DNA from: Bradyrhizobium lablabi
GTDB taxonomy: Bacteria > Pseudomonadota > Alphaproteobacteria > Rhizobiales > Xanthobacteraceae
DNA: 64,000 bases
Reading direction: 5' to 3'
NCBI RefSeq assembly: GCF_900141755.1
Contig: NZ_LT670844.1
Span: forward strand, 2,232,001 to 2,296,000
The notes beneath the pieces were generated by a model that made no database searches, was not told the DNA's origin, and was given only the letters and a program-made list of their open reading frames with translations. The position numbers and the translations under genes were made by a program. Below, piece after piece: positions 1 to 64,000 of this stretch; position 1 is the first letter of the stretch, and each line of letters opens with the position of its first letter.

Positions 1-176
1 CCCTTGGTTTCCGACGCCCGCGGGGGAGCGGGGTGCATGATGTCTTCTCCACCAGGGCCTCCGCCTCCTCCGCCTCCGCCGCCGCCAGCGGCAAACGCCG
101 GCATCATCGAGGGCGCGGCGATCAGCGCCATTGAAAAAGTTCCCAGCGTCAGCAACTTGACCACCGATTTGATCAT
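1..176 (-). CDS. small secreted glycine-rich protein, 3' end beyond window
   Basis: Partial: the ATG is at 176 and the frame is still open at base 1. The first 30 residues form a clear Sec-type signal peptide (MIKSVVKLLTLGTFSMALIA, then APSMMPAFAA). A run of about ten glycines follows and then a hydrophilic stretch containing HPAPPR. The mature part is low complexity and I recognise no domain. It lies upstream of nothing visible and downstream of the caspase-like gene, which itself ends in a Gly/Met-rich tail, so both exported products share this composition. Function unknown. Confidence 0.6.
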   Translation of the reverse strand, partial: MIKSVVKLLTLGTFSMALIAAPSMMPAFAAGGGGGGGGGGPGGEDIMHPAPPRASETK

Positions 177-346
177 GCCTGTCTCCTGCGTTCCCTGCGT
201 GAACCCGCCAGCCGCCTCTATAAACCCCAGCCGGCAAAGGACATTCCCGAGGAAATTTTGCTGCCAGGAAACGCGATGAGTCCGGAATGTTGCCATTTCC
301 GGACTCATCGCAACCAATCAATGCCTGACGTAAGCCGGGCGGCGAT

Positions 347-1870
347 CTAATATCTGCCGCCGGTGGTGCCGGGGTGCATGCCGCCGCTGCCCATGCCACC
401 GCCGCGACCCATGCCACCTCCCATGCCGCCGCCCATGCCGAGGCCAATACCAAGGCCGATCCCGACGCCTTCCATCACGGCGCCTGGCGGCGGACCGGAC
501 GGGTGCTGCTCGACGACGACCTCCTCGGGCGGCTGCTTGCGCTTCGGGGTAGGCTTATCGACCCGCTTGATGGGCAGATCGACATGCTTGATCGGCGGCG
601 GCGGCGTGTCCTCCTTATCCACTTTCTTCTTCAAGGTCGGCGTCGGTACCGGCGTGATGTTGCAAGGACAGGTCGGCCCCAGCGCGACATTGGTCGGCTG
701 AAGCAGCGACGCGTTGGCTGCGAGCGAGCGGTTGCGGACGCGCTCCTCCATCTTGCGCGCGGTGGCCGCCAGATCGCTGCTGCCATAGGTCGCGAGGAAC
801 GTCTCGAAGCCTGCCGCCGTATTGACCGCGACGGCATTTTCCCATGCCTCCATCACGCGCCGGCGTTCGAGCAGCGAGCGCACCCGCGGGGTATATGTCG
901 ATTGGGCGAACAGCACGGTAAACGCCTCATAGGCCGGGGCCGAATCGTCCGCGATCACGAGATCATAGGCGACCTTCGGCTCCTTGCCTTTCAGATCCCG
1001 GCGCCAGTCGTCCGCGCTCTTTGCCGGCGCTGAGGGCGGCTTCGTCGTCGCCGCGGCGCCTTGACCTGTTCCTTGCCCCGTACCCGTGTCAGAGGCGACG
1101 AACTTGAAGTCGGTCGTCAGCGACGAGCTTTCCCAGGGAACCTGGCGTCCATCGGTCGCCTGGTTCACCGCGACACGGACGCGTTTGAAGGCTTCTTCGA
1201 TCGGCACGTTTGGCTGCTTCGCGACCGAGAGCAGCGCCGTGGTGTAGGGGCTGTCATCGCCGTTGCCGTCTTCGGCTTCCGCGCCCGGCGAGGTCGAAAA
1301 CGAAATGAACGAACCCGGTGAGCCGGCCTTGGTATCGACGATCGCAAGCCCGTGGCCGGCGGTCCCATTCAGCGCCGGGAACGGATTGTTGCGGCAGGCG
1401 TCGAGCATGTAGATGCGCATCCGCGTCGGCAGCGCGCCGAGCGTGTTCATGAGATCGTTGAGCCGAACCGCCTGCAGCGGAATGTCGGCTTCGCGCTTCG
1501 GATCGACATCGACCGGCACCAGATAATTCTCGCCGTCGATCTGCAATCCGTGGCCGGCATAGAACACCGCTGCGACCGTGTCGGGTCCGCTAGCCTGGAC
1601 CTTGGCGGCAAAGTCGCTGATGGCCTGGCGCATGTCGGCCTGCGACAGATCGGGCGCCGCGGTGACCTGGAAGCCAGAGTTCGTCAACAAATCCGCCATT
1701 CGCTTGCCGTCGTTCTCGGCGTTGGGCAGCGCCGGCACCGCGCGGTAGGCCGACTGGCCGATGACGAGCGCCAGCCGGTTTTCCGCGGCGCTAGCGTGAG
1801 AGGCGGAAATGAGCGGAGATAGCAAGAGCGTGGACGCAAGCAACAAATCGCGAAAAACGGAACGGCGCAT
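347..1870 (-). CDS. caspase family (peptidase C14) periplasmic protein with Pro- and Gly-rich tail
   Basis: 507 residues. A signal peptide (about 1-29, ending ASAAE) exports the protein. Residues 31-265 are a caspase-like p20 domain: the catalytic His is H107 in FYAGHG and the catalytic Cys is C159 in MLDACRNNPF, so the dyad is intact. Residues about 290-400 form a region of predicted helices. The C-terminus is Lys/Pro-rich (about 410-455) and then Gly/Met-rich, with repeated GMGGG units to the end. Bacterial caspase homologues of this type cleave after basic residues in some cases; the substrate here is unknown. The gene appears monocistronic. The unusual feature is the long low-complexity tail. 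Confidence 0.9.
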   Translation of the reverse strand: MRRSVFRDLLLASTLLLSPLISASHASAAENRLALVIGQSAYRAVPALPNAENDGKRMADLLTNSGFQVTAAPDLSQADMRQAISDFAAKVQASGPDTVAAVFYAGHGLQIDGENYLVPVDVDPKREADIPLQAVRLNDLMNTLGALPTRMRIYMLDACRNNPFPALNGTAGHGLAIVDTKAGSPGSFISFSTSPGAEAEDGNGDDSPYTTALLSVAKQPNVPIEEAFKRVRVAVNQATDGRQVPWESSSLTTDFKFVASDTGTGQGTGQGAAATTKPPSAPAKSADDWRRDLKGKEPKVAYDLVIADDSAPAYEAFTVLFAQSTYTPRVRSLLERRRVMEAWENAVAVNTAAGFETFLATYGSSDLAATARKMEERVRNRSLAANASLLQPTNVALGPTCPCNITPVPTPTLKKKVDKEDTPPPPIKHVDLPIKRVDKPTPKRKQPPEEVVVEQHPSGPPPGAVMEGVGIGLGIGLGMGGGMGGGMGRGGGMGSGGMHPGTTGGRY

Positions 1871-2016
1871 GGCGACACCTCCATCGCAAATATTTGATCC
1901 GAAGATGCCAGCTTTTCTACGTTTCCGCCAATGCAGCGTCTGTGAGCCAGCTCACAGCCGGTCCGATATCTTGCCGAAAGATACGGCAGCAACGCTGACG
2001 GTAAGAGTAACACTAA

Positions 2017-2177
2017 CCGTCATTGCGAGCCAACGGGTCGGCGCGAAGCGCCGCCCGATGACAGGCTCCGCGAAGCAATCCAGCTTAGCGAGCGAGGGGA
2101 GAAAGCTGGATTGCTTCGTCGCGGAGCCTGTCATCGGGCGCGCGTTCGCGCGACCCGTTGGCTCCTCGCAATGACGG
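2017..2177. repeat. long imperfect palindrome, probable dispersed repeat
   Basis: The left arm begins CCGTCATTGCGAG at 2017 and the right arm ends CTCGCAATGACGG at 2177. Both arms continue through matching blocks (…AGGCTCCGCGAAGCAATCCAGC against GCTGGATTGCTTCG…GGAGCCT) for about 65 bp each, separated by about 20 bp. The transcript would form a very long hairpin. Sequences of this kind recur between genes in Bradyrhizobium as I remember them; only one copy lies in this window, so dispersal is inference. It sits upstream of the caspase gene. Confidence 0.75.
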
Positions 2178-3359
2178 CTGGAATAGGACATCGCGATCCC
2201 GCGGCGCAAAGCGCCCGAGTTGTGCTGAATTCTCCGCCCCATGAGGGCGTGGGGAATGCCGGGTGCCGATGCACCCGTAGCCGCGCGTGTAGTGTAGTAA
2301 ACACGCGCGTTAGTCACCACAGGTCCACCGGAACATCCCGGCATTCCCGCACGCAATGGTTTTACGGCTTACTTCGTGCTCTCCCCGGTGACCGGGCTCT
2401 TTTGCCACCGTCGCCAGCGGAATTGTCTTCCGCCAACTTGACACCAGCGTCGGGGTGTCAGGACCACACGACTTCGCCGTCCGCTTTAGCGCTGTTCGTC
2501 AATAGCACCGCTTGCGTCCACCGCATCCCGTCCCGCGTTCGTGACGACCGCGAAGCGCCCCTCGAGTGGGACGAGACGGTGATTGATATACGGGTGATTT
2601 GGGTAAACGGCGAAGAGGAATATTTTTTCGAAAGGGGCTGGACACGAATCTAGTGATTTGCCCGTCGGGCAAATCAGTGGGGCTGTTCAGGAAATTGCGG
2701 GCGATGAGGTGCGCTTCGCTCGCTACTCTGGCGCGGCCGCGCGGCGGAATTCATGCAGCTCCCACTGGCCAGGAGACATCCATCCTGAAGTGCGACTCTT
2801 TTCAGTACATCTATCGCGGCTCGACAGTCACTTTCTTTCACTGTTGTCCAAATAAAGCGGCTTTCTAACCGCAGCTTTTTAAGAATGGTTCGGTCGATTG
2901 GGCAGTGAGGTGGTTCAGAAATCCATCCAGAGCACCACTGATATTTGAGATAACATTCAGCAGCTTCTGCGCGATTCCGAAAGGGTATCGATTGGACGGG
3001 AGACCAACTCCAAGGCGTGAGCCCGACTTTTCTAGGGCGTGAACCCAGAAATTTAGAGGCGTCGGCGGATGTCCGCTTTGATGCGCATTGGGGACTCAAG
3101 TCGGACATCGCGTGAGGTCCGAAAAGTGCCAATAACGGACGTTCCTTCAAAGCTAGCTTTGACCCAAAGGCTCAAGTCGCGGTCCTGACGCGCTTTGCCC
3201 ACCGCGATCCATCGGATCGCAAGCTCGCGCATTATCGATCAGATGGGTTATTTGAAGCAGTCCGGCGGACCACTGCTGCATCATCAGATGTTGAAAATTA
3301 ACCACTTGTTAACCCTACGGTCGCCTAATGCGAATGATTTGGAGGGAATTAGACTCACC
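2178..3359. other. 1.2-kb gene-poor stretch, probably including a dispersed non-coding element
   Basis: No convincing gene. From about 2225 to 2680 the sequence resembles, from memory, a non-coding element repeated in Bradyrhizobium genomes (blocks such as GGGAATGCCGGGTGC, CCCGGCATTCCC and CAATGGTTTTACGGCTTA). It contains the pair GGAATGCCGGG / CCCGGCATTCC and ends near a perfect 9-bp hairpin at 2655-2675. From 2681 to 3359 I see only degenerate sequence; a 158-codon open frame at 2674-3150 on the minus strand has no start signal or recognisable motif. Confidence 0.45.
2655..2675. terminator. perfect 9-bp stem with 3-nt loop
   Basis: GATTTGCCC-GTC-GGGCAAATC is a perfect hairpin. It has no U-run on the plus side and no gene ends beside it, so it may be part of the surrounding repeat rather than a working terminator. 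Confidence 0.35.
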
Positions 3360-4028
3360 ATGTCGGCCCCTGCGACGCGAACGAAGTCGATGCCTTTGTC
3401 GGCCGATCTTGCGTTTCGTTCGTTTGCCAGGCTGGCGGTTCGCGTCACGGCTGTCCTACGCGGAGCAAAAAAAATGTTCGGAGAAAACGACTTAGTGGAC
3501 AATCTCAGCCGCGATCTCGATCGCGCGCGCGGAAAACGCGACGTACTTGCATCCGATGTCACGACACTGACGGCTCAGATCGCCGAAATCGAAGCACGCC
3601 TTTCTGAGGAAAAAAAACGGCGGGAACGTAATCACGTTTTAGGCGAAATCGAAGCGATAAAAAAGCGAATCATACAAACTGCCAGCGCGTTTGCACCTGT
3701 CGTCAGTGAGCTCTGCGAGGCGACCGAGATGGCGGCGGCAGTCGTGCCCGAAGCTCGCGAGCTCAATAATTTTCTATCATCCGTCGCGACCGAAGTCGAA
3801 ACCGTAGTCGATCCCTTATTGCGCGAACTGGACCGACGCGCGGATGCGGTGCGAGTCGGCCACGCTGCACTAGATCTCTCGTGTTTAGCCAATGAGGCGC
3901 CAACCGAGCTGCCAAAAGATAATAATGATCGCCTACTTCGCTTACTCCGCTTTCCAATATGGCTGTCTCGCTCCAAGGAGGTGGAAAAAAGAGAAACAGC
4001 GGAGAACCCGCACAGCGCAGCAGCGTGA
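3360..4028 (+). CDS. coiled-coil hypothetical protein
   Basis: About 222 residues from the ATG at 3360, which follows GGAGGG at 3341-3346; the frame is open upstream to 3195 but without a start signal. An alternative start is the ATG at 3474 (MFGENDLVDN). The central part (NLSRDLDRARGKRDVLASDV, then TLTAQIAEIEARLSEEKKRR) is a long heptad-like coiled coil, followed by helical segments rich in Ala and Glu and a basic tail. No enzymatic motif, signal peptide or membrane segment is visible. It converges on the frameshifted gene at 4030-4403, with the two stop codons 1 bp apart. I recall similar anonymous proteins in Bradyrhizobium; function unknown. Confidence 0.65.
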   Translation: MSAPATRTKSMPLSADLAFRSFARLAVRVTAVLRGAKKMFGENDLVDNLSRDLDRARGKRDVLASDVTTLTAQIAEIEARLSEEKKRRERNHVLGEIEAIKKRIIQTASAFAPVVSELCEATEMAAAVVPEARELNNFLSSVATEVETVVDPLLRELDRRADAVRVGHAALDLSCLANEAPTELPKDNNDRLLRLLRFPIWLSRSKEVEKRETAENPHSAAA

Positions 4029-4029
4029 A

Positions 4030-4403
4030 TTATCGGCGCGCTGCGCACCTCAAAGAAGAGCCTCGATGCTCTTCTGCAGATCTGGCGGTCCGAAATCGGC
4101 TATGATAGGCCTCTGCGGCGAGCTCGCGATAACAAGCCATCCCCATTTGCAGCTCCAAAAGAGCGAGCCGCCCGGCTGCAATCGTTAGCCCCTCCCCTGT
4201 TCCCGGCAGAGTATTTCCCAGCGCCGAAAGAGTCGCGATCCGTACTTCGATCGCGTGTAAGAGTTTTTCCGCTTTTCCGTGATCTGCTGTTCCGCATTCT
4301 GCATGAGAAGGGTGCGCACCAAGCCGGAGAGCCGAGTTGCGTCCGCGTGCAGCTTTGACGGCGGACTTTTTGAAGTCGCGTCGCAGCGGTCTACTTCCGG
4401 CAC
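4030..4403 (-). pseudogene. frameshifted small hypothetical gene downstream of ftsZ
   Basis: Two overlapping frames read as one protein split by a frameshift near 4225. From a GTG at 4403 the first frame gives …HADATRLSGLVRTLLMQNAE… to SKYGSRLFRR, then runs out of sense and stops near 4186. Moving back one base gives ALGNTLPGTGEGLTIAAGRL, ALLELQMGMACYRELAAEAY and on to a TAA at 4030-4032. Both halves have normal composition and the join is smooth. It starts 33 bp after the ftsZ stop, so it may have been the last gene of that unit. A sequencing error is the alternative to true decay. Function unknown. Confidence 0.55.
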
Positions 4404-4436
4404 TTGGAAACGAGTTACTTTGGTTCTTACGACGGC

Positions 4437-5687
4437 TCAGTTGCCCTGGCGGCGCAGGAAGGCCGGGATATCGAGAACGTTTTCCTCGATCAAATTGCGC
4501 ACAGGAGCGGAGCGGCCGTACGGATCGAGGCCCTGCGGAGCCGTATGGTGCGCATATTCCGAACTCGGGTTTCCCGGTCGCCCTTCGGGGTGGCGGGCCG
4601 CCGGACTCTCTAATTGCGGCAGCGGTGCACTACGTTCGATCCGGCCGGCGATGCGACGGCTGTCGTTGCGCAGCCTGCCGGCGAGTTCCGTGAGTGAGCT
4701 TTCCGCCGGTTGCGTCTGGCGCGCCGGGTCGAGATTATCGATGCCGGTCGCGACCACCGAGACGCGGACGATACCTTCCAGGCTTTCATCGAAAGACGCG
4801 CCGACGATGATGTTGGCGTCCTGGTCGGCCTCTTCGCGAATGCGGGTAGCAGCTTCGTCGACCTCGAATAACATCAGGTCCTTGCCGCCAGTGATGGAGA
4901 TTATGAGGCCACTGGCGCGCTTGATCGAGGGATTCTCGATCAATGGATTGGAAATCGCGGCCACAGCGGCGTTGAGCACGCGCTTCTCGCCAGAAGCCTC
5001 GCCCCTGCCCATCATGGCCTTGCCCTTCTCGCGCATCACGGCGAGAACGTCGGCAAAATCCAGATTGATGAGACCTTCCTTGACTATAAGGTCGCTGATG
5101 CAGGCTACACCCGAATAAAGCACCTGATCGGCCAGGGCGAAGGCATGGGCGAACGTGGTCTTTTCGTTGGCCACCCGGAACAGGTTCTGGTTTGGGATGA
5201 TCAGCAGGGTGTCGACCACCTTCAGCAATTCCGCGATGCCGGCTTCGGCAAAACGCATGCGGCGTTGGCCCTCGAAGTGGAATGGCTTGGTGACTACACC
5301 GATGGTGAGAATGCCAAGCTCACGTGCGGTCTTGGCGATAATGGGGGCTGCCCCGGTGCCGGTACCGCCGCCCATGCCGGCAGTAACGAAAACCATGTGT
5401 GCGCCGGTCAAATGATCGCGGATCACATCGATTGCCTCTTCGGCTGCGGCGCGCCCCACTTCGGGCTGCGAGCCGGCGCCAAGGCCTTCGGTCACCCGGG
5501 TACCCATCTGGATGACGCGCTTGGCCATCGACATGGTGAGCGCCTGTGCGTCGGTATTGGCGACGATGAAGTCGACGCCTTGCAGCCCGGCCGCGATCAT
5601 GTTGTTGACGGCATTGCCGCCGGCGCCGCCGACCCCAAGCACGATAATGCGCGCCTTCATCTCGCGAATATCGGTGATGTCGGTCAT
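4437..5687 (-). CDS. ftsZ: FtsZ paralogue, short form
   Basis: Tubulin-like GTPase that polymerises at the division site. From the ATG at 5687 (preceded by GTGAGGT five bases away, better placed than the upstream in-frame start at 5711) the protein has 416 residues. The nucleotide-binding signature GGGTGTG is at 106-112 and the T7 loop NLDFAD, which completes the GTPase site of the next subunit, is at 208-213; both are intact. The C-terminus ends [11 protein letters not shown], the conserved peptide that binds FtsA and other partners. The main FtsZ of this group is much longer in its C-terminal linker and sits in the ftsQA-ftsZ-lpxC cluster. Here none of those genes is present, so I read this as a second copy. 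It may be cotranscribed with the HTH gene 50 bp upstream. Confidence 0.88.
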
Positions 5688-5737
5688 TTTTACCTCACGT
5701 TGCTCCGGCAAGCTGGGGAATGAGAGGACACGGCTTG

Positions 5738-6229
5738 CTACCTACAAGCCTTGCGGTCCGCCTCCACTATGCTCGCGGCTAGATGTCCCAGTCGGCGTGT
5801 AGCTTGTCCGCGGCTGTCGACCGAGCCGCCAGCTCGCAGAGCCGCCACCTCATCTTCAAGCCGTGCCGTCACCTCCTTGGCTGCCATAGTCTCGGCAGTC
5901 GCCTGCAGCAGCTCAACCGTCAGGCGATCGGCGCGCTCGCGCTCGCGCTCGAAATCTGCTCTGTCATCGACTGCCCTTGCTTCGAGACGCACGATCTCCG
6001 CCTTCAATGCCTCGATCTTTGCCGCAAATGGGGCGATGTTGCCTGCTTGGCGACCACGTGGCGGCCGGGGCGTATGCCGTATTTCAGCGAGATCAACGCT
6101 CACCAGGGCTTTGCCATCATCCGAAAGTGAGCGCGGCAACCGGCGTCGCTTGGCAAGCGAACGAGCGGCCTCTGGCGAGACTGCCAGGCGGGCACCTAGA
6201 GCGGCATATGTCAGCGCCTCAACGGACAT
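5738..6229 (-). CDS. helix-turn-helix / coiled-coil hypothetical protein
   Basis: 163 residues from the ATG at 6229, preceded by AGGAG eight bases upstream; the longer frame to 6292 lacks such a signal. Residues 5-50 ([20 protein letters not shown], then [12 protein letters not shown]) look like a helix-turn-helix followed by a wing. Residues about 75-140 are a strongly charged coiled coil ([20 protein letters not shown]). No membrane segment. The gene lies 50 bp upstream of the short ftsZ on the same strand, so a role linked to that FtsZ is possible but unproven. It could be a DNA-binding or plasmid-type accessory protein. Confidence 0.65.
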
Positions 6230-6861
6230 CGGCTGTTCTCCTAGAACGAACCGGACGGTAATCGGCTGATGATGACCGGGCGATAAGCGCAAGCTATGCT
6301 GCGTTGGTTAATAGACTGTTAACGGGCGAACGGCGATCCGCTTGAGCGTGCCGCGGCCGGGATGCGTCAGACCATCTGACTTCGCCTCGGAAAGGGCCGG
6401 CATCGTGGGGCTTGCCGAGCCAATTTGTGTAGTCCGCTCTGCGCTAACCGAGGCAGAAACCCGCACCGAGCGAATTCAGCTGGTAGCCGCCAATGTCGCA
6501 AATGGGTCATTCGCGCCGATTTTGGCATGTCCGCGACATGTCCGGTTGGGGGGGTGGTCTCGGAACTGCCGGTCGTCCGGGTTTGCCGGTTGAAGGCATA
6601 CATTTGGACGTGATTCAAGCGCACCGCAAACTCGCCGGGTTGAGCCGGATTTAGGTGCCCTGTGAGTCGCGTTCTGCAAACGATTCACTGTCGGCGATGG
6701 CGGCCTCGTTGTTTTTCAAATGCCGCCAGGCGTTGCCGCGCGCATCTACCTTCGGAATTTGCGGAAGCAGCCCCTCACCCCGACCCTCTCCCCGCGAAGA
6801 GCGGGGCGAGGGAGAAGAGATCGCTTCGCCGTTTCCACCCCAACCTAAACTCGTACACGCC
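6230..6861. other. intergenic region with one short palindromic repeat
   Basis: No gene supported. A repeat unit at 6771-6817 shares 24 identical bases with the insert inside uvrD (39619-39642). Open frames on both strands here are short, overlap one another and lack start signals. Confidence 0.5.
6771..6817. repeat. short GC-rich palindromic repeat unit
   Basis: Contains CCCTCTCCCCGCGAAGAGCG followed by GGGCGAGGGAGA, an inverted pair around CGAAGAG. Its first 24 bases are identical to 39619-39642 inside the uvrD reading frame, so this unit exists in the window both as intergenic DNA and as translated sequence. Confidence 0.7.
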
Positions 6862-9800
6862 CTAAAACCCCGTTCGCGGCGGGCTCGCGACCGGCGGCGT
6901 CAGCGCCAGCGGCGGTTGCGGCTTCGGCCTCGGCGGCGGGCGCGCGACAACGGACCCGGGCGCCGGGCGGACGTCGATCGGGGGCGGCAATGGCGCAAGC
7001 TGCTGGCTCACGACCGGTGCATTGATATTTGGCTGCGGACTTGGCGGCGGGACCGGCAACGCGGCCGACGGACGCGGCGCGCTCAGCCTTGGCTTCGGCG
7101 GCGGCGCGGCGGAAGGCAGCGCGGCCGTGGGCGGCGGGATCGACGCCGGCGTGAGCGGGGCTTGCTGTTCGCCGCGCTCGATCGAATCGAGCCTTCTGGT
7201 TTCGCGATCGATCGCCCGCACCGCGAGCCATGACGACAGCGAGGCGAAATCGATCGTGCGATGGAGCGTATCCGGCGGACCGGCGGCGAACAATTGGATC
7301 TCCGGACGGCCGGGCGCGGATCCTGCCGCGGCCGGCGCAAGATTGGGCGCCAGGCTGGCGCGAATGTCGGCCTGGTCGGCGGGAATATCGTATCCGCCTG
7401 AGATGATGGCGCTGGCGCCCTCGGCCTCGAGCGTGGTCGCGCTGACGCGCAAGCGGCCGTCCCGGATACTGAACGGAATCTGCGCCGACTTCACCGTCAG
7501 CGCGCCGGAGGACAACACCGGCTCGACGATCTGGCGCAGCCTGGTGTCGTCGGTCGCCTGCCCGTTATCGCTGGCGTGGATCGCGACGTCGAAGGCGCTC
7601 GGATTGAGACCTGCGATGTGCGCGGATTCCAGTGTCAGCGTTCCGCTGCCCGATAGCCCCCCGGTCAGCGCCGAGGCGCTGCGGCCCTGGCTCGACAGCG
7701 TCATCTGCATCGAGGTGCGGCCAGAAGGCATCGCCAAATTGCGGTAGCGCAAGGCGGCGCCGTCGACCCCCTTCAACTCGACGTTTGCGGTCAAGATAAT
7801 CCCGTTCGCGCCCGGTTTGACATCGATATTGGCGGTCGCCTCGCCGCCGCCAATGCCGCCCTTGATGGCATCGAAACTCAGTGATGCTCCATCGCTCTTG
7901 ATGATGCCGCTAACGGGGCGCAGCTCGCCGCCGCCTGGGAGCGCGCCGCGCAGCGCCTGAAACGCGATCCGGCCGCGCCAGCCTTTCACCAATCCGTAAT
8001 CAAGCGGCTCGGCCGCGTCGTGACCGGCGGCGCCCACGGCGAGCGCGAATGCAGGCGCAAGATCGAGTGCGTCGAGGCCGACCTCGCCCTGGACGCTCCT
8101 TTCGCCGTCAAGCGACACCACAAGATGCCCGCGCAGCCGCGAGCCCGCGAACGCGCTGTCCATATCGTCGAAGGTCAGCTTGCCGCCGCTCAGAGACACG
8201 CGCGAGGACAGGCTGATATTTTGGGCAAGCGTATCTGACGGCCTGAGATCGAACAGCGGTGCGAGGCTGACGCGGCGAACCGTGAGAACGACGTTGGCTT
8301 TGGCATCCTGCGCCCACGGTTCGGCGGTCCCCTGCGCATCGGCATCGAGCCCGGCTCCTGATATCCTGGCTTTGAGCCGCAGCGGCGCACCCCACACGCC
8401 CGTCACAGACCCCTCGAATTGCGCCGGGCCATCGGCGACCGCCGCGATCGAGCGATCAAGGCCAAGCAGGACCAGCAACAAGCGGCCGCGCTCCGAGGAA
8501 AATTTCGTCTCGATGCCGATCTCGCTTTTCCGGAGTGCTTCGAGATCAAAGCTCCGGATCGCCGTGACAGGTGGCGTCGCCGTCATCGTGGCGCGGCCCT
8601 TAAGCTGCGGCGCGTCGATATCGAGAACGGCCTGCGCGGAAGGGCCATCGGCTCGTGCCTTGTTATTGTTGAGATCGAGCGCGAGTTTGACGCGCACCGG
8701 ACCGGGACCCGTTCCCAGCGCATTAAGCCGCGAAGCAAACGACGGTGCGAACGGTGCGACAAGCCCGGTAAGCTGGCCCAGTGACGCTGCCGTTGCATCG
8801 AGCACCAGCTTTCCGGTCGAAGCTGTGCGATCGAAATTGCCGCCGCCCTCAAGCATGATGTTGTCAGGCTGACCAATCTTCAATCGATCGAGCAGAACCG
8901 TCTTCGGGTCGTAGGCGAGTTTCACCGCGAACGGATGCAGTTCCTGACCGGCCGAAATGGCGCGGCCGATATCCAGTGACAATTGCGCTTCCTCCGGCCA
9001 TTCGCCCTGCGGCCCCGCCATCGCCCGCACAAAGGCAGCGGCGGCATCGAGATCGAGCCGGTCGGCCTTCAACTCCGCCTCGACCCGGGAGCCGGCGCCC
9101 GACGGCAAATCGGCGACCGCAAGGCGCCCTTCCACCGCGCCGCCATCGATCTCGGCCTTCATCGCATCGATCGCGACGCGGTTTGCGGCCACGCTGACAT
9201 TGCCGTTCAGGCGCAGCGGCTTTTGATTGCGAAAGCTGACTTCGCTGCGGCCCTGCAACCACGCCACCAGCGTATCCGGATCCGAGGACTCGACGCTGAG
9301 CGCGCCGGTCAAGCCACCAGGCGGACCACTTCGCGCGCTGGCGCCGGCAAACGCCACATGGGTGGCGCCGGGAGCGCGCAGATCCAGCCTGTCGATGGTC
9401 CAAAACTTCTGATCAGCGGCCTGATCAGGTTTGGCATCGGCATGCAGCTCGGCGGCGAGATTTTGCACCGGACGCCCGCCCAGCATGATCTGCTCGGCGC
9501 TGAGCTCGATTTGCATCGGGATCGGCACCGGCGGCATCGCCGCCATCAGCGCGCGCAGGCCCGGCAGCAACCGCATCGGCTCGGCAGCGCTAGTGTCCTT
9601 GTTGCTTTCCTTGGCGACAAACTTGTCGGCGTCGAGCTGTCGCGCCGAGAGCACGGTATGCAACAGCGGCGAAGCACCAAAGCGAATATCGCCGGTGCCT
9701 GCGAATTTCAGCGCGCTGTCTTCAAGGCCGTAGCTGGCATCAACCTGTTCGAGCTTCGCGGCGGCCGGATCGGCCTTGACCCTGGCCGCGATCCGCCAGG

Positions 9801-10557
9801 GCGTGATGGGGCCGCCCTTGGCCTTGAGGCCTGCGGGGACCGCGAGAACCAGCGCGCCCTCGAAGCGCGGTGCCCGCGCCTCAAAACTCAGCACGCCGTC
9901 GAGATCGGCCGACAGCGCGCGCGCGCCGGGATCGATGTTGAGATGAAGCCGCGTGCCGCTGCCGTCGGCGCTTTGACCGGACGAGACCCGGAACGGATAG
10001 CGCGTTCCGGACAGGGAAAAATTGCCGTCTCCCCGCACCGAGCCTGCCAGCGAGCGCACGTCGCCGCCAAACACGATATCGTTGAGCTCGAGCGTGCCGC
10101 GACTTGCGGCGTCGTGCAGCGCGATCCGGCCGGTCAGGTTCAAGCGGTCGATCGACAGCGATCCGAGATTGAACTTGCCGGTCGAGGCCGGCCAGTCGAT
10201 CCGCCCCAAGGGATCGAGGCCGAGATCGAGCGCGATGCCGTTGATGGTGAGCTCGGTGGCGCGCCATTCGCCGCGCATCAGCGATCCCAGGCTGAACTCG
10301 ACGTCGAGCTTGTCGGCGCGGACCTTGCCGAGATCGTTGGCGCCGCCGGCCACGACCTTGCGCAGCCGCAGCGACGGCGTCGGCAGCAGCCGCGCATCGA
10401 GTTCGCCGGCGACCCGCACCGGCGCGCCGATGATCTCTGTTGCCTTGGCTTCGAATTGCGGCCGGAACTGATTCCAGTCGATGAAATACGGCCCGATCAG
10501 CGCGGCGATCAGTGCAATGATAAAGGCAATCGCCAGTCCGAGCAGCGTCGTCTGCAC
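6862..10557 (-). CDS. AsmA family outer-membrane biogenesis protein
   Basis: 1231 residues. A single N-terminal membrane segment (about 5-27, LGLAIAFIIALIAALIGPYF) anchors a very long periplasmic part made of repeated beta-rich modules typical of AsmA/TamB-type proteins, which form bridges for lipid transport between the two membranes. The N-terminal block RPQFEAKATEIIGAPVRVAG matches the usual AsmA start region. The last 90 residues are an extended Pro/Ala-rich tail. The start is a GTG at 10557 with GAGGAG five bases upstream. No operon partner is close: the P450 gene ends 150 bp upstream. Confidence 0.88.
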   Translation of the reverse strand: MQTTLLGLAIAFIIALIAALIGPYFIDWNQFRPQFEAKATEIIGAPVRVAGELDARLLPTPSLRLRKVVAGGANDLGKVRADKLDVEFSLGSLMRGEWRATELTINGIALDLGLDPLGRIDWPASTGKFNLGSLSIDRLNLTGRIALHDAASRGTLELNDIVFGGDVRSLAGSVRGDGNFSLSGTRYPFRVSSGQSADGSGTRLHLNIDPGARALSADLDGVLSFEARAPRFEGALVLAVPAGLKAKGGPITPWRIAARVKADPAAAKLEQVDASYGLEDSALKFAGTGDIRFGASPLLHTVLSARQLDADKFVAKESNKDTSAAEPMRLLPGLRALMAAMPPVPIPMQIELSAEQIMLGGRPVQNLAAELHADAKPDQAADQKFWTIDRLDLRAPGATHVAFAGASARSGPPGGLTGALSVESSDPDTLVAWLQGRSEVSFRNQKPLRLNGNVSVAANRVAIDAMKAEIDGGAVEGRLAVADLPSGAGSRVEAELKADRLDLDAAAAFVRAMAGPQGEWPEEAQLSLDIGRAISAGQELHPFAVKLAYDPKTVLLDRLKIGQPDNIMLEGGGNFDRTASTGKLVLDATAASLGQLTGLVAPFAPSFASRLNALGTGPGPVRVKLALDLNNNKARADGPSAQAVLDIDAPQLKGRATMTATPPVTAIRSFDLEALRKSEIGIETKFSSERGRLLLVLLGLDRSIAAVADGPAQFEGSVTGVWGAPLRLKARISGAGLDADAQGTAEPWAQDAKANVVLTVRRVSLAPLFDLRPSDTLAQNISLSSRVSLSGGKLTFDDMDSAFAGSRLRGHLVVSLDGERSVQGEVGLDALDLAPAFALAVGAAGHDAAEPLDYGLVKGWRGRIAFQALRGALPGGGELRPVSGIIKSDGASLSFDAIKGGIGGGEATANIDVKPGANGIILTANVELKGVDGAALRYRNLAMPSGRTSMQMTLSSQGRSASALTGGLSGSGTLTLESAHIAGLNPSAFDVAIHASDNGQATDDTRLRQIVEPVLSSGALTVKSAQIPFSIRDGRLRVSATTLEAEGASAIISGGYDIPADQADIRASLAPNLAPAAAGSAPGRPEIQLFAAGPPDTLHRTIDFASLSSWLAVRAIDRETRRLDSIERGEQQAPLTPASIPPPTAALPSAAPPPKPRLSAPRPSAALPVPPPSPQPNINAPVVSQQLAPLPPPIDVRPAPGSVVARPPPRPKPQPPLALTPPVASPPRTGF

Positions 10558-10707
10558 GGGGTCTCCTCTTGAGCACGTTCCGGCGCGCCCGCCTCACGCG
10601 GCATAACGCGGTCGATCTGCCGGGCTGCCGCGCTCAACGCTGCAGCCGTGCCATATATAGAGACAATCGTGGCGAAGTCACAGCAACGTCCGCGTGACGG
10701 CGCGCCG

Positions 10708-11940
10708 CTACCAGCTCGCGGGAAGCCTTTTGAGGCCGCGCAGGACAAAGGTCGGCCGCCATTCGGGGTTCTCGACGTCGTCGAGCCTCAGTTCCGGCAG
10801 GCGGCGCAGCAGGGTCGAGATCGCGACCTCGGCCTCAATCCGCGCCAATTGGGCGCCGAGGCAGAAATGAATACCGCCGCCAAAGGACAGCGGGCGCACA
10901 TTGGGCCTGACGATATCGAGGCGATCCGGCCGGTCCGGATAGACCGCCGGATCGCGATTGGCCGAACCCAGAAGGCAAAGCACGCTCTCGCCTTTCGGGA
11001 TTTTCTTGCCGCCGAGATCGTCGATGTCCTCCAGCGCCACCCGGCCGGTCAACTGCACCGAGGAATCGTAACGCAAAAACTCCTCGATCGCATTGGTGAT
11101 GAGCGCCGGATTGGCCTTGAGCAGCGCGAGCTGGTCGGGGTTGCGATGGAGCGCCAATAGCCCGTTTCCGATCAGGTTGACGGTGGTCTCGTGGCCGGCG
11201 CCGAACAGAAGAATGATGTTGGCGGTCAGCTCCTCGTTGGAAAGCTTGCTGCCGTCCTCCTCGGCTTGCACCAATTGCGTCGTCAGATCGTCGCCGGGGC
11301 TTTTCCGGCGCAACTCGAACAGCTGCTGGAAATACGTCTGCGCCATCAAGTTGCCGGCGTTGGCCTGCTCGATTTCGGCCGGCGTCATCGGCACCGGATC
11401 GAGCAGCCGCCCGCCATCGCGCGAGCTTTTGTAGAAGACTTCGCGGTGGTCCTCGGGAATGCCGAGCATGTCGCAGATGATCGTCACCGGCAGGCGGAAC
11501 GCAAAATCCTCGATCAAGTCCATCTGGCCCTGACCGACGATGGCATCGAGCGTCTGGTCGACAATTTGCTGGATGCGCGGGCGCATGTCCTCGACCCGGC
11601 GCGCGGTGAACGCCTTCACCACCAAGCCACGCAAGCGCGTGTGGTCGGGCGGGTCCTGCTGCAGCATCCAGTGGCTCATGCTGCGGAAGACCGGCTCCTC
11701 CATGATTTTCGGTCCGTAGCGCCGGATCGAGCGCTCGACATAATCCTTGCCGAAGCGCTTGTCGCGCAGCACGAGGCTCGCCTCCGCGTGCCGGCTCGCG
11801 ACAAAATTGCCGAGCGGCGTCTGATGCATCGGATCGGTGGTGCGCAGCCGCTCGTAATGCGGATAGGGGTCGCGAATGAACTCCGGCGACAGCGGGTCGA
11901 AAAGCGGGGCGGTCGAAGCTGTCTGAACATGCTCGTTCAT
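10708..11940 (-). CDS. cytochrome P450
   Basis: 410 residues, the normal size of a soluble bacterial P450 that takes electrons from a separate ferredoxin. The I-helix oxygen-binding motif is GAGHETT at 247-253, the K-helix ExxR is E287-R290 and the haem loop is FGGGIHFCLG with the ligand Cys at 360. All are intact. The ATG at 11940 follows GAGGT. No ferredoxin or reductase gene is adjacent. The divergent TetR regulator and the shared palindrome at 12037-12062 suggest induction by a substrate-like compound. The natural substrate cannot be read from the sequence. Confidence 0.93.
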   Translation of the reverse strand: MNEHVQTASTAPLFDPLSPEFIRDPYPHYERLRTTDPMHQTPLGNFVASRHAEASLVLRDKRFGKDYVERSIRRYGPKIMEEPVFRSMSHWMLQQDPPDHTRLRGLVVKAFTARRVEDMRPRIQQIVDQTLDAIVGQGQMDLIEDFAFRLPVTIICDMLGIPEDHREVFYKSSRDGGRLLDPVPMTPAEIEQANAGNLMAQTYFQQLFELRRKSPGDDLTTQLVQAEEDGSKLSNEELTANIILLFGAGHETTVNLIGNGLLALHRNPDQLALLKANPALITNAIEEFLRYDSSVQLTGRVALEDIDDLGGKKIPKGESVLCLLGSANRDPAVYPDRPDRLDIVRPNVRPLSFGGGIHFCLGAQLARIEAEVAISTLLRRLPELRLDDVENPEWRPTFVLRGLKRLPASW

Positions 11941-12036
11941 GGTGACCTCAATTGGTTGCCGTGCTGAAACGCCTGCTCATTCGAGCGCATTGATGGCTCC
12001 AAAACCGGACAAAGTGTGGTCATCCGGGCGCCCTGA

Positions 12037-12062
12037 AACTCGATACACTGTTGTATCGAGTT
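12037..12062. promoter_or_regulatory. perfect 11-bp inverted repeat, probable TetR operator
   Basis: AACTCGATACA (12037-12047), four spacer bases, TGTATCGAGTT (12052-12062). It lies 24 bp before the tetR start and about 97 bp before the P450 start, in the only DNA between two divergent genes. This is where a TetR repressor controlling both would bind. Binding is inferred. Confidence 0.75.
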
Positions 12063-12085
12063 GCATTCTGACCTAAACTGGCGGG

Positions 12086-12697
12086 ATGTCAAGGTTGCGA
12101 ACCAGACCGACCCGGGACGATACCCGCGACAGACTGTTCGAGGCGGCGGCGCGGATCTTCGAGGAACAGGGGATCGGCGGCGCCAGCATCGAGGCGATCG
12201 CGGCCGCAGCCGGCTTCACGCGCGGGGCGTTTTATTCGAATTTCAAGAGCAAGGACGAGTTGATCATCGCCATGCTGGCGGATCACGTCGAGCAGTCCAT
12301 TCGACGCAATCTCGATCTTCTGGACAGGCACAAGAATCTCGCGGACTTTATCGATGCGCTGAAGAACATGGACAAAAGCCGGCAGGATCCGCTCGGCCGT
12401 TCCCCGCTCCTGCACATGGAGATGATCCTGTTCGTGGCGCGCGCCGAAAAGCGCCGACCCGACCTCGCCAAGCGGCTGCGCGCCAGGCGAAAGCTGATCA
12501 CCGATATCGTTGAGACCACGTTGAAGAACAGCGGCAGGAACGGATCGCTGAACCCCGCATGGACCGGCGCCATCGTGCTCGCGCTGGAGGACGGCTTTCG
12601 TCTGCACCGCCTGATCGATCCGGAGACCACGCCGGCTGATAGTTTTCTGCGTGCCATCAGCGATCTGCAGCGAGCGATTGGAATTTCATCGGCCTAA
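12086..12697 (+). CDS. TetR/AcrR family transcriptional regulator
   Basis: 203 residues. Residues 15-60 form the TetR helix-turn-helix (IEAIAAAAGFTRGAFYSNFK). The remainder is helical and variable, as expected of a ligand-binding and dimerisation domain. It is transcribed away from the P450 gene across a 145-bp gap that holds a perfect palindrome, so it probably represses itself and the P450. An in-frame alternative start was not needed: the ATG at 12086 gives a normal N-terminus. The ligand is unknown. Confidence 0.9.
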   Translation: MSRLRTRPTRDDTRDRLFEAAARIFEEQGIGGASIEAIAAAAGFTRGAFYSNFKSKDELIIAMLADHVEQSIRRNLDLLDRHKNLADFIDALKNMDKSRQDPLGRSPLLHMEMILFVARAEKRRPDLAKRLRARRKLITDIVETTLKNSGRNGSLNPAWTGAIVLALEDGFRLHRLIDPETTPADSFLRAISDLQRAIGISSA

Positions 12698-12698
12698 A

Positions 12699-12793
12699 GC
12701 ATGATCCGGAAAAGTGGACACCGGTTTTCCGAAAAGATCATGCTCAATCAAAAAGATAGAGCGGGATGACGATTCGAAGAAAAGTCATCGCGC
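12699..12793. repeat. double-hairpin intergenic repeat after tetR
   Basis: The first stem pairs GCATGATC (12699-12706) with GATCATGC (12736-12743) and, inside it, CGGAAAA (12707-12713) with TTTTCCG (12725-12731). The second pairs GCGGGATGAC (12761-12770) with GTCATCGCGC (12784-12793), one mismatch. It starts 2 bp after the tetR stop and could end transcription from both sides. I recall closely similar units between many Bradyrhizobium genes. Confidence 0.75.
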
Positions 12794-12828
12794 CCTAAAG
12801 CCGCGCCTCGCCCCTCAGCCGGCGCACC

Positions 12829-14115
12829 TCACCCGTGCACCCTGTGCAATTGTCCGGCAACCGCGCGGATTTTGCCGGGAGACGCCATCCAGATCGCCAT
12901 CGCGGATAATCCGCTGACGGCGATACCGATCGCAAAAGCGAGCGTATAACTCCCGGAAAGGTCATGCAGAAAGCCTGTCAGCCAGGGCCCCGCCGCGCCG
13001 CCCGCGAGCGCCGCCAGCATGATGGTCCCGAAGATGCTGCCGTAGTGCTTGCCCTGGAATATCTCCAGCACCACCGCGCCCATGATCGACGTCAGCCCGT
13101 AGCCGAGCGCGCCCTGCGCCAGCACCATGAGGTAGACCAGCATCAAGCTCGGATAGATTTTCAGCGCGATCAGTGCGGCAAAGCAGATCGCAAAGCCCAA
13201 GCAGCTCGCGGCCCAGATCGATTCGCGCCCGATCCGATCGGAGAGGTGTCCGAGCCAGATCTGGCCGGGGATGCCGAGCAGCGAGACTGCGCCCAGCGCC
13301 CAGACCGCGACTGCGGGAGAAAAGCCGATATCGAGGAGGTATTTGGTTTGATGAACCTGCACCGCGTACCAGATGTACAATCCGCCGAAATAGCCGAGCG
13401 CTATCCACCAGAACCGCGCGGTCGCAATCGCGCGCCGCAAGGTCCAGTCGGTGCCGGCCCATTCGGGATCGACGATATTCGAGACCGGTTTGGCGCTCGA
13501 TGCCGAGGGCGCCGCGTCCCCGTCAGGCAGAAGCCCGATGTCCTCGGGGCGCTTTCGCAGCAAGAGATTGATCGGTGCGAGCACGGCGAAAACCAGAATG
13601 CCCATCGCGGTGCAGGCGGTCCGCCAGCCGGTCTGCTCGATCATGTGCTGCACCCATGGCAACAGCGTCATCGAGCCGATGCCGACGCCGGCAAACGCCA
13701 GCCCCATCGCAAGGCCGCGCCGGCGAATGAACCAGTTCGGCAGGAACAGCGATTGACCGGAATAACCGAGACAGACGCTTCCCGCCCCGACCATGACGCC
13801 GATCGTCAGATACAGATGCCAGGGCTGCGTCGTCAGCGGCGCCAGCAGCAATCCTCCCCCCATCAGCGCAACGCCGAGCTCCATCACGGCGCGGGGGCCG
13901 AAACGATCCATCAGGCGGCCGATCAGCGGACTGACCGCGGCGGAAACCAGAAAGCCGAACGAGAAGGCGCCCGCCGTGATCCCGCGCTCCCATCCGAACT
14001 CGTCCAGGATCGGCGGAAAGAACAGCGAAAACGCGGTGCGCGCGTTGACGCCGATCGCCATGGTGACGAAGGTGACGACGATGATGACCCAGCCGTAAAA
14101 GAAGGGAAGCCGCAT
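12829..14115 (-). CDS. major facilitator superfamily transporter
   Basis: 428 residues from the ATG at 14115, which opens directly into the first membrane helix (MRLPFFYGWVIIVVTFVTMA). About 12 hydrophobic helices follow, in two halves separated by a charged loop near residue 200. The inter-helix motif GRLMDRFGPR between helices 2 and 3 is the MFS signature. Proteins of this type resemble oxalate/monocarboxylate carriers (OxlT-like). The frame is open far upstream to 14439, and an ATG at 14238 would add a 41-residue hydrophilic leader; I prefer the shorter form. Substrate unknown. Confidence 0.85.
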   Translation of the reverse strand: MRLPFFYGWVIIVVTFVTMAIGVNARTAFSLFFPPILDEFGWERGITAGAFSFGFLVSAAVSPLIGRLMDRFGPRAVMELGVALMGGGLLLAPLTTQPWHLYLTIGVMVGAGSVCLGYSGQSLFLPNWFIRRRGLAMGLAFAGVGIGSMTLLPWVQHMIEQTGWRTACTAMGILVFAVLAPINLLLRKRPEDIGLLPDGDAAPSASSAKPVSNIVDPEWAGTDWTLRRAIATARFWWIALGYFGGLYIWYAVQVHQTKYLLDIGFSPAVAVWALGAVSLLGIPGQIWLGHLSDRIGRESIWAASCLGFAICFAALIALKIYPSLMLVYLMVLAQGALGYGLTSIMGAVVLEIFQGKHYGSIFGTIMLAALAGGAAGPWLTGFLHDLSGSYTLAFAIGIAVSGLSAMAIWMASPGKIRAVAGQLHRVHG

Positions 14116-14261
14116 CGGATGGCGCGTTTCGTCCTGCCCGTTCGATTTTTTTGTCTGGTCCTTCGGACCATCTGGCAAGGATGAGGTCAAGGCCTTTTCG
14201 TAAAGCACGGCCGGAAGTTGTCGCCGTCGCAGCGTCATCGACGCTTTCGTCCCGGAACGAA

Positions 14262-15368
14262 CTATGACGAGACGGGCGTATCCTTGCTCGCGCGTTCGCG
14301 CAGCCGATAGAATTGCAGGGCGGTGCGGGCGGTTTTCGGCTGCAGCTTGAAGAAGCTTGCAAAACAGCGGTCCAACCATTCCTTGGCGAGGCCACCACGG
14401 CCGGCCTGCAAGGTCAGGATGGCTTTGGTCGTTTCCCACGACAGATCGATGGCCTTGGCAAGCACGAGCAGCTGGTCCGGCTCGCTCCGCGCCAGCGCGC
14501 GCTCGATCGCGCCGATCGGAAGGTTACTCATCAGCGAGAGCGCGACGGCTGTCCGGTCGAAATTCCCTTCGCGAACGAAACCGGCTAGCCGCGCCTCGTC
14601 GAGTTGCCCGAGCGAATACAGCGACCGCACGTGGATCAGCGCCCTCTCGTACTCGCTGGAGCCGGCGCGCACCGTCGCCTGAATCCGGTCGGACGCATCC
14701 GCGACCGCGGCGCGGATCAGCGCGACCCGCTGCGGGTCGGCGGCCTCGAGCTTGAGCCGGACGATTTCAGACGCCTGCGCGAACAATTTCATGAGATCGC
14801 CGCGCGGGATGTCGGGGCGCGACCAGACGCTCAAGGCGAGCTCGCCATTGTCCTGCGCCCGCTTGACCAGGGTCGATAATCCGGACGTCGAGAAGCGGGC
14901 GCCGCGGTTGCAGGCGGTAGAGGCGGCGACCTGATGATTGCCGCGGTCGACCAGAATATCCGTGACGGCTTCGGCCAAGGTGCTGCGTGATGAAATCGCC
15001 AGCAGGTGGCCCTGGCTCTTGGTCCGCGCCGTCTCCACCAGCGCGGCGTCATCGAGCCGCGCCGAGTGTTTTAGAACCGGCGCGGCCACTTCGATCGCAT
15101 CGTCGAATGCCAAAGTGCGGATCACCCTGGCGGGCGCGTCGGAGACCTGGGCGAGCCGGCTCCCGAAAGCCGCGCGCGCAGCAAGTTCGATCTGTCCGAC
15201 CAGCATGCCCATGACATCGTCGAACAATTCGATCTGGTCGTCGGAAAACGTGCCCGAACCGTGGATGAAGAGATCCGTGACGCGCCGCAGGATGTCGGCG
15301 CGCTTCGACAGATCCTTGCTCGCCAGCACGCTTTCAAGCTGATCGATCAGGTTTTCCTGCGCGTTCAT
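14262..15368 (-). CDS. DUF2336 family protein (copy 1)
   Basis: 368 residues, all helical, no signal peptide or membrane segment. It aligns by eye with the product at 43203-44333: LAFDDAIEVAAPVLKHSARL here against LAFDDEIEVAGPVLQESERL there, and HLLAISSRSTLAEAVTDILV against HLLAISKRKSLDETVTDELV. This identifies the DUF2336 family, whose members consist of repeated helical hairpins; their biochemical role is not established. It starts 56 bp after the stop of the GGDEF-EAL gene on the same strand, so a link to c-di-GMP signalling is possible. Confidence 0.85.
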   Translation of the reverse strand: MNAQENLIDQLESVLASKDLSKRADILRRVTDLFIHGSGTFSDDQIELFDDVMGMLVGQIELAARAAFGSRLAQVSDAPARVIRTLAFDDAIEVAAPVLKHSARLDDAALVETARTKSQGHLLAISSRSTLAEAVTDILVDRGNHQVAASTACNRGARFSTSGLSTLVKRAQDNGELALSVWSRPDIPRGDLMKLFAQASEIVRLKLEAADPQRVALIRAAVADASDRIQATVRAGSSEYERALIHVRSLYSLGQLDEARLAGFVREGNFDRTAVALSLMSNLPIGAIERALARSEPDQLLVLAKAIDLSWETTKAILTLQAGRGGLAKEWLDRCFASFFKLQPKTARTALQFYRLRERASKDTPVSS

Positions 15369-15424
15369 GGCTTATTGCCCGGACTTTGTCGGAAGAAAAT
15401 CTTGCAAATCGAATACCATGACGA

Positions 15425-18400
15425 TCAAGCGACGTTCTTTGCCATTGGAATAACCGCGTCCAGGTCGAGTTCGGCGTGCGGAACCGGGTGGCCGAACAGA
15501 TAGCCCTGGGCAAAATCGACGCCAGCGGCCTGCAATGCCTCGAACTGCTCGCGGCTCTCAACCCCCTTGGCCGCGGTCGCGATATCGAGGCCATGCGCCA
15601 AGGCGAGCACGGAAGCGACGACTGCCGCGCAATCCCGGCGGCTCGCAAATCCTTGCGCGACCGACCTGTCGATCTTGATCTTGTCAAACGGAAATCCGGT
15701 CAGGTAGCTCGCCGAGGAATATCCCGTGCCGCAATTGTCGAGCACCATCGAGACACCAAGGCTCTTCAATTGCCGGATGGTCTGCAGATGCGCCGCCTGG
15801 TTTTTGTCCAATAGCGAGGCCTCTGCGATTTCCAGTTCCAGCCGTTCCGGCGCAAGCCCGGATTCAACCAGCGCGCACAAGACGACGTCGAACAGGTTTC
15901 CTTTGTTGAACTGCGCTGCGGAAATGTTGATCGCCACCCTGATGTGCGGCGGCCAGGCGGCGGCATCGACGCACGCCTGTTGCAGAATCCATTCCCCGAG
16001 CGGCAGCATCAATCCGGTCTGCTCCGCGAGCGGAAGAAATTGATCGGCGGCGAGAAGGCCGCGCGACGGATGATGCCAGCGGACGAATGCCTCCACGCCG
16101 CAGACTGCGCGCGTGCGGACATCGATCACCGGCTGATAATGCAGTTCGAGTTCGCTCTGCGCGATCGCCTCCCGCAATTCGCCTTCCATCGACTTCTGAA
16201 TATCGGCCGCCTCGGTCAGTTCGGGCTCGAAGATGCGGAAATCGTTGCGTCCGCCCGACTTCGCCGCGTATAGCGCGAGATCCGCCCTCTTCAGTAGCGT
16301 CTCGGCATCGGCGCCATGTTCCGGCGCAAACGCGATGCCGATGCTGGTCCCGATGCTGACCCGATGGCCATTGAGGTCGAATGGCTGCTGGATAAGCCCA
16401 ATGATCCTGAGCGCGAGCTTGATGGCGCCTTCGCTCTGGTTCTTCTCGTTTTCCTGGATGATCGCGAATTCGTCGCCGCCAAAACGCGCCAGCACGTCGG
16501 TATCGCGAAGCGACGAGTTCAGCCGCCGCGCGACCTCGATCAGCAACTGGTCGCCCGCCGGATGTCCCAGCGTGTCGTTGACGTTCTTGAACTTGTCGAG
16601 GTCGAGCGCCAGAACGGTAAAAGTGATGCCGTGACGCGCCAGCCGCTTTGCGGCATCGTCGAGCTTTTCGGAGAACAGCGCGCGGTTGGCAAGGCCGGTG
16701 AGCAGATCGTGCTGCGCGAGGAACGCGATCCGCCTCTCATTGCGCGCCCGGTCCGTAATGTCCTCGTGCGTGGTGAGCCAGCCGCCACCCGGCATGGTGT
16801 GACGGGCGATCGCGACGACGCGGCCGTCGGCAAGCTCCTGGATCTCGCTCGCCTCTTTCACATTTACCTTGAGGTAGACCTCGGGCGCTGTCGCAAAGCT
16901 GGTACCGGCCTGGCGGCGGAATTCGAGGATCTGCCGCAGCGAGGTGCCCGGCTTTATCTGGCCCCGTCCGAGGTTATAGATGTCGCCATAGCGGGCATTT
17001 GAAACCACGACCTTCTGCTCGGCGTCGAACATGCAGAGGCCCTGGGACATGTTGTTGAGCGCGGCATCGAAGCGGATGTTCATTGCCTCGAGTTCGGCGG
17101 CCTTCTCGGCCAGCAATTGCTCCGCGCGTTTCTGCTCTGTGACGTCTTCGTGGGTCGCGACCCAGCCGCCATCGGGGAGCGGCTTGCGCTGAATCAATAT
17201 CTCGCGGCCGTCGGCCGGCACGTAGTTCTGCTTCAGTTGCGTCGGCATCAATTCGACATGCTGATCGACGGTGAGATCGCTTTGTTCGCCGCGGTCCGCA
17301 TAGTGTTGAAGAATCCGGGCCAATGGCGTGCCCGGTAGCACCAGTTCGTCGGGCAAGCGGTACATCTCCTGGAAGCGGCGGTTGGAGACCACAAGCCGCT
17401 TCTCCGCGTCGAACAGGCAGAGGCCCTGTGACATGTTGCCGATGGCGGCATCGAGACGGTCATTGGCGCTTACCAGCCGAGCTTCGGCGCGCCGCTTTTC
17501 CGTGATGTCGCGGTGGGTCGCGACCCAGCCGCCATCCTTCATCGGCGTGCGCTGGATCAAGATCACCCGGCCGTCGGCGAGCGTGAGGGTGTGCGGCGCC
17601 CGGGCCTTTGCCCCTGCCGCAAATATGTCCGGGTCGAAGCCGGTTCCTGCGGTCTTGTAGTCGCTGACGATGCGACTGAGTGGGGTTCCGGGTCCCACCT
17701 GCTCCTCGGTCAGGTCGTACATCTCGCGGTAGCGGCTGTTGGAGACCAACAATTTCTCGTCGGCATCGAACATGCTGAGGCCGTCCGGCATGTTGCTGAG
17801 CGCGGCATCGAAGCGCGCATTCGTGCTCGCTAACGCCGCCGTATTCGCCGCCAGCGCATTGGTCTGCCGCACCAGCACGAACGTCCCGAACATGATGATG
17901 ACGACGATCGCGGCGACCAGCGGACCGAATGTATAGAGGTGGTGGTACCACGGCGCCAGCACGTCACCACGGGCGTAGCTCACGATCAGGACCAGCGGCA
18001 ACCGGGCTACGGCCTTGTAGCCTGCGATGCGAGACTCGCCGTCGATGGGGCTCGTCGATTCAAGCGCACCCGCATCAGATGTCGGCAGATATTTGGTGAA
18101 AAACGGGACATCCATGAAGGATTTTTCAAATGCGTCCGTTCTCTCGGGCCGCCGTGCGAGAACCCGTCCCTCGCGGTGCAGCAACGTTACGGATCCGCGT
18201 TTGCCGAGATCGATCGCGCGAAAGATCTTGAGAAAATAGGATTGATCGATCGGCGCGGTAACGACGCCGGCAAAGCTGCCGTCGGCATTGGTGAGCCGCC
18301 GCGATGCCGCGGTGAACCATTTGTCGCCCGCGGCTGAACGATAGGGTGCCGCAATGAAGAGCCGATCGTCGGTGGCATCGCGCTGGGCGATGAAATGCGA

Positions 18401-18796
18401 CATCCCGGATATGTTGATGCGTGGTGGTGCGTGGTCGTAGGAGTGGGCGATCAATTGCCCGGACGCATCGGTCCATCCGATCGCGACAATGACGGATGAG
18501 CTTTTCTGCAACTGGCGAAGCGCGGCATTCGCCGTGCCGGGTTCGGTGTACCTTTTGCCGATTGCCGCCGCCTCGAGCAGGACTCGATCGACGTCTTCAA
18601 ACGTCAGTGCCGTGTGTTCGGCGAGAACGGTCGCGAAGCTCTGGGCATCGGTTTTGGCGGTCGCGATCCGGTCGTCGTAGCGGCTTTGCAGATCGACAAG
18701 AAACAGCGCGACCGTCGCCACCGAAAGCAGCACGCCAAGTGCCGTCAGCGACGACACCGGCGACCGGGCCAGCTTTTGGTAGATTCCATGCATCAC
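15425..18796 (-). CDS. membrane Cache-PAS-PAS-PAS-GGDEF-EAL protein (c-di-GMP signalling)
   Basis: 1123 residues. A membrane helix (about 18-36), a periplasmic Cache-type sensor (40-280) and a second helix (287-309) precede three tandem PAS domains (about 320-435, 440-555, 570-685), each with a FDAxxxNMxxGLxxFDA core. The GGDEF domain (690-850) has an intact GGDEF at 773-777 and an inhibitory RxxD at 764-767, so it should make c-di-GMP with product inhibition. The EAL domain (875-1110) departs from consensus at catalytic places: EAF at 902-904, DN at 1020-1021 where two metal-binding Asp are expected, and AKGVE at 1076-1080 for AEGVE. It is therefore probably inactive or regulatory. The 28-bp palindrome at 18843-18870 lies just upstream. 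Confidence 0.92.
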   Translation of the reverse strand: MMHGIYQKLARSPVSSLTALGVLLSVATVALFLVDLQSRYDDRIATAKTDAQSFATVLAEHTALTFEDVDRVLLEAAAIGKRYTEPGTANAALRQLQKSSSVIVAIGWTDASGQLIAHSYDHAPPRINISGMSHFIAQRDATDDRLFIAAPYRSAAGDKWFTAASRRLTNADGSFAGVVTAPIDQSYFLKIFRAIDLGKRGSVTLLHREGRVLARRPERTDAFEKSFMDVPFFTKYLPTSDAGALESTSPIDGESRIAGYKAVARLPLVLIVSYARGDVLAPWYHHLYTFGPLVAAIVVIIMFGTFVLVRQTNALAANTAALASTNARFDAALSNMPDGLSMFDADEKLLVSNSRYREMYDLTEEQVGPGTPLSRIVSDYKTAGTGFDPDIFAAGAKARAPHTLTLADGRVILIQRTPMKDGGWVATHRDITEKRRAEARLVSANDRLDAAIGNMSQGLCLFDAEKRLVVSNRRFQEMYRLPDELVLPGTPLARILQHYADRGEQSDLTVDQHVELMPTQLKQNYVPADGREILIQRKPLPDGGWVATHEDVTEQKRAEQLLAEKAAELEAMNIRFDAALNNMSQGLCMFDAEQKVVVSNARYGDIYNLGRGQIKPGTSLRQILEFRRQAGTSFATAPEVYLKVNVKEASEIQELADGRVVAIARHTMPGGGWLTTHEDITDRARNERRIAFLAQHDLLTGLANRALFSEKLDDAAKRLARHGITFTVLALDLDKFKNVNDTLGHPAGDQLLIEVARRLNSSLRDTDVLARFGGDEFAIIQENEKNQSEGAIKLALRIIGLIQQPFDLNGHRVSIGTSIGIAFAPEHGADAETLLKRADLALYAAKSGGRNDFRIFEPELTEAADIQKSMEGELREAIAQSELELHYQPVIDVRTRAVCGVEAFVRWHHPSRGLLAADQFLPLAEQTGLMLPLGEWILQQACVDAAAWPPHIRVAINISAAQFNKGNLFDVVLCALVESGLAPERLELEIAEASLLDKNQAAHLQTIRQLKSLGVSMVLDNCGTGYSSASYLTGFPFDKIKIDRSVAQGFASRRDCAAVVASVLALAHGLDIATAAKGVESREQFEALQAAGVDFAQGYLFGHPVPHAELDLDAVIPMAKNVA

Positions 18797-18842
18797 AAAT
18801 GCGCGTCACCCAACGAGTGCCGCATCCACCGTCGCTCCGCAT

Positions 18843-18870
18843 CGTTAATATATCGTTCATAATATTAACG
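18843..18870. promoter_or_regulatory. AT-rich inverted repeat upstream of the GGDEF-EAL gene
   Basis: CGTTAATAT (18843-18851), ten spacer bases, ATATTAACG (18862-18870), a perfect 9-bp pair about 47 bp before the start codon at 18796. Its low GC stands out in this DNA. It could be an operator or the core of a promoter. Confidence 0.45.
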
Positions 18871-18990
18871 TCGACGCGGAATAGGCTTAAGGGCTCGTCA
18901 AGCCGCACACGGTCACTCCCGCAGAGCTACTGAGTTTTTATCCAAATTGGCGTGCGGCTCAGCCCGGCCCCGTAGCAAGCGCCCCGCCGC

Positions 18991-20082
18991 TCAGCTCTTC
19001 GGGCGGGTGCGGATCATGAAGGTTTCGTAGCTGTATTCCGCGACCTGCCACCAGAGATTGCCGTCGTTGCGGAACTCCATCTGCGACTCGTAGATCTTCT
19101 TGAAGTCCGGGTTGGATGCCGAGGTCTCCGCATTGACCTCGTTCGATGCCTTCAGACAGGCTTCCATGATCGCCTGGCTGAACGGGCGCAGCTGTGTCCC
19201 GTTCGCCACCAGGCGCTTGATGGCCTGCGGGTTGCGCGCGTCGTAGCGCGCCTGAACATCCATGTTGGCATAGCCGCAGGCGATCGTGAGCAGCGATTTA
19301 TACGCCTTCGGCAAGGCATCCCATTTGTCGGTATTGATGAAGAAGTGCAGCGCCGTGCCGCCCTCCCACCAGCCGGGATAGTAATAATATTTGGCGACCT
19401 TGTAGAAGCCGAGCTTCTCGTCGTCATAGGGGCCGACCCATTCGGTGGCGTCGATGGTGCCCTTTTCCAGCGCCGGATAGATATCACCGCCGGCGATCTG
19501 CTGCGGAATGGTGCCGAGCTTGGACAGGGTCTTGCCGGCCCATCCGCCGATCCGAAATTTCAGACCGTTGAGATCCTCGACGGTGTTGATCTCCTTTCTG
19601 AACCAGCCGCCCATCTGGGTGCCGGTGTTGCCGCCGGAAATGCCGTACAGCTTGTACTTCTTGCCGAACTCGTTGAGCATGTCCTGGCCGCCGTGATCCT
19701 GGAACCAGGCATTCTGCTGCCGCGAATTCAACCCGAACGGGACCGAACAATAGAGCGCGAAGGTCGGGTCCTTGCCGATGAAGTAATAGGCGGCGGTGTG
19801 ACACATCTCGACGGTGGAGTTGGTCACCGCATCGACCGCCTGCAAGGCCGGGACGATTTCGCCGCCGGCGAAAGCCTGGATCTGAAACTTGTTGTCGGTG
19901 GCTTCGGCGACGTATTTCGAAATCGTCTCCGATGCGCTGAAGGGAACGTCGAGCGACTTCGGCCAGCTCGTGGTGCAGCGCCATTTCAGCTCGGGCATCG
20001 ATTGCGCGATGGCGGGTGCTGCGACCGCGGTCGACGCGGCAAGCCCCGCGCCTGCCGTCTTCAAGAATTCACGACGTTTCAT
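18991..20082 (-). CDS. TRAP transporter solute-binding protein (DctP family), orphan
   Basis: 363 residues. The N-terminus KRREFLKTAGAGLAASTAVA is a twin-arginine-like export signal ending near AIAQS. The mature part has the DctP fold signs, including the organic-acid region LNGLKFRIGGWAGKTLSKLG and the segment EWVGPYDDEKLGFYKVAKYY found in binding proteins of the alpha-keto-acid type. The ATG at 20082 is preceded by a G-rich Shine-Dalgarno; the upstream in-frame start at 20121 would bury the signal. No DctQ/DctM genes are adjacent, so it must use a permease encoded elsewhere. Confidence 0.9.
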   Translation of the reverse strand: MKRREFLKTAGAGLAASTAVAAPAIAQSMPELKWRCTTSWPKSLDVPFSASETISKYVAEATDNKFQIQAFAGGEIVPALQAVDAVTNSTVEMCHTAAYYFIGKDPTFALYCSVPFGLNSRQQNAWFQDHGGQDMLNEFGKKYKLYGISGGNTGTQMGGWFRKEINTVEDLNGLKFRIGGWAGKTLSKLGTIPQQIAGGDIYPALEKGTIDATEWVGPYDDEKLGFYKVAKYYYYPGWWEGGTALHFFINTDKWDALPKAYKSLLTIACGYANMDVQARYDARNPQAIKRLVANGTQLRPFSQAIMEACLKASNEVNAETSASNPDFKKIYESQMEFRNDGNLWWQVAEYSYETFMIRTRPKS

Positions 20083-20229
20083 GGCGTTTCCCCCTGTTTG
20101 GTTTCCTGCAGAAGCCCCCAACTCCGTGGCGGCTTCGCGCGGTGTCGCTTGTCGGCGATCTTGGTCGCGATGGTATCAGACGCCGGGGCCGCCGGGTAGC
20201 CAACGTTCTCAGCACAAAGTCGCAGTATG

Positions 20230-20913
20230 TCAGGCGGTTATCGCGACGATCCAGGCCGCCAGCGTATCGATGATCTCGTCCATGACCTCGCGGTCATTGC
20301 GTCCCGAGCGCGCCAGGACGTGGAAGGCATGGTCCGCCTCCTGCACGGGATGGAGCGACGCGGATGCCCCGAGGCGTCTCACGACGGGCTCGATCAGCGG
20401 CCATTCCGCAAGCTTGTCGCGGGTGCCCTGCACGAACAGCATGGGGATATCGACATTCCCGAGGTGCTTTGCCCGCACCTCCGAGGGCTTGCCCGCCGGA
20501 TGCAGCGGAAAGCCCAGGAACGCCAATCCGTGGACGCCGGCCAGCGGCGCGGCGGCCTGCGCCTGCGAGGTCATGCGGCCACCGAACGATTTGCCGCCGG
20601 CAATCAACGTAAGCCCGGGACAACATCGCCCGGCCTCCGCCACCGCGGCCCGCACCGCAGCATGCGCGATCGCAGGCGGATCCGGCCGCCGGCTGGCGTT
20701 TTCCATGTACGGGAATTGATAGCGCAAGGTCGCGATGCCGCGGTCGCCGAGACCGGTCGCAACCCTCGCCATGAATTCATGGTTCATCCCTGCCCCCGCG
20801 CCATGGGCAAAAACAAAACAGGCATGCGCATGCTGCGGGTGGAGCAGCAGCGCGGAGACCTCGTCTGCGCCATCGACGCTCAGTTTCAGCTTTTGCGGGC
20901 TGACGGCGCTCAT
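20230..20913 (-). CDS. alpha/beta hydrolase, KANL3/Tex30-like family
   Basis: 227 residues. The oxyanion-side motif FAHGAGAGMNHEFM is at about 35-48, the nucleophile elbow is GGKSFGGRM (Ser near 109) and the catalytic His lies in ADHAFHV near the end, so a full serine-hydrolase triad is plausible. Cytoplasmic, no signal peptide. Family members are mostly uncharacterised esterases or dienelactone-hydrolase-like enzymes. The gene lies 18 bp downstream of the small gene at 20932-21333 on the same strand and may be cotranscribed with it. Confidence 0.82.
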   Translation of the reverse strand: MSAVSPQKLKLSVDGADEVSALLLHPQHAHACFVFAHGAGAGMNHEFMARVATGLGDRGIATLRYQFPYMENASRRPDPPAIAHAAVRAAVAEAGRCCPGLTLIAGGKSFGGRMTSQAQAAAPLAGVHGLAFLGFPLHPAGKPSEVRAKHLGNVDIPMLFVQGTRDKLAEWPLIEPVVRRLGASASLHPVQEADHAFHVLARSGRNDREVMDEIIDTLAAWIVAITA

Positions 20914-20931
20914 GCCCCGTTCGCCGGTCGT

Positions 20932-21333
20932 TCACTGCCGCAAGATCGGATGTTCATTGAGCACGTCTTCCCGGATCGATACCGCCTGGATGGCGCGAAA
21001 CAAGATCCGCGCCGTTTTCAAATCTTTCGCCGTCAGGCACAAGGTCACGATCTGACGCACCGAGGAATCGCGCAACAGGTCGTCGGAGATCTTGATGGCG
21101 ATGGCCATCGCGGCCCTGGCAGCGCGCTCGTAACGCTCCCTCTCATATTTGTTCTTCTTGTTGTCTTTCTTCCCGCCGTCCGGCGCGCCGGCAAAGCCAC
21201 CGGTTTTTTCGGCACTGTCGAGCGCGGAACGGCAGATCTCGCGTATCTTGTGGGCCGCCTCGATATCGCCGATCGGCCATTGGATTTCTTCGTCCCAGAT
21301 TTCCTTGCGCTTTTCCCTGCTGAACCACCGCAT
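20932..21333 (-). CDS. small charged hypothetical protein
   Basis: 133 residues from the ATG at 21333 (MRWFSREKRKEIWDEEIQWP), preceded by AGGGG; ATGs at 21357 and 21570 are further in-frame options. The protein is rich in Lys, Glu and Asp, with a basic central linker (GGKKDNKKNKYERERYERAA) and a helical C-terminal half ending in HPILRQ. No signal peptide, membrane helix or known motif. It precedes the hydrolase gene by 18 bp. Confidence 0.6.
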   Translation of the reverse strand: MRWFSREKRKEIWDEEIQWPIGDIEAAHKIREICRSALDSAEKTGGFAGAPDGGKKDNKKNKYERERYERAARAAMAIAIKISDDLLRDSSVRQIVTLCLTAKDLKTARILFRAIQAVSIREDVLNEHPILRQ

Positions 21334-21413
21334 CGGCGTGCCCCTGTCCGCAAGCATAAATGGCCAGGGTACGATTTCAATCGCCAATGCGCTGATGTTG
21401 CACCCGCACCCGC

Positions 21414-23564
21414 CTACTTTGCCTCCAGCGTGCTGACCGGCTCCCAATCCGTATCCGGCGGATGGCTTTCGAATGCCCTTGCCCGGGCAAGAAAAAGCGC
21501 CGACGGCTTGTCGAAACCGGCGACGCGCGCAAAGCATGTTGCCGCGGCGTCGAATTCGCGGGCCCGCCAATGCGCTAGGCCCTCGGCATAGGCCGCGGCA
21601 GCGGTGAGCTGCTGTGACGTCGCCTGCCCCGCCTCGGCAAGCAGTTCATAAATCTTTACCGGCGCGGAGCGGCCCTGGACCCGGATGGCGTCAAGTTCGC
21701 GCCATGCGAATCTCGATCCCGTCAGCGCGACGGTCATTTCCGAGGCGGCGATCGAGGTGCCGTAATATTTGTTGGCGCCCTCGAGCCTTGAGGCGACGTT
21801 CACCGCGTCGCTCATGACCGAATAATTGAAGCGCCGCCGCGAGCCGATATTGCCGACCAGCGCTTCACCCGAATTGAGCCCCATCCGATGCGCCACCTTG
21901 TAGCCCTGGAAAGCGGCGGAATTTTCGTTGAGCTCGTCAAGACGGGCGCGGCAGCCGAGCGCGGCATAAGCCGCATTGCTCGCATGGTCGCTGTCGTCGG
22001 CCGGCGCGCCGAACACCGCGACAATGGAGTCGCCGATATATTTGTCGATATAGCCGCCTTTGCTCTCGATGATGTCGGTCATCGCGGAAAGATACTCGTT
22101 CATGAACGCCACCAGCTCCGCCGGCGTCATTTTCTCGGCGATCGAGGAAAAGCCCGCCAGATCCGAAAAGAACACGGTGACGTCGCGGGTTTCGCCGCCG
22201 AGCACCGGCAGCCGGTTGGACGCCAGCATCTTGTCGATCACCTGCGGCGCGAGATAGAGCGCAAAACTCGAGCGCAGCAACCGCTCCCCTTTGTCGGTCA
22301 CGACAAAGCGGTAGGCGCCGATCGCGGCCATCGCGGCCAGTCCGGCGACAAAGGGCTCGCTGAGCGGCAACGCCAGCGACCGTGTAAATGCAAGCGTCGC
22401 GAAGGCGGTCCAGAGCGCGACCATGCCAAGGTAGACGGCAGCGGCCGTACCCGGCGCCAGCATCCGCGCCGCGAGCGCGGCCAGCGCGGCAAAAGCAATG
22501 GCGATCATCGTCGCCGGCACACGGCCGGGTTCGACCACCGCGTCCCGGGCCATCAGATTGTGGACGGCGGTCGCATGAATATAGACGCCCGCAATCGAGG
22601 TGCGTTTGAATTGCCCGGCGGCCGGCGGCGCCGGTGGCAGCGCGCAGCGCGGCGCCCGCGAGCCATCGAGCTCGGTCGCAAAGCGCTTGGAGGTGAATTT
22701 CCGGTCCTCGGAATCGAGCAGCGTGCCGAAGATGACGATCTTGCCGGCGAACTGGCGGTGGAAGAAATCCACATCGTTGCGCTCGACGCAGGCCCGCAGG
22801 TCGGCGAACGAAAACGTCTGAATGTCGTCGGCGCCACCTTCGAAATTCAGGGTCAGCGTATTCGGCACCGTGCTCGGAATCCGATAGCCGGCAAGCGTCA
22901 CGCTGCCATCCTCCGTCAATACCGGCGCGGCATTGAGCGCGCGTGACACGAGTTCCAGCGCCATCGAGGGAACCGGCTTGCCGTCACCCGCGAAGGTCAG
23001 CGGTATCCGTCGCACCACCTCGTCGGGGTCGGTAAAAATATTGAGCGGGCGGATATTCTTGGTTTGACCGACCGCGATCCGTTGTCCGGGCGACGGCCGG
23101 TCGCCGCGCAGCGTCTCGCCCAGCACTACCTTGCCGGCGGCAGCTCCCTTCGCCAGCGATCTGAGGAAATCCCGGTCGAAGCCGCGCATTCGCGCTCCCA
23201 CCGAATCGCCGCCAAACGGAATCTCCGACAGTTCGATCGACGTCGGCAAGACGATGTCGAAACCCACGACGCTGGCGCCGCCGTCGATCACCGCGCTCAG
23301 GACCCGGCCGATCTCCGTGGTCCAGGTCAGCGTCGGCGATCCCTTGAAGGGCGGCGTCGCATAGGTCTCCTCGTCGACCGCGATCACGGCGACAGGTGCT
23401 GCGGCGGGATCATGGCGGGCGCCGAACGCCTGCCAGCGCAACGCCGTCAGCGCGTCGATCGACCAGCCATGGATCAGGTTGAACGGGGGCAGCGCGGTAA
23501 CCAGGCCGCAGGCCAAAGCGACGAGAATGATCACGGCGGCATCTCGCCTGACGACGCTGCCCAT
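21414..23564 (-). CDS. CHASE2-domain adenylate/guanylate cyclase
   Basis: 716 residues. An N-terminal membrane helix (about 9-26) is followed by an extracytoplasmic CHASE2 sensor (about 35-340), three membrane helices (about 349-417) and a cytoplasmic class III cyclase domain (about 455-640). The metal-binding Asp residues are in FFSDLAGF (D468) and GDSIVAVFG (D512), and the transition-state region VNVASRL is present near 588, so it should be active. It probably makes cAMP from ATP in response to an external cue. The FecR-like secreted protein is encoded 30 bp upstream, a pairing often seen with CHASE2 proteins. Confidence 0.92.
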   Translation of the reverse strand: MGSVVRRDAAVIILVALACGLVTALPPFNLIHGWSIDALTALRWQAFGARHDPAAAPVAVIAVDEETYATPPFKGSPTLTWTTEIGRVLSAVIDGGASVVGFDIVLPTSIELSEIPFGGDSVGARMRGFDRDFLRSLAKGAAAGKVVLGETLRGDRPSPGQRIAVGQTKNIRPLNIFTDPDEVVRRIPLTFAGDGKPVPSMALELVSRALNAAPVLTEDGSVTLAGYRIPSTVPNTLTLNFEGGADDIQTFSFADLRACVERNDVDFFHRQFAGKIVIFGTLLDSEDRKFTSKRFATELDGSRAPRCALPPAPPAAGQFKRTSIAGVYIHATAVHNLMARDAVVEPGRVPATMIAIAFAALAALAARMLAPGTAAAVYLGMVALWTAFATLAFTRSLALPLSEPFVAGLAAMAAIGAYRFVVTDKGERLLRSSFALYLAPQVIDKMLASNRLPVLGGETRDVTVFFSDLAGFSSIAEKMTPAELVAFMNEYLSAMTDIIESKGGYIDKYIGDSIVAVFGAPADDSDHASNAAYAALGCRARLDELNENSAAFQGYKVAHRMGLNSGEALVGNIGSRRRFNYSVMSDAVNVASRLEGANKYYGTSIAASEMTVALTGSRFAWRELDAIRVQGRSAPVKIYELLAEAGQATSQQLTAAAAYAEGLAHWRAREFDAAATCFARVAGFDKPSALFLARARAFESHPPDTDWEPVSTLEAK

Positions 23565-23594
23565 GGCGGGGTCCGCGCGATCGACGCGACCCGG

Positions 23595-24260
23595 CTATTC
23601 CAGACGCACCAGGCGGCCGATGATCGGAGTTGCGCCGGGTTCGGCCTGGCGATCGACCAGGAAAACAACCCGCTGCGACCCCAGGCTTGCCGCGTAGGTG
23701 CCGCCCGGCTTCAGCGCCGTGCCGGCCTTGGCAAAGTCATAAAACTTGCCCCGCACCACCGAGGCAGGGGTGAGGTCCACCGCATAGCGCTCGCCCTTCA
23801 CATCGAGCCGTTCAACCACCAGTTTTCCGCGCGGCCCGGTCTCGACAAAGGGCGAGAGGCCATAGAGCGTCAAATGCGGTGCCGGAACGTTCTTTTCATT
23901 GAGGCTGCGGACCACGGTCGCAGCGCTCTCGCCGATTTCGCTGCCGGCGAGCTGCGGCTGGCCGGAGTCGCATTGCACCTTGCCGGCCTTGACGTCGCCG
24001 AGATGGACCATGCTTTCTTCGGCGCCCACGATCACGGTTCCGATCCCGTTGATGGTTTCGCGCCAGCAGGATTTCATGTAGCTGAGCACGACCATGCCGC
24101 CCTGCCCGAGCTTGATGACTTTCCCAGGCGCGACGTAGTCCATGAACTCGACGCCGGTCACCTTGCCCTGCACTTCTTCGACGACGGCGACCGGGGTCTG
24201 CGCTGCAGCCAAGGTGGTGAAACCAACCAAACCAATGATCGCGGCGAATAGGCTTTTCAT
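23595..24260 (-). CDS. secreted FecR-like protein
   Basis: 221 residues with a signal peptide (MKSLFAAIIGLVGFTTLAAA, then Q). Residues 25-90 (VEEVQGKVTGVEFMDYVAPG, then KVIKLGQGGMVVLSYMKSCW) resemble the FecR beta-domain that forms a periplasmic scaffold. The C-terminal half (from about 150) is also beta-rich. It is translated 30 bp upstream of the CHASE2 cyclase on the same strand, so the two are probably cotranscribed and the secreted protein may present a signal to the sensor. The assignment to FecR is by pattern, not by strong motifs. Confidence 0.72.
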   Translation of the reverse strand: MKSLFAAIIGLVGFTTLAAAQTPVAVVEEVQGKVTGVEFMDYVAPGKVIKLGQGGMVVLSYMKSCWRETINGIGTVIVGAEESMVHLGDVKAGKVQCDSGQPQLAGSEIGESAATVVRSLNEKNVPAPHLTLYGLSPFVETGPRGKLVVERLDVKGERYAVDLTPASVVRGKFYDFAKAGTALKPGGTYAASLGSQRVVFLVDRQAEPGATPIIGRLVRLE

Positions 24261-24365
24261 GATGCAAACCTCGACAAGGCTGTCGTCCCCGCAAAAGCAG
24301 AGCCGACAATAGCAGACGGCGGCATTACCGATAACCCTTCTGCTGAAATCAATGGGTGAGATAGC

Positions 24366-25349
24366 TCACACACGGCGGGTCCAATGATCGGCGTTGACCG
24401 CGCCTGCGGGAACCTTGCCGTTAATGATTGCTTCGACCTGGCGCACCGTCTCGAGCGACTGGCTTTCGATCGCCGGCGGGGTCAAGCCGCCGATATGCGG
24501 CGTGGCGATGACGTTTGGCAATTTTACCAGCTCCGGGGTCGGCATCTGATCGCGGGCGCGACCGACATCCATTGCGGCTCCGGCAATGCGATTTTCGCGC
24601 AATGCCTCCGCCAAAGCCGCCTCGTCGACGAGATTGCCGCGGGACAGATTGATGAAGAAGGCGTGCTTCTGCATCCGCGCCAAGGCTTCACGCCCGATCA
24701 GATTTTCGGTCTGTTCGTTGGCAACCGCGAGGCAGACAACATAGTCGGAACGCGCGAGAAGATCCTCGAGAGAAACACGTTCGATAGCGTCATCGACCGC
24801 TGTCACAAATGGATCGGCGACCAGGACCCTCATACCGAGCGATCTCGCGAGCGGCGCCAGATAACGGCCGATGCTGCCGTAACCAATGATGCCGATCGAG
24901 CTGCCGGCAAGCTGCCGCCCCATCAATATTTCCGGCATCCGCCCCGCATGGTAATCCGCGCTCGCGCGCGAAATGCCGCGCGACAGATCGACCAGGAAGC
25001 CGAGCGCGAGCTCCGCCACCGACGGCACGAAGCCGGGTCCGGCGCGGGTGACCAGCACCCCCGCCACTGATGCTGCCGTGACATCGATGTTGCGGATATC
25101 GACGGCGCAGCGAACGAAGGCGCGCAATCTTGCGAGGCGCGGGAAAATCTCGCCTGGCCCTTCCGTCAAACGATCGGCCACGATGATATCGACGTCGCGC
25201 GCCGCCGCGATCAGGCCGGATGCATCCAGTGCGTCATCGGCCTCATGCAGGACGACCTGCGCCAGCGCCTGGAGGCCGCTCAGGCTGCGTTCGCCGTAAT
25301 ACTGGCGACGGGCTTGAGGCGTATGGGTCAGCAGGATTTTCAACGCCAA
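24366..25349 (-). CDS. D-2-hydroxyacid dehydrogenase family protein
   Basis: 327 residues from a TTG at 25349 with GAGGGAGA just upstream; this start lies 13 bp after the TRAP permease stop, while the open frame above it overlaps that gene. The NAD-binding motif GIIGYGSIG is central, the substrate Arg is in LSRGNLVDE and the catalytic His in TPHIGG. The usual Glu of the DVFExEP motif is not found: the segment reads DVGRARDQMP. The reaction is probably reduction or oxidation of a 2-keto/2-hydroxy acid. Its place at the end of the TRAP operon suggests it handles the imported acid. Confidence 0.82.
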   Translation of the reverse strand: MALKILLTHTPQARRQYYGERSLSGLQALAQVVLHEADDALDASGLIAAARDVDIIVADRLTEGPGEIFPRLARLRAFVRCAVDIRNIDVTAASVAGVLVTRAGPGFVPSVAELALGFLVDLSRGISRASADYHAGRMPEILMGRQLAGSSIGIIGYGSIGRYLAPLARSLGMRVLVADPFVTAVDDAIERVSLEDLLARSDYVVCLAVANEQTENLIGREALARMQKHAFFINLSRGNLVDEAALAEALRENRIAGAAMDVGRARDQMPTPELVKLPNVIATPHIGGLTPPAIESQSLETVRQVEAIINGKVPAGAVNADHWTRRV

Positions 25350-25362
25350 AGATTCTCCCTCG

Positions 25363-27216
25363 TCAGTAGCCGAACGCTTGCGGCAACGCGGTGCTGATGG
25401 CAGGCACGAAGGCGATAACCAATAGGCACAGAAACAGCAAGCCGAGATAGCCCAGGATCGGCTTGACGGTCTGTTCGATCGGCACATTGCCGATCAGGCA
25501 GGCCCCGTAAAGTCCGAGCCCAAGCGGCGGCGCGAACAGGCCGATCCCCATCGAAATCACCAGCACCACGCCGAAATGCAATGGATTGACGCCGAGTTTG
25601 ATCGCAACCGGCAGCAAGAGCGGCCCGAAAATGATCAGCGCCGCGGCGCCTTCGAGCACCGAACCCATCACGATCAAGACCGCGATCGACAGCAGCATGA
25701 ACAGCCAGGTACCGTGCGCGCCCGACATCGACAGCATCATCTCGCCCACCGCATGCGGCACTTGCTGCAGCGTCAGCACGAACGCGAGCGACTGCGCGGC
25801 CGCTACGATGAACAACACCAATCCGGAGCGCGTCGCCGCCTGCACGAAACTATGCCCGGCGTTCTTGAGGCTGAGCTCGCGAAAAACCAAACTGCCGATG
25901 ACGATGGCGTAGACCGCGGCGAATGCCGAAATTTCCGTCGCGGTCGCAAACCCGCTCTTGAAGCCCGCGAAGATCATGAAGATCAATCCGAACGAGGCGA
26001 TCGCGCCGCTCCACAGGCCGGACATCGGTGTTTGCGCTTCGACCTCCGCGACCGAGGCGCGGGGTTTTCCGAAGACGATCGACACCGCGATGAGCGCAAG
26101 CGCCATCAGTCCGGCCGGCAGCACGCCGGCGACGAACAGGCCACCGATCGAGAGGTTGGCGACGAAGCCCAGGATGATCAGGTTGATGCAGGGCGGAATG
26201 GTTTCCGCCATCACGGCGGAGGCGGCCAATAGCGCCACCGCGCCGCCCGGATTTTGCTTCGAGCGACGGGCCGCGGGGATCAGCACCGATCCGACTGCCG
26301 CGACGTCGGCCATTTTCGAGCCGGAGATGCCGGAAAACAGCACCATCGATGTTACCATGACGACGTTGAGGCCGCCGCGCATGTGACCCACCGCGCGCTG
26401 CAGCAGCGCAATGAGGCGAACCGACATGCCGTTGGCTTCCATCAAATAGCCGACCAGAATGAAGAAGGGGATCGCGAGCAGCACGAAATTGTCGATGCCG
26501 CGCGCCATCTGCTGCGCGAAGATGACGCCGGGCAGCGTGCCCTCGACCCAGATGAATGTCAGCGCCGCCAGCGCCAGCGCAAAGCCGATCGGCAGTCCGC
26601 CGAACAGGGTCAAGAAAAAGCCCGCCAGCATCAGCGTGCCCGACGACGGCACCGAATCCGGCGCGACAAAATCCCACGCCAGATAGAGGGCGACGATTGC
26701 CGCGGTCGCAACCGCTCCGGCGATCATATCGCCGAGGGGACGCGTGCAAAAAAGCTCGGCGGCGAAAATCGTCATGAACAGCGCGCCGACACCCATCGGA
26801 TAGAACGTCAGTTCCAGCGGCAGACCCGCACCGGTGGTCTGTCCCGTGGTGAGCCCGCCGAGCTTTAGGGCGTTGTACGCGACATAGCCCGCGATCACGG
26901 TCATCAACAGCGCAGCTACGGAATCCACCACACGCCGGACTCCAGCCGGCAGCCTGTCGATGAAAAATGCCACGCCGGCATTCTCGCTACGCGCCAGCGC
27001 GCTGGCCGCACCGAAGAAGCTCGATCCGACCATGAGGCCGCGGGCCACATCGTCGGCCCACTCGACCGGGGCGTTGAACAGGAAGCGCAGCAGCACCGAA
27101 CCGACGACGACCAGGAGGTCGGCTGCAAGCAGGATCGCCGCAATGGCGTCGCTTGCCGCAAGCAGCGCGGCGATGATCCGGTGGCGGGCGCTTTGCGACG
27201 GCGCGACGCCTGACAT
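25363..27216 (-). CDS. TRAP transporter permease, fused DctQ-DctM
   Basis: 617 residues. Residues about 15-170 are the small four-helix DctQ part (VEWADDVARGLMVGSSFFGA); residues about 195-615 are the large 12-helix DctM part (FFILVGYLMEANGMSVRLIA; GISGSKMADVAAVGSVLIPA). Fusion of the two is known in this family. With the binding protein encoded 11 bp upstream (27228-28259) it forms a complete sodium-coupled importer for an organic acid in the inner membrane. The hydroxyacid dehydrogenase follows 13 bp downstream. Confidence 0.92.
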   Translation of the reverse strand: MSGVAPSQSARHRIIAALLAASDAIAAILLAADLLVVVGSVLLRFLFNAPVEWADDVARGLMVGSSFFGAASALARSENAGVAFFIDRLPAGVRRVVDSVAALLMTVIAGYVAYNALKLGGLTTGQTTGAGLPLELTFYPMGVGALFMTIFAAELFCTRPLGDMIAGAVATAAIVALYLAWDFVAPDSVPSSGTLMLAGFFLTLFGGLPIGFALALAALTFIWVEGTLPGVIFAQQMARGIDNFVLLAIPFFILVGYLMEANGMSVRLIALLQRAVGHMRGGLNVVMVTSMVLFSGISGSKMADVAAVGSVLIPAARRSKQNPGGAVALLAASAVMAETIPPCINLIILGFVANLSIGGLFVAGVLPAGLMALALIAVSIVFGKPRASVAEVEAQTPMSGLWSGAIASFGLIFMIFAGFKSGFATATEISAFAAVYAIVIGSLVFRELSLKNAGHSFVQAATRSGLVLFIVAAAQSLAFVLTLQQVPHAVGEMMLSMSGAHGTWLFMLLSIAVLIVMGSVLEGAAALIIFGPLLLPVAIKLGVNPLHFGVVLVISMGIGLFAPPLGLGLYGACLIGNVPIEQTVKPILGYLGLLFLCLLVIAFVPAISTALPQAFGY

Positions 27217-27227
27217 GGTTTGTTACC

Positions 27228-28259
27228 TCAGGCCTGAGTCGCGCGGATCATATCCACCACGGGTTTTGCCTCAGGGCGCGCTTTTACAAAATTGTCGGTT
27301 TGCGGAAGGACGCGCTTGCGGAAGGCGTCCTTGTCGCATTCGACAATGGTGACGCCTTTATCCGCGAGAGTTTTGAGCGCCTCTTTCTCCATCTCAAGGC
27401 CATGGCTGCGGGTATCGGCAGCCGCCTTTTTGGCCGCGTCGAGAAATCCTTCACGGAGTTTCGGGTCCATCCGGTTGAACGTGGCATCGCTGAAATAAGT
27501 CGCCAGCGGGGAGAAGTTATGCTGCGTCAGCGCATAGTGTTTTGCGGTCTCATAAAACTTGCTGGCGAGGATGGTCGGGGGATCGTGCTCGAGCCCGTCG
27601 AGCACGCCGGCCTGCAGCGCCGTATAGATTTCGCCGAATGCCAGCGGCGTCGCCGCGGCGCCCATCAGGCGAAGACATTCGGTGATGACGGGATTGGGCA
27701 GCGTCCTGATCTTGAGGCCGGCGAGATCTTCCGGCGTCTTCACTGGCTTCTTCGCCAGCACGCTGCGGGCGCCGAAATTATACGCCCATGAGATGATCCG
27801 GATATTGGCGCCCTTGAGCAGCGCATCCTCGATCGGCTTGGCGGCGCCGGCGTCGAAGGCTTTTGTCTGCTGCGGAAAGCTGGTGAAGAGATAGCCGAGG
27901 TCGAACGTACCTACCAGCGGAACCAGATTGGCCGAGATCGACGAGCCCGACACCATCAAATCGATCACACCTAATTTGACGGAATTGATGACGTCGATTT
28001 CCTGACCCAACTGGTTGTCGGGAAAAAAGGTGACGTCGATCTGCTCGCCGAGCCCGTTCGCCTTCAGGCTTTTCACCAGATTGTCGTAATAGACACGCCC
28101 GTTGGCGTATTTGGGATCGTTAGGCAGCGATGACGAGCATTTTAGCTTCAAAGTTGCGGCCTGCGCGCGCCCGATGATGGCGGGCGAAACCGCAAGCCAC
28201 GCGGCAGCTGCCGTCGATGATTTCAACAACACGCGACGGCTGACAGGCGCGGTCTTCAT
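27228..28259 (-). CDS. TRAP transporter solute-binding protein (DctP family)
   Basis: 343 residues from the ATG at 28259, with GGAGGA eight bases upstream; the frame to 28328 lacks this. The N-terminus SRRVLLKSSTAAAAWLAVSP is a twin-arginine-like signal ending near RAQA. The mature part has the DctP hallmark region (AGLKIRTLPNPVITECLRLM and GEIYTALQAGVLDGLEHDPP). First gene of a three-gene unit with the fused permease and the dehydrogenase. The ligand is not evident, but a C4-dicarboxylate or sugar acid is typical. Confidence 0.92.
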   Translation of the reverse strand: MKTAPVSRRVLLKSSTAAAAWLAVSPAIIGRAQAATLKLKCSSSLPNDPKYANGRVYYDNLVKSLKANGLGEQIDVTFFPDNQLGQEIDVINSVKLGVIDLMVSGSSISANLVPLVGTFDLGYLFTSFPQQTKAFDAGAAKPIEDALLKGANIRIISWAYNFGARSVLAKKPVKTPEDLAGLKIRTLPNPVITECLRLMGAAATPLAFGEIYTALQAGVLDGLEHDPPTILASKFYETAKHYALTQHNFSPLATYFSDATFNRMDPKLREGFLDAAKKAAADTRSHGLEMEKEALKTLADKGVTIVECDKDAFRKRVLPQTDNFVKARPEAKPVVDMIRATQA

Positions 28260-28372
28260 AGTGCTTCCTCCCGGCGTATTTTTCTTGTGCCACTGCATAT
28301 TGTGGCTGTTCAGTTTGCCTTTGCTCACAAAGGTTGGACCAAACAGAAGTCTCGCGCAAGGGCGGGATGTTA

Positions 28373-29122
28373 TCAGCCGGCAGCCGCGGCGTGGCTGTCG
28401 TGTCCGAAATAGGCGCGCTCGAGCCGCTGCGGCAAATTGGCTTCGCTGGTTGGCGCTTCCAGCACGATGTGCCCCTGCACCAGCGCATAGACGCGATCGG
28501 CGGCCGCGAGCGCTTTTTCCAATAATTGTTCGACCAACAGCACCGCGATACCCTGGCTCCGCAGCCTGGCGACGACGTTGAGCACGCGATCGACCAGGAC
28601 CGGCGACAGACCGGCCGACGGCTCGTCGAGCATCAACAGGCGCGGACGACGCACCAGTCCTTGCGCCACCGTCAACATCTGCTGCTGCCCGCCGCTCAGC
28701 GCGCCGCCACGCTCGTGGCGTTTCTCGGCGATCTCCGGAAAGAACGACAAGGCTTCCTCGACCCGCGCCGCGCGCTCGCCGCGCGGCAAATCGTAGCCCG
28801 CCAGCAGCAGATTGTCGGTGACGGAAATTTGCGTGAAGACCCGATGGCCCTCGATGACATGTACGAGGCCCGCGCGCGCCGCCTCGCGCGGTGTGGCGTT
28901 CGTCATGTCGCGGCCGCCGAAGCGCACTTGACCGGCATTGACCGGCAGCAATCCCGACAACGCGCGCAGCATGGTGGTCTTGCCCGCGCCGTTCGGGCCG
29001 AGCAGCGCCACGACTTCGCCCGGCGCGACTGTGAGATCGATGCCATGCAGCACGCGGATCTTGCCGTAGCCGGATTCCAGCGCGGCAACGAACAGCAGCG
29101 GTTCAGCCGCCGAGATAAGCAC
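28373..29122 (-). CDS. livF: ABC transporter ATP-binding protein, LivF type
   Basis: 249 residues. Walker [10 protein letters not shown], signature LSGGQQQ and Walker B LLMLDEPSAGL are intact, and the order and length match LivF of the branched-chain/hydrophobic amino-acid uptake family. The start is a GTG at 29122 preceded by GGAGG, overlapping the end of the fused livM-livG gene by 20 bp, so translation is likely coupled. Last gene of the operon. Confidence 0.9.
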   Translation of the reverse strand: MLISAAEPLLFVAALESGYGKIRVLHGIDLTVAPGEVVALLGPNGAGKTTMLRALSGLLPVNAGQVRFGGRDMTNATPREAARAGLVHVIEGHRVFTQISVTDNLLLAGYDLPRGERAARVEEALSFFPEIAEKRHERGGALSGGQQQMLTVAQGLVRRPRLLMLDEPSAGLSPVLVDRVLNVVARLRSQGIAVLLVEQLLEKALAAADRVYALVQGHIVLEAPTSEANLPQRLERAYFGHDSHAAAAG

Positions 29123-30902
29123 TGACCACCTCCTTGTGGACGCGAATTTCCGCCGGCGTTCCGGCGGCGAGCGTGCGGCCGAGATTGAGCACGGTGACTT
29201 GATCGCAGATGTCGAAGATCAGGTCGGCATGATGCTCGACCAGCAACACGCCGGCGCCGCGGGCGCTGATCGCCCGGATCAGCGCCGCCAGCCGCTCGAT
29301 TTCGTCGCTGGATAGGCCAGCGGCGGGTTCATCGAGCAGCAGGAAATCCGGCTCCAGCATCAGCGCGCGGGCGATCTCGATGAAGCGCAGTTCGCTGTGC
29401 TGCAGCCGGTCGGCGCGGACATCGGCCAGTGTTTCAAGCCCGACCACGCCCAGCAGCGCGCGGGCTCGGGCGGCGAGCACGCGCTCGTCGCGCCGGCTTC
29501 GCGGCAGTGCCAGCAGCGCCTCGACAAAACTCGCCTGTCCCTCGATGGTGCCGCCGATCATGACGTTCTGCAGCACCGAGGCCTCGCCGATCACGCGCGG
29601 CGTCTGGAAGGTGCGCGCGATGCCGTTGACGGCGCGCAGCGTCGGCATGCCCGGCGCCAGCGCGTCTTCTCCCAACTGCAGCGTCCCGGCCTTGGCGGCG
29701 TAGTAGCCGGAGATCACGTTGAGCGTCGTGGTCTTGCCGCTTCCATTGGGGCCGATCAGGCCGTGAATCTGGCCGGGCTTGACGTCGAGATCGAGGCCGT
29801 CGATGGCGCGCACATTGCCGAAGCTCAGCGCGATGCCGCGCAGGCTGAGCGTCCTGGCGCCCGCGCTCGTGCGCAGGATATCACCGAGCGCCGCGGGACG
29901 CGGCACGATCGCGCGATTGGCGGCGAGCGGACGTCGGTTGCGGAAATCCAACAGCGCCGCGATGCCGCCCGGCATCACCAGCACGATCACGAGGAGCAGC
30001 ACGGCGTAGAGGAACGTCGACCATGCCGCGAGCGATGCGACCATCTCCGGCAGGATGGTCAGGATAATGGTGCCGAGCATCGGACCCAGGATCGAGCCCC
30101 GCCCGCCGATCAGGATCGCGATAAAGAACAAGACCGAGAGATCGAAGGTGAAAGCGTCCGGCGTGATGTAGGTCTGCAGGCTCGCGAACAGTCCGCCGGC
30201 GATCGCCGCCAAGGCTCCCGCGAGCAGGAAGATCGCGATCAGCATGCGCGGCTTGGAAATGCCGCTAGCTTCGGCGGCGACCTCGGCGTCGCGGACCGCG
30301 ATCAGGGCGCGGCCGAACCGGCTGTGCGCGACATTGGCGCTGATCCAGGTCGCAAGACCGGCAAACGCAATGCAGAGGTAGTAAAAGCCCCATGCTGTAT
30401 TGAAGGGCGGCGGGAATTCCGGGCCGACAATGCCGATGCCGCCACCGGTGACACTCTGCCAGGCCAGCGCAATCTGCGTGACGATAGTGGCAAAACCGAG
30501 CGTCGACATCGCGAAATAGAAGGTGCGCAACCGTAACGCCGGCAGGCCGACGATGACGCCGAACACCGCGCCGACGCAAGCGGCGATGGCAAGCGCTACG
30601 AATACCGGCACTGGAGGCGCGACATTGCCGGCGACCAACACGCTCGTGGTATAGGCGCCGAGCGTCAGCAACGCGACATAGCCGATCGCGAGATGTCCGG
30701 CAAAACCGACGATCAGGTTGAGGCCGGACACCAGCACCCAGTAGATGGCCGCCCGCGTGCCGATCAGCGCCCAATAGTTGTTGCTGACGAACGGCAGGAT
30801 CATCGCCAATACAAAAATGCCGAGAAACGGCGCGAGCTGCGGCAGCACCGCGCGAAAGGCGCGCGTCTCGTGGCGTGCGGGAGCGGCGGTGACGGCGGTC
30901 AT
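29103..30902 (-). CDS. ABC transporter, fused LivM permease and LivG ATPase
   Basis: 599 residues from the ATG at 30902, whose bases overlap the livH stop (TGATG). Residues 1-320 hold about ten membrane helices of LivM (IVGFAGHLAIGYVALLTLGA; IGGRGSILGPMLGTIILTIL). After a linker, residues about 350-599 are the LivG ATPase with Walker A GPNGSGKTT and Walker B FLLLDEPAAGL. The signature motif is atypical: LQHSE in place of an LSGGQ-like sequence. LivM and LivG are normally separate proteins; here they are one chain. Confidence 0.9.
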   Translation of the reverse strand: MTAVTAAPARHETRAFRAVLPQLAPFLGIFVLAMILPFVSNNYWALIGTRAAIYWVLVSGLNLIVGFAGHLAIGYVALLTLGAYTTSVLVAGNVAPPVPVFVALAIAACVGAVFGVIVGLPALRLRTFYFAMSTLGFATIVTQIALAWQSVTGGGIGIVGPEFPPPFNTAWGFYYLCIAFAGLATWISANVAHSRFGRALIAVRDAEVAAEASGISKPRMLIAIFLLAGALAAIAGGLFASLQTYITPDAFTFDLSVLFFIAILIGGRGSILGPMLGTIILTILPEMVASLAAWSTFLYAVLLLVIVLVMPGGIAALLDFRNRRPLAANRAIVPRPAALGDILRTSAGARTLSLRGIALSFGNVRAIDGLDLDVKPGQIHGLIGPNGSGKTTTLNVISGYYAAKAGTLQLGEDALAPGMPTLRAVNGIARTFQTPRVIGEASVLQNVMIGGTIEGQASFVEALLALPRSRRDERVLAARARALLGVVGLETLADVRADRLQHSELRFIEIARALMLEPDFLLLDEPAAGLSSDEIERLAALIRAISARGAGVLLVEHHADLIFDICDQVTVLNLGRTLAAGTPAEIRVHKEVVSAYLGG

Positions 30903-31759
30903 CACACCCTCCGCGCGGTGGCCGCGCCGAACAGGCCTTGCGGGGCCGCCAGCAGAACCACGATGAACAGCGTGAATACGGCGACGGAAGAAAAGATACC
31001 GCCGACCAGGAAATTCGCGGCCTGCTGGAACAGGCCGAGCGCGAGGCCGCCGATGATGGCACCGCGGTTATTGCCGAGGCCGCCGAGCGCCACCGGCACA
31101 AAACCGTAGAAGTTCAACAGCGCGCCATTGGCGAAGAACGCCAGCAGCAATTCGCCGCCGGAAAATCCGGCAACACCGCCGATCACGCCGGCGAGCGCAT
31201 AGCTCGCGACGCGCAGATTGCGCTCCGGCAAGCCGAGCGCGCGCGCAGCGAAATTGTCCTCCGCGATGGCGAGGAACGCGCGGCCGACCAGCGTGCGGCG
31301 ATAGAGATATTCGAGGCCTAAGATGGTGATGGCGCAGGCAACAACCGGCAGCCAGAATTTTTCATCGAACACGCCGCTGCCCAACCCGATCAGGCGCGGA
31401 AACGGCTGCGGTTCGGTGCCCCATTTGATCGCCGCCACCTGCTGGATCATCAGCGCCAGCGCCAGCGTGGACAGCACATAGAGATGCTGATCGAGGCTTT
31501 TCAGTACCGGCCGCACCGCGACGAATTCGGTGATGATGCCGATCAGCGCGCATCCGACCAGCGTCAGCAAGAATCCGACAATGATCGGCATGCCCAATTT
31601 CAGCATGAACATCGAGCCGAACACGCCGCCGAGCATGGCGAGCTGGCCGGCCGTGAAACTCATCACCCGCGAGGTCGAGAACATGGTGTTGTAGGTGACG
31701 CCGACGAGCGCGTAGATCGCGCCCGCCGCGAGACCGGATGCGATGATCGAGGCGAACAT
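30902..31759 (-). CDS. livH: ABC transporter permease, LivH type
   Basis: 285 residues, eight or so membrane helices, starting directly with a helix (MFASIIASGLAAGAIYALVG). The family stretches NTMFSTSRVMSFTAGQLAML and FVPVALGGLGNNRGAIIGGL are present. It follows the binding protein by 21 bp and overlaps the fused livM-livG gene by four bases. It forms the inner-membrane pore with the LivM part of that protein. Confidence 0.92.
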   Translation of the reverse strand: MFASIIASGLAAGAIYALVGVTYNTMFSTSRVMSFTAGQLAMLGGVFGSMFMLKLGMPIIVGFLLTLVGCALIGIITEFVAVRPVLKSLDQHLYVLSTLALALMIQQVAAIKWGTEPQPFPRLIGLGSGVFDEKFWLPVVACAITILGLEYLYRRTLVGRAFLAIAEDNFAARALGLPERNLRVASYALAGVIGGVAGFSGGELLLAFFANGALLNFYGFVPVALGGLGNNRGAIIGGLALGLFQQAANFLVGGIFSSVAVFTLFIVVLLAAPQGLFGAATARRV

Positions 31760-31780
31760 CGGCCGCGCTCTCCGCCGCCT

Positions 31781-32977
31781 TTATGTGTATCCGGGCGCCA
31801 GCGCGAAGGTGCCGTTCTTGGCTGTAGAAGCCTCCGACATCACGATTTCTTCGGTCGGATAGCCGTTATGCTGGCTCGGCGTGAAGGTGTAGGTGCCGAA
31901 ATAGCCGGGATATTTCGACAGCGTGTTCCAGTATTTGATCAAACCTTCGCCGTCGGTCGATCCGCTTTCTGCGATCGCCTTGGCGATCAGCTCGATCGCA
32001 TCGACGCCACCGGCGATCCACCACAGCAGCGTATCGTTGACGGCGACATTGGCCTTGAGCAGGCGGTCGACGAGATCCTGGCTCTTCGCGGGCAATTTGC
32101 CGGCGGCATCGTAACTGCAGCTCTTGTAGCCGATGGCATAGACCTTTTTCCAGTTCTCCGGTTTCTCAACCAGGCCGGCCAGTTCGCCCGAAGCCATCGA
32201 GGGATGACCGACAAATGGAACGTCCCAGTTCATCGTCGCGCGGGTGTTGAACATCCGCGCTTCCATGCCGGTCGAGACGCTCCAGACCACAATCACTTCC
32301 GTGCCGGCGTTCTTGGCGCGCAGCATATCCGGCGTCATGTCGGCCTGGGTCGCATCGATGTTGGCCTGATAGACCACCTCAGCGCCGTCCTTCTTGAACG
32401 CCGCCACCGAGGCGCCGACCGCGGTCACGCCATAGCCGGTAGTGTCGCCGATCACGGCAACTTTTTTCGCCTTCAGGATATTGAGGCAATAATTGCGCAC
32501 CGCGTCGTCCCATTGGCTGTTGGAAGGCGCCAGCCGAAACGCGTTGGGAAATTTTGCCGTATCGATCAGGGTTTCCACCACGCAGGGGTGGAGGTTCGGC
32601 ATTTTACCGCGCGCCATGATCGGCGTGGTGGCAAGCGCCTCGCCGGAATTGAACGGCCCCCAGATCGCGTGGACCTTGGCCTGGCTGATCAATTCCTGCG
32701 TGGCATTCACGGCCTTGGTCGGATCGCCCTGGGTATCGCGGGTGATGACTTCGAGCTTGCGGCCCTTGACGCCGCCGGCCGCGTTGATCGCATCGACCGC
32801 GAAGATCACGCCGCGGTTGAAGCCGATGGTCGGCGCCGAGCTCGGTCCGGTCATCGCGGCAAGAAAGCCGATCTTGATCGGCTCGGATTGGGCAATCGCG
32901 GGCTTTGGCAATGAAAATGCTGCAGTGCCGAGCACACCGGCGCTGCCCAATAAAACGTCACGACGTGAAATGGCCAT
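31781..32977 (-). CDS. ABC transporter substrate-binding protein, LivK type
   Basis: 398 residues. The N-terminus SRRDVLLGSAGVLGTAAFSL ends near AIAQS and has a twin-arginine-like start. The mature part has the periplasmic leucine-binding fold (EPIKIGFLAAMTGPSSAPTI; AINAAGGVKGRKLEVITRDT). The ATG at 32977 follows GGGAG. First gene of a four-gene importer with LivH, LivMG and LivF. In soil rhizobia such systems take up amino acids, amides, urea or aromatic acids; which one cannot be read here. Confidence 0.92.
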   Translation of the reverse strand: MAISRRDVLLGSAGVLGTAAFSLPKPAIAQSEPIKIGFLAAMTGPSSAPTIGFNRGVIFAVDAINAAGGVKGRKLEVITRDTQGDPTKAVNATQELISQAKVHAIWGPFNSGEALATTPIMARGKMPNLHPCVVETLIDTAKFPNAFRLAPSNSQWDDAVRNYCLNILKAKKVAVIGDTTGYGVTAVGASVAAFKKDGAEVVYQANIDATQADMTPDMLRAKNAGTEVIVVWSVSTGMEARMFNTRATMNWDVPFVGHPSMASGELAGLVEKPENWKKVYAIGYKSCSYDAAGKLPAKSQDLVDRLLKANVAVNDTLLWWIAGGVDAIELIAKAIAESGSTDGEGLIKYWNTLSKYPGYFGTYTFTPSQHNGYPTEEIVMSEASTAKNGTFALAPGYT

Positions 32978-33243
32978 GTGATGCTCCCGTTTGTTTCCTT
33001 TTGCGGCGCCCGTCGTTGCGCGGGCGTCCGGCGCCGTGATTTTCGGCGTGTCGCCGAAATCGCTGCCAATTCAAATTTGAGCCTGATGTGGAGGCATTGT
33101 CCAGAGCTTCCGGCCAAGCCGGCGTGACATTGCCGAGAGGGCGCACCAAGTCCGGAGATATCCGGAACATTGCGCCAGGCCGCTCCCATTCTTGCCGATT
33201 GTGACGATCCCGCCACACCACACGACGGCAGACGCTGATAGGC

Positions 33244-33405
33244 TGGATTCTGATCAGTATTTCGCATGTCTATCCCGCGGCGCTCGCGACCAATCTCGCA
33301 GATCCCAACATCCAGATTTCCACCCGGCTGCGCGACAACGTCTTCCGCGCCGGCCTGAACTACCACTTCTCTGTCGGCCCGCTGATCGTCACGGCGAGTT
33401 ACTGA
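33244..33405 (+). pseudogene. 3' remnant of an outer-membrane beta-barrel protein gene
   Basis: The frame ending in TGA at 33403 reads …NLADPNIQISTRLRDNVFRA then GLNYHFSVGPLIVTASY. Alternating hydrophobic residues, the RAGLNYHF block and a terminal aromatic residue are typical of the last strands of rhizobial surface-antigen/porin-like proteins. Upstream the frame meets a stop at 33202 and no barrel sequence precedes it, so only about the last 50 residues survive. Confidence 0.55.
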
Positions 33406-33431
33406 AGTGGCCTCGGCGGTTATGGCAAACT

Positions 33432-33522
33432 CGTCATGCCCGGGCTTGTCCCGGGCATCCACGTCTTAACGAGTGTTGCAGCAAGAAAGACGTGGATGGC
33501 CGGGACAAGCCCGGCCATGACG
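33432..33522. repeat. imperfect palindromic repeat, 36-bp arms
   Basis: The left arm CGTCATGCCCGGGCTTGTCC (33432 on, to 33467) pairs with the right arm at 33487-33522, which ends GGACAAGCCCGGCCATGACG. Each arm also contains its own shorter palindrome. It lies between the barrel remnant and the 3' end of the LTxxQ gene. Confidence 0.75.
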
Positions 33523-33590
33523 AAAAAGCGAGTCATTTTCAGGCTGTTAGAAAGAGGCTGAAAATGCAGGCTGCATTTCCGGTCATATTC

Positions 33591-34898
33591 TTAAGACGCT
33601 CGCCTTGGGCCGATCGCCTCGAATTGCGCCTTTTGTTCATCGCTCAGCGTTGCGTAGAAATCGTCAAGGGCCGCGCCTACCAGCTTGACCGCTTGCAGCA
33701 TGGTATCGAGCCGCTTTCCGACTGCTGCGAGCCGCGCAGGTGGCGTGAGTGCATCGTCAGGCTGGCATGAGGTCTTGAGCATGTCCGCCGCCTGGGCGCT
33801 GGCGTCTTGCAGCGTTTCGAGGCCCGCACGTTGTGTGTCGGTTAGATGCAATCTGGCCTCGATCTCCCCGGTCGGCCATTGCAGGGCGGAAGGTTGCGCG
33901 GCGCCACAGCTCCCGACCAACGACCCTTTGACCTGCTTCGCGGCGGATATCCTGCGTTGATCTTCAACGACCCCGTTGAGCCGGGCTTTCTGCTCATCGT
34001 TCAGCAGGCCATAGAATTTCTCCAGTGCCGGCTGCACCGTTGCCACGGCCGATATCATCGCCTCGATACGCGCTTGCATGAACGCTAGTCTGCCTGACGC
34101 CGTCAGGATCATCTGTGTCGGGCATGCTGCCCGAATTTTCTGGGCGGCCGAGATCGAAGCGCTGGCGAGATCGTCAAGTGCGGCGCGTTGCGCTTCGGTG
34201 GGCTCAATCACTTGCTCAATTTGATCGATCGGAAGGCCGGCAATTTCAGGGCTGTCGTCACCGCACATCTGAGCCAGCCGATCGAGCGCTGTATTCCGGT
34301 GGCGGGACGATCGACGCGGCGAATAAAAATAACCCGACAGGTCATCGTAGCCGTAGGGTGCAAATATGCCGGCGTAAATGTCCGGATAGCCGTAGCCCCA
34401 GAACGGGGCGCCATATCCATAGCCCCACATCGCATAATCATAGATGTCGTGATAGGCGAACGGCCAGAACACCGGGCCGACCCATCCATATCCGCCGTTA
34501 CCGTGTTGCCACCACCCGTTTGCGCGGCCGCGGTTATGCCAACCTGCTAGCGCGGCACCCGCGGCAATTTGCGCGCGAGCCGAGGGATTGCTCAACAAGC
34601 GCCCGTGTCGAAACGCCCCAGCATGCGAGAACGAGTTTAGCGCGTTGCGGACGCCATGGTCGTTTCGGATCGAATGGGAAACTGCGAATCGGCCGCCCAT
34701 GTGGTGCCCGCCACCGAAATGCGCAGCATGAAAGCCGTGGCCTCCGGCATGAAAATGACCTCCGCCATGGCCGCCGCCGTGGCCGTGACCACCACCGCCG
34801 TGACCGCCGCCGCCTCGGGCCAGCGCGGCGCCGGACAGCACGGCCGCCAAAGCAACAGCCACAATCCCAGTCATTGATTTTCGGCATGGCACCTTCAT
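33591..34898 (-). CDS. exported Gly/His-rich protein with two LTxxQ (Spy/CpxP-like) domains
   Basis: 435 residues from the ATG at 34898, preceded by GGAGGAG. A signal peptide (about 1-30, MTGIVAVALAAVLSGAALAR) is followed by a Gly/His-rich stretch (GGGGHGGGGHGHGGGHGGGH) that could bind metal, an aromatic Gly/Tyr-rich middle (YDYAMWGYGYGAPFWGYGYP), then two helical repeats. The repeats carry the motifs EPTEAQRAAL and LTDTQRAGL, and each ends in a FYxxLxDEQKA block (FYGLLNDEQKARLNG; FYATLSDEQKAQFEA). They look like a tandem duplication. LTxxQ proteins bind unfolded proteins or metals in the periplasm. Monocistronic. Confidence 0.82.
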   Translation of the reverse strand: MKVPCRKSMTGIVAVALAAVLSGAALARGGGGHGGGGHGHGGGHGGGHFHAGGHGFHAAHFGGGHHMGGRFAVSHSIRNDHGVRNALNSFSHAGAFRHGRLLSNPSARAQIAAGAALAGWHNRGRANGWWQHGNGGYGWVGPVFWPFAYHDIYDYAMWGYGYGAPFWGYGYPDIYAGIFAPYGYDDLSGYFYSPRRSSRHRNTALDRLAQMCGDDSPEIAGLPIDQIEQVIEPTEAQRAALDDLASASISAAQKIRAACPTQMILTASGRLAFMQARIEAMISAVATVQPALEKFYGLLNDEQKARLNGVVEDQRRISAAKQVKGSLVGSCGAAQPSALQWPTGEIEARLHLTDTQRAGLETLQDASAQAADMLKTSCQPDDALTPPARLAAVGKRLDTMLQAVKLVGAALDDFYATLSDEQKAQFEAIGPRRAS

Positions 34899-35025
34899 CG
34901 CCCCGCTCCTCCCGAATTTGCGCCACTGGAAAAGACGCAAAAATGACGCAAAGGTTCCCTGCAGGGCGACCGAGCCGATCTCGATCACGCATTGTGCGCG
35001 GCTTATTATCCGATAAGTACCGGCC

Positions 35026-36444
35026 TTACAGCGCCGGCAAGATCTTTCCGGGATTGAAGATATTCTGCGGATCGAGCGCCTGCTTCAGCGCGCGCATCGC
35101 ATCCAGCGCTTCCGGGCCGAGCTCGGCCCTGAGGTATTTCTGCTTGCCCTGCCCGATGCCGTGTTCGCCGGTGCAGGTGCCGCCCATCGCCTGCGCGCGT
35201 TCGACCAGACGATGCATGAAGTCTTCGCCGCGCGCCATTTCGTCGGGATTGTCGATGTCGCACACCAGCGAGCAGTGGAAGTTGCCGTCTCCGACATGGC
35301 CGACAATCGGCGACAGCAGATTGAGGCGCTTCAGATCCTCTTCGGTTTCGGTTACGCAGTCGGCGAGCCGCGAAATCGGCACGCAGACGTCGGTCGCCAC
35401 CACGCCCGCACCGGGGCGTAGCGCCTTCACCGACCAATAGGCGTCGTGCCGTGCCTGCCAGAGTTTTGTGCGATCCTCGGGCCGTGTGGTCCAGGAGAAT
35501 TCGCCGCCGCCGCATTCCTTGGCGATCTCGCCGAAATTTTTGGATTGCTCGGCGACCTCGTTCTCGCTGCCGTGGAATTCGAGCAGCAACAGCGGCGTCT
35601 CCGGAAGCGACAATTTCGAATAGGAATTGCAAGCCCTGACCTGCGCCGCGTTGAGCAATTCGATGCGCGCCACGGGAATGCCGGTCTGGATCGCCAGGAT
35701 CGTCGCCTGGCAGGCGCCGCGCACGGTCTCGAACGAGCAGGCCGCAGCCGCAATGGTTTCGGGAATGCCGCGCAGTTTTATCGTCAGTTCGGAGATGATG
35801 CCGAGCGTGCCTTCGGCGCCGACGAAGAGATGCGTCAGGTCGTAACCGGCAGAGGATTTTTTCGCCCGCGTGCCGGTGGTGATGATCTCGCCGTCGCCGC
35901 GCACTACCTTCAGCGCCAGCACATTGTCGCGCATGGTGCCGTAGCGCACGGCGTTGGTGCCGGACGCCCGCGTCGACGCCATGCCGCCGAGCGAGGCATC
36001 GGCGCCGGGATCGATCGGAAAGAACAGGCCCTGGTCGCGCAGATACTCGTTCAGCGCCTTGCGGGTGACGCCGGGCTGGATCACGCAGTCCAGATCCTCG
36101 GCGTGGACTTCCAGCACCTTGTTCATGTCGCGCAGGTCGATGCAGACACCGCCTGCCGGCGCGTTGACCTGCCCCTCCAGCGAAGTGCCGGTGCCGAACG
36201 CGATCACGGGAACGCTATGGCGTGCGCAAATCCGCACCACGTCCTGGATGTCAGCCGTCTCCTGCGCCATGACAACCGCATCGGGCGGCTGGGACGGCAA
36301 CCAGGTGGTGGTATGGGCGTGCTGGTCGCGGACCGCCTGCGAGGTGATCAGCCGGTTGCCGAACCGCGCCGCCAATGCTTCCACGGCGCTCGCCAGCGCC
36401 TGCGGTTCCGGACGTTTCAGTTGATTGGTGATGGTTAGGCCCAA
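35026..36444 (-). CDS. FAD-binding oxidase/dehydrogenase, GlcD / D-lactate dehydrogenase family
   Basis: 472 residues from a TTG at 36444 with GGGAGGA six bases upstream. The open frame to 36516 lacks a start signal. Residues about 45-215 form the PCMH-type FAD domain (VIAFGTGTSLEGQVNAPAGG; GGMASTRASGTNAVRYGTMR) and the rest the substrate cap, with the conserved C-terminal GHVGDGNFH and GEHGIGQGK. These residues match enzymes oxidising D-lactate, glycolate or longer 2-hydroxy acids to keto acids. The acceptor is probably cytochrome c or quinone. It is divergent from the thioesterase gene, with 86 bp between starts. Confidence 0.88.
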   Translation of the reverse strand: MGLTITNQLKRPEPQALASAVEALAARFGNRLITSQAVRDQHAHTTTWLPSQPPDAVVMAQETADIQDVVRICARHSVPVIAFGTGTSLEGQVNAPAGGVCIDLRDMNKVLEVHAEDLDCVIQPGVTRKALNEYLRDQGLFFPIDPGADASLGGMASTRASGTNAVRYGTMRDNVLALKVVRGDGEIITTGTRAKKSSAGYDLTHLFVGAEGTLGIISELTIKLRGIPETIAAAACSFETVRGACQATILAIQTGIPVARIELLNAAQVRACNSYSKLSLPETPLLLLEFHGSENEVAEQSKNFGEIAKECGGGEFSWTTRPEDRTKLWQARHDAYWSVKALRPGAGVVATDVCVPISRLADCVTETEEDLKRLNLLSPIVGHVGDGNFHCSLVCDIDNPDEMARGEDFMHRLVERAQAMGGTCTGEHGIGQGKQKYLRAELGPEALDAMRALKQALDPQNIFNPGKILPAL

Positions 36445-36530
36445 GCGACATCCTCCCGGCTCAAGACCGACCGTGGCAAAGGATATATAAGGGGTCAAGA
36501 GAGCGAAATCGAACAATCGGGGATGGATAA

Positions 36531-37043
36531 ATGACCGAGGTGACCACCGGCGACGATGTGCTGCTCCGGCCCGCGCCGTTCTTATCGTCGGTGATGCAGA
36601 TCGAGCCGCAATGGATCGACTATAACGGCCATCTCAACATGGCCTATTACAATGTGATGTTTGACCGCGCCATCGACGAATTATGGGCGAAGCTCGGAAT
36701 CGGCCCCGGCTACATGAAGGCGCGCCAGGGGTCGACCTTCACCGCCGAATGCCATGTGCGGTACTTACGGGAAATTCATCTCGGCGATCCCGTGCAAATT
36801 TCGATCCTGCTGCTCGGCGCCGACGAGAAGCGGCTGCATACGTTTGAGGAACTGCGCCACGCCAGCGAGGGCTGGCTGTCGGCCACGTCCGAAAACATGA
36901 CCATCCATATCGACATGACGGCGCGCAAGACCGCGCCGTTTCCGACCGATATTCGCGACCGCATCGCGACGCTGGCGAACGCGCACTCGGCGCTGCCGCG
37001 TCCCGAGGGCATCGGCCGCAAGGTCGCGATGCCCTCGAAATAG
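36531..37043 (+). CDS. hotdog-fold acyl-CoA thioesterase
   Basis: 170 residues. The motif IDYNGHLNMAYYNVMFDRAI is the 4HBT-type active-site region with its catalytic Asp and the long hotdog helix. The following strands (FTAECHVRYLREIHLGDPVQ) also match. Cytoplasmic. Members related to this one hydrolyse acyl-CoA or betainyl-CoA; the substrate is not evident. Single gene, divergent from the GlcD-type oxidase. Confidence 0.85.
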   Translation: MTEVTTGDDVLLRPAPFLSSVMQIEPQWIDYNGHLNMAYYNVMFDRAIDELWAKLGIGPGYMKARQGSTFTAECHVRYLREIHLGDPVQISILLLGADEKRLHTFEELRHASEGWLSATSENMTIHIDMTARKTAPFPTDIRDRIATLANAHSALPRPEGIGRKVAMPSK

Positions 37044-37196
37044 CGATTGAAGCTAACGCGGGTGCGGCCTGGTGTTCCAGGCAGCAAGTTTGCGAAAATA
37101 GCCTGCGACTAAAGAAACAAGATCGGGGCAGGCTGGCGGGGCAGACTTCTTCGGCCAATCGCTCCCGTCTGTTCCGATTTCAACGCTTCGATTCCT

Positions 37197-37332
37197 TTAT
37201 TGACTGCGTGTTCCGCTCTTGCAGGGCATGCATAACCCTCCCGTTCTTTGCGCCGTGGATGGCAAGACGAGCGCGCCGCACTGAACACAGGTAAAACGCT
37301 TGTCATCTGCCCTGCCGGCAATATCACTCGGG
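37197..37332 (-). CDS. possible zinc-ribbon fragment
   Basis: The frame ending at a TAA (37197-37199) reads FTCVQCGALVLPSTAQRTGG then LCMPCKSGTRSQ. Two CxxC pairs 19 residues apart are typical of a small zinc ribbon. The frame has no good start after the stop of the upstream gene at 37333. It joins that gene's end only by a one-base shift, so it is either a tail lost by frameshift or a remnant. Confidence 0.35.
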
Positions 37333-37875
37333 TTACAAAGCCTTGGGGGATTTGTCTTGGACGAGATCTGCAAAATAGGCGAATACATACTTGCGATAGA
37401 TGTCCTGCGATCTGTCTCTAAGTGCAATTTCTGACTGAAGCCCTAAGCCGACTGCTGCCTCCAGCTCTGGTACCAAATGAAAGCGGCCTGCCACGTAGGC
37501 ATCTTTGACGCTTTGCATAAAATAGCTGTTGTGTGCTGGATAGCCTCCTTGACCATATGCCAGAAGCATATTGCAAAGGATTTTTATGGCTGACCCCTCA
37601 CGCAATAATCGCAAATCATCGGAATCCAGTCCCGTATCATCCGAAATGTCGATGTAGGAGAGCGGATCGAAAGTACCGTCCTCCCATCCGAAATCCTCGT
37701 GGAGCCCGCGCCAGAAGCGAACCAACTCGCGATACATGTAGAGGATGTCACGAATAGCGGACTGTGATTGTAGATATTCTTCGAATTTCCTCTCTTCGTC
37801 AGTCTGTGTTTCAAGCTGACCCGACGCATCCCCTAGCTGCGGTCGATCGGTATGCGGTGCTTTAGTTTGGGTCAT
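37333..37875 (-). CDS. hypothetical protein, 180 residues
   Basis: The ATG at 37875 follows GGTGAG; a GTG at 37884 is an alternative. The protein is acidic and mainly helical, with DILYMYRELVRFWRGLHEDF and a C-terminal part rich in aromatic residues (YRKYVFAYFADLVQDKSPKA). No signal peptide or membrane helix; no domain recognised. Its GC content is lower than that of its neighbours and it lies beside gene fragments, which suggests an acquired segment. The zinc-ribbon sequence just downstream may once have been its C-terminus. Confidence 0.6.
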   Translation of the reverse strand: MTQTKAPHTDRPQLGDASGQLETQTDEERKFEEYLQSQSAIRDILYMYRELVRFWRGLHEDFGWEDGTFDPLSYIDISDDTGLDSDDLRLLREGSAIKILCNMLLAYGQGGYPAHNSYFMQSVKDAYVAGRFHLVPELEAAVGLGLQSEIALRDRSQDIYRKYVFAYFADLVQDKSPKAL

Positions 37876-38046
37876 AGCGCTCACCGAGATCCCCGGAGAT
37901 GGTTAGCCTCGCAGCTGCCGTTCGCGCGACGGAAGCACCACCATACATGAGTTCCGCGGTAGCTGGCGGTGCAGCGTAGTGTCCGGCATGCGTAGCGCGC
38001 GAGTGGTTGTGTAATTCGTGAGTGCCGTGGACGTCAACCATAGCTG

Positions 38047-38238
38047 TTGATCCGGTGGACAACAGTTATTGCCGTTCGACGCAAGGCGCGAGCGGCGCTC
38101 GCGCATCGACCAGGAGCTAGTCTCGCCGCGCAACGGAAATCCAGCAGTTGGACGCAGGCCGAACTTGCGGAGCGAGTCGGCGTCGACACGGAGTTAATCT
38201 ATCGATTCGAGCATGGCGCGGCGCTGCCGTCGCTCCTA
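38047..38238 (+). pseudogene. truncated XRE-family regulator
   Basis: The frame reads SLAAQRKSSSWTQAELAERV, then GVDTELIYRFEHGAALPSLL, a recognisable Cro/C1-type helix-turn-helix with its recognition helix. It breaks off after the HTH at exactly the 3' end of the DUF1328 gene (38236), beyond which the frame only reads antisense to that gene. The normal C-terminal half is missing and no start signal is visible, so I treat it as a fragment. Confidence 0.55.
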
Positions 38239-38409
38239 GACGCGGGTGCGGCCGCGCGCGAGGCCGACTACGGCCGAGACCAGGAACAGCACCACTGCGA
38301 TGAAGAAGATGGCCTTCGCGATTTCGATGGAAACTCCGGCGATGCCGCCAAAGCCCAAAATGCCCGCGATCAGCGCAATGACCAAAAACGTAACGACCCA
38401 ACTCAGCAT
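38236..38409 (-). CDS. DUF1328 family small membrane protein
   Basis: 57 residues. The ATG at 38407-38409 is preceded by GGAGG eight bases away. The sequence opens MLSWVVTFLVIALIAGILGF and continues with a second hydrophobic segment (FFIAVVLFLVSAVVGLARG), giving two membrane helices joined by a loop with GVSIEIAK. This is the YtjA/DUF1328 pattern; the role is unknown but expression is often stress related. Its stop codon overlaps the broken end of the XRE fragment. Confidence 0.88.
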   Translation of the reverse strand: MLSWVVTFLVIALIAGILGFGGIAGVSIEIAKAIFFIAVVLFLVSAVVGLARGRTRV

Positions 38410-38711
38410 GATCAGAACCTCCGATTTCCACGCTCTATTTCGATATCAGCGCGGCCACTGGCGCCGCGCGCGGCTGGAGAATCAATCCGGCTTCGGAACA
38501 AACGTTCCCGGCCGTTTTCGGCACGTATCTTGGGAAAAAAGTGCGCCTCGAGGGAACAAAATCGGGGCTGGATGGCCAAACGCGCTTATCGGGGACAGCG
38601 GGATAAAACCTGTCAAATCCGCCGCCAAAACCCTATATGCCTTGCAATCCTGCTAAGAAGGCTCCCCTTCACCGCCCCGCGGTGCCATCGTGGGCGGAAG
38701 ACGAATCGCAA

Positions 38712-41282
38712 ATGACCGAGCCGAACCGACTGACCCCTCACGGCGTCCCCGATCACCAGCCCGCGGCCGGCGGCATCGCCGCGCGCGCGCGTGCGGCTGT
38801 GACCCCGCAATATCTCTCAGGCCTCAACCCCGAACAGCGCGAGGCGGTGGAGACGCTGGATGGCCCGGTGCTGGTGCTGGCCGGGGCCGGCACCGGCAAA
38901 ACGCGTGTGCTGACCTGCCGGATCGCCCACATCCTGAGCCAGGGGCGCGCCCGTCCCGGTGAAATTCTCTCTGTCACCTTCACCAACAAGGCGGCGCGCG
39001 AGATGAAGCTGCGGCTCGGCCAGATGCTGGGCCACGCCGTCGAGGGCATGCCGTGGCTCGGCACCTTTCACTCGATCGCCGGGCGCATCCTGCGCACCCA
39101 TGCCGAACTGGTGCAGCTGAAATCCAATTTCACCGTGCTCGACGTCGACGACCAGATCCGGCTGTTGAAGCAATTGTTGCAGGCCGACAATATCGACGAC
39201 AAGCGCTGGCCGGCGCGCATGCTTGCCGGTCTGATCGACGGCTGGAAGAACCGCGGCTTGATGCCGTCGCAGGTGCCGGCGGGCGAAGCGGCAGTGTTCG
39301 GCAATGGCCGCGGCGGCAAGCTCTATGCCCTCTACCAGGAACGCCTGAAGATCCTCAACGCCGCCGATTTCGGCGATCTGTTGCTGGAGAACATCCGGCT
39401 GTTCCGCGAGCATCCCGACGTGCTCCGGAATTACCAGAACCGGTTCAAGTTCATCCTGGTCGATGAATATCAGGACACCAACGTCGCGCAATATCTGTGG
39501 CTGCGGCTTTTGGCGCAGGCGCCGTCTTCTTCCACCTCGCCCCGCCTGCGGGGAGAGGTCGAATTGCGAAGCAATTCGGGTGAGGGGGACTCTCCGCGAG
39601 TCGAGCCTGTCGAGAGAGCCCCTCACCCCGACCCTCTCCCCGTGAGGGAGAAGATTGTCGCGCCCGCCTCGCCCCCCAAAAACATCTGCTGCGTCGGCGA
39701 CGACGACCAGTCGATCTATGGCTGGCGCGGCGCGGAGGTCGACAACATCCTGCGCTTCGACCACGATTTTCCCGGCGCCAAGGTCATTCGCCTCGAGCGC
39801 AATTACCGCTCGACCGGCCACATCCTCGCTGCTGCCTCGCATCTCATCGCACATAATGAGGGACGGCTGGGCAAGACGCTGCGCACCGAGGATGTCGACG
39901 GCGAGAAAGTCACCGTCACCGGCGCCTGGGATTCGGAGGAAGAAGCTCGCGCCATCGGCGAGGAGATCGAGGAGCTGCAGCGCGCCGGCCACAAGCTCAA
40001 CGACGTCGCCATTTTGGTGCGCGCCTCGTTCCAGATGCGCGAGTTCGAGGATCGGTTTGTCACCCTCGGCCTGCCCTATCGCGTGATCGGCGGTCCGAGG
40101 TTCTACGAGCGCGCCGAAATCCGCGACGCGCTGGCCTATTTGCGCGTGATCAATTCGCCGGCCGACGATCTCGCCTTCGAGCGCATCGTCAATGTGCCGA
40201 AGCGCGGGCTTGGCGATGCCACGGTGCAGATGCTGCACGATCACGCCCGCAAGCGCCGCATTCCGCTTTCTGAGGCCGCCCGCGCCGTGGTCGAGACCGA
40301 CGAATTGAAGCCGAAAGCGCGCGGCGCCTTACGCGACCTGATCGCCAGTTTCGATCGCTGGCGCGCGCAAAGCGAAGTCACCCTGCACACCGAACTCGCC
40401 GAGATCGTGCTCGACGAGAGCGGCTATACCGAGATGTGGCAGAAAGACCGCTCGGCAGATGCCGCCGGGCGCCTCGAGAACCTTAAAGAGCTGGTGCGCT
40501 CGATGGAGGAATTCGAAAACCTGCAAGGTTTTCTGGAGCACATCTCGCTGGTGATGGACCGCGAGGGCGGCGCCGAGGACGATGCGGTGTCGCTGATGAC
40601 GCTGCATTCCGCCAAAGGACTCGAATTCGACAATGTGTTCCTGCCCGGCTGGGAGGAAGGGTTGTTTCCGAGCCAGCGCACGCTCGACGAACAGGGCCGC
40701 GCCGGCCTCGAAGAAGAAAGACGTCTTGCCCATGTCGGGCTGACGCGGGCGCGCCGCCGCGCCAAACTCTATTTTGCTACCAACCGCCGCATCCATGGCA
40801 CCTGGTCGACCACGATCCCGTCGCGCTTTCTCGACGAATTGCCGGCGCACAATGTCGAGATCACCGAGTCAAAAGGTGGCTCCGGTTGGGGCGGCTCTGG
40901 CGGCTACGGCCCCTCGCGCTTCGACAATGTCGAAGCCTTCGGCTCGAGCTATACGACGCCGGGCTGGCAGCGCGCGCAGGCCAACCGCGCCCGCGGCCAA
41001 GGCGGGCGCGGCGGCGGTTTTGATGAACGCCAGTCGCCGTTTTCGAGTGGACGCGGTGACACCGGCGGTTTTTCACGCACCAAGCGCGCGCCCATGACGA
41101 TCGAAGGCGAGCTGGTGGCAAAGTCCACCGGCACGACGTCGGAGTTTTCGCTCGACGACCGCGTGTTCCACCAGAAATTCGGCTACGGCCGGGTGGTGAA
41201 GATCGACGGCAACAAGCTCACCATCGCGTTTGAAAAGGCCGGTGAGAAGAAGGTGGTCGATAGTTTTGTGGAGCGGGTGTAA
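38712..41282 (+). CDS. uvrD: UvrD/PcrA-type DNA helicase with in-frame palindromic insert
   Basis: 856 residues from the ATG at 38712. Superfamily 1A 3'-5' helicase for nucleotide excision and mismatch repair. Walker A AGAGTGKT is at 57-64, DEYQD at 251-255, motif III DDDQSIYGWRGA at about 330-341, and the later motifs (LMTLHSAKGLEFDNVF; GLTRARRR) are intact. The C-terminus has a Gly/Arg-rich linker and then the Tudor-like domain (DRVFHQKFGYGRVVKIDGNK). Between motif II and motif III, residues about 272-316 are encoded by a palindromic repeat (39525-39655) that other members lack. The frame is preserved through it. Confidence 0.93.
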   Translation: MTEPNRLTPHGVPDHQPAAGGIAARARAAVTPQYLSGLNPEQREAVETLDGPVLVLAGAGTGKTRVLTCRIAHILSQGRARPGEILSVTFTNKAAREMKLRLGQMLGHAVEGMPWLGTFHSIAGRILRTHAELVQLKSNFTVLDVDDQIRLLKQLLQADNIDDKRWPARMLAGLIDGWKNRGLMPSQVPAGEAAVFGNGRGGKLYALYQERLKILNAADFGDLLLENIRLFREHPDVLRNYQNRFKFILVDEYQDTNVAQYLWLRLLAQAPSSSTSPRLRGEVELRSNSGEGDSPRVEPVERAPHPDPLPVREKIVAPASPPKNICCVGDDDQSIYGWRGAEVDNILRFDHDFPGAKVIRLERNYRSTGHILAAASHLIAHNEGRLGKTLRTEDVDGEKVTVTGAWDSEEEARAIGEEIEELQRAGHKLNDVAILVRASFQMREFEDRFVTLGLPYRVIGGPRFYERAEIRDALAYLRVINSPADDLAFERIVNVPKRGLGDATVQMLHDHARKRRIPLSEAARAVVETDELKPKARGALRDLIASFDRWRAQSEVTLHTELAEIVLDESGYTEMWQKDRSADAAGRLENLKELVRSMEEFENLQGFLEHISLVMDREGGAEDDAVSLMTLHSAKGLEFDNVFLPGWEEGLFPSQRTLDEQGRAGLEEERRLAHVGLTRARRRAKLYFATNRRIHGTWSTTIPSRFLDELPAHNVEITESKGGSGWGGSGGYGPSRFDNVEAFGSSYTTPGWQRAQANRARGQGGRGGGFDERQSPFSSGRGDTGGFSRTKRAPMTIEGELVAKSTGTTSEFSLDDRVFHQKFGYGRVVKIDGNKLTIAFEKAGEKKVVDSFVERV
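39525..39655. repeat. palindromic repeat inserted in frame inside uvrD
   Basis: Composite unit. One part has CTCGCCCCGCCTGCGGGGAG followed by GAATTGCGAAGCAATTC, a perfect small palindrome. The other part (39619-39652) has the 24 bases shared with 6771-6794 and then GTGAGGGAGAAG. It is translated as SPRLRGEVELRSNSGEGDSP and RVEPVERAPHPDPLPVREK without a stop. Confidence 0.8.
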
Positions 41283-41349
41283 ACCTTCCACGCTCAACGT
41301 GGACTAGCCGCCATTAGCCTTCCATCATATGATCGATGGGGGGCACGTG

Positions 41350-41544
41350 ATGCTGAGGGATAGTCGTGATATTATCAGGCGCCTTGAGGAAGACGGCTTC
41401 AGGCTGGTTAGCGTACGAGGGTCCCATCACAAGTTTCGCCATCCGGTATCAAACAAGATGACGATTGTCACTCATCCGAAGCGAGACCTGCCGCTTGGCA
41501 CTGTTCGTGCTATTTACCGGCAGGTGGGCTGGGACAAGGATTAG
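41350..41544 (+). CDS. hicA: type II toxin, HicA family mRNA interferase
   Basis: 64 residues from the ATG at 41350 (GGGGGG six bases upstream); an in-frame ATG at 41329 is weaker. The double-stranded-RNA-binding-like fold is shown by DIIRRLEEDGFRLVSVRGSH and HKFRHP, with the catalytic His in GSHHKF. HicA cleaves mRNA and tmRNA during translation. The partner hicB starts 9 bp downstream. A small inverted pair CCACG/CGTGG (41288-41302) lies upstream and may be an operator or the end of uvrD transcription. Confidence 0.9.
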   Translation: MLRDSRDIIRRLEEDGFRLVSVRGSHHKFRHPVSNKMTIVTHPKRDLPLGTVRAIYRQVGWDKD

Positions 41545-41553
41545 GAGATCGCG

Positions 41554-41847
41554 ATGCCGCACTACATCGCATTGATCCACAAAGATACCGACAGTTGCTA
41601 TGGCGTGTCGTTTCCGGACATTCCGGGTGTAATCACCGGAGGAGACACTATTGACGAAGCCATGCAGCAGGCCGCTGAGGTTCTGCAATTTGCAGCAGAG
41701 GACTGGACTAACCCTGACGGGTCGACCGGTTTCAAGCCGCCAAGCACCATCGATGAGTTGCGTAAGGACCCAGAGTTTCTTGAAGATGCAAAGGACGCCG
41801 TAGTTGCCCTGGTCGAATTTCCCGCGCCCGCCCACGCGGCGGAATGA
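41554..41847 (+). CDS. hicB: type II antitoxin, HicB family
   Basis: 97 residues, start preceded by AGGAG. The N-terminal partial RNase-H fold shows in YGVSFPDIPGVITGGDTIDE followed by AMQQAAEVLQFAAED, the HicB hallmark. No C-terminal helix-turn-helix is obvious, so repression of the operon may depend on the complex. It neutralises HicA, encoded 9 bp upstream. Confidence 0.9.
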   Translation: MPHYIALIHKDTDSCYGVSFPDIPGVITGGDTIDEAMQQAAEVLQFAAEDWTNPDGSTGFKPPSTIDELRKDPEFLEDAKDAVVALVEFPAPAHAAE

Positions 41848-41876
41848 GGGCGTTCGATCCTGCCGAAGCGCACTGA

Positions 41877-42806
41877 CTAGACCGGCCGAAATATTCGTCC
41901 CAAAAGCCGGCCGTCGATCGCAGCGAGCCCCGAGCCGATCAGGGCCAACCCGACAAAATGCCTGACCTCCAGATGCTCTCCTAATCCAAAGGTACCCATC
42001 AGGATCGCGCTCACGGGGATCAGGAAGGTGACCAGCAACAGGTTGGTCGCGCCGGCGGTTGAGAGAAGACGAAAATACAAGACGTAGCCGAGCGCGGTCG
42101 AAAGCGTTGCGCTGCCGATAATGGCGGCCCAGGCCGGCAACGCCGGCATCGGCAAGGTCCAGGGATGGTCGACGAACATCGCGATCGGAAACAGCATCAC
42201 GGCCGACGCCGTCACCTGCCCGGTCGCGGTCTGTATCGGCGCGATGCCCATGCGTTTGAAGCGACGGCCATAGACGCCAGCAAACGCATAAAATATCGCC
42301 GCGGTCAGAACCGCGATTTGCGCCAGCACATTCGTGCCCAAGCCGCTCAATGCCTCCGGACCGATCAACACCGTCACGCCGAAAAATCCGGCGACCACGC
42401 CGAGCAGCCGGTTGCCGGTGATTTTTTCGTCGTCGGTCAGCAAGTGCGCCACCACGACCGTCGAGATCGGCGTGGTGGCATTCAAGATCGCCGCCAAGCC
42501 GGAGGCGATGTGGTTCTGGCCCCAGACCACGAGACAAAACGGGACGGCATTGTTGAGCAGACCCATTCCGGTGAAGGCGAGCCACGCGGAGCTCGTGTCC
42601 GGCATGGTCATGCCGAGGGCTTTCAGCAGCCCATTCAGGATCACAGCGGCCAGTCCGACGCGCAGGAAGACGATGGTGAAAGGCGGCAATGTCTTGATCA
42701 GGACGGCCGCGAAGAAGAACGAACCGCCCCAAAGCACCGACAGCAGCAGCAGCGCCAGCCACTCGCCTCCATTCATGCGGTGGTTAATGAGTGCCTCGCT
42801 CGCCAT
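41877..42806 (-). CDS. EamA/DMT family transporter
   Basis: 309 residues with ten predicted membrane helices in two homologous halves (WLALLLLSVLWGGSFFFAAV in the first; LPAWAAIIGSATLSTALGYV in the second). This is the drug/metabolite transporter fold of inner-membrane exporters, often for amino acids or their relatives. The ATG at 42806 is used; an internal Met ten residues later is possible. Single gene, converging on hicB. Substrate unknown. Confidence 0.88.
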   Translation of the reverse strand: MASEALINHRMNGGEWLALLLLSVLWGGSFFFAAVLIKTLPPFTIVFLRVGLAAVILNGLLKALGMTMPDTSSAWLAFTGMGLLNNAVPFCLVVWGQNHIASGLAAILNATTPISTVVVAHLLTDDEKITGNRLLGVVAGFFGVTVLIGPEALSGLGTNVLAQIAVLTAAIFYAFAGVYGRRFKRMGIAPIQTATGQVTASAVMLFPIAMFVDHPWTLPMPALPAWAAIIGSATLSTALGYVLYFRLLSTAGATNLLLVTFLIPVSAILMGTFGLGEHLEVRHFVGLALIGSGLAAIDGRLLGRIFRPV

Positions 42807-43202
42807 TGGTTTTCATCGCCCGTTAACGCCGATCATCCGCGCGCGCCGGCCGGCGCCTCCGCGGATTTCATCGCGGAACGCGTCAGGGATGTTGTCCGAC
42901 ATGGAACCTCGGCGCGCCACCCGATTTCCGAAACATGGCGCTAAAGCCGGCCAATCCGCCGCGTGAGCCGCCGATCCGGGTGCGCAGTCGATCTTTGGAG
43001 AGCCGAGCGAGGCGTCGCGGCGCCGCCAACGACGACACTCGCGAAGCAAGCCATCAACGGGATCCGAACAAATTACGTCGCATTTTAACGAATTTTTAGA
43101 AGCAATACTTCTTCGCCACTTTTACGGAAAACTTGCGTCTGCGTTCTATGCTCGTTGCCCATATCGCTGGTGGGGCGTGATTGCGGCGTAAGGTTTGCCA
43201 TA
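42807..43202. other. intergenic region, nothing recognised
   Basis: About 400 bp between divergent genes. It should hold the promoters of the EamA and DUF2336 genes; I see no open frame with a start signal and no strong repeat. Confidence 0.4.
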
Positions 43203-44333
43203 ATGAGTGACGTAAAAACGTTTCTGAGGGGGTTAGACGAGGCGATCCAGCGGGGGACGCCCGAAAGCCGCATGAAGGCGCTGTGGCATACCACCGATCT
43301 GATGATCACCGGCCGCTATAGCGAGGAAGAGATATGGACCTTCGGCGAGGTGATCGGACGGCTCGCGGATGAGATCGAAGTGGCAACCCGGGCGCAGCTT
43401 TCCAAGCAGCTCGCCCGCTTCGACCAGGCCCCGGTCAATATCATTCACAAGCTTGCCTTCGACGACGAGATCGAAGTCGCAGGACCCGTGCTCCAGGAGT
43501 CCGAGCGATTGGAGCCTTACGCCCTGATCGCCAACGCCTGCCTCAAGAGCCAGACGCATCTGCTCGCGATCTCGAAACGAAAATCGCTCGACGAGACGGT
43601 CACCGACGAACTGGTGACGCGCGGCGATCAGGAGGTCGTGAAGTCGGTCGCTACCAACAACGGCGCGCGTTTCTCGGATTTCGGCTTTCTGCACATGATC
43701 AAGCGCGCCGAAGGCGATTCGATCCTCGCCGAGCAGCTCGGGCTGCGCAAGGACATCCCAAGGCATGTGTTTCAGCAGCTGATCGCCAAAGCGTCGGAAG
43801 ACGTGAGAAAGCGGCTGGAACGCGAGCGGCCCGGCATGGTCGATCAGATTCAGTCCTCGGTGACCGACGTCGCGGGCGAGCTGCAGTCGAAATTCGGCCC
43901 GGTTTCGCGAACCTATTTCGTCGCCAAGCGGGTGGTGGCGACGCAGCACCGGCTGGGCAATTTGAACGAGACCAGCATATCGCTGTACGCGCGGTCTCAT
44001 AAGATCGAAGAGGTCACCATCGGACTGTCCTTGCTGTGCGCGTTGCCGGGCGACGTGATCGAACGGGCCCTGCTGGACAAGAACAGGGAAATGCTCTTGA
44101 TTCTCTGCAAGGCCCTCGATTTTTCGTGGGCGACGACGATGTCGCTGCTGTTCCTTGGCGCCAAGGATCACCGCATCACTGCTCAGGACCTCAGTGACCT
44201 GGAAAAGGAATTCGGCCGCCTCAATCTCGAGACATCCCGCAGCGTTCTGAAATTCTATCAGTCGCGCAAGAATGCCGCGGTTGCCGATTCCAACGCGCGA
44301 CGGCAGTCCACCGCCGCGGGTGCATCGAGATGA
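43203..44333 (+). CDS. DUF2336 family protein (copy 2)
   Basis: 376 residues from the ATG at 43203. Helical throughout, with no signal peptide or membrane segment. It is homologous along its length to the product at 14262-15368; shared blocks include the N-terminal DLxIxGxxSxxxI-type segment (TDLMITGRYSEEEI) and LDFSWATTMSLLFLGAKDHR against IDLSWETTKAILTLQAGRGG. The tail after 360 is basic and disordered. Its stop overlaps the next start (ATGA), so it is cotranslated with the small gene at 44330. Confidence 0.87.
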   Translation: MSDVKTFLRGLDEAIQRGTPESRMKALWHTTDLMITGRYSEEEIWTFGEVIGRLADEIEVATRAQLSKQLARFDQAPVNIIHKLAFDDEIEVAGPVLQESERLEPYALIANACLKSQTHLLAISKRKSLDETVTDELVTRGDQEVVKSVATNNGARFSDFGFLHMIKRAEGDSILAEQLGLRKDIPRHVFQQLIAKASEDVRKRLERERPGMVDQIQSSVTDVAGELQSKFGPVSRTYFVAKRVVATQHRLGNLNETSISLYARSHKIEEVTIGLSLLCALPGDVIERALLDKNREMLLILCKALDFSWATTMSLLFLGAKDHRITAQDLSDLEKEFGRLNLETSRSVLKFYQSRKNAAVADSNARRQSTAAGASR

Positions 44334-44584
44334 GCGATCTGAAATTTGGCGGAGGAGCATCGGCAATGACATTCGGCACAGCCGCTCTTAAACGCCCCGG
44401 CGTCGCATCCGATGAACCGCAGGCGGACAAATCGCTGGATGCGGCATGGCTCGTGCTCGAAGCCGCCAACGATCTCGGCGACCATGCAACCGTCGAAGTG
44501 TGCCGGCGGGTCATCGATGCGGGCCTGAACGGAACACCTGCCTCGCCCTCCGAACTGCAACTCATTCTCGATTATTTCAGATGA
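44330..44584 (+). CDS. small hypothetical protein coupled to DUF2336
   Basis: 84 residues. The start overlaps the DUF2336 stop by four bases, which strongly supports it as a real gene. The C-terminal half is helical and amphipathic (DAAWLVLEAANDLGDHATVE, then VCRRVIDAGLNG) and ends in LILDYFR. No known domain. The tight coupling suggests that it acts with the DUF2336 protein. Confidence 0.75.
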   Translation: MSDLKFGGGASAMTFGTAALKRPGVASDEPQADKSLDAAWLVLEAANDLGDHATVEVCRRVIDAGLNGTPASPSELQLILDYFR

Positions 44585-44796
44585 ATCCGGCGCCGTGCCG
44601 GATTTGCGGACGCCTGCCCTGAAGGCGGACCGGTCCCTGCCCGGCTAACCTCCCCATACGGCCTGGCTCACGACGCTTGCGCGATTGCCGGGGCGTCCCT
44701 ATTTGTCGGTGCCACGCCCGTTTCGATCCGGCCCCCAATCCGCAAAGCCGCGGCCGGCCTCATTTTTCGATTTCCCCAGTGATCATCAAGCCAGGC

Positions 44797-45720
44797 ATGT
44801 CCCCCATTATATCTGTTGCAAATCTGTCGAAAATCTACGGCTCCGGTTTCAAGGCGCTTGACAACATCAACCTGGAAATCCGCCGCGGTGAGATCTTCGC
44901 GCTGCTGGGCCCGAACGGCGCCGGCAAGACCACGCTGATCAGCATCATCTGCGGCATCGCCAATCCGACCCACGGCAAGGTCCTGGTCGACGGCCACGAC
45001 ATCATCAAATCCTATCGCGCGGCGCGATCGCTGATCGGCTTGGTGCCGCAGGAACTGCACACCGACGCTTTCGAATCAGTGTGGGCGACGGTGAGCTTCA
45101 GCCGCGGCCTGTTCGGCAAGCCGAAAAACCCCGCCCATATTGAAAAGGTGCTGAAGGACCTGTCGCTGTGGGACAAGAAGGACGCCAAGATCGTCACTTT
45201 GTCCGGTGGCATGAAGCGCCGGGTGATGATCGCCAAAGCGCTGTCGCACGAACCGCAGATCTTGTTTCTCGATGAGCCGACCGCCGGCGTCGACGTCGAA
45301 CTGCGCAAGGGCATGTGGGAAGTGGTGCGGCAGCTGCAGGCCTCCGGCGTCACCATTATCCTCACCACGCATTACATCGAGGAGGCCGAGGAAATGGCCG
45401 ACCGCATCGGCGTCATCAACAAGGGCGAGATCATCCTGGTCGAGGAGAAAGCCAAGCTGATGGAAAAGCTCGGCAAGAAGCAGTTGAAGCTGCATCTGCA
45501 AGGCAAGATCGATGCGATCCCGTCGGCGCTTACGCCCTATAACCTCGAACTGTCAGATGAAGGCTGCCAGCTGACTTACAATTACGACACCAAGGGCGAG
45601 CGCACCGGCATCACCAGCCTGCTCAGCGACCTCCGCAACGCCGGCATCCGCTTTTCCGATCTCGACACCACCCAGTCGACGCTGGAAGACATCTTCGTCA
45701 GCCTGGTGAGGGCGCCATGA
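44797..45720 (+). CDS. ABC transporter ATP-binding protein (ABC-2 exporter)
   Basis: 307 residues from the ATG at 44797 ([20 protein letters not shown]). Walker [10 protein letters not shown], signature LSGGMKRR and Walker [13 protein letters not shown] are intact, and a C-terminal regulatory extension of about 80 residues follows. The family includes exporters of drugs, polysaccharides and nodulation factors (NodI-like). Its stop overlaps the permease start by four bases, so the two form one export complex. The open frame upstream to 44677 is not needed. Confidence 0.9.
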
Positions 45721-46478
45721 ATTTCAGGGCGGTCCGCGCGATCTATCTGTTCGAAATGGCGCGCACCTGGCGCACGATCCTGCAGAGCATCGTCTCGCCG
45801 GTGGTTTCGACGTCGCTGTATTTCGTGGTGTTCGGCGCGGCAATCGGCTCGCGCATCACCTCGGTCGAAGGCGTCAGTTACGGCACTTTCATCGTGCCGG
45901 GGCTGGTGATGCTGTCGGTCTTGACGCAGAGCATCGCCAACGCCTCGTTCGGCATCTACTTCCCGAAATTCGTCGGCACGATCTACGAATTGCTGTCGGC
46001 GCCGATCTCCTATTTCGAGATCGTGCTCGGCTATGTCGGCGCCGCCGCCACCAAATCCATCGTGCTCGGCCTGATCATCCTCGCCACCGCCGGCCTGTTC
46101 GTGCCGCTGCAGATTCACCATCCCTGGTGGATGCTGACGTTCCTGGTGCTGACCGCGGTGACCTTCAGCCTGTTCGGCTTCATCATCGGCATCTGGGCCG
46201 ACGGTTTCGAAAAACTGCAGATGATCCCGATGCTGGTGGTGACGCCGCTGACCTTCCTCGGCGGCAGTTTTTATTCGGTCAACATGCTGCCCTCGGGCTG
46301 GCGCACCATCACGCTGTTGAACCCGGTGGTCTATCTGATTTCCGGCTTCCGCTGGAGCTTTTACGAGATCGCCGACGTCAGCGTCACCCTGAGCTTCGGC
46401 ATGACGCTGTCGTTCCTCGCCATCTGCATGGTCGTGGTGTGGTGGATCTTTAAGACGGGTTATCGAATCAAGAACTGA
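45717..46478 (+). CDS. ABC-2 type transporter permease
   Basis: 253 residues with six membrane helices in the ABC-2/NodJ arrangement ([60 protein letters not shown]). It is the inner-membrane half of the exporter whose ATPase overlaps it upstream. No outer-membrane or periplasmic partner is adjacent. The exported substrate is unknown. Confidence 0.9.
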
Positions 46479-46487
46479 CGGCGCAGC

Positions 46488-46590
46488 CGTCATTCCGGGG
46501 CGCATCGAAGATGCGAACCTCAGATGTGCAATTGCACATCGGGGAATCTCGAGATTCCGGGTTCGCGCTAACGCGCGCCCCGGAATGACG
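46488..46590. repeat. multi-palindrome repeat after the ABC-2 operon
   Basis: Outer arms CGTCATTCCGGGGCGC (46488-46503) and GCGCCCCGGAATGACG (46575-46590) pair perfectly. Inside are two further perfect palindromes: GATGTGCAATTGCACATC (46523-46540) and GAATCTCGAGATTC (46544-46557). It lies between convergent genes and shares its outer arm and the second inner palindrome with the repeat at 60541-60683. It could end transcription from both sides. Confidence 0.8.
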
Positions 46591-46593
46591 TTG

Positions 46594-46908
46594 CTAGTGG
46601 AAGCAGTGGAAACGATCGTAGCGGTCGTAGTAGCCGCGGCAGCGGTAGCGATGCCCATAGGGAATTCCGAACACCCCATGAATGGCGCCCACCGCGCCGC
46701 CGACACCGGCACCGACGGCGCCGCCAACCACCCCGCCTACCGGGCCGGCAACCCGGTTGCCTTCCGCCGCCCCTTCTTGCGCGCCGCGCACGATGCCTTG
46801 CGTATGACCTGCGCGGGGGATTGCGAGCAATGCGAGGGCAAGGGCCGCGGCCGCAAGGAATTTTGCCGGTAAACCTTCCGGCATCGTTGCCGCCTTGATC
46901 TTGTTCAT
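46594..46908 (-). CDS. exported glycine-zipper protein
   Basis: 104 residues from the ATG at 46908, preceded by AAGGA. A signal peptide (AKFLAAAALALALLAIPRAG) ends near HTQG. The mature part has a glycine-zipper stretch (GPVGGVVGGAVGAGVGGAVG) and an aromatic/basic C-terminus (YRCRGYYDRYDRFHCFH). Such proteins associate with the cell envelope; the function is unknown. Monocistronic. Confidence 0.75.
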   Translation of the reverse strand: MNKIKAATMPEGLPAKFLAAAALALALLAIPRAGHTQGIVRGAQEGAAEGNRVAGPVGGVVGGAVGAGVGGAVGAIHGVFGIPYGHRYRCRGYYDRYDRFHCFH

Positions 46909-47200
46909 CTGAATTCCTTGGTTCTCGGCCGCGATTGCGCCGGTCGTGCGGGAATCTCCAACGCCGATGCGGCTAAATGGTTGCACGACTGTGACGAATT
47001 CGAGTCGGCACGATCCGGCAACACCTCACGAAAAATACCTCGGTCGGCTCGATAACACCCCACGGCCGCCTTGTTGGCGCCCTGCCGCACATTAACGATG
47101 CCCTCAACACGGCGCTGGAACCGAAGCCGAATTCCGGGCATATTGAGCGCGGGGGGACGGAGAGCGTGCTGCAGTCAGGGGCCCGGAGGCCAAGGTAAAG

Positions 47201-48001
47201 ATGCGTTCCTTCCTCGTTGCTTTCGCTGGCCTGATGCTGTTCGCCACCGGCGCCGCGCAGGCAAATGTTTCCATCACCGTCGACAAGAATAGCCAGCAGA
47301 TGACCGTCGCCGTCGATGGCGTCGAGCGCTACCATTGGCCGGTCTCGACCGGCATTCCCTCCTATGAGACGCCGAACGGCAGCTTCCGTACTTTCCGGAT
47401 GGAGGAAGACCACTACTCCAAGGAATTTGACGACGCGCCGATGCCGCACTCGATCTTCTTCACCAAGATCGGACACGCCATTCACGGCACCGATTCCGAA
47501 GCCAAGCTCGGTAGCCCGGCTTCGCACGGCTGCGTGCGGCTGTCGCGCGCCCACGCCGCGACGCTCTATGCGCTGGTGCAGGAGCAAGGCGTGCTCAACA
47601 CCACCGTGACGCTGACCGGCTCATCGCAGATCGCGCTGGCGCGCAATCCGCGACGCGGCGCCAATACCGCCGTCGCGCGCCGTGACCCGGCGCAACAGGA
47701 CGAACAGCTGTACAACTCCGCCGGCGAGCCCATCGTGCTGACGCCGCAACAGCCGGCGCAAGCCCAGTATCCGCAAGAGCGGCCCGATGACGGCTACATC
47801 TATCCGGCCGACGGCAATCCGGACGTGGCGCGCTATCCGGCGCCGCGCAGCGCCAACCGGCGGCTCTACGACGCACAGGCCTATCCGCAGCCTCAGCAGC
47901 GCAATTACTACGACAATCGCGGCTATGCGCCGCAGGCCCAATATCCGCCGCAGGTCTACGCGCCGCGGCCGTATTACCAGCCGCGCGGGTTTTTCAACTG
48001 A
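47201..48001 (+). CDS. L,D-transpeptidase (YkuD family)
   Basis: 266 residues. The signal peptide (MRSFLVAFAGLMLFATGAAQ) is followed by the YkuD catalytic domain (about 22-145) with the active-site motif SHGCVRLS, where Cys is 111 and His 109. The enzyme makes 3-3 peptidoglycan cross-links or attaches proteins to peptidoglycan in the periplasm. The C-terminal 120 residues are Gln/Pro/Tyr-rich and disordered. It precedes the ACP gene by 123 bp on the same strand, which may be coincidence. Confidence 0.9.
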   Translation: MRSFLVAFAGLMLFATGAAQANVSITVDKNSQQMTVAVDGVERYHWPVSTGIPSYETPNGSFRTFRMEEDHYSKEFDDAPMPHSIFFTKIGHAIHGTDSEAKLGSPASHGCVRLSRAHAATLYALVQEQGVLNTTVTLTGSSQIALARNPRRGANTAVARRDPAQQDEQLYNSAGEPIVLTPQQPAQAQYPQERPDDGYIYPADGNPDVARYPAPRSANRRLYDAQAYPQPQQRNYYDNRGYAPQAQYPPQVYAPRPYYQPRGFFN

Positions 48002-48124
48002 CAGGGCGCGCCGGCTTGTTGATCAAGCCCGCCACCCTTCAGCCATCATCCGCCGCCGGTCCGCAAAATTGACATTCCGCGGACCGCCCGTATTGTCACC
48101 ACTCTTCTTTGTTGGTGATCAGAC

Positions 48125-48379
48125 ATGACGCAAGAGCAAATCTCGGAACTTTGTGTTGCTTCGCTGGCCAAGGTCCTGCGCTTGCCTAAGGACCGGGTCG
48201 AGACCGACACAAAATTCAACCGGCTCGGGCTGGACTCGGCGATGGTCGTCTATGTCATGATGGAGCTGGAGGAGAAGCTCGACGTCGAGCTCTCGCCGGA
48301 CGATTTTTACGATCATCCGACCATTATTCAGCTCTCCCGTTTTCTCGCCGAGAAGCTTGCAACGCGTTCTGCCGCTTAA
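48125..48379 (+). CDS. acyl carrier protein
   Basis: 84 residues, the normal size. The phosphopantetheine-attachment motif is LGLDSAMV with Ser 38, and the acidic helix II (MMELEEKLDVELS) is present. It differs from a fatty-acid-synthesis ACP in its basic segment KVLRLPKDRVETDTKFNR. The acyl-AMP ligase starts 31 bp downstream, so the ligase probably charges this carrier. With the MBOAT and SGNH genes it fits the DltC place in a Dlt-like pathway. Confidence 0.93.
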   Translation: MTQEQISELCVASLAKVLRLPKDRVETDTKFNRLGLDSAMVVYVMMELEEKLDVELSPDDFYDHPTIIQLSRFLAEKLATRSAA

Positions 48380-48410
48380 GGGCCTGCGGCCGCCGGGCAT
48401 CGTTACCGAC

Positions 48411-50129
48411 ATGGAAACGTTTTCCTCGCTTGTGACGCTGCTCGCGCATCGCGCGCAATCCCAGCCGGATGACCGTGCCTACCTATTCCTCTCGGACCGC
48501 GGCACGGAAGAAGCCGCTCTGACCTTTCGCGAGTTGCAGGATGCCGCGCAGGCGCTGGCGGCACGGCTGACGAGAATGGCAAAGCCGGGGGACCGCGCCA
48601 TTCTGGTGTTTCCACCCGGCCTCGAATTCCTGGTCGCCTTCTTCGGATGCCTGATCGCGGGGGTGATCGCGGTGCCGATGATGGTGCCGCGCCGGCAGAG
48701 CGCGCGGGATTCCAGTGCCGGGATCATGGCGAATTGCGAGCCGGTGGTCGCGCTTACCAGCCCCGCTTTCGCAATCCGCAGCGATTTGCGGGCCCGGTTC
48801 GCAAGCGAACGGCTGCAGTGGCTCTCGGTCGAGCTGACCCAAATCGGGGACGGCGCGGCCGATCTGCCGCCACCCGCGCCGGAAGCGATCGCGTTTCTGC
48901 AATTTACCTCAGGCTCGACCTCCGATCCCAAGGGGGTCGCGGTCAGCCACGCCAATCTGCTCGCCAATCTGGAAATGATCCGGATCTCGCTCGGCAACAC
49001 CAGGCAATCGACCTATGTCAACTGGGTGCCGCTCTATCACGACATGGGATTGATCCTGAACGCGTTGCAGGCGCTCTATGTCGGCGCGCTCTGCGTCCTG
49101 ATGGCGCCGAACGCATTCATGCAGCGGCCGCTCAACTGGCTGCGGGCGATCCATCATTATCGCGCCGAGGTCGGCTGCAGCCCGAATTTCGGTTTTGACC
49201 TGTGCGTCAGCCGCTATCGCGCCGACCAGATGGAGGGCATCGATCTCTCCTCCTGGAAGGTCGCGCTCAACGGCGCCGAGCCGGTTCACGCCGAAACCAT
49301 AAGACGCTTCAGCGAGACCTTTGCCGGCCACGGTTTTAATCCCAACGCCACCTTCCCGGCCTACGGCATGGCGGAGGCGACCTTGCTGATCGCCGGTGGA
49401 AGGCGGGGCGCGGATCATGTGACGCGGGCCGTCAGCCGATCCGGTCTTCAGGCCCACGCGGTTCGTGCGCCGGTCGACGAATCCGACATTCAGACGCTGG
49501 TGGGCTGCGGCCGCGCGCTTACCGGCGAGCGGATCGCGATCGTCGATCCCGATGACTGCGTTCGATTGCCTTCCGGCCAGGTCGGTGAAATCTGGGTCGA
49601 CGGGCCGAATGTTGCGCGCTTCTATTGGCGCAACACTGAGGCCTCGAAGACCAATTTAAACGCGCAAATCGCGGGCGAAGGCGATGGGGCAAGCTGGCTG
49701 CGAACAGGCGACCTCGGCTTTTTGGATGAAGCCGGCGAATTGTTCATCACCGGCCGGATCAAGGACCTCGTCATTGTCAGAGGCATCAATCATTATCCGC
49801 AGGATATCGAGCACACCGTGCAAGCCTTGCACCCGGCGCTGCGCGAAAATTGCGGCGCGGTATTTTCGGTGACCGACGATGAGGGCGAGGAAATCCTCGT
49901 CGTCGTCCAGGAGATCGAGCGCACCGAGCGCAACCGGATCGATCCGGTTGAAATGACGGGCCTGATCCGCGAAGGGGTGGCGGAGCAGCACGAATTGTTC
50001 GCGCGCCACATCGTGCTGATCAGGCAAGGAAATTTGCCGAAGACCACCAGCGGCAAGATCCAGCGCAGCTTCACGCGCCGGCTGTGGCTCGAAGGACGGC
50101 TCGACGCCATGACGGCGGAAGCCGATTGA
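48411..50129 (+). CDS. fatty acyl-AMP ligase (FAAL-like)
   Basis: 572 residues of the adenylate-forming superfamily. The nucleotide-binding motif FTSGSTSDPKGV is at about 165-176, then YGMAEATL, TGDLGF and GRIKDLVIVRGINHYPQDIE, and the C-terminal catalytic Lys lies in TTSGKIQR. The GINHYPQDIE segment and the N-terminal pattern match ligases that pass fatty acyl-AMP to an ACP rather than to CoA. The gene is 31 bp downstream of the ACP gene. It stops 15 bp from the stop of the SGNH-like gene, which runs the other way. It would fill the DltA place, with a fatty acid instead of D-alanine. Confidence 0.9.
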   Translation: METFSSLVTLLAHRAQSQPDDRAYLFLSDRGTEEAALTFRELQDAAQALAARLTRMAKPGDRAILVFPPGLEFLVAFFGCLIAGVIAVPMMVPRRQSARDSSAGIMANCEPVVALTSPAFAIRSDLRARFASERLQWLSVELTQIGDGAADLPPPAPEAIAFLQFTSGSTSDPKGVAVSHANLLANLEMIRISLGNTRQSTYVNWVPLYHDMGLILNALQALYVGALCVLMAPNAFMQRPLNWLRAIHHYRAEVGCSPNFGFDLCVSRYRADQMEGIDLSSWKVALNGAEPVHAETIRRFSETFAGHGFNPNATFPAYGMAEATLLIAGGRRGADHVTRAVSRSGLQAHAVRAPVDESDIQTLVGCGRALTGERIAIVDPDDCVRLPSGQVGEIWVDGPNVARFYWRNTEASKTNLNAQIAGEGDGASWLRTGDLGFLDEAGELFITGRIKDLVIVRGINHYPQDIEHTVQALHPALRENCGAVFSVTDDEGEEILVVVQEIERTERNRIDPVEMTGLIREGVAEQHELFARHIVLIRQGNLPKTTSGKIQRSFTRRLWLEGRLDAMTAEAD

Positions 50130-50144
50130 TCAGAAATCGATTGA

Positions 50145-51149
50145 TCAAAATTCGATCTTGGCGGCCTCGCCGAGACGAAGGCTCGCGACAATGCCTTCTT
50201 GCACTTTGAGCGCGATTTTCGTCCGGTAATGATTGGTGTCGACGAAGTTCAGGGGATCGCGGGTCAGCGCATTATCGATCCGGTAATCGATCAGATTGCT
50301 ATGCGGCCGACCGGCCACGATGCGCTTGTACGCGGCCTTGCAGGCTTCGCCTTCCGCCGCCTCCCGGCTGCCGGGCCGCGGGACGATCGCATAGAAGATC
50401 GGGGGCATCAGCACCAGTACGGACACGTCAGCCGGAAGCTTTTTGACCGCGCCGTCGAGCAACGTTGCCAGCGGGAAACCATCACTGACCTGGCCCGTGA
50501 ATGCCGGCTCTTCCGCGGGCGTAATCGTTGGGTGCTTATCGCGGGGAAAAACATCCTCGTAGTTGAAGAAGCCGTCCGGCGCGGTGCGCTTCTGCACGCC
50601 ACGGAAGATCATGATCCGTTGATAGGCGTGATTGACCGCGCGCCAGGAGAACAGCCGGCCGGCATAGACCAGCGAGCTGTCGCCGTAGAGCCAGAACGGA
50701 AACGGATTTTTGAGCGGCGGCGCGGGATCGTGGGTGCACCAGGCGGGATCGGTAACGAACACAAGCGCACCGATATGCCGATGATGCCGCACGAAGAAAT
50801 CAAGGATCGCCAGCTGCCCGCGCGGATCGGAGCCAGGCGCGGTCAACTGCACGAAATGGTTGCCGGTCGCCTGCGACAGCTCCGCCGGATTGAGGCGCTG
50901 GCCGGTCGAATTGCCGAAGATCGCGGAATCGAATTGCGGATCGCGCGCCCGGCTGGCATTGGCGGTAACCTCAGTGGAATCGGCGACGCCCACGATGCCG
51001 AGCAGGCCGAACCGCCCGCTGTCATAGGGATCGACGGTGATCATGACGGCCAGCACCAACAGCGCGCCGAGCCCGAGCGCGCCGAGAAAGGCCGCCAGAC
51101 TCCGGCCGCATTGGATGGCGTCGTCAGAACTTGAAATAGACGAATTCAT
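50145..51149 (-). CDS. membrane-anchored SGNH/DltD-AlgJ-like protein
   Basis: 334 residues. One N-terminal membrane helix (about 17-38) places the rest outside the inner membrane. The block FGNSTGQRL (Ser 81) resembles the SGNH nucleophile region, and DTNHYR (Asp 304, His 307) the C-terminal Asp-His pair. These are the hallmarks of proteins that work with MBOAT acyltransferases (DltD, AlgJ/AlgX). It overlaps the MBOAT gene by 26 bp, so translation is coupled. It probably completes or controls acyl transfer to the acceptor. Confidence 0.82.
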   Translation of the reverse strand: MNSSISSSDDAIQCGRSLAAFLGALGLGALLVLAVMITVDPYDSGRFGLLGIVGVADSTEVTANASRARDPQFDSAIFGNSTGQRLNPAELSQATGNHFVQLTAPGSDPRGQLAILDFFVRHHRHIGALVFVTDPAWCTHDPAPPLKNPFPFWLYGDSSLVYAGRLFSWRAVNHAYQRIMIFRGVQKRTAPDGFFNYEDVFPRDKHPTITPAEEPAFTGQVSDGFPLATLLDGAVKKLPADVSVLVLMPPIFYAIVPRPGSREAAEGEACKAAYKRIVAGRPHSNLIDYRIDNALTRDPLNFVDTNHYRTKIALKVQEGIVASLRLGEAAKIEF

Positions 51150-52506
51150 AGACGTCCTGGTCTCCGAGTTCGATCAGTAGCGCCAGCATGGCGATACCCA
51201 GCAAACCGGCCAGCAGCGGTCTCGGCTTGCGGGTCAATAGCGCGATAACGTCCTGGCTCGCCGGCAACAGGCAGGCCGCAAGTGCTGCCACGATGATCGG
51301 CAACAGATGCCTCACCCGGCTCAGATCGGGCAAGGTTCCAAGGCCCTGAAAAACATGCGACGCGGCATCGAGCGTCCCGGCGCGGAAGATCACGCCGGTC
51401 AGCAGCACGACGGCGACGGTCAGCATCCATCCGAGCAGCGCCGGCAGTTTGGGACCAAAGCGGCGCCACAGCGAGCAAACCACCAGCGCCACGCCATGCA
51501 GCGTGCCCCAAAGTACAAACGTCCAGCTCGCGCCGTGCCACAGGCCGCACAGCGCCATGGTCAGAAGCAACGCCGCGAAGTACTGCACGGCGAGATACCG
51601 CCGCGGCAGGATGCGGGCATTGGCGAGCGGGTGAAACACATAGTCGCGCAGAAACAGCATTAGCGTCATGTGCCAGCGCTGCCAGAAATCCTGAATGTTG
51701 GTGGAGCGAAACGGCGCGTTGAAGTTGAACGGCAGTTGGATGCCGAACAAAAGCCCGAGGCCGATCGCGATGTCCGAATAGCCGGCGAAGTCGTAGAAAA
51801 TCTGGAAGCTGAAGCAGAGCGCCAGCCAGGACTCCCCGTCCGGCACCACACCGAGCCTGGCCTGTTCATAGATCGGATCGAGCAGTCTCCCCATCCGGTC
51901 GCCGAGCACGATCTTCTCGAACAGCCCCATCACGATAAAGGTTGTGCCGAGGCAGAACTGGCGCTGCCAGCCGGGCGCATACACTTGCCGGCCAAACTGG
52001 TGCATGACCTCGGACCATCGCGCCAGGGGTCCTGCGATCGCCTGCGGAAAGAACGCGATGTAGAGCGCGTAGCGGGGCAGCGGAAAGGTTGGCGCCTTGC
52101 CGCGCCGCAGATCGACCAGATACATGATGTGATGGAAGGTGAAGAACGAGATGCCGAGCGGCAGCACGATGTCGAAATGAGGCATCGGGCGGCCCAGAAC
52201 CAGGCCAAGATTGGTGGCAAAGAAGTTGGCGTATTTGAACACGCCGAGCACGGCCAGATCGATGACGATCGCGGCGGTCACGATCGCCTTCTGTTTTGTC
52301 CTTTCATAGGCCCGCATCGCCAGCCAGTTGACCAGGATCGACAGCGCCAGCAGCAGGATGAACGGCGGATTCCAGTAGCTGTAGAAGACGAACGACAGCA
52401 GCACCAGCGTCGCGATCCGCAGCCGTGGATGCGGATCGGCAAGGCGATAGAGCAGGATGGCGGCGGGCAGGAAGCCGAGCAGGAACGGATAATCGTTGAA
52501 CAGCAT
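51124..52506 (-). CDS. MBOAT family membrane O-acyltransferase (AlgI/DltB type)
   Basis: 460 residues with about 11 membrane helices. The family core is clear: FFPQAIAGPLARWSEV (153-168), FYDFAGYSDIAIGLGLLFGI (238-257), FWQRWHMTL and CGLWHGASWTFVLWGTLHG, with the conserved His at 324 and a second at 337. AlgI and DltB pass acyl groups from a cytoplasmic carrier to an extracytoplasmic acceptor. It is coupled to the SGNH-like gene and lies opposite the ACP/ligase pair. The desaturase gene is 97 bp upstream on the same strand. Confidence 0.92.
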   Translation of the reverse strand: MLFNDYPFLLGFLPAAILLYRLADPHPRLRIATLVLLSFVFYSYWNPPFILLLALSILVNWLAMRAYERTKQKAIVTAAIVIDLAVLGVFKYANFFATNLGLVLGRPMPHFDIVLPLGISFFTFHHIMYLVDLRRGKAPTFPLPRYALYIAFFPQAIAGPLARWSEVMHQFGRQVYAPGWQRQFCLGTTFIVMGLFEKIVLGDRMGRLLDPIYEQARLGVVPDGESWLALCFSFQIFYDFAGYSDIAIGLGLLFGIQLPFNFNAPFRSTNIQDFWQRWHMTLMLFLRDYVFHPLANARILPRRYLAVQYFAALLLTMALCGLWHGASWTFVLWGTLHGVALVVCSLWRRFGPKLPALLGWMLTVAVVLLTGVIFRAGTLDAASHVFQGLGTLPDLSRVRHLLPIIVAALAACLLPASQDVIALLTRKPRPLLAGLLGIAMLALLIELGDQDVYEFVYFKF

Positions 52507-52602
52507 CGGTCTACGATCCCGGGCATTTCGCCATGTGCGCCTGCTCGCCTTTATTCAAATCGGGCACGCCTGCATCACCGGTTTTCCCGGGAGACTTCTT
52601 GA

Positions 52603-53565
52603 TCACCCGCGTTCGAGTTCGGCCGCTGCTTCGGGTTCTGCCTGGACTTGCTGGCGCGCCCGGCGAAGCGCGATCTTCTCGCGACTGGGGACTTTCACGT
52701 TCCAGGCGAGGCCCGTGAGTTCCAACAGCCGGATCAGCAGAAACCCGGGATCGAATTCGAACCAGCGCAGCCCGAAGGCCGCCGAATAGGGAAAGGCATG
52801 GTGATTATTGTGCCACCCCTCGCCCCACACCAACAGCGCCATCACGCCGAGATTCCGGCTGTGGTCGTCGCGGGTAAAGAACGGCCGCGAGCCAAACGTA
52901 TGCATCACCGAATTGATCGCCGACATCGATTGCTCGACCACGAACATGCGCACGATGCCGCCCCAGAGAAAGCCGGTGAGCGCGCCCCACCAGCTTCCGG
53001 ACACAAGTCCGCCAATCGCGGCGGGGATGAAAAGACCGAGCAGCACCCACGCATAGTATTGTCGATTGACCGCGACCAGCCTGCGCTCCGCCATCAGGTC
53101 CGGGACATAGTGGGCCACGTTCGGGTAATCATGCTCGATCATCCAGGTCAGATGCGCATGCAGGAAGCCCAACAGGCGGCCGAAAAAGGTGGTGCCGTGC
53201 AAATTGGGCGAGTGCAAATCGCCTTCGTGGTCCGAGAGTTCGTGATGCCGCCGGTGCATTGCGACCCACGAAATCATCGGACCGCGTCCCGCCATCGACC
53301 CCATGACGATGAAGATGCAGCTCATCGCCACGCTTGTCGAAAACGCGCGATGGGTGAAGAGACGGTGATAGCCGACCGTCAGGCCAAAACCCGTGATCAG
53401 CCACATGCTGAAGAACAGGCCGATCTCGAGCGCACGGATGGGCCGGTAAAACAACAGGCCCAACGCGATGAGCGTACCGAGAAAGGGCAACACATCGAAA
53501 ATGATAAAATGCCGCCGCTGAATCTTATGAAGATGGCGGCTTCTGATTATCCGAATGTCGCGCAT
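52603..53565 (-). CDS. membrane fatty acid desaturase (acyl-CoA/ACP delta-9 type)
   Basis: 320 residues from the ATG at 53565; no strong Shine-Dalgarno is seen and the frame stays open upstream without a better start. The three His boxes of the membrane di-iron desaturases are HRLFTH (67-72), HRRHH (104-108) and HNNHH near 240, all intact, between four membrane helices. The enzyme introduces a double bond into a saturated acyl chain. It lies 97 bp upstream of the MBOAT gene on the same strand, so it may supply the unsaturated acyl group used by this cluster, or act in ordinary membrane lipids. Confidence 0.88.
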   Translation of the reverse strand: MRDIRIIRSRHLHKIQRRHFIIFDVLPFLGTLIALGLLFYRPIRALEIGLFFSMWLITGFGLTVGYHRLFTHRAFSTSVAMSCIFIVMGSMAGRGPMISWVAMHRRHHELSDHEGDLHSPNLHGTTFFGRLLGFLHAHLTWMIEHDYPNVAHYVPDLMAERRLVAVNRQYYAWVLLGLFIPAAIGGLVSGSWWGALTGFLWGGIVRMFVVEQSMSAINSVMHTFGSRPFFTRDDHSRNLGVMALLVWGEGWHNNHHAFPYSAAFGLRWFEFDPGFLLIRLLELTGLAWNVKVPSREKIALRRARQQVQAEPEAAAELERG

Positions 53566-53929
53566 TTTCGCACAGGCGGGGATTCCGGGAGGGAACAATA
53601 CGATATCAGTACATAGTCCGGTGAGCCGCTGCAACCCAAGCCCGCAGCGGTGGGTCACTGCCTGTGGAACCGTGTCGTGCGGGTGACAGGGCCAGGGGAA
53701 CGGGGACCGTTCAGCGAGCCTCCGGAGGAGCGAAGGCGCGGGCGACGGGTTCGAGCATCTCCGGACTGGTCGTTCGCAGATCGTCGGCCGGCGTATGGAA
53801 AAAGCGATGCAGACCAGCCATGCCGAAAAAATTGGCTTACCCGGCCGCCTGAACGTCGCGCAACTCGCCGAGCGCCTGCTTCTCCGCGACCTGACGCGTC
53901 GCCGACATCGCTGCGGAGGTTTCGCGCGG
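53566..53929. other. intergenic region, no supported gene
   Basis: A 46-codon plus-strand frame at 53795-53935 (MEKAMQTSHAEKIGLPGRLN…) has sensible composition but no clear start signal and runs into the lactonase 3' end, so I do not call it. The promoter of the desaturase gene should lie at the left end. Confidence 0.4.
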
Positions 53930-55183
53930 TCATGACAGGGTGACCATACCGGCCCAGAACTGCTGCTTTTCCGCGGTCGCGTCGATATCGTATTTGCGCA
54001 CGAATTCCAATTTCCCGTCGCCGCCGACGCGGAACATGCTGATCCCTGCAGGAACGACGGTAATATCTGTCCCCTGCCGCGTCGGCATCGGCCAGACTGA
54101 CGCCGCGACGAGAAGATGACCGGTTGGATCGATCCCGAAGGTGCGGAGGTAGTTCGCATGTCCGTCGGCGTTTTGGATCAATGTCGGCTCGCCGGTGGTC
54201 TGGTCGATGGCGAAGACCGCAACCGAGTTCTCGCCGCCCGCGAACACTTTTTTGCCCTCGAAGTCGGTGAGCCAGAAAGCGCGGTTGGTGAGATAGACGA
54301 ACCGTCCGTCAGGACCGACGTGGATCGGGCCTGCGGCCTGCCGTGTCTTTGACGAGGGATCGCTGAGCGTCTCCTTGATGAACAATGGCTCGCGCGAGAT
54401 GCCGGTCGCGGGATCGAGCCTGTAGACAGCAAGCTTGTTTTGGCTCTCGACCGAAACATAGACCCATGGCTGCGTCGGGTGAAAGTCGAGATGCCGCGGC
54501 CCGAACTGCATACCGTCGCCTGGGTGAATCGCCGCGAGGTTTGCGAGCACACCGTTTTTGAAGCTGAAGGTCTTGATCGAGCCCGGGTTCACCGGGTTGT
54601 CGGTCGGCGCGTTGTTGCCACGCGTCACCATGATGACCCGTTGGTTGTCGGGCATGGCGCGGACCTGGTGCGCGTATTTACCGGTGTCGAGCGTATCAGG
54701 TTGATCGACGCGCTCGCCCAGCGAGCCGTCCCCGTTGATGCGATGCACGGTCAGGCCGCTCGGATCGTTGTAGGCGGTCAGCAGAAATTCGCCTGATAGA
54801 TCGACGCTGGTGTGGATCGGACGCGAGGGCAGCGGTAGCGGCCCTCCATGTGGCGTGAGTGCGCCGGTCGAGGGGTCGATCTTGAAGGCGTTCGCGAAAT
54901 GCCTGTCGCCGGCGACACCGGCCGAGCCCGGACCGCCGTTGCTCGAGACGACATATAGAAAACGCTTCGACGGATGCGGCCATGCATATTGGATATTGGC
55001 CGGCATCGACACGGTACCGCGCCTGATGAGGGCGGCTTCATCGACATCAACGCTGTAGAGCGTGAGCTCCGGACCTACCCCTGAATAGAACACGTTTTTC
55101 ACCTTGGCGTTCTGGGCAAACGACACGCCGGGCGCTGCAATGCCGCCGGCAAGAAGCATGGTAAATGTGCGACGGTCGACCAT
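53930..55183 (-). CDS. beta-propeller lactonase family protein, exported
   Basis: 417 residues from the ATG at 55183, preceded by GGAGGAAA. The N-terminus VDRRTFTMLLAGGIAAPGVS is a twin-arginine-like signal ending at FAQ. The mature part is a seven-bladed propeller of the 6-phosphogluconolactonase/YbhE type (FGPRHLDFHPTQPWVYVSVE; AAGPIHVGPDGRFVYLTNRA). It would hydrolyse a sugar lactone in the periplasm. It is the third gene of a unit with the GMC dehydrogenase and its small subunit, which make such lactones. Confidence 0.87.
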   Translation of the reverse strand: MVDRRTFTMLLAGGIAAPGVSFAQNAKVKNVFYSGVGPELTLYSVDVDEAALIRRGTVSMPANIQYAWPHPSKRFLYVVSSNGGPGSAGVAGDRHFANAFKIDPSTGALTPHGGPLPLPSRPIHTSVDLSGEFLLTAYNDPSGLTVHRINGDGSLGERVDQPDTLDTGKYAHQVRAMPDNQRVIMVTRGNNAPTDNPVNPGSIKTFSFKNGVLANLAAIHPGDGMQFGPRHLDFHPTQPWVYVSVESQNKLAVYRLDPATGISREPLFIKETLSDPSSKTRQAAGPIHVGPDGRFVYLTNRAFWLTDFEGKKVFAGGENSVAVFAIDQTTGEPTLIQNADGHANYLRTFGIDPTGHLLVAASVWPMPTRQGTDITVVPAGISMFRVGGDGKLEFVRKYDIDATAEKQQFWAGMVTLS

Positions 55184-55223
55184 GGTTTCCTCCGTTGCAT
55201 ATTTCGATCGCCGCTTTGCGCGG

Positions 55224-55670
55224 TCAGTCCACCACCCGGTACATCGGCGGCCGCTTGCGAACGGGTTCGAGCAGCGACCAGTCGCCCTGCTCGACGACAT
55301 GGCCCTTGGGGAATGGCGAGCGCGGCTCCTGGCCGAGCGAGCGCATCACCCGGTCATCCCGGTAATAGCAAAGCAGCACCACGCGAACCAGCGCGGTCAG
55401 CGCTGCGCCGCCGGCCTCGCGAAACGTTGCGGCTACTTCAGCCCGGCGCGGCGGTTCAAGGTCGGCGAACGCGCCGGCGGCGAGCGCAGTGAGATGCGCC
55501 AGCGCGCGGCAGACATCGTCGCGGTCGCGCTCGAGGCTTCGCAGGATGTCGGCAAAAATCCTCTCATCATCGGCGCCCGGCACGTCATAGGTTGCGCTCG
55601 GAGGGATGATGATGCCGGCCAATGCGCGGAGGTCGCGGACTTGTTCGGCAGTGAGGTCATGGTTTGGCAT
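55224..55670 (-). CDS. gluconate 2-dehydrogenase subunit 3 family protein
   Basis: 148 residues. LTAEQVRDLRALAGIIIPPS is the typical opening of the small (gamma) subunit of membrane-bound sugar/gluconate dehydrogenases, followed by a helical body. No twin-arginine signal is visible, although the small subunit often carries the export signal for the GMC partner. It lies 9 bp downstream of the GMC gene and 40 bp upstream of the lactonase gene. Confidence 0.83.
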   Translation of the reverse strand: MPNHDLTAEQVRDLRALAGIIIPPSATYDVPGADDERIFADILRSLERDRDDVCRALAHLTALAAGAFADLEPPRRAEVAATFREAGGAALTALVRVVLLCYYRDDRVMRSLGQEPRSPFPKGHVVEQGDWSLLEPVRKRPPMYRVVD

Positions 55671-55679
55671 GTCGATCTC

Positions 55680-57278
55680 TCAGTCGAACAAATCAGCGAG
55701 GCGCTGCTTGATGCTGTCGGCAATGTAGAGCGCCAACGCCTGGATGGTGGAGGTCGGGTTGACCCCGCCGGAAGTCACCCAGATGCTGCCATCGACGATG
55801 AACAGGTTTTTGACGTCATGGCAGCGGCCCCACCCGTTGACCACCGAACGCTCGGGATCGGTGCCCATCCGCGCGGTGCCGAGCAGATGCCAGCCGCCGT
55901 TCAGAATCGGGCTCTCGACGCAGATATTGCTGGCGCCGGCGGCAGTCAGGATTTCCCTCGCCCGCGCAATGCCGTGCTGCATCATCTTATGGCTGTTGGC
56001 GCTGATGGTGTAATCGATCTTCGGCGCCGGGATGCCGCTGGAATCTTTCAGGTCAGGATCGAGCGTGACGCGGTTGTGCTCCTCCGGGAGGTCCTCGCAG
56101 ATTGCGGACAGGCCGATGCGGCGGTTCACGAGCTTGCGGTAGGCTCCGTGATGCTCCTCGCCCCAGGGCAGCCTCCCCGCAGCCGAACTGACGATCGCCT
56201 CGAAGATCGAGCCGACGCCGCGGCCGAACTGAAAGGTATAGCCGCGCACGAAATCGCGCCTGGAATCGGTCTCATAAAATTGCTGGCTCCAGAGACATAA
56301 AGGCGGGCCATGATTGCCGTCGAGCGGTTCATCGACATAGCCGTAGTTCAGGGCGTAGGGATGAAACATCAGGTTCTTGCCGACCAGGCCTGAAGAATTG
56401 GCGATGCCGTTGGGAAATTTCGCCGACACCGAATTGAGCATCAGCCGCGGCGTGCCGACGCCGTTGCAGGCGAGGATGACGATTTCGGCTGGCTGAAAAT
56501 GCTCTTTGCCTTCGGCATCGTAGTAGATCACACCCGAGGCCATGCCCTGCGCGTCGACCGTGATTTCGCGCACCCGGCACCGCGTGCGCAATTCGACGCC
56601 GGCGCGGATCGCAAGCGGCCAATAGGTGATGTCGGTAGAAGCCTTGGCGCCCTGCGCGCAGCCCGGCGTGCAGTGGCCGAGATTGATGCAGCGCCCGCGT
56701 CCCTCGTAGTCGGTAGTAGCGATGGTGGTGTCGGATGGCCACCAGTGCCAGCCCAACTCGTTCATCGCCTTGCCGAAGCGCGTGCCGGATTTACCGAGCG
56801 GCAATGGCGGCATCGGCGGCTGCTTCGGCGGATAAGCGGGATCGCCGGCGAGACCGGAGACGCCCATCATGCGGTCGTTCTCGGCGAAATAGGGCTCCAA
56901 TGTCGCGTAGTCGATCGGCCAGTCGTCGGCGACGCCGTCGAGCGTCCGCACCTTGAAGTCCGAGGGGTGCAGACGCGGAAAATGCGCGGTGTACATGATG
57001 GTGCTGCCGCCGACGCCGTTGAAATTCACCACCTTGATCGGCGAATTGGAATCGTTGATCGGGTAATCGGTCGGCCGGGCGCGGCGGTTGGGATTGATGG
57101 CGAAATCGGAAAACAGCCGCGCCTCCCAGTCCCGGCCATTGCTGGGATAGTCGGTCGGCTTCACCCAGTCGCCCTGCTCGAGGCAGAGAATCCGCATTCG
57201 GGTGTCGGCAAGGCTCCACGCCACGGCGGCGCCCGATGCCCCGGAACCGATGATCAGGACATCGACCTTGTCGTGCAT
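55680..57278 (-). CDS. GMC family FAD oxidoreductase
   Basis: 532 residues. The FAD-binding motif GSGASGAAVAW starts at about residue 11. The GMC C-terminal signature has the catalytic His in GGWHLLGTARMG and the Asn in GGVNPTSTIQAL, both intact. It is the large subunit of a sugar or gluconate dehydrogenase; with the 148-residue subunit 3 it would oxidise a sugar to a lactone or keto acid. The usual third subunit, a tri-haem cytochrome c, is not encoded here. No signal peptide is seen on this chain. Confidence 0.9.
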   Translation of the reverse strand: MHDKVDVLIIGSGASGAAVAWSLADTRMRILCLEQGDWVKPTDYPSNGRDWEARLFSDFAINPNRRARPTDYPINDSNSPIKVVNFNGVGGSTIMYTAHFPRLHPSDFKVRTLDGVADDWPIDYATLEPYFAENDRMMGVSGLAGDPAYPPKQPPMPPLPLGKSGTRFGKAMNELGWHWWPSDTTIATTDYEGRGRCINLGHCTPGCAQGAKASTDITYWPLAIRAGVELRTRCRVREITVDAQGMASGVIYYDAEGKEHFQPAEIVILACNGVGTPRLMLNSVSAKFPNGIANSSGLVGKNLMFHPYALNYGYVDEPLDGNHGPPLCLWSQQFYETDSRRDFVRGYTFQFGRGVGSIFEAIVSSAAGRLPWGEEHHGAYRKLVNRRIGLSAICEDLPEEHNRVTLDPDLKDSSGIPAPKIDYTISANSHKMMQHGIARAREILTAAGASNICVESPILNGGWHLLGTARMGTDPERSVVNGWGRCHDVKNLFIVDGSIWVTSGGVNPTSTIQALALYIADSIKQRLADLFD

Positions 57279-57499
57279 CGGATTTCCGTGCCCCTGAGTC
57301 TATTGGATGGATAGACGGTCGGCGCTTGCTTGACCGCGCTCCGATCGATTCCAGCACGACAACATCCCGTCGGCAAAGCTCGATTGCAAGCCCTTTCATC
57401 GCATGGTAGCGCCGCCCGTCCCGAGTGGCGGACCGAACCATCCTGACAGCCGACGACACCAACGCGCAGACAGATCACCTCCGGGAGCAAGGACTGCAG

Positions 57500-58063
57500 A
57501 TGAGTAACTCTATGCCCGATCGAATGACGGTGACATTTGCAATGACCGCCGACGATTACGCGCGTTACTTCGCCGTTCGCAGCCGGCGCGCGTCCCGATG
57601 GGCGAACTTTCTCGCTTATGCCGCGGCGTTGTTTGCTGCGATCCCGGTTGCGCTGATGTTCCGATTGATCGGAGCGCGCCAGTCCGCCAGCGCCGCAACG
57701 ATCGATTTGATCGGCCAATTCAGCCTGGCGTCATTCCTGCTTGGTACAGTCGCGATAGTCGCCGCCGGCATTTTCCTGCGTCGAAAGTCGATCAATACAT
57801 TAGTGGCTGGAACGCTCAACGCGTTCGAGCCGAAGACCGCCGTCTTCGATGCGACGGGGATTACCCTGACTGGCCAGCTGTCGCAGGCGATGTGGCGGTG
57901 GGCCGCCATCAGCGGGTTTACGAGTGAAAAAGGCTTGCTGCTGATCTGGATCGGGCAGTCAAACGCGGTGGCGATCCCCCTGCGCGCTTTTGGAGACGAT
58001 AGTGCATGGGAGGCGGCGAAAGCATTTCTCCGCACACAGCTGTCGGGGGCGCGCCCAGCCTAA
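57500..58063 (+). CDS. small membrane protein, YcxB-like
   Basis: 187 residues from the ATG at 57500, preceded by AAGGA. Residues 5-25 (MTVTFAMTADDYARYFAVRS) and the C-terminal block (PKTAVFDATGITLTGQLSQA; AFGDDSAWEAAKAFLRTQL) match the YcxB-like pattern, with two membrane helices between them (about 36-56 and 73-95). The function of the family is unknown. Divergent from the GMC operon; its stop lies 24 bp from the stop of the convergent spermidine-synthase-like gene. Confidence 0.72.
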   Translation: MSNSMPDRMTVTFAMTADDYARYFAVRSRRASRWANFLAYAAALFAAIPVALMFRLIGARQSASAATIDLIGQFSLASFLLGTVAIVAAGIFLRRKSINTLVAGTLNAFEPKTAVFDATGITLTGQLSQAMWRWAAISGFTSEKGLLLIWIGQSNAVAIPLRAFGDDSAWEAAKAFLRTQLSGARPA

Positions 58064-58087
58064 GGCCGCTGACCGTCCGCCAAAACC

Positions 58088-60370
58088 CTACTGCTCGCCG
58101 TCGCGGAGCCGGCGATAGACCGCGCCGAGCACGTTGGAATAATCGTCGGTCCAGACCCGCTGCTTCTCGTCGGCCTCGGTCAGCGCCCACTCGTCTGACG
58201 AGGCGAGCTTGCCCACATCGGCCTCGTCGCGCGCGCAGACCACGACGGAAGTGGCAAAAATGTATTCATTGTCGCGCCCGGAATCCTCGCTGTAGACCCA
58301 GCTCTGGAGCTCGTTGGCCTCGGCAATGCCGACCACGACGCTGGACAATTCCAGATGCCGGTTCGAGACGTGCATCACGACAGCGCCCTGCGGCGCCAGC
58401 CTGTCCTTGTAGATCGCCATCGCCTCTTTGGTGGCGAGATGGATCGGGATCGCGTCCGACGAATAGGCGTCGACGATGATCAGGTCGTAGATGCCGTCAG
58501 GCTCTTTCGCAAAAGTCAGCCGGGCGTCGCCGATCACCGGCTTCAGGTCCGGCTCGCAATTCTGGATGTAGGTGAAATATTTCGGGTCGCGCGCGGTATC
58601 GACCATCGATTGATCGATCTCGAAGAACTTCCAGGTCTCGCCGGGCTCGGAGGCACAGGTCAGCGTGCCTGAGCCGAGCCCGATCACCGCGACCCGCAAT
58701 GGCGCGCCCTTGCGCTCGCGCACCGCCGCGATCGCCTGACCGATGCCGCCGTCCTTGTGATAATAGGTGATCGGCTCGGGCCGTCCGGTAATCGGCGTGC
58801 CGTCGTCATTCTGGAATTTTTGCGCGCCGTGAATTGTAGTCCCGTGCATCAGCACGTGATACTGGCCGTGCGGCGTCACCACGATCTTGTGGACGCCGAA
58901 AAAGCTGCGCACGGTTTCAACCCGCCCGTCATCGGCCGGATAGGCGCGGATCAGCACCAGCGCCACCACCACGGTGGCAAAGATCTTCCAGCGGCTGGCG
59001 TTCAATCCGAGCGCCAGCAGGGCCGAGAGCACGCCGACCGCGCCGATCATCCAGACCCGATGCTGATCGAGCCACGCCATGACCTTGCCTTGCGAATAAG
59101 AGGGCGCGATCAGCGCGACCGCAAGCGCGGCGAGAAACGGCCAGTACCAGGCGCTCCAGCGCGGCAGGCGCTCGTCGCCGGGCGGCCGGCACAACGCCGC
59201 CAACGCCAGCAGGATCGGGTATTCGGCGACCCAGGAAAATGCATAGGGCGCGATCAGGCCGGCGAACAGGCCGCCGAGCATGCCGCCGAACGACAGCGCG
59301 ACATAGAAGCCGGTGAGATATTTCGCGGCCGGGCGGGTGCGCGCCAGTTCGCCATGGCAGGCCATCGCGATGACGAAGAAGCAAAGCTGGTGCCCGCCCA
59401 ATGTCAGCAGCAAATTCTGCTCGCCGCCGAACGCGAGCAGCACGATCACGCCGGCGATCGCCAGCGGTTGGGCCATCAGCATCCATTTGTGCGGCAACAG
59501 CGGGCGCGACTGGAACACCAGCACCCAGGTCAGGAGATAAAGCGACAGCGGCAGCACCCAGAGCAAGGGTGCGGCCGCGACGTCGGTCGAGATGTGCGCG
59601 GTCACCGCGATCAGCAGGCCCGAGGGGACCGCGGCGAGAAAGATCCAGCGCGCGCGCAGCATCCAGGACGGCGGCGGCGCGTCAGTCTGTTCCGCCGGCC
59701 TATCGACCACCGCGTTCGCCGGCGAGCGCAGCAACAGCGCGCCGCAGGCGGCGATCAGGACGATCAGCAAGCCATAAAAGCCGCTCCAGATCAGGTTTTG
59801 GGTGCGCAGGGTGAACATCGGCTCCAGCAGCACCGGATAGGACAACAGCGCCAAAAAGCTGCCGATATTCGAGGAGGCATAGAGGAAATAGGGGTCGGGA
59901 CCGTTCGGATGACCTGATCGAACGAACCAGGCCTGCAGCAGCGGGTTGTTGGCGGCGAGCGCGAAGAACGGCAATCCGATAGACACCACAAACAGGCCGA
60001 GCAGCCAGAATGCATAGCCCGAATTCGGCGGCTCGCCCCAGCCGCTCGCGATCGACAGCGGCAGGGTCAGCAGCGCGACCACCAGCAGCACGAGATGCAC
60101 GGCCACGGGAATCCATCGGCTGCGGATCTGCATGAGGAAATGCGCATAGGCGTAGCCGGCGAGCAATAGCGACTGGAAAAACACCATCGCCACCGACCAC
60201 ACCGCCGGCGAACCGCCGAGCCGCGGCAGCACCATCTTGGTGAACAGAGGCTGCACCGAGAACAACAACAGCGCGCTGACGAAGATGGCGGCGGTATAGA
60301 CGATCAGCACCAGCCGGTTTCGGCCCGCGGATGGCTGGTCCGTGACGGCGGACGGATCAGGAGAACGCAT
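58088..60370 (-). CDS. membrane-fused spermidine-synthase-like protein
   Basis: 760 residues from the ATG at 60370. The first 480 residues hold about 12-14 membrane helices (LVLIVYTAAIFVSALLLFSV onwards). The C-terminal 250 residues are a spermidine-synthase-type Rossmann domain with the S-adenosyl-binding motif VAVIGLGSGTL, the acidic FFEIDQ and a conserved DAYSSDAIP. Proteins of this fused type are common in proteobacteria. Whether they transfer aminopropyl groups is not established. Monocistronic, followed upstream by the multi-hairpin repeat at 60541. Confidence 0.85.
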   Translation of the reverse strand: MRSPDPSAVTDQPSAGRNRLVLIVYTAAIFVSALLLFSVQPLFTKMVLPRLGGSPAVWSVAMVFFQSLLLAGYAYAHFLMQIRSRWIPVAVHLVLLVVALLTLPLSIASGWGEPPNSGYAFWLLGLFVVSIGLPFFALAANNPLLQAWFVRSGHPNGPDPYFLYASSNIGSFLALLSYPVLLEPMFTLRTQNLIWSGFYGLLIVLIAACGALLLRSPANAVVDRPAEQTDAPPPSWMLRARWIFLAAVPSGLLIAVTAHISTDVAAAPLLWVLPLSLYLLTWVLVFQSRPLLPHKWMLMAQPLAIAGVIVLLAFGGEQNLLLTLGGHQLCFFVIAMACHGELARTRPAAKYLTGFYVALSFGGMLGGLFAGLIAPYAFSWVAEYPILLALAALCRPPGDERLPRWSAWYWPFLAALAVALIAPSYSQGKVMAWLDQHRVWMIGAVGVLSALLALGLNASRWKIFATVVVALVLIRAYPADDGRVETVRSFFGVHKIVVTPHGQYHVLMHGTTIHGAQKFQNDDGTPITGRPEPITYYHKDGGIGQAIAAVRERKGAPLRVAVIGLGSGTLTCASEPGETWKFFEIDQSMVDTARDPKYFTYIQNCEPDLKPVIGDARLTFAKEPDGIYDLIIVDAYSSDAIPIHLATKEAMAIYKDRLAPQGAVVMHVSNRHLELSSVVVGIAEANELQSWVYSEDSGRDNEYIFATSVVVCARDEADVGKLASSDEWALTEADEKQRVWTDDYSNVLGAVYRRLRDGEQ

Positions 60371-60540
60371 AAAAGCTCCGGCTTGAACCCGGCGGGCGCC
60401 GGTGGCTGGATTTTCCGGCGGGGTTCCTGCCGGCGCGCGCAATGGAGCATAGTGCGGCGCGGCGGGCAATGCGGGGACGCGGAACCGTCATCGGCAATTG
60501 GTGCTGGGCTGATGTTCACATCTTCGCTAAGCATTGGCAT

Positions 60541-60683
60541 GTCATTCCGGGGCGCGCGAAAGCGCGAACCCGGAATCTCGAGATTCCGGGTCTGGTCCAT
60601 CCAAGTCGGCTGTTGCCGACTTGGACAAATGATATTGCTGAACTCGGGTGAACCCGAGTTCAGGCGGACCATCCCGGAATGAC
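60541..60683. repeat. multi-hairpin repeat between divergent genes
   Basis: Outer arms GTCATTCCGGGG (60541-60552) and TCCCGGAATGAC (60672-60683). Inside are GAATCTCGAGATTC, a perfect 10-bp stem CCAAGTCGGC/GCCGACTTGG with loop TGTT (60601-60624), and AACTCGGG/CCCGAGTT (60641-60660). It shares the outer arm and the first inner palindrome with the repeat at 46488-46590. Confidence 0.8.
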
Positions 60684-60712
60684 GGGACTAAGCAATAATT
60701 CTTGAAGCGAAC

Positions 60713-62314
60713 ATGAACGAAACGGACGTTGTCATCATCGGCGCCGGGCATAACGGCCTCACTTGCGCGGCTTACCTCGCGATGGCGGGCTTGCGCGTCA
60801 AAGTGGTGGACCGCCGCAAGGTGGTGGGCGGCGCCGCGGTCACGGAGGAGTTTTGTCCGGGTTTTCGCAATTCGGTCGCGGCCTATACCGTCAGCCTGCT
60901 CAACCCGCGGATCATTGCCGATCTGAGGCTGCACGATCACGGCCTGAAAATCGTCGAACGCCGCGCGCAGAATTTCTTGCCCGCCCCGGATGGTAGTTAT
61001 TTGCTAACCGGCGAAGGCCGCACCCATGCCTCCGTGGCAAAGCTCAGCGAGCACGACGCCGATGGGATCGATGCCTTCAACCGCGAGTTGGAAGTGATCG
61101 CCGACGTGCTGCGCGAATTCGTGTTGCGTGCGCCGCCGAACCTGGTGGAGGGTATTGGCCCGGGAGCGATCCGCGAGGCGTTCAACGCGCTCGGCACCGC
61201 CAGCATCCTGCGAAAACTGTCGCTGGAACAGCAGCGCTCGCTGCTCGATCTGCTCACGCGCTCGGCCGGCGAGATGCTGGACGACGTCTTCGAGAGCGAT
61301 CTGGTCAAGGCGCTCTACGGGTTCGACGCCATTGTCGGCAATTACGCCAGCCCCTATGCGGCGGGTTCGGCCTATGTGATGCTGCACCACGCGTTCGGCG
61401 AGGTGAACGGCAAGAAGGGCGTCTGGGGCCACGCCATCGGCGGCATGGGCGCGATTACGCAGGCAATGGCGGCCGCGGCCCGCGGGCATGGCGTCGAGAT
61501 CGAGCTCGACGCCGGCGTGCGCGAAGTGATTGTCGAGCGCGACCGCGCGGTCGGCGTCATTCTCGACAATGGCGAGGCGGTTCGGGCGAAATACGTCGCC
61601 TCCAGTGTCAATCCAAAACTGCTCTACACGCGGCTATTACCGGCTGATGCCTTGCCCGCTGCCTTCCTCGCCCGCATCAAGAACTGGCGCAACGGCTCCG
61701 GCACGTTCCGGATGAATGTCGCGCTGAGCGCCCTGCCCTCGTTCACGGCGCTGCCGGGCGAAGGCGACCATCTCACCGCCGGCATCATCATCGCTCCCAG
61801 CCTCGGCTACATGGACCGCGCCTGGCAGGACGCCCGCACGCACGGCTGGAGCCGCGAGCCTGTGGTCGAAATTCTGATCCCGTCAACGCTGGACGACACG
61901 CTCGCGCCGCCGGGCCAGCATGTCGCCAGCCTGTTTTGCCAGCACGTCGCGCCGCAATTGCCGGACGGCAAATCATGGGACGACTATCGCGAGGAGGTCG
62001 CCGATCTCATGATCGCAACCGTGGACAAATACGCGCCGGGTTTTGCGGCGAGTGTGATCGGCCGGCAGGTTCTTTCGCCGCTCGATTTGGAGCGCCAGTT
62101 CGGCCTGCTCGGCGGCGATATCTTTCATGGCGCGCTGACGTTGAACCAGCTGTTCTCGGCCCGCCCGATGCTCGGGCATGCCGATTATCGCGGGCCGCTG
62201 AAGGGGCTCTACCACTGCGGCAGCGGCGCGCATCCCGGCGGCGGCGTCACCGGCGCGCCGGGCCACAATGCCGCGCGCGTAATTCTCGGGGATCACCGCG
62301 CGCTGTTTGGGTGA
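60713..62314 (+). CDS. phytoene-dehydrogenase-like FAD oxidoreductase (PYROXD2-like)
   Basis: 533 residues. The FAD-binding motif VVIIGAGHNGLTCAAYLAMA is at 6-25 and the C-terminal flavin motif GLYHCGSGAHPGGGVTGAPG is near 505. The middle matches the NAD(P)/FAD-dependent group related to carotenoid desaturases but not the crt enzymes themselves; no carotenoid genes are nearby. The reaction is unknown. Single gene. A 23-bp copy of the DNA encoding GGGVTGAP reappears at 63140-63162. Confidence 0.88.
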   Translation: MNETDVVIIGAGHNGLTCAAYLAMAGLRVKVVDRRKVVGGAAVTEEFCPGFRNSVAAYTVSLLNPRIIADLRLHDHGLKIVERRAQNFLPAPDGSYLLTGEGRTHASVAKLSEHDADGIDAFNRELEVIADVLREFVLRAPPNLVEGIGPGAIREAFNALGTASILRKLSLEQQRSLLDLLTRSAGEMLDDVFESDLVKALYGFDAIVGNYASPYAAGSAYVMLHHAFGEVNGKKGVWGHAIGGMGAITQAMAAAARGHGVEIELDAGVREVIVERDRAVGVILDNGEAVRAKYVASSVNPKLLYTRLLPADALPAAFLARIKNWRNGSGTFRMNVALSALPSFTALPGEGDHLTAGIIIAPSLGYMDRAWQDARTHGWSREPVVEILIPSTLDDTLAPPGQHVASLFCQHVAPQLPDGKSWDDYREEVADLMIATVDKYAPGFAASVIGRQVLSPLDLERQFGLLGGDIFHGALTLNQLFSARPMLGHADYRGPLKGLYHCGSGAHPGGGVTGAPGHNAARVILGDHRALFG

Positions 62315-62338
62315 GTGCGCCGACAGACTTCGCGCCTG

Positions 62339-63024
62339 TCAGAGCGACGCGTGGATCGACTTGCAATGCGAGACAAGGTTTTCTTTTGACATGAGACACT
62401 CCTTGAGCGGCGTGTCGATGTCATAGAAATAGATGTTGGCAATGAATCCATAGAGCGCCGCGTCGATGCTGCCGGGCTTCGCGCCGAACATGTATCCGCT
62501 TTCGGGAAGCAGGCTCGCAAGCGCATCGAGATCGGCGACGCCCCTCGCGTAGGCGTCGGCCGGCTCGTAGCGCCCGATGCCCTGAAAATGGTAGCGCTTG
62601 AAATTGAATTCCCGCGCCGTCTCGAGGATTTCCGCGGTTACATTCGGGTTGGCGCGAACAAAAATGTCCCTGAACAACGGCCAGAAGCGGTCGTCCTTCC
62701 AGCGCGAGTACGACATCACCCAGTAGAGATCATCAAGCGTTCGCCTGATGAGAAGATGGGTGTTGCGCTGGTCTGGCTTCAGTCCGTCATCGATCGTGAG
62801 CGTGTATTTTTGGATCAAATGGCTGATGATCGCGTCGCTGTCGCCGATGGTCGCGTCGTCGTCCACGCATAAGGCAACTGACCGCGCGGCGCTTTCGATG
62901 CGTCGAGGATGTGCTCGTGCCGGAATGCGACCTTGCACAATTTCAGGAAGGCGTAGACCTTGAGGCCATAGCCATTGTTGTCGGCGACGCCACACAGGTC
63001 CGGGTAGGAAAACAGGGTCAGCAT
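62339..63024 (-). pseudogene. glutathione S-transferase family gene with one frameshift
   Basis: From the ATG at 63024 (AGGA upstream) the N-terminal thioredoxin-like half reads LTLFSYPDLCGVADNNGYGL and on to ASKAPRGQLPY, then loses sense and stops at 62815. One frame over, from about 62866, it continues VDDDATIGDSDAIISHLIQK and the whole helical C-terminal domain to 62339. The expected joint, PYxVDDDxTIGDSDAI, needs one extra base at 62867-62868. A single-base deletion in nature or in the assembly explains it. GSTs conjugate glutathione to electrophiles; this copy would be inactive. Confidence 0.8.
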
Positions 63025-63139
63025 GCGAAGTCCTGCGATGGAGTGAGGGGCTCTGCCGCCGATTGCTTCAAGGCCCGGCCTCGCAACCCTACACGATCGC
63101 GCCGGTGTGAAGGGGCTTTATCCCTGAGGCCCGCATTCG

Positions 63140-63162
63140 GGCGGCGGCGTCACCGGCGCGCC
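63140..63162. repeat. 23-bp copy of the end of the upstream oxidoreductase gene
   Basis: Identical to 62237-62259, the part of the phytoene-dehydrogenase-like gene that encodes GGGVTGAP, with further partial similarity on both sides. It lies outside any gene. It may be the last trace of a duplicated gene end. Confidence 0.5.
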
Positions 63163-63260
63163 CGGCGCTCCTCGCGATGGCGATTGCAATCGGTTGAAAA
63201 GTCGGTGGATAGGCTGTGGAAAACGCGTTGATAACCCCGTGCAGAAGCCAGTGGATTTCA

Positions 63261-63741
63261 GGTAGTGTCTCGGTTTGAAAATTTAGCTTAGAGACGGTGG
63301 GAGACTTTTCCGATGGGCGACGCCAGATGCAGCTGCGGTGCAGTCACGCTCTCGCTTCCAGAAGAACCATCCAAGCTAGTCGTTGCTTGCCACTGCATCG
63401 ACTGCCAACACCGAACCGGCGCGCCGTTCGGTGTAGGCGCTTACTACCCCGCTGAGGTTGTCAACATCTCAGGAACCTCAAAAGAGTTCACGCACGCCGC
63501 CGCAAGCGGCGGGAAGATCCATAACTATTTTTGTCCACAGTGCGGCTCAACAGTCTACTGGAAACTCAGCAATCTGCCCGCGCTGATCGCCGTAGCAGTC
63601 GGCGCGATGGCAGACCCAAAATACCCAGCCCCCGTCATATCAGTTTTTGAGCAGTCGAAACATGACTGGGTTCGAATTGATGGTGCCGTTGAGCACTTCC
63701 GGCAAAGCAGCCTCCCAAAAATTTCAAACTGAGACACTACC
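63261..63741. mobile_element. 481-bp transposon-like cassette carrying a GFA gene
   Basis: Terminal inverted repeats: GGTAGTGTCTCGGTTTGAAA from 63261 and its complement from 63741, about 24 bp with two mismatches. The 8 bp on each side, GGATTTCA at 63253-63260 and 63742-63749, are identical and directly abut the ends, the mark of a target-site duplication. No transposase is encoded, only the GFA-family gene. This fits a non-autonomous element mobilised by a transposase elsewhere. Confidence 0.85.
63313..63732 (+). CDS. GFA family (glutathione-dependent formaldehyde-activating enzyme-like) protein
   Basis: 139 residues. The zinc-binding Cys motifs of the family are all present: RCSCGAV at 5-11, ACHCIDCQ at about 30-37 and FCPQCGS near 75. 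The start follows GGTGGGAG. The family is named for an enzyme that speeds the reaction of glutathione with formaldehyde, but most members have no proven activity. The gene is the only one inside the 481-bp cassette, and its last codons and stop (KISN, TGA at 63730) are part of the right terminal repeat. Confidence 0.9.
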   Translation: MGDARCSCGAVTLSLPEEPSKLVVACHCIDCQHRTGAPFGVGAYYPAEVVNISGTSKEFTHAAASGGKIHNYFCPQCGSTVYWKLSNLPALIAVAVGAMADPKYPAPVISVFEQSKHDWVRIDGAVEHFRQSSLPKISN

Positions 63742-63862
63742 GGATTTCAGGTATCGATCTGCGGGGGACCAGGGGGACAAGCCTGTGAAAAACCAGGGTA
63801 TGTTTCCGCAAATAACGCTGTGAACAGCCCTTGCGCCTGGAGTAGACAGGCTGTGAACACGC

Positions 63863-64000
63863 GGTAGTGCCTCAGTTTGAAATTTTGAGAGCGCCGATGA
63901 TGATCAAGGCAACGAGGCCGTAGACAACCGCATTCACGGCCCACCCAATAGCTGTGCCCACGATGACGGAATTGCCTACCGCTCCCCAGAACAAGTACGC
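63863..64000. mobile_element. start of a second cassette of the same type (truncated by window)
   Basis: GGTAGTGCCTCAGTTTGAAA from 63863 matches the end of the first cassette with one mismatch over 24 bp. The 8 bp before it, GAACACGC, would be the target duplication if the other end lies past base 64000. The passenger runs toward this end. Confidence 0.6.
63872..64000 (-). CDS. C-terminal part of a small membrane protein, passenger of the second cassette
   Basis: Partial; the 5' end lies beyond the window. The visible 42 residues read AYLFWGAVGNSVIVGTAIGW and then AVNAVVYGLVALIIIGALKI ending SN, with the stop at 63872-63874. Two hydrophobic segments suggest an integral membrane protein. Its last residues (KISN) and stop come from the terminal inverted repeat, as in the GFA gene, although the two proteins are unrelated. 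Confidence 0.6.
   Translation of the reverse strand, partial: AYLFWGAVGNSVIVGTAIGWAVNAVVYGLVALIIIGALKISN

Follow-up and report, generated by a model that had tools for sequence, protein, structure and literature searches.

A predicted carrier-protein-fed fatty-acyl relay of the Dlt/Pat type in Bradyrhizobium lablabi

A five-gene cassette of Bradyrhizobium lablabi is predicted to encode a carrier-protein-fed, fatty-acyl hybrid of the Dlt and Pat envelope acylation relays with a probable strain-variable surface acceptor. From sequence and model evidence, we put the probability of this reading at roughly 0.58. The window in which the cassette lies is the whole stretch of DNA that was analysed (64,000 nucleotides; contig NZ_LT670844.1, positions 2,232,001 to 2,296,000). 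The cassette spans positions 48125-53565 and comprises genes for an acyl carrier protein (ACP), a fatty acyl-AMP ligase (FAAL), an SGNH protein, an MBOAT acyltransferase and a membrane desaturase.

Organization and distribution of the cassette

Gene positions and family matches agree with the original prediction, which had placed an ACP, a FAAL, an SGNH protein and an MBOAT, followed by a desaturase, in this interval. The stand-alone ACP (84 amino acids; 48125..48379, plus strand; Pfam PP-binding, 1.3e-16) has its phosphopantetheine serine at Ser38 (48236-48238, plus strand). It precedes the FAAL (572 amino acids; 48411..50129, plus strand; AMP-binding, 2.4e-66; NCBIfam fatty-acid--AMP ligase, 436 bits). 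The minus strand encodes the membrane-anchored SGNH acyltransferase-like protein (334 amino acids; 50145..51149), assigned from an AlphaFold2 model, Foldseek and its residues, the MBOAT (460 amino acids; 51124..52506; MBOAT family, 2.1e-18) and the desaturase (320 amino acids; 52603..53565; Pfam FA_desaturase, 6.2e-19), which carries the histidine boxes HRLFTH, HRRHH and HNNHH. The SGNH and MBOAT genes overlap by 26 bp and the FAAL stop lies 15 bp from the SGNH stop, as the coupling and spacing described in the prediction had it; the arrangement is one of two convergent transcription units.

A failure of the plus-strand pair and the minus-strand trio to co-occur had been named beforehand as a possible refutation; when checked, the genes do travel together. 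Among 265 Bradyrhizobium genomes, the SGNH gene (E<=1e-40) is present in 43 and the FAAL gene (E<=1e-140) in the identical set of 43. The desaturase gene (E<=1e-70) is found in 42 of these, the remaining one being broken by a contig end. Co-occurrence of the cassette genes within the genus is all-or-none, and the MBOAT, SGNH and FAAL genes are contiguous in 30/30 loci read (from the 42 genomes besides the window's own). A carrier protein is encoded with the MBOAT and SGNH proteins in 13 long loci (12 without the duplicate contig; L018 and L041 are one contig) and in L027, and FAAL, desaturase and ACP genes occur within a single locus. The order MBOAT-SGNH-ACP-FAAL, all on one strand, is seen in a Rhodospirillales MAG. 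L027 has a one-strand arrangement, with the desaturase missing from the contig and a stop codon inside the SGNH gene. Judged by this co-occurrence, the five genes form one unit.

Phylum- and class-level samples comprised 398 genomes for the FAAL, 364 for the desaturase and 385 for the MBOAT; these cover the fetched places, mostly with 1.5 kb flanks, and further cassettes are possible. None of seven FAAL regions opened more widely has an MBOAT recognisable from that of the window (the G052 region ends after the ACP, at a contig end). Four plasmid records were opened of the 50 matches listed: the three annotated ones have no FAAL beside an MBOAT, and the fourth is unannotated. FAAL and ACP genes are found without a nearby MBOAT in G052 and Thalassospira marina, and SGNH relatives are found without a FAAL in 12 of 22 loci (three of these at 42-43% identity). 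These occurrences, together with the oddities of L027, were counted against our explanation.

An adjoining L,D-transpeptidase gene had been taken as a hint of an envelope role, which did not hold up: the gene is present in 8/8 cassette-negative genomes tested, and in L019 the cassette sits elsewhere, without it. ABC transporter genes adjoin the L,D-transpeptidase in 7/7 cassette-negative loci opened, and in L129 the cassette site is empty, with 57 bp between the L,D-transpeptidase stop and the downstream gene. The L,D-transpeptidase is a core gene outside the cassette; both it and the ABC transporter were ruled out as cassette parts, since they are present at cassette-negative loci.

The MBOAT-SGNH pair and its exchangeable module

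The MBOAT fold was found with a catalytic His324 (51535-51537, minus strand). Its score against the DltB model TIGR04091 is 193 bits (cut-off 375), and the protein is thus not DltB by the curated threshold. Residues 385-460 (51127..51354, minus strand) comprise two helices past the DltB-like core and an FVYFKF shuttle that includes Tyr457 (51136-51138, minus strand); a C-terminal FxYxxF shuttle is present in 32/32 distinct cassette MBOATs. Neither Pfam nor NCBIfam yields a match for the SGNH protein, and the best Foldseek match of its AlphaFold2 model (pLDDT 92.8) is DltD 6pfx (E 3.1e-4). It contains a Ser, Asp, His triad in which Ser81 (50907-50909) and His307 (50229-50231) are invariant and Asp304 (50238-50240) is nearly invariant across 48 sequences (all minus strand). 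The pair, previously described as Dlt-like, is Dlt/Pat-like by both fold and residues. The predicted folds and residues (ACP Ser38, MBOAT His324/Tyr457 and SGNH Ser81/Asp304/His307) agree with an acyl relay, and by analogy with the published pairs an MBOAT-SGNH relay is likely, with some confidence.

Comparison of close relatives demonstrates, at the level of sequence, that the SGNH protein and the shuttle-bearing MBOAT C-terminus behave as an exchangeable module. In 20 of 31 loci, or 21 when L107 is included in the tree, the SGNH protein and the last ~75 MBOAT residues fall into two types that are 48% identical; the remaining ten loci, including that of the window, hold more distant cassettes. 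Similarity between types in the remaining cassette is about equal to that within types, and neither the FAAL nor the MBOAT core is exchanged with the SGNH type. The window SGNH belongs to neither type (58% to type I, 52% to type II). SGNH type labels are hardly clustered on the FAAL tree (108/500 shuffles as low); types were assigned from the SGNH tree with the FAAL tree in view, and the AU test is therefore not fully blind. Alignment A2 omits L027 (in-frame stop), L031 and L034.

Because the SGNH protein and the MBOAT C-terminus are exchanged together, we favour a strain-variable surface glycan (e.g. O-antigen, capsule or exopolysaccharide) as the acceptor, with a likelihood somewhat short of even. 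In the earlier list of acceptors, module exchange favours polysaccharide; hopanoid, lipid A and peptidoglycan are disfavoured, though not decisively. It is unlikely that the same relay serves a fixed acceptor (lipid A, hopanoid, peptidoglycan or periplasmic glucan), with the SGNH types being old alleles kept, for example, by pressure on the SGNH protein itself. Such a reading would suit the conservation of the SGNH catalytic blocks between types (0.71-0.74), with strong divergence only in the outer parts, and PatAB does work on peptidoglycan, but a fixed acceptor alone fails to explain why the SGNH protein and the MBOAT shuttle end are exchanged jointly without the FAAL or the MBOAT core.

Acyl loading, desaturation and the carrier-docking segment

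The claim that the ligase is of the fatty-acid type was borne out by its family, its PDB relatives (which include FadD32, FadD23 and FadD28) and the stretch following its YGMAE motif. The ligase scores 436 bits against PRK05850 (fatty-acid--AMP ligase; below the model cut-off of 775) and is nearer to FAAL models than to the acyl-CoA ligase models PRK06187 (long-chain-fatty-acid--CoA ligase, 184 bits) and PRK07768 (a model named as CoA ligase, 308 bits). Three FAAL-like sequences (one with a shorter version) have additional residues following YGMAE that the L024 acyl-CoA ligase-like protein lacks; we take these residues to be the FAAL-specific insertion. The DltA model is absent among the best 25 NCBIfam matches for the ligase. 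D-alanylation was set aside, since the ligase is matched best by FAALs, among models and structures alike, and not by the DltA kind. On these family grounds, the FAAL very probably loads the ACP.

Outside the genus, the nearest relative found for the desaturase (53% identical) is encoded on a Thalassospira marina plasmid, next to an ACP gene within a FAAL cluster; the ACPs of the cassette and of this cluster are 30% identical over 43 residues. In the desaturase tree, the protein falls loosely near FAAL-cluster desaturases (1/10 inner branches starred). Because this nearest outside relative adjoins an ACP in a FAAL cluster, action on an ACP-bound chain is favoured, at about an even chance. The suggestion that the desaturase makes the loaded acid unsaturated is thereby shifted to the chain on the ACP.

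FAAL, desaturase and ACP gene kinds are shared with the jamABC alkyne cassette, and their presence together is the alkyne-cassette screening rule given in the consulted part of PMC8406139. In the present cassette they are joined to an MBOAT and an SGNH protein, and either a double-bond or a triple-bond product is possible from the sequence. A jamABC-like role, in which the unsaturated or alkynyl acyl group produced is destined for a small secreted lipid (or glycolipid), with the MBOAT and SGNH proteins serving in tailoring or release instead of polymer acylation, is improbable. The cassette satisfies the screening rule and its closest desaturase found sits in a FAAL/desaturase/ACP cluster, but gene and family reading of window positions 44000-58000 revealed no PKS or NRPS genes, and a membrane MBOAT with an FxYxxF shuttle plus an anchored SGNH protein is the published envelope-polymer layout in the part of the literature consulted.

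MBOAT residues 287-305 (51592..51648, minus strand) face DltB helix HC, the carrier-docking position, and lack the GG motif. Each of the 32 distinct cassette MBOATs is set apart at this segment from 27/28 MBOATs for which no neighbouring FAAL was seen. L031 and L043 gave no match and do not enter this count; omission of a second L019 MBOAT reduced it from 34 to 33, and treating L005 and L018 (one gene with two ORF starts) as a single entry gave 32. Eight further locus pairs with identical MBOATs were each counted once. The motif is missing from the L082 MBOAT, which is on a 4.1 kb contig too short to look for a FAAL. As an indicator of carrier use the motif is imperfect, because the L086 MBOAT keeps it although an ACP gene adjoins the MBOAT/SGNH pair. 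The whole-protein DltB score was rejected as a test of carrier use, as it gives no separation (171-193 bits for cassette MBOATs, 147-176 for others). The docking segment suggests that the MBOAT is probably fed by the cassette ACP. Separately, the MBOAT has a self-shuttle typical of the acyl-CoA-fed kind, which speaks against carrier feeding. That two independent systems merely adjoin, with the FAAL and ACP serving another pathway and the MBOAT/SGNH pair fed by acyl-CoA like PatAB, is very improbable: convergent transcription units, the PatA-like C-terminal shuttle, the lack of a carrier in MBOAT/SGNH pathways besides Dlt (consulted part of PMC12148441) and FAAL/ACP pairs without an MBOAT are outweighed by the identical genome sets in the genus, the one-strand arrangement of L027 and the distinct docking segment.

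Proposed pathway and related systems

In the carrier-fed relay that we prefer, the FAAL would convert a cytoplasmic fatty acid to acyl-AMP and load the ACP, and the desaturase would add a double bond, most likely while the chain is on the ACP. Acyl-ACP would dock on the MBOAT at the site where DltB takes DltC, and His324 would pass the chain through the membrane to Tyr457 of the MBOAT's own C-terminal shuttle. Judging from residues, folds and the mechanisms published for Pat and Dlt, SGNH Ser81 would then receive the chain and esterify an envelope acceptor, most likely a strain-variable surface glycan given the exchangeable SGNH/MBOAT C-terminus module.

The Dlt pathway (DltA, DltC, DltB, DltX and DltD; D-alanylation of teichoic acid) has a carrier, an MBOAT and an SGNH protein in common with the cassette. 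The cassette differs in its fatty-acid kind of ligase, its desaturase, its Gram-negative host and its shuttle motif, which, like that of PatA, forms part of the MBOAT C-terminus, whereas in Dlt the motif is carried by the microprotein DltX. The Bordetella dra locus is an instance of D-alanylation in a Gram-negative; it would be a carrier-fed Gram-negative MBOAT/SGNH pathway, with D-alanine and not a fatty acid. This locus was not found in a search of open-access PMC, nor was Gram-negative D-alanylation found in the consulted part of PMC11279074.

PatA/PatB, AlgI/AlgJ/AlgX, WssH/I and CcsH/I, as named in the consulted part of PMC12148441, resemble the cassette in an MBOAT with a histidine and a C-terminal FxYxxF shuttle and in a separate SGNH protein with Ser-Asp-His. 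In the same text, MBOAT/SGNH pathways other than Dlt have no carrier and evidently use acyl-CoA as donor, which is acetyl-CoA in these pairs. The cassette, in contrast, has three additional genes (ACP, FAAL and desaturase), and its MBOAT diverges from theirs where it faces DltB helix HC. Searches of the open-access PMC literature revealed no described pathway built in this way, in agreement with the original statement that none was known. Within that literature, no paper was found that combines FAAL with MBOAT, or FAAL with O-acyltransferase and polysaccharide, and FAAL with Bradyrhizobium yielded only an unrelated review.

More speculatively still than the glycan acceptor itself, the cassette may represent a new Gram-negative class of carrier-fed envelope acylation that exports an unsaturated (perhaps alkynyl) acyl group. 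The desaturase, FAAL, ACP and MBOAT core would form a constant donor half, and the MBOAT shuttle helices and SGNH protein an acceptor half that strains swap in order to direct the fatty acid to other surface glycans. If the proposed relay is true, the Dlt/Pat scheme extends past acetyl and D-alanyl groups to a fatty chain delivered to a surface polymer by way of an MBOAT. Sibling cassettes, whose main differences are in the SGNH protein and MBOAT C-terminus, would then be a natural experiment on acceptor choice, and direct tests of surface-glycan lipidation would become possible in plant-associated bacteria.

Conservation and chromosomal site of the cassette

Relatives of the cassette's SGNH protein (E ≤ 1e-40) and of its FAAL (E ≤ 1e-140) occur in the identical 43 of 265 Bradyrhizobium genomes, and 42 of these also encode a relative of the desaturase (E ≤ 1e-70). 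At these thresholds, no genome in the genus sample has the FAAL or the desaturase without the SGNH protein. The one positive genome without a desaturase is G820, in which the contig breaks off 1.6 kb from the start of the SGNH gene, on the desaturase side. The original prediction that the plus-strand pair (ACP and FAAL) and the minus-strand trio (SGNH, MBOAT and desaturase; cassette at 48125-53565) go together is borne out. MBOAT, SGNH and FAAL genes are contiguous in 30/30 loci read, and the order desaturase-MBOAT-SGNH-FAAL-ACP is found in 13 longer loci (12 after subtraction of one duplicate contig): the cassette is one unit. A FAAL copy in genome G795 (contig C95:89590-91290) has one in-frame TGA, indicating a pseudogene or an assembly error.

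In L027, a 7.5 kb contig of a Rhodospirillales metagenome-assembled genome, MBOAT (60% identity), SGNH (39%, its frame interrupted once by TAG in this assembly), ACP (32%) and FAAL (58%) genes all lie on one strand, and the contig has no desaturase gene. The SGNH family extends beyond the cassette: a FAAL accompanies the SGNH protein in 10 of 22 loci from the family search and in none of the other 12 within the available flanks, seven of which have an MBOAT detectable with that of the window.

In 11 compared loci (the window and ten others), the cassette occupies the interval between an L,D-transpeptidase gene and the match of window 58088-60469. The exception among the loci compared is L019 (Bradyrhizobium sp. 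dw_78), where it is found at another place, with a phage terminase gene (Pfam Terminase_3) 1.2 kb away. In the stretch beside this relocated cassette (L019:14209-17537) are the terminase gene and another MBOAT gene, then an unassigned 299 aa gene. The L,D-transpeptidase gene was found in 8/8 cassette-negative genomes, and in all seven negative loci opened the same interval lacks the cassette: merely 57 bp separate the two neighbours in L129, and other genes fill the interval in three further loci read in detail (L123, L126 and L128). Because the GC content of the cassette (61.7%) is near that of the window (62.4%) and FAAL, MBOAT and desaturase distances track those of flanking genes (rho 0.62 to 0.90; 10-11 of 12 loci), the cassette has mostly been inherited with the chromosome at this site. 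Its history there would fit many losses as well as old gains. Window 53930-57278, which lies between the cassette and the core gene downstream of it, contains genes for a 7-bladed lactonase and for a GMC oxidoreductase, which flank a small gene. All three are unmatched in the other site loci compared, and together they make up a further variable block there.

Donor side and a putative carrier-docking segment

The best ordinary-length NCBIfam model for the FAAL is fatty-acid--AMP ligase (436 bits, under the model cut-off). Its PDB relatives include FadD32, FadD23 and FadD28, with the top ones deposited as polyketide synthase, and approximately 20 residues after YGMAE are absent from the acyl-CoA ligase-like protein of locus L024. 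Among the solved structures closest to the ACP are carrier proteins of both the stand-alone and the PKS/NRPS kind.

The desaturase is 53% identical to a Thalassospira marina plasmid desaturase, where an ACP gene is directly next and a FAAL gene is 3.4 kb on. Identity is 44% to a homologue in G394 (where 19 kb of sequence showed no recognisable FAAL), 40% to a pair adjoining a FAAL in G209, and 36% and 28% to two paralogues of its own genome. Because the desaturase tree is weak (1/10 inner branches starred), action of the enzyme on the ACP-bound chain is at most likely. In PMC8406139, FAAL, desaturase and ACP together are the screening rule for alkyne cassettes; the Bradyrhizobium cassette has these same three gene kinds, so surveys using that rule may count it.

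DltC contacts on DltB helix HC are given as Met302, Val305, Ile306, Met309 and Lys312 in PMC11035591; by our own numbering match, their spacing fits the DltB stretch facing window MBOAT residues just after RDYVF. At this segment a GG(N/S/K) motif is found in 0/32 distinct cassette MBOATs (L027 included) versus 27/28 MBOATs with no FAAL seen beside them (for many, within a flank of 1.5 kb). The span from W-x-RWH to WHG is 50-51 residues in cassette MBOATs, 46 in the 27 motif-bearing others and 53 in DltB. Two proteins argue against a simple motif rule: the L086 MBOAT retains the motif despite an adjoining ACP gene, and the L082 MBOAT, on a 4.1 kb contig, is without it. Whole-protein DltB scores do not separate cassette MBOATs from others. 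We regard the segment as a lead, a putative carrier-docking site. The ACP gene of L086 (3993-4313; PP-binding, 1.5e-6) is convergent to the MBOAT/SGNH pair, possibly another carrier-fed system.

Relation to known pathways

Bordetella, a Gram-negative genus, has a carrier-fed D-alanine pathway in its dra locus. The Bradyrhizobium cassette is not Dlt in the narrow sense, because its ligase and its score against the DltB cut-off both fall outside that definition, and a carrier, a ligase and a desaturase of its own set it beyond Pat. According to PMC12148441, no MBOAT/SGNH pathway except Dlt has a carrier protein. In the open-access literature, we found no paper joining FAAL with MBOAT, or FAAL, O-acyltransferase and polysaccharide; the latter two words are absent from a FAAL review (PMC11837247). 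We place the cassette within MBOAT-SGNH envelope acylation, as a new form of it that would work like Dlt and Pat combined.

Four alphaproteobacterial loci (L085, L089, L090 and L091) have MBOAT/SGNH pairs with no FAAL within the 1.5 kb flanks read. Each pair adjoins an LptF/LptG-like gene (by Pfam in L085, by eye in the rest) and, where the other flank is long enough, an M17 aminopeptidase-like gene (by Pfam in L089, by eye in the rest). The adjoining LPS export gene suggests an LPS modification system. At L024:8567-12714, a 577 aa gene that by eye resembles a carbamoyltransferase comes after an MBOAT/SGNH pair (SGNH 43%).

Exchange of the SGNH protein and the MBOAT C-terminus

The SGNH tree covers 31 loci, and those closely related to one another split into two types. 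Mean identities (7 versus 13 loci) are 48.5% between types for SGNH (79% and 87% within) and 73% for MBOAT residues 371-454 (85% and 89% within), compared with 85% for FAAL (85% and 87% within) and 90% for MBOAT 1-370 (90% and 91% within). Since identity falls between types in the former two and not in the latter two, the shuttle end of MBOAT and SGNH are exchanged jointly while the donor half stays. DNA of L016 and L039 is mostly 87–94% identical across the desaturase and most of MBOAT, approximately 50–67% over the bulk of SGNH (78% at the conserved end) and 94% again in FAAL; same-type pairs have no comparable drop (lowest 73–82%, L021/L038). The edge is near MBOAT residue 390, not far from where the DltB-like core stops (384). 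Type I requires five changes on the FAAL tree, and a single type I clade is rejected there (p-AU 0.0027). Over the 31 loci, distances for SGNH correlate poorly with those for FAAL (rho 0.27) and those for MBOAT correlate well (rho 0.82).

Between types, the SGNH catalytic blocks are retained (0.71 and 0.74), and residues 126-175 and 201-275 are the most divergent (0.21-0.42). The simplest cause of the exchange would be a strain-variable acceptor, such as O-antigen, capsule or exopolysaccharide.
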